From an uncultured bacterium (lineage in GTDB: Bacteria; Cyanobacteriota; Vampirovibrionia; Obscuribacterales; Obscuribacteraceae): a DNA stretch of 38,038 bases. The notes beneath the pieces were generated by a model, which searched no databases, was not told the DNA's origin, and was given only the letters and a program-made list of their open reading frames with translations. The DNA is taken from positions 1-38,038 of the forward strand of contig CAJXZK010000018.1 in NCBI GenBank assembly GCA_913063055.1, given 5' to 3'. The translations under genes and the position numbers were made by a program. Below, piece by piece: positions 1 through 38,038 of this stretch (position 1 is its first letter; each line of letters starts with the position of its first letter).

Positions 1-369
1 AGGCAAGTGATTACAAACTTAGTCGAAAACTCACTACGCTATACAAACAAGGGCGGCACACTAAAAATAAGCCATAGCAGGGCCGAAAGATCGTTGAAAC
101 TACTCTTCGAAGACACCGAGCCCGGTGTACCTGATGAATTAATGCCAAAATTGTTTGATCGCTTTTTTCGAGTAGAATCATCACGCAGCCGCACCATGGG
201 GGGATCAGGCCTAGGGCTCGCCATCTGTTTGAACAATATGCAAATGCTCGGCGGCACCATTGAAGCCAGTCACTCGGCCATGGGAGGCCTTAAAATTGAA
301 TTGACTCTTCCTGCCAGCCAAGGGAATGACCCGAAGAGGGAGAGCAAGGCCATTCAAAACTCTCAATAA
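1..369 (+). CDS. baeS: BaeS-like sensor histidine kinase, C-terminal fragment
   Basis: This is the ATP-binding end of a membrane sensor kinase that would phosphorylate the regulator encoded next. The reading frame is open from base 1, so the sensor, HAMP and phospho-accepting His parts lie off the contig. The N box (NLVENSLRYT, residues 4-13 of the fragment), the G1-type segment EDTEPGVPDE, an F-box-like RFFRVESSRSR and the G2 box GSGLGLAI are all visible. The variant G1 (DTEPGVP rather than DxGxG) and the SLRYT wording match what I remember of E. coli BaeS. The stop lies 29 bases before the baeR-like gene, so the two are probably co-transcribed. The kinase assignment is firm. The BaeS label rests on remembered similarity and on the neighbour. 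Confidence 0.85.
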   Translation, partial: RQVITNLVENSLRYTNKGGTLKISHSRAERSLKLLFEDTEPGVPDELMPKLFDRFFRVESSRSRTMGGSGLGLAICLNNMQMLGGTIEASHSAMGGLKIELTLPASQGNDPKRESKAIQNSQ

Positions 370-398
370 CAATTATGAAAAACGAAGACTGAGGCCTG

Positions 399-1103
399 AT
401 GAGCGATAAATCCTTCCAAATTCTTATCGTTGAAGATGAAATCAAAATTGCTGAAATTCTCAGCGATTACCTATCGCAAGCCGGTTTTAGCGTCAGCCAT
501 AAAGACAGAGGAGATGGCGTAGTCGCCTTAGTCAAGAGCACACCACCAGATCTTATTCTGCTCGATGTGATGTTACCAGGCGTAGACGGGCTCGAAATCT
601 GCAAAGAGATTCGTAAATTTTCCACCGTACCAATAATCATGATTAGTGCGCGAGTGGAAGAGCTAGATCGTTTGCTAGGGCTAGAACTAGGCGCCGACGA
701 CTATATCTGCAAACCATTTAGCCCACGAGAAGTAGTGGCGAGAGTAAAGATTGTCTACCGCAGGCAAAGACCAGCCCAAACGGAAGAACCGCAAACTAAG
801 CTATTTTCAGTAGATGAAGACCAGGGTCGCATCACTTTTAAAAATTCACCAATTGAGTTAACGCGCACAGAATTCCGCCTGCTCAGCTTACTGATTAGTC
901 GCCCTGGACGCATTTTCACCCGTGATCAACTGCTCGATTTTTGCGCTCAACTAGATCAACAAGCCACCGACAGAGTAATAGACAGCCATATTAAAAATCT
1001 GCGCAAAAAGCTCGCCCGTATCGCCCCAGAGCTAGAAGTAATACACGCAGTGTACGGTGTCGGCTATCGTTTCGAGATATCGGCAAAAGAGAAAGATATC
1101 TAA
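399..1103 (+). CDS. baeR: BaeR-like OmpR-family response regulator
   Basis: This 234-residue cytoplasmic transcription factor has a receiver domain (about 6-120) and an OmpR/PhoB winged-helix DNA-binding domain (about 135-228). The acidic pair is in VEDE (12-13), the phospho-acceptor is Asp56 in LLDVMLPG, and the conserved Lys is Lys105 in ICKPFSP. The winged-helix signature runs from ELTRTEFRLLSLL through RVIDSHIKNLRKKL to VYGVGYRF. The run RLLGLELGADDYICKPFSPR is almost the wording of E. coli BaeR, the envelope-stress regulator of efflux genes. A GAGG ribosome site sits just before ATG 399. It follows the kinase fragment and is probably autoregulated. Target genes are unknown; phased TGCAA boxes lie just downstream. 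Confidence 0.9.
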   Translation: MSDKSFQILIVEDEIKIAEILSDYLSQAGFSVSHKDRGDGVVALVKSTPPDLILLDVMLPGVDGLEICKEIRKFSTVPIIMISARVEELDRLLGLELGADDYICKPFSPREVVARVKIVYRRQRPAQTEEPQTKLFSVDEDQGRITFKNSPIELTRTEFRLLSLLISRPGRIFTRDQLLDFCAQLDQQATDRVIDSHIKNLRKKLARIAPELEVIHAVYGVGYRFEISAKEKDI

Positions 1104-1117
1104 GCAGTTTTCTCCCA

Positions 1118-1156
1118 AATATTTCGAAGCAATATTTTGAAGCAATATTTCGCCTC
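1118..1156. repeat. 13-bp tandem repeat, about 2.8 copies
   Basis: Units begin at 1118, 1131 and 1144. The first two read AATATTTCGAAGC and AATATTTTGAAGC and differ by one base. The third keeps AATATTTCG and then diverges. The array starts 14 bases after the stop of the baeR-like gene. The role is unknown. Confidence 0.7.
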
Positions 1157-1315
1157 AATCACTTGCCACTATATGCGATATCAGAGCTCAGTCGCCTCAA
1201 AACTCCTTGAAGACAAGAATGCAAAACGACAATCAAGAACCTCTCCCCCGTTGTCAAATGCTTAAATCGCAACTTGAAAACCCCAATTACACGACCTTGG
1301 AAAGCCTCGACTATA

Positions 1316-1321
1316 TATAAT
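1316..1321 (+). promoter_or_regulatory. possible -10 element for the dihydropyrimidinase gene
   Basis: A perfect TATAAT lies within CTATATATAAT. No good -35 hexamer is present at 16-18 bp; the nearest candidate (TTGGAA, 1297-1302) is only 13 bp away. A promoter without a -35 box would fit an activator-dependent site, but the phased boxes lie downstream of it, which would favour repression. Confidence 0.3.
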
Positions 1322-1333
1322 CCGCCTAACCCG

Positions 1334-1384
1334 GTGCAAGCTGGCTGCAAAATCAGTGCAAATTCGCTGCAAATTAGCTGCAAT
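1334..1384 (+). promoter_or_regulatory. array of five TGCAA boxes phased at 11 bp
   Basis: TGCAA starts at 1335, 1346, 1357, 1368 and 1379, an exact 11-bp step repeated four times. Four of the five are preceded by G or GC (GTGCAA or GCTGCAA) and the middle copies are followed by A. Direct repeats at one helical turn are the usual binding layout of OmpR/PhoB-family regulators. The array ends 68 bases before the dihydropyrimidinase start. A related two-copy box occurs at 23609 and 25661 near a response regulator and an efflux operon. Confidence 0.55.
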
Positions 1385-1451
1385 CTTACGCCCGTAATGC
1401 CATTGAGCAATAAGCCAACAGACCTAGAGCTAAAAAGAGGACAGTTAATCC

Positions 1452-2879
1452 ATGAAGACACTGATTAAGAATGGTCGCGTCATCACTGCTGTCGATGACT
1501 ACTACGCCGACGTTCTAGTCGAAGACGAACGGATTGTTCTCATCGGTGAGTCGCTGGCCTATCTTGAGCCCAATGTCGACAAAATTATCGATGCCAAAGA
1601 TCGCTATGTCATCCCTGGGGGCATCGACGCTCATACCCACATGGACATGCCCTTCGGCGGTACAACCTCAGCCGATGACTTTGAAACCGGTACATTTGCT
1701 GCAGCGCACGGCGGAACCACCACAATTATCGACTTTGCCATCCAGGCCAAAGGCCAGTCACTTTACACAGCCCTCGACACCTGGCACGAGAAAGCAGCCG
1801 GCAAAGCAGCCATAGACTATGGCTTCCACATGATTACAACTGACTTGCCACGTGAACGCATCAGCGAAATGAAAAAGCTGATTCACGACGAAGGAGTCAC
1901 TAGCTTCAAAATGTTCATGGCCTATCCAGGGGTTCTACTGGTTGACGATGCCACAATCTTCAGGGGCATGAGTGCCGCAGGCGAAGAAGGCGGCCTGATT
2001 TGTATGCATGCTGAAAACGGTATCGTCATTGATGAAATTGTTCGCTATGCCATCGAAAAAGGCCATACAGCGCCAAAGTATCACGCCCTGACCAGACCGA
2101 CCCAGGCCGAAGCTGAAGGGGTCAACCGCGCTATCAGACTGGCCGAAATGGCTGGCTCTCCTGTCTATATTGTGCACTTGAGCTGCCATGACGCCCTTAA
2201 GCGCGTCAAAGAAGCCAGAGATGAAGGCATTCCAGCCTTTGCAGAAACCTGCCCCCAGTATCTTTTCCTTGACTATACAGCCTACGAAAAAGCTGGCTTT
2301 GAGGGCGCTAAATATGTAATGACACCAGCTCTGCGCGAAAAGTGGAATCAAGACGAACTCTGGACAGGGTTGCGCATGAATGACCTTCAGGTAGTCTCCA
2401 CAGACCACTGCCCCTTCTGCTTCAAAGACCAAAAGCAATTGGGCAAAGACGACTTCAGCAAGATTCCTAACGGCGGGCCGGGCGTTGAGCATCGCATGAA
2501 CCTGATTTTCAATGGCGGCGTAGTGGGCAATCGCATTACTTTGAATAGATTTGTTGAGATCACGTCCACAGCAGCGGCAAAAATCTTTGGACTTTTCCCC
2601 AGAAAGGGTACTATTGCCGTTGGCTCAGATGCTGACATCGTCATTTTCGACCCTAACAAGAAAGTGACTATTAGCGCAGAGACTCATCATATGCGCGTCG
2701 ATTACAGCTGCTATGAGGGAATGGAAGTTCAGGGAGTAGCAGAAACAGTGCTTTCTCGAGGCAAAGTAGTAATCGAAAATTGCAAATATGTTGGTCGCAA
2801 GGGTGACGGCAAATTCCAGAAACGCTCAAGAGTGCAACATCACATCAAAGAATCAGCATATGCAAAGTTGAATCACTAA
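1452..2879 (+). CDS. hydA: dihydropyrimidinase / D-hydantoinase
   Basis: This 475-residue cytoplasmic amidohydrolase opens the ring of dihydropyrimidines or hydantoins in reductive pyrimidine breakdown. The full binuclear zinc site of the family is present: His61 and His63 in DAHTHMD, Lys153 in SFKMFM (the carboxylated bridging lysine), His186 in CMHAENG, His242 in VHLSCHD and Asp318 in STDHCPF. Length matches the family. An AGAGGA ribosome site (1436-1441) lies 10 bases before ATG 1452. No dihydropyrimidine dehydrogenase or beta-ureidopropionase gene is next to it, so its physiological substrate is open. The upstream region carries a phased TGCAA array that may control it. Confidence 0.93.
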   Translation: MKTLIKNGRVITAVDDYYADVLVEDERIVLIGESLAYLEPNVDKIIDAKDRYVIPGGIDAHTHMDMPFGGTTSADDFETGTFAAAHGGTTTIIDFAIQAKGQSLYTALDTWHEKAAGKAAIDYGFHMITTDLPRERISEMKKLIHDEGVTSFKMFMAYPGVLLVDDATIFRGMSAAGEEGGLICMHAENGIVIDEIVRYAIEKGHTAPKYHALTRPTQAEAEGVNRAIRLAEMAGSPVYIVHLSCHDALKRVKEARDEGIPAFAETCPQYLFLDYTAYEKAGFEGAKYVMTPALREKWNQDELWTGLRMNDLQVVSTDHCPFCFKDQKQLGKDDFSKIPNGGPGVEHRMNLIFNGGVVGNRITLNRFVEITSTAAAKIFGLFPRKGTIAVGSDADIVIFDPNKKVTISAETHHMRVDYSCYEGMEVQGVAETVLSRGKVVIENCKYVGRKGDGKFQKRSRVQHHIKESAYAKLNH

Positions 2880-2912
2880 ACAGCAAAATTAGGGTGCATA
2901 GCCATAGCAAGC

Positions 2913-2938
2913 TTGATAGAATCTACTATCTATAGAAT
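2913..2938 (+). promoter_or_regulatory. weak promoter candidate for murQ
   Basis: TTGATA (2913-2918) and TAGAAT (2933-2938) are separated by only 14 bases. The surrounding sequence carries two copies of TAGAATCTA. This is suggestive only. Confidence 0.2.
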
Positions 2939-3013
2939 CTAAAATCTATGAACAACGGGGACAAGACACTGGAAACTAAGATTGGGCAACTAAGCAAGAC
3001 TAGGACGGACGAC

Positions 3014-3934
3014 ATGGGTTACGCCAAAGAATTCACGAAGATGGTGACCGAAGAGAGAAACTCTCGCACCAATGACCTAGATATTCTCGACACAAAAGAA
3101 TTGGTCAATCGTGTACAGAAGGAAGACTTTGAAGTTGCGCAGGCAGTAGAAAAGGTCAATCCCGAAATCGCTCAAGCCGTTGACTTAATTGTCGACAAGC
3201 TCAAAGCCGGTGGTCGCCTAATTTATTTCGGAGCCGGCACAAGCGGCCGCCTGGGCGTGCTAGACGCCACCGAATGCCACCCCACCTTTGGTGTTGACCG
3301 CCAAATGGTCCAAGCCTGTATCGCTGGCGGCAAAGAGGCAATGTTTGTCTCCTTCGAAAACGCCGAAGATTCAAGAGAGCTAGGTGAGCAAGACGCTATT
3401 AATGTCAAAATCACAGCCAAAGACGCCGTAGTAGGCATCACAGCCAGTGGTCGCACCCCTTATGTTATCGCCGCTCTTGAAATGGCGAAAAAAGAAGGAG
3501 CCGCGACAATCGGGCTCGTCAATAACTTTGAGTCTCCCCTGAACAAAGTTTGTGATGTAGTTATAGCCCCAGTCGTGGGCCCAGAAGCACTAACTGGCTC
3601 CACCAGAATGAAAGCAGGTACTGCCCAAAAAATGGTACTCAACTTGCTTTCAACCTGCACTATGGTAAGACTCGGCAAAGTCTATGAAAACTTGATGGTT
3701 GACCTAAAACCAACCAACGAGAAGTTAAGAGAGCGCGCCGTATCAATTATTGCTCTCATTTGCGATGTGCAAAGACCAATAGCAGAAGGCGCCTTGGTGG
3801 CTTCTAACGGTCAAGCTAAAACCGCAATCTTGATGCTCAAACGCAAAATCGGAAGAGTGCAAGCTGAAGAGCTAATCTCAAAATCCGGCAGCTCATTGCG
3901 CAAGTCATTAGTGGCCGAAGTAGAGCACTCTTAG
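3014..3934 (+). CDS. murQ: N-acetylmuramic acid 6-phosphate etherase MurQ
   Basis: MurQ cleaves the lactyl ether of MurNAc-6-phosphate to give GlcNAc-6-phosphate and D-lactate, a cytoplasmic step in peptidoglycan recycling. A SIS sugar-isomerase fold is shown by GGRLIYFGAGTSGRLGVLDA followed by ECHPTFG, and by ITASGRTPYV. The GPEALTGSTRMKAGTAQK segment is a MurQ hallmark. I chose ATG 3014 because AGGA (3002-3005) precedes it by 8 bases and the 306-residue product then begins about 10 residues before the conserved MVTEERN. An in-frame ATG at 2948 would add 22 residues but lacks a ribosome site. No MurNAc transporter or kinase is adjacent. The gene ends 13 bases before a convergent gene. Confidence 0.94.
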   Translation: MGYAKEFTKMVTEERNSRTNDLDILDTKELVNRVQKEDFEVAQAVEKVNPEIAQAVDLIVDKLKAGGRLIYFGAGTSGRLGVLDATECHPTFGVDRQMVQACIAGGKEAMFVSFENAEDSRELGEQDAINVKITAKDAVVGITASGRTPYVIAALEMAKKEGAATIGLVNNFESPLNKVCDVVIAPVVGPEALTGSTRMKAGTAQKMVLNLLSTCTMVRLGKVYENLMVDLKPTNEKLRERAVSIIALICDVQRPIAEGALVASNGQAKTAILMLKRKIGRVQAEELISKSGSSLRKSLVAEVEHS

Positions 3935-3947
3935 AAGTTGCAAGCAT

Positions 3948-4628
3948 TTAGCAATCGCAGGCACTTTTGCTGTGCTTGACTATACGACTGAACAATTGGC
4001 GTAAATTTTGAGAGTGGGCCAGCATTTCTTCCTGAAGTAAATGCTGGCCCTTTCCTATTGCACTGTCACAACTCTGGTAATAGAGAGCCTCATTTTCGAG
4101 GGCCGTAATAGCAAACTTTGCAGCGCCACCAAAACTAAAAGAATTGACCTTCTCGTCCTTCTCTTCCTTCTCTTCCTTCTCTTCGTTCAGCGCCGAGTCG
4201 ACTAAGCAATGGCGCAAGACTGTGGCAGCCACTCTCGGGTCAAGCCAAACCATGCCATTGAAAACATGACGAATTACGTCCGCAAGCTTTTCACCGCTTA
4301 TATCTTTATGACAGAAAGCATCAGCACCGACAGCCAGAGCCGCAAAAATTGTTTGTTCACTGGTCTGGCTGGTAACGAATAGTATGCGGCACCCGGGCTC
4401 AGCGGCCTTGATCAGAGCAGCAGCTTCGATACCATCAGTTCCAGGCAGACCAATGTCCATCAGGATTACCTCAGGCCGCAGCTCTTGCGCTTTCGCTACA
4501 GCAGTTAGGCCATCGGCAGCATAATCACAAAGCACCAGATCAGGAATATCCTTTAGCGTCAGTTCCTGAGCCAATCGAACGATCTCATTGTCTTCGACAA
4601 GCAGAATTCTAATGGCTTCCTTAGGCAC
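3948..4628 (-). CDS. NarL-type receiver protein without a DNA-binding domain
   Basis: This 226-residue cytoplasmic protein has one receiver domain (about 6-125): VEDNE (11-15), phospho-acceptor Asp58 in ILMDIGLPG and Lys108 in CHKD. After GMVWLDPRVAATVL, typical of the NarL/FixJ class, the expected LuxR helix-turn-helix is absent. Instead there is an acidic-basic run (EEKEEKEEKDEK, 149-160) coded by a short tandem repeat, then about 65 residues that end in Cys-Asp-Cys and match nothing I know. I chose the GTG at 4628 because AAAGGA (4636-4641) lies 7 bases upstream and a terminator at 4731-4760 precedes it. The frame extends to 4727, but without support. No kinase is adjacent. It may signal through protein contacts. 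Confidence 0.8.
   Translation of the reverse strand: MPKEAIRILLVEDNEIVRLAQELTLKDIPDLVLCDYAADGLTAVAKAQELRPEVILMDIGLPGTDGIEAAALIKAAEPGCRILFVTSQTSEQTIFAALAVGADAFCHKDISGEKLADVIRHVFNGMVWLDPRVAATVLRHCLVDSALNEEKEEKEEKDEKVNSFSFGGAAKFAITALENEALYYQSCDSAIGKGQHLLQEEMLAHSQNLRQLFSRIVKHSKSACDC
4016..4055 (+). terminator. perfect 12-bp inverted repeat downstream of murQ
   Basis: GGGCCAGCATTT (4016-4027) pairs exactly with AAATGCTGGCCC (4039-4050) around an 11-base loop and is followed by TTTCC. On the plus strand it would serve as a murQ terminator with a weak T tract. It lies inside the coding end of the opposing response regulator gene. Confidence 0.5.
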
Positions 4629-4730
4629 GTCGATATCCTTTAAATTAGATCTGCTTATCCAATTTACTAACACACAGTCTCCAAGCATCATAAGTTCACC
4701 GGCTTGGCAAATTAGTGGCTTGCACAAGCA

Positions 4731-4762
4731 AAAAGGAGCCTTCGCGTGAAGGCTCCTTTTTT
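4731..4762. terminator. bidirectional rho-independent terminator
   Basis: AAAAGGAGCCTTC (4731-4743) pairs with GAAGGCTCCTTTT (4748-4760) around the loop GCGT, a perfect 13-bp stem. It has T runs in both directions. On the minus strand it closes the DUF1269-like gene ending at 4871 and isolates the response regulator gene that starts at 4628. Confidence 0.9.
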
Positions 4763-4870
4763 GAATGCAAAAGAAAGAAAGTCGCTAAAAGTCTCTAAAT
4801 GACTAGAGTCTAGCTTGATGGCAGAATCTGAGGTAGCTCTATACTGGGCCAGCCCTAGATTACGCCAGCT

Positions 4871-5395
4871 CTATACGGCAGCAGCACTTTCTGCCTTAGC
4901 AGCTTCGGCTTTATGAGCATTCAAAGCTTCTTGCAATTTAGTTTCATCGGATTTGGACAAGTTTGTCTTGAGAACTTTTCCGCCAGTACCTTGCAAATCT
5001 TCTAGTACTTTGTCTGTGGTCATTTGGCGAATCAGCACGCAAAGAGCTGAGGTACCAGGCTTAATGGTTTGACCTAGCTCAATCATGAAATCGTCTTTGA
5101 TGCCAAGATCTTCAAGAGCCCCAGTAATCATGCCAGTAGCAGCGCCCAAAGCCATGCCAAACATTGGCACTAAGAACAAACAACCAATCAAAGTGCCCCA
5201 GAATCCACCCTCAAGAGCTCCGGCTGCAGTAGTGTTGACAATCTGATGCAGCTTAACTTTGCCCTTCAAATCACGCACAACAACCACGGCATCTTCCAAA
5301 TCGACCAGGTACTCTCTTTCAAGCCTTGCCAACTTCACTCTCATTTCTTGAGCTTTGTACATGTCGTCATAGCCAATTATTACTAACGTTTCCAT
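4871..5395 (-). CDS. DUF1269-like small membrane protein
   Basis: The product is 174 residues. It begins METLVIIGYDD, continues with helical and beta segments (about 8-55), and has a glycine-rich hydrophobic hairpin (about 68-107, with GGFWGTLIG and LVPMFGMALGAATG) that probably spans or dips into the membrane. A soluble alpha/beta half follows, with an alanine-rich tail. This is the pattern of DUF1269 (PF06897), whose role is unknown. I chose ATG 5395 because AAGGAGA lies 5 bases upstream. The frame runs open to 5491, but the extra residues do not fit the family. It ends just before a strong terminator, so it is probably transcribed on its own or with its upstream neighbour. Family assignment is from memory. 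Confidence 0.82.
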   Translation of the reverse strand: METLVIIGYDDMYKAQEMRVKLARLEREYLVDLEDAVVVVRDLKGKVKLHQIVNTTAAGALEGGFWGTLIGCLFLVPMFGMALGAATGMITGALEDLGIKDDFMIELGQTIKPGTSALCVLIRQMTTDKVLEDLQGTGGKVLKTNLSKSDETKLQEALNAHKAEAAKAESAAAV

Positions 5396-5534
5396 ATCTC
5401 TCTCCTTAGCTGATTGAATACTGCCCAATGTCGGGTGCTGGCTAGAAAGCCAATAAAGCATGCCTTGTCTTATCACGACCAAAGAACGCATACATTAGAT
5501 TGAGTGGAAGAGTTGATTAAGAATAGACCAAGCC

Positions 5535-6284
5535 CTAATGTTGCAGGCGGGAGGCACTCTTCTCAGCCGTCCGCATGATTGCATCGCAACGGTCCTCAGC
5601 TTCCTTTGTGATAGCGTCTTTTTCTTCAGTGCGCAAATCGATATAGCGAGTACCATCAGACTTTCGGTACCATTGATTACCGGTAAATTTACCATTGGCA
5701 ATGCGCTCTTTGGCCTCAGCGCGAATAGCTTTGCACTCTTCATTGGCCTGCTTTAAGATTTCTTCTGCGCGAGCCCGGTCTGCCGCTATTATGGCTTGAG
5801 CAGCGGCTTCCTTTACATCTGGCTTAGCCTCGGCTTTTGTCGATTTTTCACCATCAGCAAGCGCGGCTGAACCTGACGAGCGAGAAGCATCAGTAGATAA
5901 TGGAGCTACGCCGGTTAGCCTTTGCAAAGCATCGAGACAATACTTAGTGGTAGCACTATTGGGCTGACATCGCAAACAAGCCTGATACTCTCTGATGGCG
6001 TTAGCAGACTGGCCGGAACTCAAATAAGTATTGGCCAAATAGTAATGCACTAGCCAATTTTGCGGATAAGTCTTAGCGGCCTTCTCAAAGCTTGTTCGAG
6101 CCTGGCCATAGCTCTTTGCTTTGTAAAATTCACAGCCTTGCTCGAAGTCTGCAGCCTGGGCTGGCCAGCTGAACAATACTGATGCAATAACCAGCGCAAT
6201 AATCAGGGCAATATTCAGCGCATCAAGCAGTGCAGCAGCCAGCGCCGCCCTGCCCCATAAAATTGCAATATTCTTCTTGAGCAT
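5535..6284 (-). CDS. secreted TPR protein with coiled-coil tail
   Basis: The product is 249 residues. A long signal peptide (residues 1-44) ends in PAQA before ADFEQG, so it is likely exported. Residues 47-115 form two or three TPR-like helical pairs (YGQARTSFEKAAKTYPQNW and a YLANTYLSSGQSANAIREYQ unit). A low-complexity linker rich in Ser, Ala and Lys follows, then a charged helical segment rich in Ala and Glu (about 160-205), and a conserved-looking tail with NQWYRKSDGTRYIDLRTEE. I chose ATG 6284, where the signal peptide begins. The frame extends upstream into the end of the ThiF-like gene without a reason to be used. Specific function is unknown; periplasmic scaffolding is a guess. Confidence 0.8.
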   Translation of the reverse strand: MLKKNIAILWGRAALAAALLDALNIALIIALVIASVLFSWPAQAADFEQGCEFYKAKSYGQARTSFEKAAKTYPQNWLVHYYLANTYLSSGQSANAIREYQACLRCQPNSATTKYCLDALQRLTGVAPLSTDASRSSGSAALADGEKSTKAEAKPDVKEAAAQAIIAADRARAEEILKQANEECKAIRAEAKERIANGKFTGNQWYRKSDGTRYIDLRTEEKDAITKEAEDRCDAIMRTAEKSASRLQH

Positions 6285-6360
6285 TTGAACCGTACAGAAG
6301 ACTTGAGATTTAGCTTTTACTATCTTACGAGAAAAAAATGCACTTTGGTGACCCAATTTG

Positions 6361-7611
6361 CTAGGTAATCGCCACATCACTTTCAAGCAAATGATCTTGA
6401 AATTCTCGATACCAGGCGAGTATTCCACCGCTGAGGTTGAGCACTTGCTCATAACCTTTACTGCGCAACAATTGCGCGGCACGACGACTACGAATACCAG
6501 AGCGGCAATAAACAACTAACGGAAGCTCGCTTGAAATTTCGCCATAGCGGCTCTCTAGCTCGTCCACGGCGATCAGCCTGCTACCACGAAAACGCATAGC
6601 TCGATTTTCTTGCAAGGTTCGCACATCAAGCAATAGCAGTTTTTCCGCTGAATCAAGTCTTTGCCGCAACTGAGCCGGAGATATTGAGGTAGAGGGAGAA
6701 GCAGAGGCACTTTGACAAGTTTCAACGGGCTCTCTTGTGACAAGAGGTCCCACAGAATCTAAGCCCGAATCTAAGCCCGACTCTAGACCAGAATCCAGAC
6801 CAGAGCTTAGGCGAGAGTCTTCTTCCCTCAGGCGCGAACGGAGCGCAGCGGCAATATCACGCGACTGACCTGAGCCATTTGAACAAAAAAGACTGCAGCT
6901 AGCTGTTAATTTGAGCAGCCGAAAATCAAGAGCTAGAGCGTCATAAAGCAGCAATCGGCCAACCAAACTCTCACCAATTCCCAGCAAAAGCTTGAGCGCT
7001 TCTGTCGCCTGTAGGCTACCGATTACTCCAGCTAGAACTCCGACCACTCCAGCTTCAGCACAATTGGCTACGGCTGCATTTTCTTCAGGGAAAAGGCAGC
7101 GGTAACAGGGTCCACCTGGTTGGCAAAAAACACTGACCTGGCCCTCAAAGCGATAAATAGAGCCATAAACGAAAGGCCGCCCCAGTAACATGCAAGCATC
7201 GTTAATGGCATAGCGAGTGGCAAAATTGTCGCTACAGTCGACCACCAGGTCATAGGCAGAAATAAGCTCTTCGGCACTGGCAGGGCCCAGACGCTCGTGA
7301 TGAATTTCCACTACAGTGCCCGAGTTAGAAGCCTTGAGCCGGCGCGCGGCAGCCTCAACCTTAGCCAGACCCAGGTCGCCTTCGCTAAACAATATTTGTC
7401 TGTGCAAATTTGACAGCTCAACAACATCGTCATCAACAATACCAATGGTGCCCACACCGGCTGCGGCAAGATAAGCAGCGACTGGTGAGCCCAGCCCCCC
7501 GGCGCCGACTATCAAAACACGAGCCGTCTTTAGGGCTAACTGACCAGCTTCGCCAACCTCCTCAAGAAGAATATGGCGACTATATCTCTCATTTTCGCTG
7601 GCACTGAGCAT
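6361..7611 (-). CDS. moeB: MoeB/ThiF-type E1 enzyme fused to rhodanese
   Basis: This 416-residue cytoplasmic enzyme adenylates the C-terminal glycine of a ubiquitin-like sulfur carrier and passes sulfur to it, for molybdopterin, thiamine or thiolation pathways. The E1 domain (1-245) has VGAGGLGSP (35-43), an R/K site in LHRQILF, catalytic Cys184 in NCAEAGVVG and zinc cysteines Cys169/Cys172 (CYRC). The second zinc pair reads CSLFC (239 and 243), with one residue more than the usual CxxC. The rhodanese domain (about 310-405) has Cys369 in VVYCRSGIRS. A linker repeats SGLDSGLE. The stop lies 7 bases after the start-side neighbour's reading direction break, suggesting one operon with the 98-residue gene. 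No sulfur carrier gene is nearby. Confidence 0.9.
   Translation of the reverse strand: MLSASENERYSRHILLEEVGEAGQLALKTARVLIVGAGGLGSPVAAYLAAAGVGTIGIVDDDVVELSNLHRQILFSEGDLGLAKVEAAARRLKASNSGTVVEIHHERLGPASAEELISAYDLVVDCSDNFATRYAINDACMLLGRPFVYGSIYRFEGQVSVFCQPGGPCYRCLFPEENAAVANCAEAGVVGVLAGVIGSLQATEALKLLLGIGESLVGRLLLYDALALDFRLLKLTASCSLFCSNGSGQSRDIAAALRSRLREEDSRLSSGLDSGLESGLDSGLDSVGPLVTREPVETCQSASASPSTSISPAQLRQRLDSAEKLLLLDVRTLQENRAMRFRGSRLIAVDELESRYGEISSELPLVVYCRSGIRSRRAAQLLRSKGYEQVLNLSGGILAWYREFQDHLLESDVAIT
6754..6811. repeat. degenerate 12-bp tandem repeat in the E1-rhodanese linker
   Basis: GAATCTAAGCCC is repeated with drift about four to five times and encodes SGLDSGLESGLDSGLDS. It sits exactly between the two enzyme domains, so length changes would alter only the spacer. 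Confidence 0.75.
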
Positions 7612-7618
7612 GAGATCT

Positions 7619-7915
7619 CTAAAGCACCCGATGGCGACAGTCAGCGCAAAAGACTCTCAATCCATGGGGGCGAAAAAATCGAATCTCATTCCATTGACGC
7701 GAATAGCTTAAATACATACGATCGTCGGCAATGCCACGATAGGCAATGTGTACTATGCCTTTGCAGCAAACTAGCTCTTCTTCGACAGTACTATCAGCGG
7801 AAATACTAGCTGTGGCAGCGTTATCCGCTGCCTGAGCTGGCTTTGCCGTCTTCTTTCGAGCTAAGGCACGAGCACTGGCAACAAAATCTCTCAACGCTTT
7901 TTTATCATCAGTCAT
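7619..7915 (-). CDS. small hypothetical protein with Cys pairs
   Basis: The product is 98 residues and is not recognised. It begins MTDDKKALRDFV, has a basic Ala-rich stretch (about 15-35), then CC (near 50), and ends in RVFCADCRHRVL. The CC and CADC pairs could bind zinc, which is an inference only. I chose ATG 7915; a TTG two codons upstream is possible. It lies 19 bases after the histidine kinase stop and 7 bases before the E1-rhodanese start, all on the same strand, so co-transcription is likely. Confidence 0.6.
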   Translation of the reverse strand: MTDDKKALRDFVASARALARKKTAKPAQAADNAATASISADSTVEEELVCCKGIVHIAYRGIADDRMYLSYSRQWNEIRFFRPHGLRVFCADCRHRVL

Positions 7916-7934
7916 GGACAAATTCTAACTGATC

Positions 7935-9416
7935 TCAGGCGTTGTCTGGCCTAAGGGGCAGAAGAATAACAAAGGTTGAACCCTTTCCCACCACCGATTC
8001 GACTTCAACTGTGCCATGATGCCGGGCCACAATTTCACGCACAATAGCCAAGCCCAGACCGGTACCGCCAGGATTGCCACTCTCTCTCGTGCGGGCTTTG
8101 TCAGCACGATAAAAACGCTCAAAAATTCGCGGCAAATCAGCTGGATCAATGCCGCCACCGCTATCTTGAATGCGAATCTCTAACCGTTCACCCCCCATGC
8201 TGCGCACATTTATGTTAATAAAACCATTGGCTGGAGTGTATTTCACCGCATTGGTCAGAATGTTGAGCAAGGCTCTTTGCAATTGGTTGGCATTGCCTAC
8301 AAGCACCAAGTCTTGACCACCACTCTCAAGGGTAATCTGGGTTGAAATAGCCAACTCTTTCTTTTCGGCCTGTGGCCTGACTTGATCAACAGCATCGCTG
8401 ATCACCTGCGAAATATTGACCTCGCTCTGCCAGTTAGTTTCACTGCCGCTATCTAGCTTGGAAATATCAAGCAAGTCTTGAATTAAATTGGTCTGCCGAT
8501 CTACTAACCGCTCCAATGAACCAAGAAACTGCACCCGTAGCTTCGGATCTTCAGCCGCACCAGCCTGCAATGCTTCCACCACTGAACCAATAGCCATAGT
8601 TGGTGTTTTTAGCTCGTGGGATGCATTAGAAATAAACTCTTGGCGCACTCGCTCTTGCTCACGTAACCGGCCGATCATCTGGTTAAACGACAAACAAAGC
8701 TCACCAATTTCATCACGGCGGCGTACAGGCAAGAAGGCTGAAAAGTCACCAGAGATAGAAATCTGCTTCGCCAGAGCACTCATTTCACGCACTGGTCTAT
8801 TTACTCTACGAGCCAGCCAGAGACTGATGAGTACAGTAACTACACCGGTAGCCAAAATAATCTCAAGGAAGACGAAAAGGTCTTTCTTCAGTCTTCTCTC
8901 AATTTCGGTCAAAGGCACGCCTACCCGAATTACCCCAGTGGTAGTACCAGAAGAACGCACAGGGCAGGCTACATACATCCAGTTTTTCAAGCTGTCAGGA
9001 TCGCTTCTGGTTGTCTTGGAAATAACACCAGCAAGAGCTTCATTGATTTCTTGTTCTTTAGACAAGTTCTCAACCGGTCCGGGTTCTGATGAGTCAGCTA
9101 AGAGCCGACCATCTTTATCGACTACTACGATTGCGACACCAAGTCTAGTGGCACGACGATCGACAGCGGATTGAATACGTTTTCGTGCCTTGGGCGAATC
9201 TAATTCCAGGTCATTGTCAATCTCCAAACCCAAGTTAACAGCTTCGACCTCAAGGGTATTCTGCAGGTCAGTCAAAGACTCTTTGCGAATCGCCACCAGG
9301 GCCCAAAAACTAACAGCCGCCAGGGCGATAGTAATCACCAAGAGGTAAGTTATGAGCAGTTGGTTAGCCAAACTGCGAAATAGCCACCTATATAAGATGC
9401 GGTCAAGAAGGTTCAA
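7935..9416 (-). CDS. membrane sensor histidine kinase, orphan
   Basis: The product is 493 residues. Two membrane helices (about 18-42 and 180-201) flank an extracytoplasmic sensor of about 135 residues with a PAS/Cache-like look (VAIVVVDKDGRLLADSS and GVIRVGVPL). A HAMP domain (about 200-252), the phospho-accepting His267 in SNASHELKTP, the N box ILTNAVKYTP, and G boxes DSGGGI and GTGLGLAI follow. It is a PhoR/ResE-class kinase. The start is a TTG at 9416, preceded by GGGG about 7 bases upstream and by a plausible promoter. No response regulator gene adjoins it; its partner is elsewhere, and the receiver-only protein at 3948-4628 is one candidate. Confidence 0.93.
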   Translation of the reverse strand: MNLLDRILYRWLFRSLANQLLITYLLVITIALAAVSFWALVAIRKESLTDLQNTLEVEAVNLGLEIDNDLELDSPKARKRIQSAVDRRATRLGVAIVVVDKDGRLLADSSEPGPVENLSKEQEINEALAGVISKTTRSDPDSLKNWMYVACPVRSSGTTTGVIRVGVPLTEIERRLKKDLFVFLEIILATGVVTVLISLWLARRVNRPVREMSALAKQISISGDFSAFLPVRRRDEIGELCLSFNQMIGRLREQERVRQEFISNASHELKTPTMAIGSVVEALQAGAAEDPKLRVQFLGSLERLVDRQTNLIQDLLDISKLDSGSETNWQSEVNISQVISDAVDQVRPQAEKKELAISTQITLESGGQDLVLVGNANQLQRALLNILTNAVKYTPANGFININVRSMGGERLEIRIQDSGGGIDPADLPRIFERFYRADKARTRESGNPGGTGLGLAIVREIVARHHGTVEVESVVGKGSTFVILLPLRPDNA

Positions 9417-9467
9417 TATGGTCCCCAGAAACTCAAAGAAAACAAAACCGAGCTTGGTTTGCTCTTA

Positions 9468-9495
9468 AGTGTAAAGTCTAACCTCGTTTTTACAA
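9468..9495 (-). promoter_or_regulatory. promoter candidate for the orphan kinase operon
   Basis: On the minus strand TTGTAA (9495-9490) and TACACT (9473-9468) are 16 bases apart, about 50 bases before the TTG start at 9416. Both hexamers keep four or more consensus bases. Confidence 0.45.
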
Positions 9496-9605
9496 GAGCT
9501 AATAACAATCCTGAGATGCCGAATTTGCTTAAGGTTAACGGTCTTACACAGACCCTTTTAAGGGCTCTTGACTAGGCAAGGGTGGGCTAGGCATTCTCGC
9601 AATAT

Positions 9606-9634
9606 GTGGGAAACTACTTCACAGTCACTATAAT
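9606..9634 (+). promoter_or_regulatory. trxA promoter candidate
   Basis: A perfect TATAAT (9629-9634) lies 69 bases before the trxA ATG. The -35 position holds GTGGGA (9606-9611, 17-bp spacer), a 3 of 6 match. A TTGACT further upstream (9568) has no good -10 box. Confidence 0.5.
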
Positions 9635-9702
9635 CTTTTTGATGGCTCACCAGCTTCAAAAATCTATTTAGTGCTCTGATTCAGAGGAGGTCCTGTTTAG
9701 AA

Positions 9703-10023
9703 ATGTCCGTTGCAAACGTTACCGATTCCACCTTCGAACAGGAAGTGTTGAAAGCTGATATTCCAGTTCTCGTCGACTTCTGGGCTCCTTGGTGTGGACC
9801 ATGCAAGGCCGTAGCCCCTGTAGTTGAGGACCTTTCTAAGGAGTACGAGGGAAGACTCAAAGTAGTCAAACTGAATACAGACGAAAACCCCAAAACCGCC
9901 CATGCATATAAGATTCGTGGCATTCCAAGCCTTTTCCTGTTCAAAGCTGGACAGGTATGTGAAGAGGTAGTTGGCGCAGTGCCAAAATCTACACTTGCCA
10001 AGGCAATTGAACAACACGTATAG
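9703..10023 (+). CDS. trxA: thioredoxin
   Basis: This is a standard 106-residue cytoplasmic thioredoxin that reduces protein disulfides and is itself recycled by thioredoxin reductase. The active site WCGPC is intact (about residues 31-35), inside [14 protein letters not shown]. The cis-Pro segment RGIPSLFLF and the Asp-rich KLNTDENP are as expected. A strong AGGAGGT ribosome site (9685-9691) precedes ATG 9703, and a TATAAT lies upstream. Length is typical. It is transcribed alone or with the fasciclin gene about 100 bases downstream. A diverged paralogue that lost its active site lies at 10901-11350. Confidence 0.96.
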
Positions 10024-10045
10024 ATCCAGCACGTTTAGAGCAGGT

Positions 10046-10078
10046 TGGGCACGATTTAGAGCCCATTCTTCCGTTTTT
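10046..10078 (+). terminator. weak terminator candidate after trxA
   Basis: TGGGC (10046-10050) can pair with GCCCA (10061-10065) around a 10-base loop, followed by a T-rich run ending in TTTTTT (10074-10079). The stem is short. Two near-repeats of GCACG and TTTAGAGC overlap it. Confidence 0.35.
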
Positions 10079-10127
10079 TGAACATACATCAGCCGGAGAT
10101 AGTCGGCGGATTTGAAAGGAGAAGCTA

Positions 10128-10685
10128 ATGGAATTTTACTCATGGAGTCGCCGCAGCAAGACTAGCGTGGCTCTTTCAGCAGCGCTATTGCTCGGAATCG
10201 GCCTGGTTGGCACAACCACCGAGGCTTCCGCTCACAAAAGCAAGCGTCATCACAGACATCATCATTACTACAGCCATGATGCAGCTAACGTTGCCATGAA
10301 AACCCCTGAGTGCTCAACCACAGTTACTGCTTTGAAAAAAGCTGGCGCTGTTGGCCTACTTCGCATTCACGGACCAATCACAGTATTTGCTCCATCAAAT
10401 GCTGGTTGGGCCAAGATGACCAAAGAAAACCGCGAAGGCCTAATGAATGATCCTAAGCGTTTGGCTGAAGTATTGAAGTACCACGTAGTCAAAGGCAAAT
10501 ACTCTGCTGCTGACCTCGCTGACAAACGTTCACTCAAGACCGTTCAAGGTGAATCTTTGATGGTTGACAACAAGTCTGGCACCGTAGTGGTCGATGGCTG
10601 TATCGTCACCACCGCTGACGTTCCTTGCGACAATGGCGTTATCCACATCATCGATGCTGTGGCTATCCCAGAACGCGGTAAATGA
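10128..10685 (+). CDS. secreted fasciclin (FAS1) domain protein, His-rich N terminus
   Basis: The product is 185 residues. A signal peptide (about 1-36, ending near EASA) is followed by a basic and His-rich stretch (SKRHHRHHHYYSH, about 38-50), then one FAS1 adhesion domain (about 55-182). The FAS1 signatures are present: GPITVFAPSNAGWAKM, LKYHVVKGKYSAADL, and the end motif NGVIHIIDAVAIP. Bacterial single-domain FAS1 proteins are secreted and mediate adhesion or matrix contacts. The His cluster could bind metal or make the mature N terminus pH-sensitive; that is inference. GAAAGGAG is an ideal ribosome site before ATG 10128, and a hairpin terminator follows at 10718. Two internal cysteines in the domain might form a disulfide. 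Confidence 0.9.
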   Translation: MEFYSWSRRSKTSVALSAALLLGIGLVGTTTEASAHKSKRHHRHHHYYSHDAANVAMKTPECSTTVTALKKAGAVGLLRIHGPITVFAPSNAGWAKMTKENREGLMNDPKRLAEVLKYHVVKGKYSAADLADKRSLKTVQGESLMVDNKSGTVVVDGCIVTTADVPCDNGVIHIIDAVAIPERGK

Positions 10686-10717
10686 TCTTAGGGCCCAGGC
10701 CTGACAGAAACTAATAG

Positions 10718-10746
10718 AACAGGGTGGGCATTGCTCACCCTGTTTT
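10718..10746 (+). terminator. rho-independent terminator after the fasciclin gene
   Basis: AACAGGGTGGGC (10718-10729) pairs with GCTCACCCTGTT (10733-10744) with one G-T wobble and a three-base loop, followed by TT. It lies 33 bases after the stop. Confidence 0.85.
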
Positions 10747-10793
10747 GCTTTAAGCCAAAGTCAATAATCGAGGCAGAATGGCAAGATCAGGGT

Positions 10794-10857
10794 AATCACT
10801 TATTGTGATTCCGTAATGGGAATGTGTAAAACTTCTAAGGCTATGCCAATATATATG
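10794..10857 (+). promoter_or_regulatory. candidate control region of the triple-AAA operon
   Basis: A 17-bp imperfect palindrome, AATCAC-N5-GTGATT (10794-10810), overlaps a second one, ATTCC-N5-GGGAAT (10808-10823). A TA-rich block (10850-10857, TATATATG) could be a -10 box about 45 bases before the first gene. The -35 is not convincing. The palindromes look like an operator, but no regulator is known. Confidence 0.35.
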
Positions 10858-10900
10858 TATTGCGGTCTAGAGGCCCAACAACGAACTAACGAGGTTGGAG

Positions 10901-11350
10901 ATGAAAGAAGCGGTTATAGGATTTGTCATTGCCCTGTTGGTGAGCTGCACGCTCGCCGGCTTCGACAATCCGCTTTCGCCGACAGGTTGGACCTTTGCCA
11001 ACGCTCCGGTGGCTGATGTAGTCACTGACGTCAATGCTGGCACCTTCCAAGGCGAAGTACTCGACTCACAGCTACCAGTGCTCGTTGAGTTCTATAAGCA
11101 AAACGACCCCCACTGCCTGACCATGAGCCCAATCCTCAATAAGCTCGCCACCGACTCCCAAGGCTATGTTCGGGTAGTAAAAGTAGACGTGGATAGCAAC
11201 GAAACCCTAACTGAGCGCTACGATGTGCAAGGGGTACCTGGATACGTCTTATTCAAAGAAGGCAAAGCAATCAACGGTATCAAAGGCGAAATGACCCAGC
11301 CCGAGCTAACCAAGTGGGTCAAGCAAGAATTAGATATGCCAACGGATTAA
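10901..11350 (+). CDS. thioredoxin-fold lipoprotein lacking the redox CxxC
   Basis: The product is 149 residues. A short hydrophobic leader (3-15) ends in LVSC, a good lipobox, so Cys16 may be lipidated. Residues 45-145 follow the thioredoxin fold closely: LPVLVEFY, then PILNKLA, VKVDVDSNETLTERYDVQGVPGYVLFKEG and the C-terminal helix. Where trxA has WCGPC this protein reads NDPHC: the attacking first Cys is Asp and only the second remains. Thiol-disulfide exchange is therefore unlikely; binding or holdase roles are more plausible. ATG 10901 is preceded by GAGG. It opens the operon with the triple-AAA FtsH-like gene and ends 5 bases before the next start. Confidence 0.85.
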   Translation: MKEAVIGFVIALLVSCTLAGFDNPLSPTGWTFANAPVADVVTDVNAGTFQGEVLDSQLPVLVEFYKQNDPHCLTMSPILNKLATDSQGYVRVVKVDVDSNETLTERYDVQGVPGYVLFKEGKAINGIKGEMTQPELTKWVKQELDMPTD

Positions 11351-11355
11351 AAACT

Positions 11356-11613
11356 ATGGTCAAGTACGCTGTCGCCTTCTTTGTGGCGATGATTCTCTCT
11401 TCTACCTTCGTTAACTACAAGTTTCCGCCCAGTCGGATGCCCGCTGGTGTGGCAGATGTAATCAGCTCTAGCCTTGGAGTTTGGAAGCGCAGAGAAGGCT
11501 TGATACCGGAAGTAAAAATTGTCGATTCATATCGCAAACTGCGCTATATCGGCGACGTTAACAACAAAAATGAGAACAGAGATGCTGATGCGCCTGGCAT
11601 GGGCAACAATTAG
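11356..11613 (+). CDS. small single-pass membrane protein
   Basis: The product is 85 residues and is not recognised. Residues 1-17 (VKYAVAFFVAMILSSTFV) form a hydrophobic anchor or uncleaved signal, followed by a proline-containing NYKFPPSRMPAG, a basic WKRREG and an Asn- and Asp-rich tail. It has no cysteines. The ATG lies 5 bases after the preceding stop and the stop lies 15 bases before the triple-AAA gene, so translational coupling and a shared function are likely. A role as a membrane partner of the AAA protease is a guess from position. Confidence 0.75.
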   Translation: MVKYAVAFFVAMILSSTFVNYKFPPSRMPAGVADVISSSLGVWKRREGLIPEVKIVDSYRKLRYIGDVNNKNENRDADAPGMGNN

Positions 11614-11628
11614 GAGAAGCGGAGAATC

Positions 11629-14600
11629 ATGAAAACCTGGGCTCGTTGGACACTACTTATACTCTGGACTGCTGGATTGATTTTCACGGCCCAATACTGG
11701 AACCCGTTTGCATCACTGCCCGCCTTCCTCAAATACTCAGTGATAACCCTAGTGGTGGCCGTTCTTTACGGTGCCTTCTTCATTATCATTCAGTTCTACA
11801 TCATGCTTTCGGTGATCTTCCCGCTCCCTCCTAGAGCTGACAGCAAAGCACCAAAGAGCATTTGGAAGCGTTGGTTCAAATTTCTCTTCAAAGATTCACC
11901 GATCAATCCAAATGCACCAAAGCTACTTAGTGAGCTAACCGGCAATGATAGAGCGAAGCAAGAAATTCGTGAAGTCATCGACATCATTCAAAAAGCGAAG
12001 CATTACGAAGACTCTGGTGCTCAAGTACCAAAGGGAATGCTTTTCATCGGACCTCCTGGGGTAGGCAAGACTCTTTTCGCAAGAGCAATAGCAAATGAAG
12101 CTGGAGTGCCCTTCTATGTTGTAGATGGTGGTGGCATAGCCGGCATCTTCATGGGACTAGGAGTTCTCAAACTAAAAACACTTTTTCGCAAATTGAAGCA
12201 GCATGACCGCGCCATTCTGTTTATCGATGAAATTGATTCCATGGCCACAAGACGGCAGCAAGACAAAGGTTTCGGCGGCGTTGCCGACATGAATATGACC
12301 CTCAATACTTTGCTTACCGAAATGGATGGTTTCTCTGGTTCGAAAATTATGGTTATTGGTGCCACCAATAATGATGCCATGCTCGATCCGGCACTCCTGC
12401 GCGCAGGGCGCATGGATAGACGCATCTACTTCCAAATGCCCAATCCTGATGAGCGCAAAGGTTTATTCCAATATTACGTTTCGAAAGTAAGCAGCGATGA
12501 GAATATTGACTACGACCAAGTATCAATGCTCACTGCTAACTACTCACCAGCTGAAATTGCCAATGTTGTCAACGAAGCTGCCTTGATATCAAGACGGCCA
12601 GGAAATCCAAACAAAGTCGACACCAGCATGATTCTACATGCCTTAGACAAAGTTTCAGTGGGCCTCGAGCGTTCACTTACAAATTCTGGTGTTGAATTAA
12701 TTAGCCATGATCCGACGATCAAATTCGCCGATGTGATTGGTGTAGACGACCTCAAGCAAGAATTGGTTGAAATTGTCGATTTCCTGAAAAAAGGCGATGA
12801 GCTGCGGAAGATTGGGGCCACGATCCCCAAAGGTGTACTACTTGTTGGCCCGCCTGGAGTAGGTAAATCGATGCTGGCAAAGGCAATTGCCAACGAGGCT
12901 GGTGTGCCCTTCTATGGCCTGTCTGCTGGCTACCTAAACAACATCGGGCAGGGTGCTGAACGCATTAAGGCTCTCTACACACAAGCGCGACAGAGCCCAG
13001 CTGCGATTGTTTTCATCGACGAAATCGACGCCATAGGCTCTAATAGGGATGCTGCGGGACAAGCTGATCCACTCGGGCAATCTCGCAACAACTCCATGAA
13101 TCAACTTCTGGTTGAACTCGATGGCCTCGGTCGCAGCAATGTGATCACCATTGGCGCCACCAATATGCAGGACGACTTTGATCCAGCTTTTTACCGTTCT
13201 GGCAGATTTGATCGCAAAGTTTTCATTGGCGTACCCGATGCCGAATCAAGAAGCCTAATATTCGAAAAATATCTAAAACAGATAAGCCTTGCTTCTCTGC
13301 CAGACCTTAAAAAGCTCGGTAAGCTCTCCTTCAACTTCTCGGGTGCCGATATCGCAGCCACCTGCAACGAAGCTGCCATCCTAGCCATTCGTAAAGGCAA
13401 GAGCCAGGTAACTGAGGAAGAATTAGAAGAAGCAATCGATAAAGTAATGGTGACAGCAGGTCACAAGCTCAATGTGGCCGGTATGAATCTCTCTAGGGTA
13501 CCCGATCTAGATGTAAAACTAGATGACCTCAAAGGTGTAGAAGAAGCAAAAGCAGAAGCAGCCGAAGTGGTGGCACTGCTAAAGAACATAAAGCTTGTTG
13601 AGAAAATTGGTCTGAAACCAACTAAAGGCATTCTTCTAGTAGGCCCGCCCGGAACCGGCAAGACCATGCTCGCCAAAGCAATCGCAAATGAGGCTGGCAT
13701 AGCGTTCTACTCGCTTTCTGGTGGCGATTTTCAATCGATGTGGGCTGGTGTAGGCTCAAACCGTGTAAAGGCAGTCTATGAACGGGCACGTCGCAGTGGT
13801 AAGCCAGCTATTGTGTTTATCGATGAAATTGATGCCATTGGCGGCCAGAGAGGTATTGAGCGCGGTGGCGGCGCAGTGCAAGACTCAAACAAAACCCTAA
13901 ACTCTTTGCTCGTGGAAATGGATGGTTTTGGCAAGAACAACATTCTAACAATTGGCGCCACCAACAGCATGCACATGCTGGACGCTGCACTTCTGCGACC
14001 AGGTCGCTTCGATCGTCACATCGACGTGCCTTTGCCGAATCTAGAAGGGCGAGAAGCAATTCTCAACAAATATCTTGAAAAGTTCAAGCTTGCTGCTGAC
14101 GTTCAGACCATGGAAATAGCTCGCATGACCTTTTTACAGGCCGGTGCAGATCTGGCCAACATGGTAAACGAAGCAGGTCTATTTGCCATTCGTGCAGGCA
14201 GAACTGAAATTAACCAATCAGATCTTGTACGCGCAATACAACGCGTAAGCTTTGGCGCTAGCCGAAGTCAACATATCGGTATTAAAGAATTGTTTGAAAC
14301 AGCTTTCCATGAAGCCGGTCATACAATTGTTTCTTACTTCCGCAATCGCAAAGAACGCATCCAAGTGGTAACAATTGTTCCTACTGGCCGCGCTCTTGGC
14401 TATATGTGGTCCGTAGAGAAAGAAGATCGCTTTGTTTCCGGTCAAAATAAACAAGACTACCTCGTCGATATTGAAGTATCGCTAGGCGGTTATGTAGCCG
14501 AGTCGTTGTACATGAACACCACTACCAGTGGTGTGTCCCAGGATCTAATCAACGTGGGCAATACTGCTAGACGCATGGTTAAAAACTGGGGCATGGGCTC

Positions 14601-15057
14601 GTTTGCGTTCAACACCCAACATGCTCATGGCGACGCTCGCGGGCACGGTCAATACGAGGGCTGGGGTACAGCTTCACCCGAAACTGAACGCGAGATAGAG
14701 TTGGAAATTAAGCAAATCGTCGACACTTCACTTGAGAATGTACGCAAACTTCTTCAAGAAAAGCGCAAAGAGCTTGATCTCATTGCTCATGCACTAGTGG
14801 AAAAAGAAACTTTGTTCTACAAAGACTTGGTCAACATTCTTGAACCCGGTAGAAGTGATGCCGATATCAACAGTGAAATCGACACGCTTGCTGAAAGAAA
14901 GCTGGTAGGAACTCCTCCTATAGTCAATCTAGAATTCCTTCCCGGTCTCACGCAAATAGGCCAAGGCAGTGGTCCCAACAATGCTGAAAACAACAGAGTG
15001 ACAGATCTGGTACAGCCAGAAAACAAAGATCCAGAAAACTTCAGACCAGAAAACTAG
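11629..15057 (+). CDS. FtsH-like membrane protease with three AAA modules
   Basis: The product is 1142 residues; ordinary FtsH is about 600-650. Two membrane helices (about 7-23 and 36-64) precede three AAA modules. Each keeps Walker A (GPPGVGKT 141-148, GPPGVGKS 407-414, GPPGTGKT 672-679), Walker B FIDEID (198-203, 462-467, 730-735), sensor-1 IGATN and the arginine-finger GRMDRR or GRFDR. The third is joined to an M41 zinc protease with HEAGH (His894, Glu895, His898) and third ligand Asp972 in SQDLINVGN. Pore-loop aromatics are Phe174 (FMGLG) in module 1 and Trp705 (MWAGVG) in module 3. Module 2 reads NNIGQG without one. AGGAG at 11612 overlaps the previous stop codon. It probably degrades membrane or secreted proteins. 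Confidence 0.93.
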   Translation: MKTWARWTLLILWTAGLIFTAQYWNPFASLPAFLKYSVITLVVAVLYGAFFIIIQFYIMLSVIFPLPPRADSKAPKSIWKRWFKFLFKDSPINPNAPKLLSELTGNDRAKQEIREVIDIIQKAKHYEDSGAQVPKGMLFIGPPGVGKTLFARAIANEAGVPFYVVDGGGIAGIFMGLGVLKLKTLFRKLKQHDRAILFIDEIDSMATRRQQDKGFGGVADMNMTLNTLLTEMDGFSGSKIMVIGATNNDAMLDPALLRAGRMDRRIYFQMPNPDERKGLFQYYVSKVSSDENIDYDQVSMLTANYSPAEIANVVNEAALISRRPGNPNKVDTSMILHALDKVSVGLERSLTNSGVELISHDPTIKFADVIGVDDLKQELVEIVDFLKKGDELRKIGATIPKGVLLVGPPGVGKSMLAKAIANEAGVPFYGLSAGYLNNIGQGAERIKALYTQARQSPAAIVFIDEIDAIGSNRDAAGQADPLGQSRNNSMNQLLVELDGLGRSNVITIGATNMQDDFDPAFYRSGRFDRKVFIGVPDAESRSLIFEKYLKQISLASLPDLKKLGKLSFNFSGADIAATCNEAAILAIRKGKSQVTEEELEEAIDKVMVTAGHKLNVAGMNLSRVPDLDVKLDDLKGVEEAKAEAAEVVALLKNIKLVEKIGLKPTKGILLVGPPGTGKTMLAKAIANEAGIAFYSLSGGDFQSMWAGVGSNRVKAVYERARRSGKPAIVFIDEIDAIGGQRGIERGGGAVQDSNKTLNSLLVEMDGFGKNNILTIGATNSMHMLDAALLRPGRFDRHIDVPLPNLEGREAILNKYLEKFKLAADVQTMEIARMTFLQAGADLANMVNEAGLFAIRAGRTEINQSDLVRAIQRVSFGASRSQHIGIKELFETAFHEAGHTIVSYFRNRKERIQVVTIVPTGRALGYMWSVEKEDRFVSGQNKQDYLVDIEVSLGGYVAESLYMNTTTSGVSQDLINVGNTARRMVKNWGMGSFAFNTQHAHGDARGHGQYEGWGTASPETEREIELEIKQIVDTSLENVRKLLQEKRKELDLIAHALVEKETLFYKDLVNILEPGRSDADINSEIDTLAERKLVGTPPIVNLEFLPGLTQIGQGSGPNNAENNRVTDLVQPENKDPENFRPEN

Positions 15058-15068
15058 AGAGAACAAAA

Positions 15069-16328
15069 TTGTCCGCAAAACTAAGTAGACAAATTGCAAG
15101 AAAGGCAGCCCTCGTGGCTGTCTTTCTTGTTAGCCAAACTGGCCTTATAGCAGTAGGGCCTGACACCTGCATAAAGCCACAAGCAGCCGAAGGCAAAGAC
15201 TTCTCATTTACCGATGTCGCCAATCATCCGGCCAATCCCTACAAGGTCACTTCAGCCGCAGCCTATCCAGCTTTAACCAAGAGCTTTGTTAACGACACCA
15301 CGAGCAAAGCAGACTGGGTAGGTGGAGATGCCGCCTACAGCATTCCACTGAGCCCTAAACGCACCCTATGGCTCTTTGGTGACAGTTTTATTGGTCAAGT
15401 AAAGAACAACAAACGCTCGAACTGTTCAATGGTGCACAACGCCGTGGCAATTGAAGACACTAGTCAAGGCAGCCCAGGAAAATTTACTTATTACTCAGGC
15501 CAGAAGCCAATCAATCAGAAGCCAGAAAATAACGGCTTTTTCAAGTGCCTCGATAAAGGCGATTACTACTGGCCTGCTGACGGCTACATCAGCAATGGCA
15601 AGCTCAACATTTTCCTGCATACGGTGCGCACAGACCTTAAATTACCAGCACCATTTCAATTTGAACTGCGAACAGATCATTTGGCGACCGTAGACAATCC
15701 CCAAGATACACCAGACAAATGGCGTTATAAAATCAAAGCGCTCCATACTAGCGCCAAGCGCACATTGTACGGAGTGGCTTGCCGTGCCGACAACAAGCAT
15801 ATTTACTTCTTCTGCTCTAATGGCAGTGTCGCTCTCGATCTTTTCAAACATCCAACTATAGTGGCTCGTCTTCCTCTGGCAAAGGCCGAACCATTCAACT
15901 TAAACAAACTTGAGTGGTGGTCGCAAAAATGGGAGCCATCCTACGAACTACCGGAAACACTATTCGACGATGGCGCCTCTGAAATGTCAGTAACAAAGGT
16001 TCCAGGCCTGGCTGGCTACTTCGCTTTCTATATTCCACCAGACAAAAAAGCTATCGTCATGCGCCACGCGAACGAGATGCAGGGCCCCTGGAGCGAAAGA
16101 GCCGTGGTTTATCAATTTCCAGCAACCACACCTAGTACATCAGACTGGCTTTATTACAGTGCCAAAGCTCACCCGCAATATTTAACTGATGCGGCAAAAA
16201 ACAAAGGCGAAATAATTTTGACCTACTGCACCAATAGCAGCAACTTCGCCAAACTTACTAGCAATGCCAAACTCTACGTTCCTCAAGCTCTAAAAGTTTC
16301 AATAGCCAAAGCTAGTTTGCATAAATAG
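15069..16328 (+). CDS. secreted DUF4185-like propeller protein
   Basis: The product is 419 residues. A basic leader and hydrophobic core (about 5-30) form a signal peptide. The mature part begins a beta-propeller-like domain with RTLWLFGDSFIG, MVHNAVAIE, DYYWPADGYISNGKLNIFL and GASEMSVTKVPG, the pattern of DUF4185/DUF5005 and related glycosidase-like propellers. Catalytic residues cannot be assigned. The start is a TTG at 15069 with AGAGAG about 6 bases upstream and 11 bases after the triple-AAA stop; no ATG lies before the signal peptide. It seems to be the last gene of that operon. Its end overlaps the convergent protease gene by 17 bases. Sugar binding or hydrolysis is an inference. Confidence 0.75.
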   Translation: MSAKLSRQIARKAALVAVFLVSQTGLIAVGPDTCIKPQAAEGKDFSFTDVANHPANPYKVTSAAAYPALTKSFVNDTTSKADWVGGDAAYSIPLSPKRTLWLFGDSFIGQVKNNKRSNCSMVHNAVAIEDTSQGSPGKFTYYSGQKPINQKPENNGFFKCLDKGDYYWPADGYISNGKLNIFLHTVRTDLKLPAPFQFELRTDHLATVDNPQDTPDKWRYKIKALHTSAKRTLYGVACRADNKHIYFFCSNGSVALDLFKHPTIVARLPLAKAEPFNLNKLEWWSQKWEPSYELPETLFDDGASEMSVTKVPGLAGYFAFYIPPDKKAIVMRHANEMQGPWSERAVVYQFPATTPSTSDWLYYSAKAHPQYLTDAAKNKGEIILTYCTNSSNFAKLTSNAKLYVPQALKVSIAKASLHK

Positions 16329-17271
16329 CTTTCATTGAATTTTTGTCGCGCTCAGACAAGATAGCGGCATAGGGCGGATGGGCCAGGGGGAACATAATAT
16401 CGTGCGGATTGCTGGAATGATTGAGACCCAGGGCATGGCCGACTTCGTGCAAGACACAGGCCTCAAGCTTAACTAAGTTGTAGCGCTCATCCCAAAATAT
16501 TTCGATACGCGACCACTTAACGATATCGTCGCTACTATCATCCCACTGCAATGCGGTCTCACCAGCCTTATCGCCTATTGCACCATGCTTTGAGCCACGC
16601 ATTACTCGCACCAATTTGCAAACTATGTCGGCCGAGCGTTGATCTGAGACTATCTTAAAAGTAGTTTTGCCACCAGAAGCTATTTGCCATCTCTCAAAGG
16701 CCCGCACCACATCTTGACGAAAAGGCTCTTTCAATTCTTTCAACTCAGGATCTGACCAAATCGCTACCCGCAAAGGAAACGCCGTTTTCTTCCAGCCGTG
16801 CTTGTCCGAGAAATCGTTAGAGAAAACATACTGCGGAGAATTAGCATCACCCAGCGAATGATAGTAACTAAGCCTCTCCATCGCCAATTGCACTCGATAT
16901 TGATCAATCTCAGAGACTGGTTGTCGACTGAGTATTTGTTTGTAAACCAAGATAGCATCAGCAAATTTACCAGTGTGCTCATAGACTTCAGCCATGCCAA
17001 AACGGCCTGAGTTACTTTTAGGATTAAGCAAAGTACAAGCCAAGAAATTTTCCTCAGCCTTGCGAAAGCGCCCAGCATCCATCATTGCTCGACCTAATTT
17101 AAAGTGCGCCGAGAAACTATGGGGATCTTCTCGCACAGCTTGTTCCAATTCTTCAGTTGTTTGCCCCGACGCCGCTTGAGTCGGAAGGGCAGTATAAGCC
17201 GAGAGTACAACGAGAACTGAAGCGAGAAAAGAGAATTTTGCTTTTGCTGCATTGATAAATTGACTGATCAT
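16312..17271 (-). CDS. secreted TPR-matrixin-like metalloprotease
   Basis: The product is 319 residues. A signal peptide (1-33, ending TQA) is followed by about 100 residues of TPR repeats (HFKLGRAMMDAGRFRKAEENF, FGMAEVYEHTGKFADAILVY) and a metalloprotease domain (about 165-315). The zinc motif HEVGHALGLNH (His275, Glu276, His279, His285) and the Met-turn IMFP (Met293) mark a metzincin of the matrixin (M10A) type. TPRs before a matrixin domain are unusual; they may hold substrates or partners in the envelope. ATG 17271 begins the signal peptide; the ribosome site is poor. It is preceded by a strong terminator and overlaps the opposing gene at its 3' end. Confidence 0.9.
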   Translation of the reverse strand: MISQFINAAKAKFSFLASVLVVLSAYTALPTQAASGQTTEELEQAVREDPHSFSAHFKLGRAMMDAGRFRKAEENFLACTLLNPKSNSGRFGMAEVYEHTGKFADAILVYKQILSRQPVSEIDQYRVQLAMERLSYYHSLGDANSPQYVFSNDFSDKHGWKKTAFPLRVAIWSDPELKELKEPFRQDVVRAFERWQIASGGKTTFKIVSDQRSADIVCKLVRVMRGSKHGAIGDKAGETALQWDDSSDDIVKWSRIEIFWDERYNLVKLEACVLHEVGHALGLNHSSNPHDIMFPLAHPPYAAILSERDKNSMKAIYAN

Positions 17272-17298
17272 ATTTCATATCTTAGCGGCAGCCATTAA

Positions 17299-17323
17299 AA
17301 AAGGGGCGCCGAGCGCCCCTTTT
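17299..17323. terminator. bidirectional terminator after the EF-hand/LysM gene
   Basis: AAAAGGGGCGC (17299-17309) pairs with GCGCCCCTTTT (17313-17323) around the loop CGA, a perfect 11-bp stem with A and T runs on each side. It ends the minus-strand gene stopping at 17362. Confidence 0.92.
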
Positions 17324-17361
17324 AATTTCGACTTGTTATTCAAGCAAAGCTTTTGCAACGT

Positions 17362-20136
17362 CTATCCAATGTTAGGCGTTTCAAAATTCTCCAATGGATT
17401 GCTTCCTTGAACCAGGCGGCGATCTCTGGCAGCTTTCTGTTTAGCTTGATACTCAGCATCAGCCTTGGCTTGAGCAGAAACAGCCGTCACGGCGAAGTCA
17501 TCACCAGGGGAAGGAACATCATTACCAGCTACAACAGGAGCAGCGGCACTGTCAGTAGGAGTGGTAGATGCCTTCAGGTTAGGATTACGGCCTGCCGGTT
17601 CAGCTGGAGCAGGCTCAACCTTGCCCTTAGTGGCATCAACTGGGTTGGGAACCACGGTTGCATCAGCTGGAGTTCCAGCTTTAACTGGATTTCCACTTCC
17701 GTCTTTAACTACATTGCCACTGCCGTCTCTGAGCAAACCATCAGCGGGGGGCGGTTTAACCTCACCTTCGCCACTACGTGTGCCATTAAACAAAGCCGGA
17801 TCGCCTTTGTCTCCAGGAGCTACAGCTTTAGGATCTTTTGCCGCATCAGTTGCCGGTGCAACATCTCCCTCTCCACTACGTTTACCGTCAAACAAAGCAG
17901 GGTCGCCGTTATCGGCAGGCTTAGCAGCAGCCGCTTTTTTCATTTCTTCGACTTTGGCGTCGAATTGCTTGAGCATTTCTTCGGTACGAGCCTTAACAGC
18001 TTCATCTGTCATCACCCGCACTTGGTCACCGGGATGAAGCATCTTGGTTGGGTCAAGACGACCTTCCCAGCCATTGCCCTTAGCCACATGATCAGAAAGT
18101 GCCACCACCAAACTTTCATTTGTATGGCTGCCGTCTTTCTCTTGGCGAAGTACATCACGAGCAATACGGTCCCAACCTTGGCCAGGGCGTACTGTATACA
18201 TAGACCGAGCTTGGAAGTGCTCTGCTGCACTCTTAGCAAAGGCTTCTCTAGTTTTGGCGAGGTCGCCATCAAGCTTGATCTCAGGCATGACCAACTCTGG
18301 AATTGGCTTAGGCGCTTCGAATGGCTTAGCGGCTGGTGCAACTTCTCTTGTCGCAGCTCTTTCTTGACGCTCGGGAGGCGCGGCATTATCTTTCAAAGCG
18401 CGGGTTGTTGGTCTACCGTCGTCTTTCTCGGCTGGTACAGCTGCTCTTTGTCTGCTGCGATCACCAGTTCCGCCCTTGTCATCAAGAGCATTAGGATCAT
18501 TGATTTTGACAGCACCATCAGCTGCTGTTCTATTGTCAGCAGCAGCAACTCGACGCTGAGCTGGCGCTGGTTCGCCCGGATACTCGATCTCAGCTTGTTG
18601 ATCGGCAGCAGAAACAGGTCTGACACCACCTCTATCGGTCACCGCAGCTTGTCTGCGTCCAGCCACATCACCAGTGGCATGGGCAGCGTACATCTGATCA
18701 AGACTGGTGCCTTGCAACTCAGCCATACGCTTCAAATTAAGGTACTGATGAGTCTGTTTTTCGCTGTCGCCATGACCAGTGTGTCGCTCAAATTCACCAC
18801 GCAAGGATACACCAAGAGGTTTATCCCACTGAGTATCTAACAGTTTGGCAGCATCCAAATTGCGCTGGGTGTAGCCTAAATCACCACGGGCTTGGCCCTG
18901 GTCAAAGTTTTCAATAAATTTGCGCACGTCACGACGGGAAATGTCACCATCGGGATTGACACCCCGTTGAATGTCGAGCACAGCGCCTAGAGAAGTTCTT
19001 GGATCACCGTTATTTTGCATGAGAGCATCAATCACAAAGCCCTTCTGGTCAGCTTGGCGCTGAGCCAATTCTTGAGCTTGGGTCTGCTGAACGTCGCGAC
19101 GAACTGGCTGCCTATCAGCTGGAGCATTATCTTGGGCTTGGTCATCAGCCGAAACCGCTCTGACAGCGCTACCATCGCGAACAGGCTGGCCAGAAGCAAC
19201 TCTCCTACCGGTGTTCATATCAGGGCTAACGTTAGCGGCATACAACTGGTCAAGAGTCGTACCCTGCAATTCGGCCATGCGCTTAAGGTCAATACGGTCG
19301 TGGGTGACCATATCGCGGCTACCACCATGACCACCGCCATTATTGCGCTCAAACTGACCACGAAGTGAAACACCCAGAGGAGCATTCCACTGCGAATCTA
19401 AAAGCTTGGCTGCATCTAAATTGGCTTGTGTATAGCCAAGGTCTCCGCGGGCTTTGCCCACTTCAAAGTTGTCCACAAACTTACGAATGTCACGGCGAGA
19501 AATCTCACCATCTGGATTGACGCCTCTTTGAACGTCGAGAACAGCAGCCAGTGAAGTACGGGGATCACCGTCATTCTTCATCAAGGCGCTTACAACATTG
19601 TTTTTCTGATCAAGCTGTCGCTGAGCCAACTCTTGCCTTTGCGCGGCCTCGTGGCTCTCTGTAATAGGCTTTTCACGAGACTCTACTAGCTTTCTAAAAT
19701 TCTTCTGCGAGAATGAATCATCAGCATCTCTGCTACCAATGAACGGCTGGATGCTGTCTGATTTATTGAGGGTTTCATACTGATTCTGCAAACGTTGCAT
19801 CATCGCCCGCTCAAACCCTGACACAGCAGTGGGGTTGCGAGGATTCATCTCTTGTTTGTCGACTTCGCCATCACCAGATGTGTCGAAGCGTCCCATGTTG
19901 TCGCGACTCCAGCGCAGCATGTGGTCATCAATATGGCCAGTTTTTTCTAAACCTGCCGCCACTTTCTTGCCCAGTTCATCAAACTTGGCCGGGTCGTTAG
20001 CATATTTTTTCTGATCTTGAGCAAGCTCAGTCATCAGCGCTTTATAAGCAAACTCTCCACCCTGGGAGAAATCGCTGCCAGCTTTTACTGCCTTTTCAAC
20101 ATCTTTGTTGAATGTATCATCGCCTTTTTGGGCCAT
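17362..20136 (-). CDS. 924-residue EF-hand and LysM repeat protein
   Basis: There is no signal peptide or membrane helix. A helical N-terminal region (1-80) is followed by a canonical EF-hand loop (residues 85-96, DTSGDGEVDKQE). Two long repeats follow, about 168-305 and 355-487, sharing ELAQRQ-DQK, NGDPRTSL-AVLD-QRGVNPDG-ISRRD and GDLGYTQ-NLDAAKLLD. Their NPDGEISRRD segment resembles another EF-hand. A disordered charged linker (490-640), a LysM-like domain (about 645-709, YTVRPGQGWDRIARDVL to LHPGDQVRVM), two short GDPALFNGTRSGEG repeats and a Pro/Ala-rich tail follow. AGAGGA precedes ATG 20136. It may bind calcium and peptidoglycan or chitin, but the export route is not visible. Function unknown. 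Confidence 0.9.
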   Translation of the reverse strand: MAQKGDDTFNKDVEKAVKAGSDFSQGGEFAYKALMTELAQDQKKYANDPAKFDELGKKVAAGLEKTGHIDDHMLRWSRDNMGRFDTSGDGEVDKQEMNPRNPTAVSGFERAMMQRLQNQYETLNKSDSIQPFIGSRDADDSFSQKNFRKLVESREKPITESHEAAQRQELAQRQLDQKNNVVSALMKNDGDPRTSLAAVLDVQRGVNPDGEISRRDIRKFVDNFEVGKARGDLGYTQANLDAAKLLDSQWNAPLGVSLRGQFERNNGGGHGGSRDMVTHDRIDLKRMAELQGTTLDQLYAANVSPDMNTGRRVASGQPVRDGSAVRAVSADDQAQDNAPADRQPVRRDVQQTQAQELAQRQADQKGFVIDALMQNNGDPRTSLGAVLDIQRGVNPDGDISRRDVRKFIENFDQGQARGDLGYTQRNLDAAKLLDTQWDKPLGVSLRGEFERHTGHGDSEKQTHQYLNLKRMAELQGTSLDQMYAAHATGDVAGRRQAAVTDRGGVRPVSAADQQAEIEYPGEPAPAQRRVAAADNRTAADGAVKINDPNALDDKGGTGDRSRQRAAVPAEKDDGRPTTRALKDNAAPPERQERAATREVAPAAKPFEAPKPIPELVMPEIKLDGDLAKTREAFAKSAAEHFQARSMYTVRPGQGWDRIARDVLRQEKDGSHTNESLVVALSDHVAKGNGWEGRLDPTKMLHPGDQVRVMTDEAVKARTEEMLKQFDAKVEEMKKAAAAKPADNGDPALFDGKRSGEGDVAPATDAAKDPKAVAPGDKGDPALFNGTRSGEGEVKPPPADGLLRDGSGNVVKDGSGNPVKAGTPADATVVPNPVDATKGKVEPAPAEPAGRNPNLKASTTPTDSAAAPVVAGNDVPSPGDDFAVTAVSAQAKADAEYQAKQKAARDRRLVQGSNPLENFETPNIG
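18676..19635. repeat. two coding repeats of about 135 residues
   Basis: The segments 19222-19635 and 18676-19074 on the minus strand encode homologous domains with roughly 70 percent identical residues by eye in the core. They mark an internal duplication in the 924-residue protein. Confidence 0.8.
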
Positions 20137-20349
20137 TGGAATGATCCTCTGAATCTCAGTAACTGATAAAGGATGGACTAAATTATGTACGCGGGGGGCG
20201 CATCAACTTATTTATTCCCAGCTTTTAGGCGTTTAGAACCGCCCTAGTGGAGACTTTCATAGATTGACAACACCAGTCTGACAGGCCACAGGCAATGTGT
20301 CATGGGGAAAAACACGTAGTTAAGTGCTGAAATTTATTAAAATGGAACG

Positions 20350-20946
20350 ATGGAAGAGCCAATTTCGCAATCTAATCTATTAACTGAACTCGAACCCTAC
20401 CAACCGAGCGACGAACGTGACGGCTGGGAGCGTGCTGTTTTTCTCTCAACCTCGATGGCAGCGCTATCTTCTAACATTTTGGCTTCCTACGTGCGCTACT
20501 GCCTCGATGGCGCCAAAGCTAATTCGGTGGCGGAGCCCTTTGCTGTGGTCGACGCAGACTACACCCGCACAACCAAAGAAATACTTACTCTTGGCCTCTG
20601 GTTGATGATTTGCGAAGAATGCGGCCCCAAAGTTCCTGAATGGTTTCAAAGCTATCTATATACAGCCTTCCAGGTAGCCGACGAATTATGCCAAGAGCCA
20701 ACTGTAACTGCCATTTTTGAGACCTACCCCATGGACAACGGCCCCATAGCCGTCGCCCAGACACTTTCAATGATTGTTTGCCACAGGCTCGGCCTTGGCG
20801 CGACTAAAGCTGAAGCAGCCCTGGCCCTGGGCGACTTTATTCTCAATTGTCGCGAACGACGTGAGGATCTGCTCAAATTCTCTCTAACCGAGTCAATTAT
20901 GGCCCTTGATGCCTGGGTGGCAGACATGAAGCCCCAAGCAATTTAG
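20350..20946 (+). CDS. hypothetical cytoplasmic protein
   Basis: The product is 198 residues and is not recognised. It has no signal peptide or clear membrane span. The sequence looks fully helical, with a moderately hydrophobic middle (LTLGLWLMICEECG, IAVAQTLSMIVCHRLGLG) and an acidic N terminus. A motif CEECG near residue 92 could be a metal or redox pair, but no second pair exists. The ATG at 20350 has only a weak GGA nearby. It is flanked by a divergent gene upstream and a convergent gene 9 bases downstream, so it is probably expressed alone. Confidence 0.65.
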   Translation: MEEPISQSNLLTELEPYQPSDERDGWERAVFLSTSMAALSSNILASYVRYCLDGAKANSVAEPFAVVDADYTRTTKEILTLGLWLMICEECGPKVPEWFQSYLYTAFQVADELCQEPTVTAIFETYPMDNGPIAVAQTLSMIVCHRLGLGATKAEAALALGDFILNCRERREDLLKFSLTESIMALDAWVADMKPQAI

Positions 20947-20955
20947 ACTCGCGCT

Positions 20956-22014
20956 CTAAGGATTAAAAGCAAACAAGAAGGTGGTAACGAAGTTAAAGCC
21001 AGCGTGACCAATTATTGTTGTGGTCGTATTGGTAAAGCGTTTAACGATTCCCATACAGCATGACCACAGCGAAACTTGCAAAATAAGCATCGGTGCATTA
21101 GCAAATTGAGCATGCAAGATGCCATGCAAGAATGCTGCTGGCAATATTCCCAGCACCGGTTGAATGGCACCTCTAATCAGAGTTTCTTCCCCTATGCCAG
21201 CACAAATCGCCGTGGCCAGGGCGAGAAAGACCGAGGCGCCAAAACCAGCGGGGCCGCCCCCGGCAACGCCAGCAGAAAAAGTATTGGCGTTGTAGGCCGA
21301 GATTTTAGTGGCCATATCACCCGACTGGTGAGTATATAAAGCCCAAACCAGGTCATAAAGGAAGCTGAAAACCACCAAACTCAAGCCAATACCTACTTGA
21401 ACACCAGTGGGCTTGACCCAGGCCATACGCTGAAACATGGCTTTCCATTTGCGCGTAATCATTATGCCGGTGCCGCAAATCGAGACTACGACAAGACCGA
21501 TGAAGTTGTACCAGAAGAGCTGGTCTAAAGGCACTGGGACAAAAGGAAGAGGTATCTGGGGGAATTGAAAGCCGCTAGATAAATTGGTATTGGCCAGATA
21601 CATGCCAAAAGTGGCGATATAGCAAAAAGCACCCACCATATGAGGAACAGACTGGGGTTGGAATATTTGAATATTAACCATGGCCGCCATCATTGTCATT
21701 TTGTGGCGAGCTGGTCCGGTGAGAAAACGCAGGGAGACAATGCCATCTAATAAAGTAAGAATGCGCGATAACACCTTTCGCGCTGGTAAAAATAGCAGCA
21801 GCAGACAGGCTACACCCATAGAGCCACTCACCTGGTAGCCCCAAGAAGGTGAATCAGTGGCGCTTCCCGCAATATAGGCCAGACCAGCAGAGAAGAAGAA
21901 ACAACCGATGAATATACGCAGCAGCCATTCTAGCCACTTCTTTGTTCTTGCTCCGTGAGCCATTAGACCGAGCATCGAACACATGAAGATTGTGATTACG
22001 TCTGACAACTCCAC
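20956..22014 (-). CDS. CPBP-family intramembrane protease
   Basis: The product is 352 residues with about seven or eight membrane helices. The C-terminal CPBP (Abi, CAAX-like) domain has all three motifs: EEtxxR as GEETLIRG (Glu276, Glu277, Arg281), FxxxH as FLHGILH (His297 or His301) and HxxxN as GHAGFN (His337, Asn341). Bacterial members are glutamic intramembrane proteases or immunity-type proteins. The hydrophobic N-terminal half (1-190) is longer than in minimal members. The likely start is a GTG at 22014; the nearby AGAGGG is too close to be ideal, so an internal start is possible. No bacteriocin genes are nearby. Confidence 0.87.
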   Translation of the reverse strand: MELSDVITIFMCSMLGLMAHGARTKKWLEWLLRIFIGCFFFSAGLAYIAGSATDSPSWGYQVSGSMGVACLLLLFLPARKVLSRILTLLDGIVSLRFLTGPARHKMTMMAAMVNIQIFQPQSVPHMVGAFCYIATFGMYLANTNLSSGFQFPQIPLPFVPVPLDQLFWYNFIGLVVVSICGTGIMITRKWKAMFQRMAWVKPTGVQVGIGLSLVVFSFLYDLVWALYTHQSGDMATKISAYNANTFSAGVAGGGPAGFGASVFLALATAICAGIGEETLIRGAIQPVLGILPAAFLHGILHAQFANAPMLILQVSLWSCCMGIVKRFTNTTTTIIGHAGFNFVTTFLFAFNP

Positions 22015-22097
22015 ACCCTCTTGAAACTCAAATAATCTGTCGGTATCTCTTTAATGGATACTAACCCCTTTTAATCTTTTCAGGACATGATAGTATA

Positions 22098-22126
22098 TTG
22101 TCAAGGTCCGAAAGTGTGGGTATCTT
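22098..22126 (+). promoter_or_regulatory. promoter of the small secreted protein
   Basis: TTGTCA (22098-22103) and TATCTT (22121-22126) are separated by exactly 17 bases. The predicted transcript would carry a leader of about 200 bases before ATG 22335. Confidence 0.55.
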
Positions 22127-22284
22127 CTATCATAGGGGTAAATATCCGAATAAGCCTGCAATCTGGGTACATCATATTAAGGATGTAGGTTACTGGCTGG
22201 AATCAAAAATCAAATTTTTTGAGCAGCTTTCCTAAAGCTGTGGTCCAATAAGTAAAAGAAACAAGTGCAATATCGACTTGTAAG

Positions 22285-22316
22285 CCTGTTTTAAAGTTCG
22301 CCTGTTTTGAAGTTCG
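22285..22316 (+). repeat. 16-bp tandem duplication before the ribosome site
   Basis: CCTGTTTTAAAGTTCG (22285-22300) is followed at once by CCTGTTTTGAAGTTCG (22301-22316), one base different. The second copy abuts the GGAGGA ribosome site (22316-22321). Confidence 0.85.
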
Positions 22317-22334
22317 GAGGAATAAACACTAAAG

Positions 22335-22559
22335 ATGAAGAAGCGTCTACTATCAGCGGCTGTTCTGGCCACCACTCTAGGATTCGGACTTTTAACTACG
22401 GCCAGCTTTGCTAATGGCCCGCTCATGATTGGCCCTGCTCCAGTACCTGTAACCCCAGGCGTGCATGCAGTGGTCAACACCGTACCTGTGCAAACCAAAG
22501 TGCTCAGCACTTACAGACAGGTAAGAGCGTTCTGGCTATCACGCGCACTAGTTAGATAA
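22335..22559 (+). CDS. small secreted protein of unknown function
   Basis: The product is 74 residues. A clear signal peptide (MKKRLLSAAVLATTLGFGLL, ending TTASFA near residue 26) is followed by NGPLMIGPAPVPVTPGVHAVV, rich in Pro and Val, and a short basic C terminus ending FWLSRALVR. The mature peptide would be about 48 residues. GGAGGA (22316-22321) is the ribosome site, with a long spacing of 13 bases. Its own promoter, long leader and terminator make it a monocistronic unit. No family is recognised. Confidence 0.72.
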   Translation: MKKRLLSAAVLATTLGFGLLTTASFANGPLMIGPAPVPVTPGVHAVVNTVPVQTKVLSTYRQVRAFWLSRALVR

Positions 22560-22603
22560 ATAACTAAGCGTTTAGCTCTGCTTCTGTAGGCTAGTTCCAA
22601 CCT

Positions 22604-23473
22604 TTAGAAAGTCGTCCCTCGGGACGGCTTTCTTGCTTTTGAACGAGGGACGAGTGGGGGATAGTCATAGCGAATGTTGCCTGACATCTCAACAGCTTCA
22701 AATTTTGCCAGACTTCCTCTGCCAGTTATAGCTCCGATATATTCACCTTCTAGCAATCGACGGCGTCGGCGTAGTGCCATTTCAGCTAAATCATCCTTGC
22801 CAACAGCCTCATAGATTTCGGCTAACTTCAAGAGAGGCAGTGCTAAGTCAGCGCTCTCCCCAACAACCCTGGCACGCAGCAGCAAGGACCTACAAAAAAT
22901 TGCTTCAGCACCGGCCCAGTCTTTATCCTCAATCAAAAGTTGGCCATAGGCGTTGAGAAATACGCTGTAGGTGAGGGCATCGACATCACTATGACGAAAA
23001 TGGTCCAAGGCTAGCCGGCAAGACTTTAACGCCTCTTCTCTCATTCCGAGAGCGCTAAGTGAGAGAGCTAAATTGGAATAAACTTTAGCCCGCATGGCAG
23101 GGGCAACAACCTTAGGGTGGAGGAAAAGAGCTCGCTTGTATGACTCTATGGCCTCAGCGTCTCTTTGCTGGCAGTGCAATGTAACACCTAAGCAATTGTG
23201 CACATCAGCAAGCCGAGACAAACTGAGCTGAAAGCCAGCGGGATCATCAATGATTTCTCTAAACCTTTGCTCTGCCGCAGAGTAGCGACGCTCGAGAAGA
23301 AGCTCCTTTGCCTGCTCTAGGCGATCTTCGAATTTGCGATCAAAGACTCCTGCTGAACAGAGATCAATCTTTTCTCTTTCAAGGCTGTGAGAACCGTGAG
23401 CAAACTCAGATGAAAGCAAAATATTGCGAGACAGAACAAGTGAGATGCAAATCGAGAGTGCAGAATAGCTCAT
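22604..23473 (-). CDS. TPR-repeat protein
   Basis: The product is 289 residues. A hydrophobic N terminus (SALSICISLVLSRNILL, 4-20) suggests a signal peptide or anchor. Residues 45-235 carry about five TPR units (LLERRYSAAEQRFREII, LGVTLHCQQRDAEAIESYKRAL, VYSNLALSLSALGMREEALKSC, NAYGQLLIEDKDWAGAEAIF, LAEIYEAVGKDDLAEMAL), of the tetratricopeptide 12-like class. The tail is basic and Pro-rich. I chose ATG 23473, before the hydrophobic stretch. The frame is open to a TTG at 23626, but the extra residues are Arg- and Cys-rich, look non-coding and would overlap a regulatory box. Probably a periplasmic scaffold; partners unknown. Confidence 0.82.
   Translation of the reverse strand: MSYSALSICISLVLSRNILLSSEFAHGSHSLEREKIDLCSAGVFDRKFEDRLEQAKELLLERRYSAAEQRFREIIDDPAGFQLSLSRLADVHNCLGVTLHCQQRDAEAIESYKRALFLHPKVVAPAMRAKVYSNLALSLSALGMREEALKSCRLALDHFRHSDVDALTYSVFLNAYGQLLIEDKDWAGAEAIFCRSLLLRARVVGESADLALPLLKLAEIYEAVGKDDLAEMALRRRRRLLEGEYIGAITGRGSLAKFEAVEMSGNIRYDYPPLVPRSKARKPSRGTTF
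22607..22640 (+). terminator. terminator of the small secreted protein gene
   Basis: GAAAGTCGTCCC (22607-22618) pairs with GGGACGGCTTTC (22621-22632) with one wobble, followed by TTGCTTTT. It overlaps the last codons and the stop of the convergent TPR gene. Confidence 0.75.
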
Positions 23474-23594
23474 TCGCCCTAGCCTAATTCTCGCAAAACG
23501 AAACGCAAAGAATACCCGACGAAAAGCCTCGCACCGCTGGCGACACCATCGCAACACTTCCGACAAGCACCCAGAAGGTAGCAAGCTACCACAA

Positions 23595-23627
23595 TTTGCA
23601 CGAAGGATTGTGCAAATTTTGTGCAAT
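23595..23627. promoter_or_regulatory. phased TGTGCAA box before the efflux regulator gene
   Basis: TGTGCAA-ATTT-TGTGCAAT occupies 23609-23627, two direct copies at an 11-bp step. An inverted half-site, TTTGCAC (23595-23601), lies just before. The same box, one base different, occurs inverted at 25661-25679 before the efflux genes. The layout fits an OmpR-family regulator, most simply the one encoded at 23721, acting on its own gene. Confidence 0.6.
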
Positions 23628-23720
23628 TGAAAAACCGCAGAACATTAGGCTTAAACTTAACCATCGTGCGAACCTATGAGTTAAGATAATAAACAAACCT
23701 TGGCGATGGGAATCAAGAAC

Positions 23721-24395
23721 ATGTCTCGCATTTTGGTTGTTGAAGATGAAGATGGACTTTCCGGAGCAATTCAGGAATGGCTTCAAGACGAACACTATGT
23801 TGTGACGGTGGCGAGCGATGGCCTAGAGGCGCTCAAGAAGCTGCGGCATGATTCCTTTGAACTTGTTCTTTTAGACTGGATGCTTCCCAACTTAAGTGGT
23901 CTTGAAATATGTAAAAGATTCAGAGCCACGGGTGGAATCACACCAATTTTGATGATCACAGCGAAGAGTACTCTCTCCGCGAAAGAAGAAGGTTTAGATA
24001 GTGGCGCAGATGATTATCTGACAAAGCCATTTAGCATGAGGGAATTGTCAGCGAGAGTAAGAGCCCTCCTGCGCAGACCAAAGACCAAACCGGAAATGAT
24101 TATAGAAGCAGGAGGCATCCGCCTCGATAGGAAATCACTAAAAGTGACGAAAGGCGATCAGCTCTTGAGACTCCTGCCAAAGGAGTTTATTCTACTGGAA
24201 GTCTTGTTGAAACATAGCGGCACTGTTCTGAGCACAGAGGAGTTGGTAGATCATGTCTGGGGAAGCAATTCAGACATTACACCAGATACGGTGCGCTCAC
24301 ACGTGAAATCGCTGCGCAAAAAAATTGACTCAGAAGGATCGCCATCGCTAATTAAAACTATCCACGGCATGGGCTATAAAATCGAGGCAGACTGA
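23721..24395 (+). CDS. OmpR-family response regulator of the efflux locus
   Basis: This 224-residue cytoplasmic transcription factor starts MSRILVVEDEDG. The receiver domain (1-118) has the acidic pair in VEDED, phospho-acceptor Asp in LLDWMLPN (about 51) and Lys in LTKPFSMREL. The C-terminal winged helix (about 128-222) has RLLPKEFILLEVLL, DTVRSHVKSLRKKI and IHGMGYKIE. I chose ATG 23721 because the receiver begins there and GGGAA lies upstream; in-frame starts at 23700 and 23706 are possible. GATAAT (23685-23690) may be the -10 box, with a phased TGTGCAA box about 60 bases further upstream. The kinase gene starts 2 bases after its stop. It probably controls the TolC-RND operon downstream. 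Confidence 0.92.
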   Translation: MSRILVVEDEDGLSGAIQEWLQDEHYVVTVASDGLEALKKLRHDSFELVLLDWMLPNLSGLEICKRFRATGGITPILMITAKSTLSAKEEGLDSGADDYLTKPFSMRELSARVRALLRRPKTKPEMIIEAGGIRLDRKSLKVTKGDQLLRLLPKEFILLEVLLKHSGTVLSTEELVDHVWGSNSDITPDTVRSHVKSLRKKIDSEGSPSLIKTIHGMGYKIEAD

Positions 24396-24397
24396 GG

Positions 24398-25690
24398 ATG
24401 TTTAGAAACTTTCGCTGGCAAATCGCGACATGGTTCTTCGCCCTATCTTCATTCGTCTACATTGCTTTTTCGATTGCCGGAGGCGCCTATTTCTTCAACA
24501 GCATATCGAACTCCATGGACCACGAACTGCAAGTTGTAGCCTCACAAATAGGTCATGCTATCGACCTAAGCGCCAGCAAGCCAACCTTTCGCGACTGGCT
24601 TAGGGTAGTAGAGACAGAGCCAGCACGTTCCGTAATGGCCATGCAGCTATTCGATAGCAAGGGGCAATTGCTTGAACACTACGGCCCACCAGGAATTCCC
24701 ACGTTGATAACGGACACGAAAGAAGCGACTGGTCACGGCGACACGTATCGCATTCGCTACTGCAAACTTACACACAAAGGCTCTGTAGTCGGATATCTAC
24801 AGCTGCAGCTTTCAACGGCAAAGAGAGCCGAACTAACCAAAGAATTTCTACTAACAATGGCTTACATGGGACCTTTCGTCTTGATCGGCTTTGGCCTCTG
24901 TGGTTATTTTGTCTCAGGTATGGCCGCCAAGCCAATAGAACAACTAGTGGGCACCCTCCAACGACTGGTTGCAGACGCCGGCCACGAACTCAACACACCA
25001 GCCAGCATCGTGCAAGCGCGAGCACAGTCACTCGAGCGAAAACTAGCAAAACACGGTCAAGAAGAGAACGACCTGAAGATTATTGCCAATTCCGCTGAGC
25101 GCATGGGATATATAGTCAAAAACCTCATGCTACTAGCAGAACTCGACAGCAAAGACAACCACTCCAACCACTTGTTCAATCAGAAATCGCAAACCAAATC
25201 AACAACAAACTTAAGACAACAGATAATGACCGTCTTTAGCGACTTCAAAGAACGTTTCAGAGAAAAGAAAATCGAGCTAGAAATTGACACAATTGAAGAT
25301 GCAGTAGTAGGCACGGACAGCCAATCACTCCAATGCATACTAACGAACTTACTAGAAAACGCCCTCAAGTATACCGAGCCGGACGGCAAAGTATCTATCT
25401 CTTGCATACTCTCGGCTGATGAAGCTCGAATCACTGTCAATGATACTGGTATTGGAATCCCGGCAGAGGATCTCAATAAAATCTACGATCGGTTTTATCG
25501 AGTAGACAGGTCTCGCAACCGCTCTTCAGGAGGGGCTGGACTCGGCCTTTCAATTGTCAAAGCGATAGTAGAGCGTGATGGTGGCTCCGTAACTGTCAAA
25601 AGCATTCTTGGCACAGGCAGCCAATTTACAGTGGCTCTACCCATAGACAAGCCCATGACCATTGCACAAAAATTGCACACAAGTTTATAG
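24398..25690 (+). CDS. sensor histidine kinase of the efflux locus
   Basis: The product is 430 residues. Two membrane helices (about 11-34 and 152-172) flank an extracytoplasmic sensor of about 115 residues. Phospho-accepting His196 lies in DAGHELNTP, only some 25 residues after the second helix, so the full HAMP domain is missing and just one linker helix (KPIEQLVGTLQRLVAD) remains. The N box NLLENALKYT, G1 NDTGIGIP, an F box and GAGLGLSI complete the ATPase domain. Asn replaces the common Lys or Arg in HELxTP. The start overlaps closely with the regulator (2-base gap). The last codons contain the phased box preceding the efflux genes. The signal sensed is unknown. Confidence 0.93.
   Translation: MFRNFRWQIATWFFALSSFVYIAFSIAGGAYFFNSISNSMDHELQVVASQIGHAIDLSASKPTFRDWLRVVETEPARSVMAMQLFDSKGQLLEHYGPPGIPTLITDTKEATGHGDTYRIRYCKLTHKGSVVGYLQLQLSTAKRAELTKEFLLTMAYMGPFVLIGFGLCGYFVSGMAAKPIEQLVGTLQRLVADAGHELNTPASIVQARAQSLERKLAKHGQEENDLKIIANSAERMGYIVKNLMLLAELDSKDNHSNHLFNQKSQTKSTTNLRQQIMTVFSDFKERFREKKIELEIDTIEDAVVGTDSQSLQCILTNLLENALKYTEPDGKVSISCILSADEARITVNDTGIGIPAEDLNKIYDRFYRVDRSRNRSSGGAGLGLSIVKAIVERDGGSVTVKSILGTGSQFTVALPIDKPMTIAQKLHTSL
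25661..25679 (-). promoter_or_regulatory. phased TGTGCAA box before the efflux operon
   Basis: On the minus strand this reads TGTGCAA-TTTT-TGTGCAAT, identical but for one base to the box at 23609-23627. It lies inside the last codons of the kinase gene and about 80 bases before the TolC-like start. It is the most likely operator for the efflux genes. Confidence 0.6.
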
Positions 25691-25758
25691 CAGCTTTACT
25701 ACACTAGATTCAATGTAAGTGCTGCTCGAAATCAGCTGTCCATTGCTCCCCGGAGCGG

Positions 25759-27240
25759 GTGAATCCAGTGCGCTCAAAGACAACCAGACAGATTCTAAGC
25801 GCTATTGTTTTGCTAATTTCTCTGCCTAACCAAGCTTTGGGCGAAAGCAACATCAAGCTTAGACCAGAAATACAACTAAACGAAACTTCGCTGACTCTAG
25901 TTGGTGCAGTGCAGCTAGCAGCAAACAAGTATCCCCAAATTCTCAAGCAGCAAGCAGAGTTAGAGGCAGCCAAACGCAATGTTACACTGCAAAAAGTAAA
26001 AGAGTACAATCCAACAGCCCTACTTTCATACCAACAAGTAGACGCAACACACAATCGCTTGACTCAAACTCTCTTCGGCTCCGCTGTTCTTCCGACGACT
26101 CCGGGTCCGGGGCCAGACAATGTCAGATTTGGTGCTGACGCTTTTAGCGCAGCAGGCTTCATTATTGACTGGGCGCCAATTGATTTCGGTTTACACAAAG
26201 CGCGCATCAATTACTCGAAAGCAGAGATGCATTTCGCATCCGCCAACTATGACCTTACAGTCCTAGATGTGACAGTACAAGCAGCGGCGACCTTCCTAGA
26301 TGCCTTGATAATGAAAGAGCAAGTCGGAGTAGCCATTGCTAACGTGCAACGTTTCGCCGACTTTAGCAAAGTAGTTCACGCCCAAGTAGACGCTGGCTTA
26401 AAGGCAGGAGCAGACGCTTCCTTAGCAGACTCACAGCTGGCCAATGCAAAAAATGACCTAATTCGAGCTCGACTAAACTACGAACTAGCTTTAGCAGAAC
26501 TAGCATTTAGAGTGGGCATAGGCGGGACCAGTATTGAGATCAATCCAGGCGGCATTAGCAAATTGACTCAACCGGATGACCCACAAAAGACCGCACCAAC
26601 ATTTACGAATCATCCTCTCACCCTTGCGAAACAGTCACTAGTAAATGTCAGAATGGCAAATCGCAAAATATTGGAAAAAGAATACTATCCAAAATTTCGT
26701 TGGCTCGGCGGAGTTAACTTGAGAGGCACGACCTTCAAAACGAATAGAGGAGACGTAGAAGCACCAGGCATCAGCGGCCTCTTTCCCACTATTCCCAACT
26801 GGAATGTTGGCTTAGTTATCGATTTTCCCTTCTTCGAAATAATACGAATTCAGGCAGAGAAAAAGGTAGTCGACCAACAAATAAATTCAGCTCAACAGTC
26901 GTACGCCCTAGCACTGCAGCAGCTCAAAGCAGAAGACGTACAGGCCAGAGCTAGGGTGAAAGCCTCTCTTGAACTGGCGGCCAATATGCCTATTCAGGTA
27001 GAAGCAGCAAATCTTGCAGCACAGCAAGCTCAGGCGCGCTACCAAGCTGGGTTAGCGACAGTGGCACAGGTCGCAGAAGCCAATCAGATATTGGCAGATT
27101 CAAGGGTCAAAGAAGCAGTAACAAATGTCGGAGTGTGGAAAGCGCTACTTGCCAACGCCGCTGTGCACGGCAATCTCAAGCCCTTTTTAGGGGCCGCCGC
27201 TCAAGCTACAAACAGTATGTACAAAACAGGAACTGAATAG
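25759..27240 (+). CDS. TolC-like outer membrane efflux protein
   Basis: The product is 493 residues. A signal peptide (about 1-30, LSAIVLLISLPNQALG) precedes two OEP repeats with long amphipathic helices: VQLAANKYPQILKQQAELEAAKR, YSKAEMHFASANYDLTVLDVTVQAAATFLDALI, and in the second half AQQSYALALQQLKAEDVQARARVKAS and ARYQAGLATVAQVAEANQILADSRVKEA. The pattern and length match TolC/CusC outer-membrane channels. It carries no lipobox. The start is a GTG (25759 or 25768), with GGAG/GGGTG nearby; which is used is uncertain. Its stop directly abuts the RND start. It is the first gene of the efflux operon, where it is more often last. Confidence 0.9.
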   Translation: MNPVRSKTTRQILSAIVLLISLPNQALGESNIKLRPEIQLNETSLTLVGAVQLAANKYPQILKQQAELEAAKRNVTLQKVKEYNPTALLSYQQVDATHNRLTQTLFGSAVLPTTPGPGPDNVRFGADAFSAAGFIIDWAPIDFGLHKARINYSKAEMHFASANYDLTVLDVTVQAAATFLDALIMKEQVGVAIANVQRFADFSKVVHAQVDAGLKAGADASLADSQLANAKNDLIRARLNYELALAELAFRVGIGGTSIEINPGGISKLTQPDDPQKTAPTFTNHPLTLAKQSLVNVRMANRKILEKEYYPKFRWLGGVNLRGTTFKTNRGDVEAPGISGLFPTIPNWNVGLVIDFPFFEIIRIQAEKKVVDQQINSAQQSYALALQQLKAEDVQARARVKASLELAANMPIQVEAANLAAQQAQARYQAGLATVAQVAEANQILADSRVKEAVTNVGVWKALLANAAVHGNLKPFLGAAAQATNSMYKTGTE

Positions 27241-30200
27241 ATGTGGCTAATCAAGCTAGCCATGGGTCGACCGATCACTATCATGGTCTTCGTCATCACG
27301 GCATTAATAGCGGCAGTTCTTGCTGTCAAAGGCATGAAGGTTGACATTTTCCCCAACCTAAATATGCCAGTAATCTACGTAATTCAGCCTTACGGCGGAA
27401 TGGACCCCGCCCAATTTGAGGCCTTCGTTGTCGCCCACTACGAGAATCACTTTCTTTACGTCTCTGGGGTAGACCACATTGAGTCTAAGGCAATCCAAAA
27501 TACCGCGGTATTAAAAGTGGTGTTCAAAGCCGATACAGATATGGCTGAAGCCATGTCTAACATTGTGGCTCAGGTCGAGCGCTCTCGAGCAAAAATGCCA
27601 CCGGGAACGGTTACACCATTCATTCTCCGCTTCGACGCTGGCAACGTGCCAGTCGGCTATGTGGTCTTAGCTAGCAAGACTGAACCAGTAAGCAAAATAG
27701 AAGCCATTGCCGATGAGCGTATCAGACCAATCATATCAACAATACCAGGCGCAACTACGACCCATCCATTTGGTGGCAACGTCCGTACCATTGTCATCAC
27801 AGTCAATCCTCAGCGCCTAAGGGCCTTGCACCTTAGTTCAGAAGAGGTAGTCAATGCGGTAACTAGCGGCAATATGATTACACCTTCAGGTTTGGTGAGA
27901 TCGGGTGACACACAAAGAATAGCTAATCTCAATTCGACGGTATTAGACATTCATCAACTCGAAAAAATCCCACTTAAATTAGGTCCAGGGGCTAGTCTCA
28001 CCCTCGGTGATATTGCCACGGTAGTTGACGATATGGATATCGCCACTGGCTACGCCCTAGTAGACGGCAGAAGAACTGTGTTTATGACTATTTCAAAGCT
28101 CGCTGACGCATCTACTCTTGACGTGGTGCAACGAGTCAAAGCGGCTCTACCGCAGATGAGAGCAGTCATTCCTAAAGACATCAGCGTAAGCTTTGACTTT
28201 GATCAATCTATTTATGTTACGGAAGCGATCACGGGGCTAGTATATGAAAGCCTAATTGGTGCTCTTCTCACTGGCGGCGTAGTGCTGCTATTTCTGCAAG
28301 ATATTCGCAGTGCCTTAATTGTCGTAGTGACAATTCCAATTGCATTAGCCATCGCAATAGTAGGACTGTTCGGCGCCGGTCAAACAATTAACATCATGAC
28401 TCTAGGTGGGCTATCACTGGCCGTAGGCGTCTTAGTGGACGAAGCTACGGTGGCAATAGAAAACATCCACACTCATCTTGACCGAGGCGAATTACTCTTT
28501 AAGGGAATAGCCGATGCCAGCTGCGAAGTAATCACGCCACAACTACTGGCGGTGCTGTCAGTCATTGCGGTATTCCTGCCGTCATTCTTTATGGAAGGCA
28601 CCACCAAAGCGCTTTTCGTACCGCTTTCCCTGGCAGTTGGCTTTGCCATGGTGGCTTCATACGTTCTATCTAATACCCTAGTGCCCGTGCTCTCTGGCTG
28701 GCTTCTGCACACAAGTAAAACAGGTAAACACCAGAAGAATATTATAGCCACAACTATTATAAAAATCCGTCGGCAATACGCCCACACCTTAGTGCGTCTA
28801 TTTAGATGGCGGGCGCTCTTGCTGGCGGCCTATTTAATTGCCACCCCGCTAATTCTTTTGGTGGTGGGCCCACAACTTAAGACAGAAGTCTTCCCTGCGG
28901 GCAACCCATCGAGTTTTCAGCTGCGACTGCTGGCACCAGTCGGTACGCGCATAGAGCTAACAGAACGCTATACGAAGAGAATGCTCGATATCATACAAAA
29001 GGAAGCTGGTCCAGACAATGTAGAAATTTCAATCTGCTATGTTGGTACTCAACCCCCTAATTTCGCAGTCAGCAATGTCTACATCTGGACCTGCGGTCCA
29101 CAAGAAGCACTGCTGCTAGTGTCGTTAAAGCATGGGGCAAAGATCAAGCTTAGCGACTTCAAAGAGCGATTACGCCGAGAAGCCACCAAAGAGATACCGC
29201 AGATTGCCCTTTCGTTTGAGTCGGGCGACATCGTCAATAAAATCATGAACTTGGGCGCACCAACACCAATTCAGATAGACATCACGGGTTCAAGCCTGAG
29301 CCAAGACCAAGAATATGCCAACAAAATCTTAAATGAACTAAAGCATGTGGCCGCAATTCGAGATGCCATGATTGTGCAACCATTGGCCTATCCCACCATC
29401 GATGTCACCGTTGACAGGACTCGCGCAGGGCAACTAGGTCTTACCACTGCTGACGTTAGTAAAGCTCTTGTGCCAGCGGTCTACTCAAGTAGGTTCCTTC
29501 GTCAAATCTGGTGGCGCGACCCTCACCACGGCCATTCTTACCAGGTTCAAGTGCAGTATCCTGCAGCGAATATGGAGTCAATAAAAGACGTTGAAATGAT
29601 TCCAATAAGAAGTGGAGACGCTGATAGCCCGCGCCTTGGTGACGTAGCTCAAGTAAACTTCGGCACAATGGTGGGAGAATACGACCGCTATAATTTAAGA
29701 CGGATGCTCAGCATCACAGCAAACATTGCCAATGACGACCTCGGTAACGCTGCTCGCGAAGTGAACAAAGCAATAAGCAGAGCAGGTAAACCTCCCCGTG
29801 GCCTAAACGTTGATGTTAGAGGGCAGGTACCGATTCTAAAAAGCACAATGGCCGGCCTCGGCAACGGCCTAGCGCTGGCTGTAATAGCAATTTTGCTTAT
29901 GCTGATTGCCTACTTCCAACGAGTGAAATTGGCCCTAGTGGTGATGTCAGTCATACCAGCAATTTTGCTAGGCGTAGCCCTGAGCATAAAGTTCACAGCC
30001 GTGACTCTGAATGTACAGTCATTTATGGGCACAATTATGGCCGTAGGCATCGGCATAGCCAACGCCATCTTGATCGTTTCCTTCTCTGAATCGAGAAGGC
30101 AAAGCGGCCAGCCATCTGGCTCAGCGGCGGTACGTGGCGCCGCAAGTAGATTGCGACCAGTACTAATGACTAGTATCGCCATGATCGCTGGTATGGCGCC

Positions 30201-30399
30201 AATGGCGTTAGGCCTGGCTGAAGGTGGTGAACGCACAGCGCCACTAGGCGTTGCTGTCATCGGCGGTCTTACTTTCTCATTAGTAGCGGTGCTTTTCTTA
30301 CTACCGGTGATTTTCTCGATGGTACAAAACACAGCATCAAGAAAAGTTCCGAGCATGCTCTTCGACGAAGAGCAATTACAGAAGGGAACATTAGAATGA
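27241..30399 (+). CDS. RND-family efflux transporter
   Basis: This is a 1052-residue inner-membrane proton antiporter of the AcrB/CusA superfamily with the usual 12 helices and two periplasmic loops. The first helix is at about 11-30, and helices 2-6 are near 335-480. The TM4 motif GGLSLAVGVLVDEATVAIEN places Asp400 and Glu401 at the AcrB Asp407-Asp408 position, so the second Asp is Glu. The second half repeats the fold (helices near 875-1030). The substrate cannot be read from sequence; the TM4 pattern is neither classic multidrug nor classic metal type. The start directly follows the TolC stop, and the stop overlaps the adaptor start by 4 bases (ATGA). Confidence 0.95.
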   Translation: MWLIKLAMGRPITIMVFVITALIAAVLAVKGMKVDIFPNLNMPVIYVIQPYGGMDPAQFEAFVVAHYENHFLYVSGVDHIESKAIQNTAVLKVVFKADTDMAEAMSNIVAQVERSRAKMPPGTVTPFILRFDAGNVPVGYVVLASKTEPVSKIEAIADERIRPIISTIPGATTTHPFGGNVRTIVITVNPQRLRALHLSSEEVVNAVTSGNMITPSGLVRSGDTQRIANLNSTVLDIHQLEKIPLKLGPGASLTLGDIATVVDDMDIATGYALVDGRRTVFMTISKLADASTLDVVQRVKAALPQMRAVIPKDISVSFDFDQSIYVTEAITGLVYESLIGALLTGGVVLLFLQDIRSALIVVVTIPIALAIAIVGLFGAGQTINIMTLGGLSLAVGVLVDEATVAIENIHTHLDRGELLFKGIADASCEVITPQLLAVLSVIAVFLPSFFMEGTTKALFVPLSLAVGFAMVASYVLSNTLVPVLSGWLLHTSKTGKHQKNIIATTIIKIRRQYAHTLVRLFRWRALLLAAYLIATPLILLVVGPQLKTEVFPAGNPSSFQLRLLAPVGTRIELTERYTKRMLDIIQKEAGPDNVEISICYVGTQPPNFAVSNVYIWTCGPQEALLLVSLKHGAKIKLSDFKERLRREATKEIPQIALSFESGDIVNKIMNLGAPTPIQIDITGSSLSQDQEYANKILNELKHVAAIRDAMIVQPLAYPTIDVTVDRTRAGQLGLTTADVSKALVPAVYSSRFLRQIWWRDPHHGHSYQVQVQYPAANMESIKDVEMIPIRSGDADSPRLGDVAQVNFGTMVGEYDRYNLRRMLSITANIANDDLGNAAREVNKAISRAGKPPRGLNVDVRGQVPILKSTMAGLGNGLALAVIAILLMLIAYFQRVKLALVVMSVIPAILLGVALSIKFTAVTLNVQSFMGTIMAVGIGIANAILIVSFSESRRQSGQPSGSAAVRGAASRLRPVLMTSIAMIAGMAPMALGLAEGGERTAPLGVAVIGGLTFSLVAVLFLLPVIFSMVQNTASRKVPSMLFDEEQLQKGTLE

Positions 30400-31676
30400 A
30401 AATATCCCCCCGTCTAACTGTCACACTGTGCCTCACAATCGCACTATGCGGCTGCTCAAGCAATGACAATAGTGAGAAAAATGAATCTCATAGCTCGGGT
30501 ACTAAGCACACAGAAGTAGCCACAGTAGAAACTATTCAAGTCGCAGCCAAGCATCTCGAAAGCACAGTGCGCATACCGGCCGAGCTAATCGCATTTCGCG
30601 ACGTAGCAATTCACCCCAAAGTTCAAGGCTTCATCAAAAGCGTAGCCGTAGACCGCGGCTCAACGGTTAAAATGGGTCAAGTGTTAGTTGAGATTGTGGC
30701 CCCAGAGCTAGATGCCAACTATCAAGAAAGCAGAGCAAAATTCGAAACCGCTCGCTCGGCCTTGCTTCAAGCCCAGTCAAATGTCGCCAATTTTGTCGCT
30801 CAACAGGAAGAAGCCCAAGCCAAGGTGGAAGCAGAGGAAGCGAATTACAAGCGCATTCAGTTTGCCGCAAGAACACCCGGAGCAATCGCGCCTGTTGATT
30901 TAGAAGCAGCAGAAAAGACACTACAAGGTTCTAAGGCACACGTGAGAGCAGCAGAGCAGGCCGTGATTGGTGCAAAGTCTGAACTGGAAGTGCAAAAAGG
31001 TCGCATAAGATCTGCCAAACAAGCCCTGATCTCAATCGGTGAAACAAAGGCCTATCTTACTGTTAAAGCCCCCTTTGATGGCACCATTACTGAGCGCAAC
31101 GTCCACGAAGGCAGCCTGGTTAGTTCAACCGCTTCTAGCACACCGATGCTGCGCCTTCAAGAAACGGCAAAACTGCGCTTGCTTGTACCAGTGCCAGAAG
31201 CAGATATCTCCTGCATCAGGCAGGGCGAAGAAATGAAATTCACCGTTCCAGCCTTCGTTGGAAAAAGCTTTACTGGCACTATTGCTCGCATCAGCCATGG
31301 CCTAGAAAGAAAAACCAGAACGATGATAATCGAACTAGATGTACCCAATCGCTCAAAGGAGCTAGAGCCCGGAATGTACGCCGAAGTTGTATGGCAAATG
31401 CGCCGTCCATACGCTACTTTTTTTGTTCCAGCTACAGCGGTAGTGAGTGCCAATGACAAAACCTTTGTCATCAGAGTGAAGAACAATAAAGCCGAGGCCA
31501 TAACGATTTCTCGCGGCCAGACCATGGGTAAGGAAGTCGAGATAGTCGGGGAGATTGAACCCGGGGATCAAGTAGTCTTACAGGCAAGCGAGGAAATTAA
31601 GCCCGGATCTGTAGTGCACCCGAAACTTATTTCTCTACGCGAAGTTAGTAGCAGTGAAGGCCATAGTGAAGAATAA
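30396..31676 (+). CDS. RND periplasmic adaptor lipoprotein
   Basis: This 426-residue membrane-fusion protein bridges the RND pump and the TolC-like channel. The leader ends in ALCGC, a lipobox, so it is probably lipidated at about Cys20 and held in the inner membrane. A Ser- and Asn-rich spacer follows, then a barrel-sandwich half (about 48-100, KVQGFIKSVAVDRGSTVKMGQVLVEI), a long coiled-coil hairpin (about 103-210), the second lipoyl half (KAPFDGTITERNVHEGSLVS), a beta-barrel and a membrane-proximal domain. The start overlaps the RND stop, and no promoter is visible. The order TolC-RND-adaptor is the reverse of the common acrAB-tolC layout. No terminator was seen after the stop. Confidence 0.93.
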   Translation: MKISPRLTVTLCLTIALCGCSSNDNSEKNESHSSGTKHTEVATVETIQVAAKHLESTVRIPAELIAFRDVAIHPKVQGFIKSVAVDRGSTVKMGQVLVEIVAPELDANYQESRAKFETARSALLQAQSNVANFVAQQEEAQAKVEAEEANYKRIQFAARTPGAIAPVDLEAAEKTLQGSKAHVRAAEQAVIGAKSELEVQKGRIRSAKQALISIGETKAYLTVKAPFDGTITERNVHEGSLVSSTASSTPMLRLQETAKLRLLVPVPEADISCIRQGEEMKFTVPAFVGKSFTGTIARISHGLERKTRTMIIELDVPNRSKELEPGMYAEVVWQMRRPYATFFVPATAVVSANDKTFVIRVKNNKAEAITISRGQTMGKEVEIVGEIEPGDQVVLQASEEIKPGSVVHPKLISLREVSSSEGHSEE

Positions 31677-31787
31677 ATTCCCAAAACGACTTTACCACCC
31701 CAACTAGCTCAAATGACTAGAAAGTCAATTCGCCGTGGAGCTGCCGCCACAGATAATTGTCAACAAGCGAAGAAAGGCAAAAGAAGC

Positions 31788-32177
31788 CTACTTACCTATG
31801 CGAATAACTATTTCGTCGGGACCAGCCAGATTGAGACGCTCACGAGCCAGTCTCTCAATGCCTGTTGAAGAACGATAACTGGAAAGCCCGTCGCGCAGCT
31901 CTTTGTTGATTTCTTCGGCCTGGCGCCGACCGTCTTTTAAGGCATTAGCCTGCTGATGGAGATAAACCTGACGCTGGCAGGAACCAACTATTGAACGACC
32001 GGCCTGATAGATTGCTATAGAAGTAATCAGCATGATTACAAGCTGGCGGCCAAGCTGTCCTGAAATACTGAAGCGCGAAAGAATGCCTGGTTTACCCGCA
32101 GGCTTGTGTGCCGGCACAACAGGCGCCTGGCTAACAGGCGTAGAAACTGCTTTGAGACTTGGCTTACTGTCGTTCAC
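31788..32177 (-). CDS. DivIC/FtsB-like septum formation protein
   Basis: The product is 129 residues. A Pro- and Lys-rich cytoplasmic N terminus (1-40) precedes one membrane helix (about 44-62), then a coiled coil (about 65-100) and the short conserved end SSTGIERLARERLNLAGPDEIVIRI. This is the layout of the FtsB/DivIC family, bitopic proteins that help link the divisome to septal peptidoglycan synthases. The start is a GTG at 32177, four bases after the phosphoglucomutase stop, so the two genes are probably co-transcribed. The extended N terminus is longer than in E. coli FtsB. The family call is good; which of FtsB, FtsL or DivIC it equals is less sure. Confidence 0.8.
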   Translation of the reverse strand: MNDSKPSLKAVSTPVSQAPVVPAHKPAGKPGILSRFSISGQLGRQLVIMLITSIAIYQAGRSIVGSCQRQVYLHQQANALKDGRRQAEEINKELRDGLSSYRSSTGIERLARERLNLAGPDEIVIRIGK

Positions 32178-32180
32178 GTT

Positions 32181-33671
32181 CTAGATTACTTCCGCCGTGG
32201 TTTGCTTAGGTTTTGCCGATGGTATGGCGTCAACTTCGAACCCCTTTAAAATTTCGTCGATTTGGCTCTTGAAGTCAACCATTAATGAATCAATTAATTG
32301 TTCAGATCTACCCTCACCAGATACACGAATGACTGGCTCAGTTCCACTTGGACGAATTAAAAGCCAATTGTCAGCATCGTGATAGAGCTTCAAACCATCA
32401 GCCCTATCAACTTTGTAGAGCGGTTCACCAATTAGTTTAGAAATTGGATGATCAGCCAGATGAGCAAGCAAAAGTTTCTGAGTTTGTTTGGTTAAATGCA
32501 AATCACCGCGCCGCTGGAAAAACTTGACGCCAATTTCGTTTTCTAAATCTTGCCAAATTTGCGCCAGTGGCTTCTTCTCATAGGCCAGCATTTCAATCAC
32601 CAACAAATTAGCAAGAATGCCGTCTTTCTCAGGGATATGACCCTTAATCGAGACACCACCAGACTCTTCTCCACCAATCAAAACGTTTTCTGTGCGCATC
32701 TTTTCGCCGATATACTTGAAGCCCACCGGTGTTTCAATCAATGGCAATTTGTAATGGTCTGCTACATGGTTGAGCATATGACTGGTAGCTACAGTACGCA
32801 CAATGGCACCACTCATACCGTGATTTTTTACAAGATGCCGGGTCAGTAAGCACAGTAACTGATTAGGCGAAAAGAAAGTGCCCTGGCCGTCAATGATGGC
32901 AAAGCGATCGGCGTCACCATCAGTTGCTATACCAATATCAAAAGTACCGGCTTTGATCTTGGCCACAAGCTCTTTTAAATAAGGAGGAGTGGGCTCGGGC
33001 ATACCTCCACCAAAAAGTGGGTCGCGAAAATCATGCAAAGCCTCAAGTTCGACGCCGGCTTCGACTAAAATTTTGTCGATATAACCGCGACTGGTACTAT
33101 AAAGCGCATCAAAAGCCACTTTCAAGCCCGAGGCAGAAATCTTCTTTAGATTTACGAGCTTTTTCACCGCCTCCATATATGGTGCGCTGGCATCAAACCT
33201 TTGCAGACTTTCGTTGGAGCGTTCAATTTGCTCGGGGCAATGTTTGAGATTGTCGACTATTTTAGCGGTGATGTCGTTCGTGGCTGGGCCTGCATATGGT
33301 GGAATGTACTTGACGCCGCAGTATTCAGGGGGATTGTGACTAGCAGTAAATTGCAGGGCACCACAAGTGCTCTCAGCTTGGGTGGCCCAGGCAATACAAG
33401 GTGTGGGAATATCGCGACTGGCGACTCTGACATTGAGGCCCATGGCCATAAGCACTCGGGCGGCACGCTCTGCAAACTGATCAGCCATAAAACGAGTATC
33501 AAAGCCAATTAAGACCGGAATATCTTTGTTGGCAGAGCCCTCTATATAAGTCTCGGTTAGATAATGACCAATGGCGTAGCTAACCTTCTCGACATTGGCG
33601 AAAGTAAACTTGTCTGCGATTATTGCCCGCCAACCATCAGTACCAAATTTTATATCGCTGGTTGCCGTCAT
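32181..33671 (-). CDS. phosphoglucomutase/phosphomannomutase
   Basis: This 496-residue cytoplasmic alpha-D-phosphohexomutase interconverts sugar-1- and sugar-6-phosphates. All four family sites are present: catalytic Ser111 in TASHNPPEY, the magnesium loop DGDADR (251-256), the sugar-binding GGEESGG (near 334-340) and the phosphate-binding RPSGTEPVIRV near the C terminus. The opening FGTDGWRAIIAD is typical of this subgroup. AGAGGA precedes ATG 33671 by a few bases. Substrate preference (glucose, mannose or glucosamine) cannot be fixed from these motifs. It would supply activated sugars for glycogen or envelope polymers. Confidence 0.94.
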   Translation of the reverse strand: MTATSDIKFGTDGWRAIIADKFTFANVEKVSYAIGHYLTETYIEGSANKDIPVLIGFDTRFMADQFAERAARVLMAMGLNVRVASRDIPTPCIAWATQAESTCGALQFTASHNPPEYCGVKYIPPYAGPATNDITAKIVDNLKHCPEQIERSNESLQRFDASAPYMEAVKKLVNLKKISASGLKVAFDALYSTSRGYIDKILVEAGVELEALHDFRDPLFGGGMPEPTPPYLKELVAKIKAGTFDIGIATDGDADRFAIIDGQGTFFSPNQLLCLLTRHLVKNHGMSGAIVRTVATSHMLNHVADHYKLPLIETPVGFKYIGEKMRTENVLIGGEESGGVSIKGHIPEKDGILANLLVIEMLAYEKKPLAQIWQDLENEIGVKFFQRRGDLHLTKQTQKLLLAHLADHPISKLIGEPLYKVDRADGLKLYHDADNWLLIRPSGTEPVIRVSGEGRSEQLIDSLMVDFKSQIDEILKGFEVDAIPSAKPKQTTAEVI

Positions 33672-33708
33672 CGCTTCCTCTAGTCACCATACCAAATATT
33701 TTTGCCCA

Positions 33709-35064
33709 TTACAAAGCGGCAAGATAGTTAAAAACGTACTCGCGTAAAGCTTCCCAGGCTGTTCCAGCCTGCCGCTTACCACGATGAGCTGGTGGCACGG
33801 GCTTGCTACCGGGTGGCAGAACATTCTTGGGCTTGAGCTGCTCTAATTCACTATCTGAATTGAAATCAATGATTGAACCATCCCGGCCATAAAAGCGGTA
33901 GGTGCCTGAATCTTCAGCACGACTAAAGTCTGACTCAACAAAATTGCTGGCCCTAGTAGTAGTCGAAGAAGCGGCAGCAGATGTTGAAGCAGTGACAGAA
34001 TTTCCGCTAGCACCAGCACCTTGAGTTGAGGTCGTAGCATGATTGAGAGCGGCAGATTCTAAAGCTTGAACCTTACGGAACCTTGTGGTCATGCGGAATC
34101 CATCAGAACAGAAAAGAGCAGTCATGGCAATCCAATCACCATTAGCATCGGGCAAAAGTCTACGCTCAGTATGAACCGAGCGAATTAAGTCGATACTCCA
34201 GAACTGTCCATCTTCGCGGGTAATACTGACACAACCACGGGCGTCCACTTGCATTGACTCGCCCTGAGCTTTGACTCTGCCACGACCATCGCGCACCAAG
34301 ACGCCAGGTCCATCTACTTCGCCCTGGGAGTGCACCACTCCACTGGGATCGTGACGAACAAACGAGCAGAGATGCCCTTTCTCATCGTAGCCGAGGACAA
34401 CACAAACTCCGCGGTCAGAGACAATTTCTTGCACTCGACCAATATCATCTTTGACAACTTTGGCACCACTAGGAAAAGTCTCAACGCTGCCGCGGCCGCT
34501 GCTACTTTCTTTGATTTCCACCCGGGGGCGCATTTTTATCGATGCCGTAATACCAGATTCAGGGCTATCAGCAACTCTCTTATTAGTCAAAGAGCGACTA
34601 TTGCGAATACCGCGCAGGAAGGCACCCGGTCCGCCGGCCCCATGTTGACCAGCGACCTCCCGCCGACCGCGCTCAAAGTGAAGACTATCGTCATCAGCTT
34701 CAAAGTCGGTTTTGGGCCAATAGCCTTCGAGGGAAGTCTGCTCTAAACCATCGACATCTTCTGAGTCTGGGAAATTGCCGGAATTGAGCCAAGCCTCAAG
34801 CATCTGCGCGCCAGTAGAACTAGAGCCAACTGCTGCCATTGAGCCTTGATCGAGCAACTGCCTTTCGCCTTGCGATGCAGTCTTAGACAAATAATTTAAA
34901 AGGCGACCATACTTGAGATTTTCACTGGCAAACAAGTCATCTTTAGCCACCGCTGGGTTTTGCTCTAGAGGCCGATAGAACGTCGAACCGCTACTCGTAG
35001 TCGAAGCAAAGCGCGCGTTGCCCTGTGCTCTAACTGTATGGCGGGGGTGATTGTTCTCTAGCAT
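33709..35064 (-). CDS. YD-like repeat hypothetical protein
   Basis: The product is 451 residues and has no signal peptide. The N-terminal half (1-180) is polar and looks disordered. The middle (about 195-330) holds short YD/RHS-like strand units such as VKDDIGRVQEIVSDRG, LGYDEKGHLCSFVRHDPSG, VDGPGVLVRDGRGRV and ITREDGQFWSIDL. A Ser/Thr/Ala-rich linker (about 345-385) leads to a last unit (TYRFYGRDGSIIDFNSDSE) and a basic tail. A full RHS protein has dozens of such units, so this is a small relative at most. I chose ATG 35064; a GTG at 35076 is possible. No ribosome site is obvious. Function unknown. Confidence 0.72.
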   Translation of the reverse strand: MLENNHPRHTVRAQGNARFASTTSSGSTFYRPLEQNPAVAKDDLFASENLKYGRLLNYLSKTASQGERQLLDQGSMAAVGSSSTGAQMLEAWLNSGNFPDSEDVDGLEQTSLEGYWPKTDFEADDDSLHFERGRREVAGQHGAGGPGAFLRGIRNSRSLTNKRVADSPESGITASIKMRPRVEIKESSSGRGSVETFPSGAKVVKDDIGRVQEIVSDRGVCVVLGYDEKGHLCSFVRHDPSGVVHSQGEVDGPGVLVRDGRGRVKAQGESMQVDARGCVSITREDGQFWSIDLIRSVHTERRLLPDANGDWIAMTALFCSDGFRMTTRFRKVQALESAALNHATTSTQGAGASGNSVTASTSAAASSTTTRASNFVESDFSRAEDSGTYRFYGRDGSIIDFNSDSELEQLKPKNVLPPGSKPVPPAHRGKRQAGTAWEALREYVFNYLAAL

Positions 35065-35134
35065 GATCGTTAACACGCACTAATCTAGCCATGATTGAGC
35101 CACAATATTTAGGGCTATCCCTCAAGCGCCAGCA

Positions 35135-35160
35135 ATTGTAGCACTTTTGGCACAAATCAA
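35135..35160 (-). promoter_or_regulatory. weak promoter candidate for the YD-like gene
   Basis: On the minus strand TTGATT (35160-35155) precedes TACAAT (35140-35135) by 14 bases, about 70 bases before ATG 35064. The spacer is shorter than usual. Confidence 0.25.
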
Positions 35161-35236
35161 GGGGTAAATTACGCAAGCAGTAAAGCTGTAACAAACCAGC
35201 CGCAATAGCTGTCAGAGACGCAATTTCGCCCTAAAG

Positions 35237-36043
35237 CTATTTGTCGTAGCGGGGAACTTGGGTATCTAGCCAGCCCCGAACCTGCAACGACTCAGCCATA
35301 CGGATGCCCGACATGCGCTCGTCATACATGGCCACACAGAACTGACCAATGTCAATTTTTCCTTGACTGAGTAGAAACTCGGCAAGATGCAAGGATTTCA
35401 TCTCGTTTTCGTTGACATAGCCAGCGCTGAGAACCAGATCGGATACAGGCACTTCAGGGAAGCTGCGCATTTGATTGGTCAAGGCTTGAACTTCAGCTGA
35501 TCCAATAATTTGAGCGGCCTTGAGCAACTCAATAAGCATTGGCAAGGGCTGCTGTACGATTGGCTGAGTAGTCACCATCATTGGCTGTGGTGGACGCTCT
35601 TCGGTTAGCTCCATGAGCTCGAAAGTGCCGTCTTCGGGGATGTGCTTCTTGTCGACTAGTTGGGCCCGACCGACAATCAAATCATGACTTAAGCGCAAAC
35701 GCGGTTTACGCAGGATAAAACCAGCATCAAGAATGCGGTAATACTCAAGACGTTGCTCTTTTGGGAGACACTCGCGCAAGAACTTTTTAGCTACGCGGAA
35801 GTAAGCCGCCACCACCACCGACGGGGTAACGTCCCGGTCGATGTTCAACAAAGTGTAGAGGTCGCGAGGCATCTCGGTCTGATTTGGTCTTAAATCAGGT
35901 ACCAAGTCAGGGAAAAGCTGATACAGCTCGCTACAAGATTTGACTTGTCCCTTGAAATCATTTTCAGCCCAACTCGTGCGCAAAGCTGAGCAGAGAATTT
36001 GACTCTCTAACTCAATACGATTGGCGCCACCTGCATCAGCCAT
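35237..36043 (-). CDS. J-like domain protein without HPD
   Basis: The product is 268 residues. Residues 61-125 resemble a J domain (LYTLLNIDRDVTPSVVVAAYFRVAKKF then RLEYYRILDAGFILRKPRLR), but the HPD tripeptide needed to stimulate DnaK is absent. A Pro/Gln-rich linker (about 150-168) is followed by a helical C-terminal domain (170-260) with two similar halves, LLKAAQIIGSAEVQALTNQM and LAEFLLSQGKIDIGQFCVAMYDERMSG. It has no membrane segment. ATG 36043 lies 22 bases after the FHA gene stop, so the two form an operon. It is probably an adaptor or regulator, not a co-chaperone. This is an inference. Confidence 0.75.
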   Translation of the reverse strand: MADAGGANRIELESQILCSALRTSWAENDFKGQVKSCSELYQLFPDLVPDLRPNQTEMPRDLYTLLNIDRDVTPSVVVAAYFRVAKKFLRECLPKEQRLEYYRILDAGFILRKPRLRLSHDLIVGRAQLVDKKHIPEDGTFELMELTEERPPQPMMVTTQPIVQQPLPMLIELLKAAQIIGSAEVQALTNQMRSFPEVPVSDLVLSAGYVNENEMKSLHLAEFLLSQGKIDIGQFCVAMYDERMSGIRMAESLQVRGWLDTQVPRYDK

Positions 36044-36065
36044 CCCTAAGCCCTAACCTTTAATT

Positions 36066-36518
36066 TCAGTTCTTCTCAACTTCAAATGTAAGTTCTGTGT
36101 GTCCGACTCTCACTTTATCGCCGGCAGAAAGTACCTGTCTTTTGACCACAGGATGTCCGTTGAGCAAAGTACCATTGGTTGAACCAAGATCTTCAATCCA
36201 GAAATCGCCTTCTTCATAGGTAATCCAGGCATGGTGTCTAGAGGTGAATGTGTCGTCAGGAATAACTACCTGATTAGAAGGGTCACGACCGATTTTCACC
36301 TTCGCAGTGCGCAAGGTATATTTCTGACCGGTTTTAACGACAACTATCACTACAGACAAGCCCATTGGCTCTTCAGGAGGCTTGGCGTCACTCTGCTTGA
36401 GATAATCGAGCTGGAGACTCTTCAAGTCAAGGTCTGTGACCGTGGCGCAATAGACGCAGCGAGTCCCCACTGGCGTAGGACGCCCGCAGCTGGGACAAGG
36501 CTCTGTATTATCTGGCAT
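36066..36518 (-). CDS. zinc-ribbon FHA-domain protein
   Basis: The product is 150 residues. An N-terminal zinc ribbon (Cys8, Cys11, Cys21, Cys24; CPSCGRPTPVGTRCVYC) is followed by a linker and an FHA domain (about 56-148). The FHA phosphothreonine-binding motifs are intact: IGRDPSNQVVIPD (77-88), TSRHHAWI (92-99) and LGSTNGTLLNG (111-121). It should bind a Thr-phosphorylated partner made by a Ser/Thr kinase encoded elsewhere. AGGAG lies 5 bases before ATG 36518. It is the first gene of a two-gene unit with the J-like protein. Confidence 0.92.
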   Translation of the reverse strand: MPDNTEPCPSCGRPTPVGTRCVYCATVTDLDLKSLQLDYLKQSDAKPPEEPMGLSVVIVVVKTGQKYTLRTAKVKIGRDPSNQVVIPDDTFTSRHHAWITYEEGDFWIEDLGSTNGTLLNGHPVVKRQVLSAGDKVRVGHTELTFEVEKN

Positions 36519-36586
36519 GCGGCTCCTAATTTCGCTCTGAAAGCGCTTGGCTACTCAATCAAAATCGCTTTCACTAACACTCGATT

Positions 36587-36615
36587 ATTATACGCACCCA
36601 CTTTCACATAGAACA
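36587..36615 (-). promoter_or_regulatory. promoter candidate for the FHA operon
   Basis: On the minus strand a perfect TATAAT (36592-36587) lies about 70 bases before ATG 36518. The -35 position holds TGTTCT (36615-36610, 17-bp spacer), a weak match. Confidence 0.4.
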
Positions 36616-36795
36616 TATGGAATCATGGAAGCTTTGCTTCAGGGTTTACTTGACTTGCCCAGCTTAACTAGCCAAATAACAAGCAAACTTTTTAAAAGCC
36701 TGCAAATACGGGCAATTGCGCCCTAAAAAGTTCAAAACAAGCTCTAACTCTTTACAGCAACGTAGCAAAAATCAATTTTAAATTCTATCGGAATG

Positions 36796-37131
36796 CTAAG
36801 CGCTTGCAGCTTGAGCAACATCAGTATCGTCTTTCTGACCGTCTTCGCCATCAGCCTTACGCGTGCGGAAGCAATAGGTGCAATAGACCGGCTTATAGCC
36901 TTTAGGTTGAAAAGGAACTCGAGTAGGCGAACCGCACTCGGCACAGGCGACTTCAGCTGTACGACCAGGATCATCCCCATTTCGTTGCACACGCATCAAG
37001 ATTCGACAGTTAGGACATCGCTTGGGCTCATTTACCAAACCCTTAGCGCTAAAGAACTCTTGCTCTCCCGCTGAGAAGACAAAAGCCTTGTTGCAGTCCC
37101 GACAGTTAATGTCCTTATCCTGGAAAACCAT
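36796..37131 (-). CDS. double zinc-ribbon protein
   Basis: The product is 111 residues. It begins MVFQDKDINCRDCNKAFVFSAGEQEFF and has four CxxC pairs: CRDC (10-13), CPNC (near 39-42), CAEC (near 62-65) and CTYC (near 84-87). The first ribbon with GEQEFF, GLVNEPKRC matches the zf-trcl type (PF13451) and the second, with GSPTRVPFQPKGYKPVYC, a related CxxC-VPF ribbon found in many bacteria. Two structural zincs are likely. The acidic tail is disordered. ATG 37131 has AGGTGG 7 bases upstream, better than the frame's upstream start at 37200. Function is unknown; nucleic-acid or protein binding is usual for such ribbons. Confidence 0.85.
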   Translation of the reverse strand: MVFQDKDINCRDCNKAFVFSAGEQEFFSAKGLVNEPKRCPNCRILMRVQRNGDDPGRTAEVACAECGSPTRVPFQPKGYKPVYCTYCFRTRKADGEDGQKDDTDVAQAASA

Positions 37132-37346
37132 AGCGTGCCACCTGTGATATAGGGGTTTCCTTAGCAGAGCCTCAAAAAAAGCACTGCATATACAGCGCAT
37201 GACCCTATGGGGGTCAATATAGCCATGCTATCACGACTAATCGAACAAGGGATATCACAATAGGCCAATCTGTGGGAATCACCATAGAAATATGGCATTA
37301 CCCTTTGTTACCGAAACGAATAAAATCAAGACAAGAAGCCGAAAAG

Positions 37347-37968
37347 CTAACGTTGGCGCGAGTATGCACTGACGGAAAGAGGCACAGGCTCTCCACTATA
37401 GAAGGCTGCGGCGGCAACCATAACGGCATTATCAGTACAAAGAGCAGGCGCCGGGCGGAAAAACTCAATGTCAGCAAGGCTTTCGAAGCGCTTACGCAGA
37501 TCGCTATTGGCAGCCACACCGCCCGCTAGCACAACTTTAGAAACTCCTTTAGAGCGGGCCACAGCAATGGTCTTGCGAAACAGAACTCGATTAACGGCAT
37601 CCTGAAAAGAGGCGGCAAGATCCTCTACGGGCAGCTCGGCCCCCTTAAGGTTTTCCACAGTGCGCAACACTGCTGTCTTCAGCCCACTAAAGCTGAAATC
37701 ACTGCCAGACACAACACCTTCCGGGAAGTGAAAGGCCCTGGGGTTTCCCTTAGCCGCGGCTTTATCGACTGCCGGTCCACCGGGGTAACCCAAGCCCAAC
37801 AGCCTTGCGACTTTATCGTAGGCCTCGCCCGAAGCGTCATCAAGGGTTTGCCCGATAATGCTAGCCCTTCGATACGACTCGAAATGCATTATTTGGGTGT
37901 GCCCTCCACTGACAACAAGGGCAACAAAGGGGGGTTCTAAAGTTGTGTCTATATAGTTGGCACAGACA
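37347..37968 (-). CDS. tsaD: TsaD (tRNA t6A synthesis), N-terminus lost at adapter
   Basis: This is the C-terminal two thirds of the Kae1/TsaD ATPase, which transfers threonylcarbamoyl to A37 of ANN-decoding tRNAs with TsaB and TsaE. ASKHA landmarks are LVVSGGHTQI, the metal- and nucleotide-site segment DDASGEAYDKVARLLGLGYPGGP, FSFSGLKTAV and VVLAGGVAANSDLR, then FRPAPALCTDNAVMVA. The apparent start MCIRDS is artificial: it is translated from the Nextera adapter, and true coding begins at 37968 or 37967. About 110-120 N-terminal residues, including the HxxxH metal motif, are missing. The gene is broken by the contig end and is not a pseudogene. Confidence 0.95.
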
Positions 37969-38038
37969 CTGTCTCTTATACACATCTGACGCTGCCGACG
38001 AATAGAGAGGTGTAGATCTCGGTGGTCGCCGTATCATT
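37969..38038. other. Illumina Nextera i5 adapter, not genomic
   Basis: 37969-37987 is the transposon mosaic end CTGTCTCTTATACACATCT. 37988-38001 (GACGCTGCCGACGA) completes the Nextera read-2 adapter. 38002-38009 (ATAGAGAG) is the complement of i5 index CTCTCTAT, and 38010-38038 is the complement of P5. All 70 bases match known library sequence and none belongs to the organism. Confidence 0.98.

Follow-up and report, generated by a model that had tools for sequence, protein, structure and literature searches.

Analysis of the window, which is the whole stretch of 38,038 nucleotides examined here, revealed a gene for a membrane-anchored FtsH-type protease that carries three complete AAA modules and one C-terminal M41 peptidase domain in a single chain. 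The gene (11629–15057, plus strand) is an uninterrupted ORF of 1142 aa with an ATG start and a GGAG element immediately 5′ of it. Pfam analysis identified three stretches of AAA (PF00004; 376 bits), three stretches of AAA_lid_3, and one Peptidase_M41 domain (147 bits; aa 890–1069), and a chance match is considered ruled out at these domain scores. The domain search and the motif sets agree with an earlier note on this DNA, which had described three AAA modules followed by a single M41 protease. The whole protein scored 992 bits against the FtsH model TIGR01241 of NCBIfam (cut-off, 600), a value inflated by the summing of three AAA stretches; the best stretch (aa 628–1066) covered profile positions 158–597 of 598 and by itself spans the AAA and M41 part of the model. 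The Cdc48 family model TIGR01243 of NCBIfam gave 557 bits, below its cut-off of 803.

Walker A, Walker B, sensor 1, and an RxxGRxxR arginine-finger box were found in each of the three modules. Module 1 (11917–12678, plus strand; aa 97–350) contains GPPGVGKT, LFIDEID, GATNN, and RAGRMDRR and has an F-M-G pore loop. Module 2 (12715–13458, plus strand; aa 363–610) contains GPPGVGKS, VFIDEID, GATNM, and RSGRFDRK, with a pore loop shorter by two residues. Module 3 (13510–14253, plus strand; aa 628–875) contains GPPGTGKT, VFIDEID, GATNS, and RPGRFDRH and has a W-x-G pore loop. It is joined directly to the M41 domain (14296–14835, plus strand; aa 890–1069), which has the HEXXH zinc-protease motif as HEAGH (14308–14322, plus strand; aa 894–898) and Asp972 downstream as the third ligand.

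The N-terminus contains a membrane anchor. Of the two membrane helices named in the earlier note, helix 2 (11734–11823, plus strand; about aa 36–65) is strong by hydropathy (up to 2.55), was predicted as a helix at aa 29–63 by AF2, and is followed by a basic cytoplasmic stretch with seven K/R residues in aa 66–97. Helix 1 (11647–11697, plus strand; aa 7–23) is only probable: it is aromatic-rich, conserved in orthologues, and predicted as a helix at aa 2–22 by AF2, but its hydropathy lies below the cut-off of 1.6. Since only about 13 residues separate the two helices, the usual periplasmic domain of FtsH is missing, and none was present among the Pfam matches listed for the protein.

The distribution of the chain was surveyed within Cyanobacteriota in 53 genomes of Obscuribacterales, an order of non-photosynthetic relatives of cyanobacteria, and in 385 further genomes, which come from different orders of this class as well as from different classes. 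A full-length collinear chain with 60–90% identity was found in 42 of the 53 Obscuribacterales genomes, and pieces of it in eight more, mostly at contig ends (in G441, as two adjacent frames), so that 50 of the 53 carry a whole or partial orthologue. The chain was absent from the three others, namely G010 (90% complete), G017 (87%), and G033 (66%); G017 lacks it although its genus mates G034 and G440 carry it. None of the 385 further genomes had a triple-AAA chain, and the best matches there were single-AAA FtsHs aligned over module 3 and M41. In plasmid and phage collections, the best matches listed were single-AAA ftsH genes of about 1.4 kb that aligned to several parts of the query. A genome-wide protein scan with short patterns recovered full-length relatives at the genus level only and is uninformative on absence elsewhere. 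The contrast drawn earlier with FtsH, which has one AAA module per subunit, and with Cdc48, which has two, was thus borne out by the domain content and the genome survey.

Residue conservation was analyzed in 41 full-length orthologues. The G-K of Walker A, the D-E of Walker B, the sensor-1 N, and the first two arginine-finger Arg residues were invariant in all three modules, as was the last Arg of the finger box, save for one R-to-K change in module 3. Because this set was pre-filtered on HEAGH and at least three DE[IVL][DE] words, the invariance of HEAGH and, in part, that of Walker B are by construction. The HEAGH motif and Asp972 were conserved in orthologues; one chain left out of the set (L156) has HESGH, with all three Walker A/B pairs present. 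Mean identity to the window protein was 73, 66, and 73% for modules 1, 2, and 3, respectively, versus 59% for M41, which indicates a constraint on the extra modules no weaker than that on the protease. In all ATPase-module comparisons with unsaturated dS, the pairwise dN/dS stayed below 0.07, and selection is strongly purifying. The possibility that the extra modules are degenerate or dead was rejected on the basis of the intact ATP sites in the 41 chains and the low dN/dS. Arginine fingers of AAA proteins imply ring assembly with trans-acting sites.

The pore loops followed a different pattern. An aromatic-x-Gly (Φ-x-G) pore loop is required for FtsH to unfold its substrates, while in eukaryotic Cdc48 the D1 ring has no aromatic pore residue and the D2 ring uses Trp (PMC5511170). 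Module 3 had W-x-G in 41 of 41 orthologues. Module 1 had I-x-G in 28 and F-x-G in 13, the window protein belonging to the latter, and module 2 had an aromatic loop in about 25 and a short or non-aromatic one in about 16. The loop of module 2 has been lost repeatedly through shortenings of two to four residues, the genus of the window included, and the window protein has no aromatic residue at the first Φ-x-G position of this module. Strict conservation thus extends to the ATP sites of all three modules but, for the gripping loop, to a single module. With the aromatic loop lost from module 1 in most orthologues and from module 2 repeatedly, rings 1 and 2 are unlikely to be plain extra copies of a gripping motor, and this loss of pore residues speaks against three translocating motors that work alike. 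The stronger unfolding power proposed in the earlier note for a stack of three rings must accordingly be qualified, given that the aromatic pore loop is invariant in module 3 alone.

A phylogeny of the three modules, put forward in the earlier note as a check, was constructed from single AAA modules. Modules 1, 2, and 3 formed three separate clades (support 100/99/100 in one tree and 100/100 for each in a second), each of which includes both Obscuribacterales families; the triple form is therefore older than the radiation of the order. All three modules grouped with FtsHs, forming one clade with single-AAA FtsHs that have a short N-terminus (L125, L150–L153; SH-aLRT 100 in one tree and 98/97 in the second), and the D1 and D2 modules of a Cdc48-type protein of the same bacterial family fell outside this clade. 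This grouping shows that all three modules descend from FtsH-type modules and suggests that an FtsH motor was duplicated to give the chain. The simplest reading of the trees is a tandem duplication of the AAA module from an FtsH with a reduced N-terminus, in which the ATPase module would have undergone two tandem duplications ahead of the diversification of the order. The trees do not fix in which order the modules and their single-AAA relatives split, so a joining of two closely related FtsHs could conceivably have given rise to the chain. Two frames considered as longer FtsHs were discarded: L150 of the 1002-aa L122/L150 frame is a single-AAA FtsH in an over-extended frame, and L151 of the 800-aa L124/L151 frame has one AAA motif set.

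The geometry of the chain was compared with known structures. The distances from one Walker A to the next were about 266 and 261–265 residues, compared with 273 in the Cdc48-type protein of the same bacterial family, and the distance from the Walker A of module 3 to HEAGH was 222 residues in 40 of 41 orthologues, which is the same as in canonical FtsH. Modules 2 and 3 aligned in a single stretch with D1–D2 of the VCP-like ATPase 5vc7 (E value, 4.6e-91), and module 3 with M41 aligned with FtsH 7zbh (E value, 9.7e-104). The spacing and the alignments fit three stacked rings over a protease ring, in which module 1 would lie nearest the membrane. Three stacked AAA rings, as the earlier note had envisaged, are thus the most natural reading of the arginine fingers present in all modules and of the Cdc48-like spacing, and they are predicted from sequence. 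The AF2 monomer model, built on a 22-row alignment, was too weak (mean pLDDT 54; pTM 0.32; M41 region below 50) to lend the ring stacking support from modelling.

A conserved operon lies ahead of the protease gene. It consists of a membrane-anchored thioredoxin-fold protein (10901–11350, plus strand; PF00085, 72 bits) and, immediately upstream of the protease, an undescribed single-TM protein of 85 aa (11356–11613, plus strand) for which no Pfam match was found. Both genes are tightly packed on the same strand as the protease gene. In 29 of 30 loci, a thioredoxin gene precedes the protease gene in the same orientation, at a greater distance in a few of them. Its CxxC motif is kept in most but lost in a few and in the genus of the window, where the sequence reads NDPHC and lacks the first Cys; a simple reductase role throughout is thus unlikely, and the idea of an obligate reductase partner is weakened. 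For the small protein, of about 85 aa, a profile built from 28 of the upstream proteins matched upstream of 40 of 40 analyzed orthologues having upstream sequence, including 12 small proteins outside the building set (E values, 3.7e-25 to 1.8e-6); control loci from Gastranaerophilales and related genomes gave no match. Weak matches of this profile to the N-terminal anchors of the thioredoxin-fold proteins were also obtained. The two small membrane-anchored proteins are probable partners of the protease, as adaptors, regulators, or substrate presenters. Other neighbors were less constant: a DUF4185 protein gene (15069–16328, plus strand) that begins 11 nt downstream of the protease is a neighbor in only 13 of 30 loci, and a fasciclin gene is near the protease in 17 of 30, making it less constant than the thioredoxin gene.

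Based on these features, we consider it fairly probable that the protein is a membrane-anchored homohexameric unfoldase-protease with three ATPase rings, in which ring 3 grips the substrate and feeds it to M41, rings 1 and 2 assist, and the small proteins act as partners. The hexameric state is taken over from what is usual in the family; the three rings would be stacked on the cytoplasmic side, so that module 1 would lie closest to the membrane and module 3 would sit against the protease ring. Substrates that lie in the membrane or are membrane-delivered would enter at ring 1 and pass to ring 2, after which the Trp loops of ring 3 would grip them and drive the chain into the protease chamber of M41. 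The first two rings would hydrolyze ATP with a weak grip, serving in pre-unfolding, gating, or the prevention of slippage. Their relation to ring 3 would be analogous to that of the non-aromatic D1 pore to the Trp-bearing D2 pore in eukaryotic Cdc48. We infer the assembly, the stacking, the order of threading, the roles of the partners, and the function.

The main alternative, possible if on the unlikely side, is that the rings of modules 1 and 2 are driven by ATP but have a regulatory or structural role and no action on the threaded chain itself. Such rings would stabilize the hexamer, set its distance from the membrane, or bind the partner proteins, and module 3 with M41 would be the sole working FtsH. 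The relaxed pore loops of modules 1 and 2 (I-x-G in the majority of module 1 loops; short or non-aromatic loops in module 2) next to the strict loop of module 3, and the canonical spacing from module 3 to M41, would fit such rings. However, modules 1 and 2 keep every hydrolysis residue and arginine finger unchanged in the 41 chains, and module 1 retains the DGF motif for inter-subunit signalling; purely structural rings should have lost part of this set. A machine that acts mainly as a membrane-protein dislocase or chaperone together with the thioredoxin-fold and small TM proteins, with proteolysis secondary, would agree with the conserved two-gene membrane-anchored partner set and with the better conservation of modules 1 and 3 than of M41. 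We regard this as distinctly improbable in view of the conserved HEAGH (HESGH in the one excluded orthologue) and Asp972, and of the thioredoxin-fold proteins without CxxC, for which a simple reductase role is not expected. A further proposal, which we hold to be improbable, is a bacterial retrotranslocation machine, in which the protease and both partners would use a three-stage motor to draw structured proteins of the envelope back across the membrane, rings 1 and 2 pre-unfolding and holding them while ring 3 grips and degrades; this would be a single-chain analogue of the eukaryotic pathway of Cdc48 plus a protease.

Two further explanations concern the origin of the chain. A fusion that placed two modules of Cdc48 origin ahead of an ordinary FtsH might be suspected from the PDB matches, which were dominated by Cdc48 sequences, and from the MW-x-G pore of module 3, which resembles the Trp of Cdc48 D2. 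It is very improbable, and both trees reject it, as all the modules group with the short-N-terminus FtsHs apart from the Cdc48-like D1 and D2; no Cdc48 N domain was present among the Pfam matches listed. A mis-assembly or a collapse of tandem ftsH genes had been named in the earlier note as an outcome that would overturn its claim, and a chimera of adjoining genes was considered here as well. The source genome (5.7 Mb, 395 contigs, of which the window is contig C18) does contain several ftsH genes besides this one, including a tandem pair on contig C41. Nevertheless, the chance of an artefact is negligible and this explanation was rejected, since the orthologous chain is encoded by a single open frame in each of 42 Obscuribacterales genomes, which stem from different assemblies, and since each module pairs with its own orthologues, in clades that are old and distinct.

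The protein shares features with two groups of AAA machines. Like bacterial FtsH and the mitochondrial m- and i-AAA proteases, it has a module 3 and M41 region that aligns end to end with FtsH cytosolic structures, and it has in common with FtsH the HEXXH motif with Asp, the 222-residue spacing, and the N-terminal membrane anchor. It differs from FtsH in having three AAA modules instead of one, a 13-residue loop without a periplasmic domain, and W-x-G instead of F-V-G in module 3. One AAA module is the common FtsH topology, and FtsH-like proteases have been described as one AAA ring with one protease ring, with Cdc48 and ClpA/B/C as the two-ring, multi-ring case (PMC7226402). Tandem classical AAA modules with similar spacing are found in the type II AAA proteins Cdc48/p97, archaeal VCP-like ATPase, and NSF, and the pore-loop pattern, with putative weak-grip upstream rings and a putative last ring that bears Trp, fits that of eukaryotic Cdc48. 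Unlike Cdc48/p97, however, the chain has three modules, a built-in protease, a membrane anchor, and an FtsH-type phylogeny, with no N domain among the Pfam matches listed.

The nearest relatives of all three modules are the short-N-terminus single-AAA FtsHs from other families of Cyanobacteriota (G071, G076, G096, G099, and G108; L125, L150–L153), which share 43–46% identity with module 3 and M41 and have one AAA per chain. Four of them (L125, L150, L152, and L153) resemble the triple-AAA protease in their N-terminus, which is short, contains one membrane helix, and lacks a periplasmic domain. A double-AAA FtsH was found in two of the 53 Obscuribacterales genomes (L119/G034 and L149/G443); with two modules, a long exoplasmic domain, and a separate tree branch, it is a second independent case of extra AAA modules. 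SpoVK was called a "functional triple AAA+ protein" by its authors in a figure legend (PMC10659427); it belongs to the SpoVK/CbbX clade, sister to FtsH, and is a MurG chaperone. Searches of the open-access literature found no published account of a three-AAA FtsH, in line with the earlier note, which took the form to be undescribed, and none of the words tandem, fusion, and single AAA was found in a review of how FtsH evolved. By core and ancestry, as judged from its sequence, the protein belongs to the FtsH superfamily without the one-AAA and periplasmic-domain features, and its form is new to the open-access literature.

If the chain is indeed a natural three-ring protease kept across an order, it would allow the use of extra rings, whether for force, processivity, gating, or regulation, to be tested. 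The presumed hexamer would have eighteen intact ATP sites and only one ring required to grip. Because the nearest single-ring relatives persist in other lineages of the phylum, the two forms can be compared both by evolution and by domain deletion. The conserved upstream genes also suggest that a membrane protease has a new set of two protein partners.

The gene that directly precedes the triple-AAA FtsH gene, a position it holds constantly, encodes a single-TM protein of approximately 85 amino acids belonging to an undescribed family (window positions 11,356–11,613, forward strand). Its N-terminal anchor is similar to that of the adjoining membrane-anchored thioredoxin-fold protein (10,901–11,350, forward strand), and this likeness in sequence suggests that the two anchors may have a common origin or serve as a recognition signal. 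The first catalytic cysteine of the thioredoxin-fold protein is gone in the genus of the window; other genera retain the CGPC/CxxC motif.

Elsewhere in the window, a TPR protein whose C-terminal domain is a matrixin-like (M10) metallopeptidase (16,312–17,271, reverse strand) and a 924-aa protein (17,362–20,136, reverse strand) were identified. The latter had no Pfam family above the cut-off and was found solely at same-genus loci. Consecutive genes for a response regulator, histidine kinase, outer-membrane efflux protein, AcrB-type transporter, and HlyD adaptor (23,700–31,676, forward strand) probably constitute a regulated RND efflux operon.

The orthologue of the triple-AAA FtsH in genome G441 (contig C401, 2,237–5,576) occupies two adjoining frames broken at approximately residue 770, as a frameshift or sequencing error would produce. 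The window's genome carries a large FtsH paralogue set: in addition to the triple-AAA protein there are six M41 matches (loci L001 and L003–L007), a tandem pair on contig C41 and one each on C200, C134, C121, and C269.

A double-AAA FtsH (AAA-AAA-M41, approximately 1,040 aa) was present in only two of the 53 Obscuribacterales genomes (L119, 5,256–8,369, and L149, 1,477–4,608; both reverse strand). It has a long exoplasmic domain and a divergent Walker A motif (GPGGLGKT) in its first module, and appears to represent an independent duplication.
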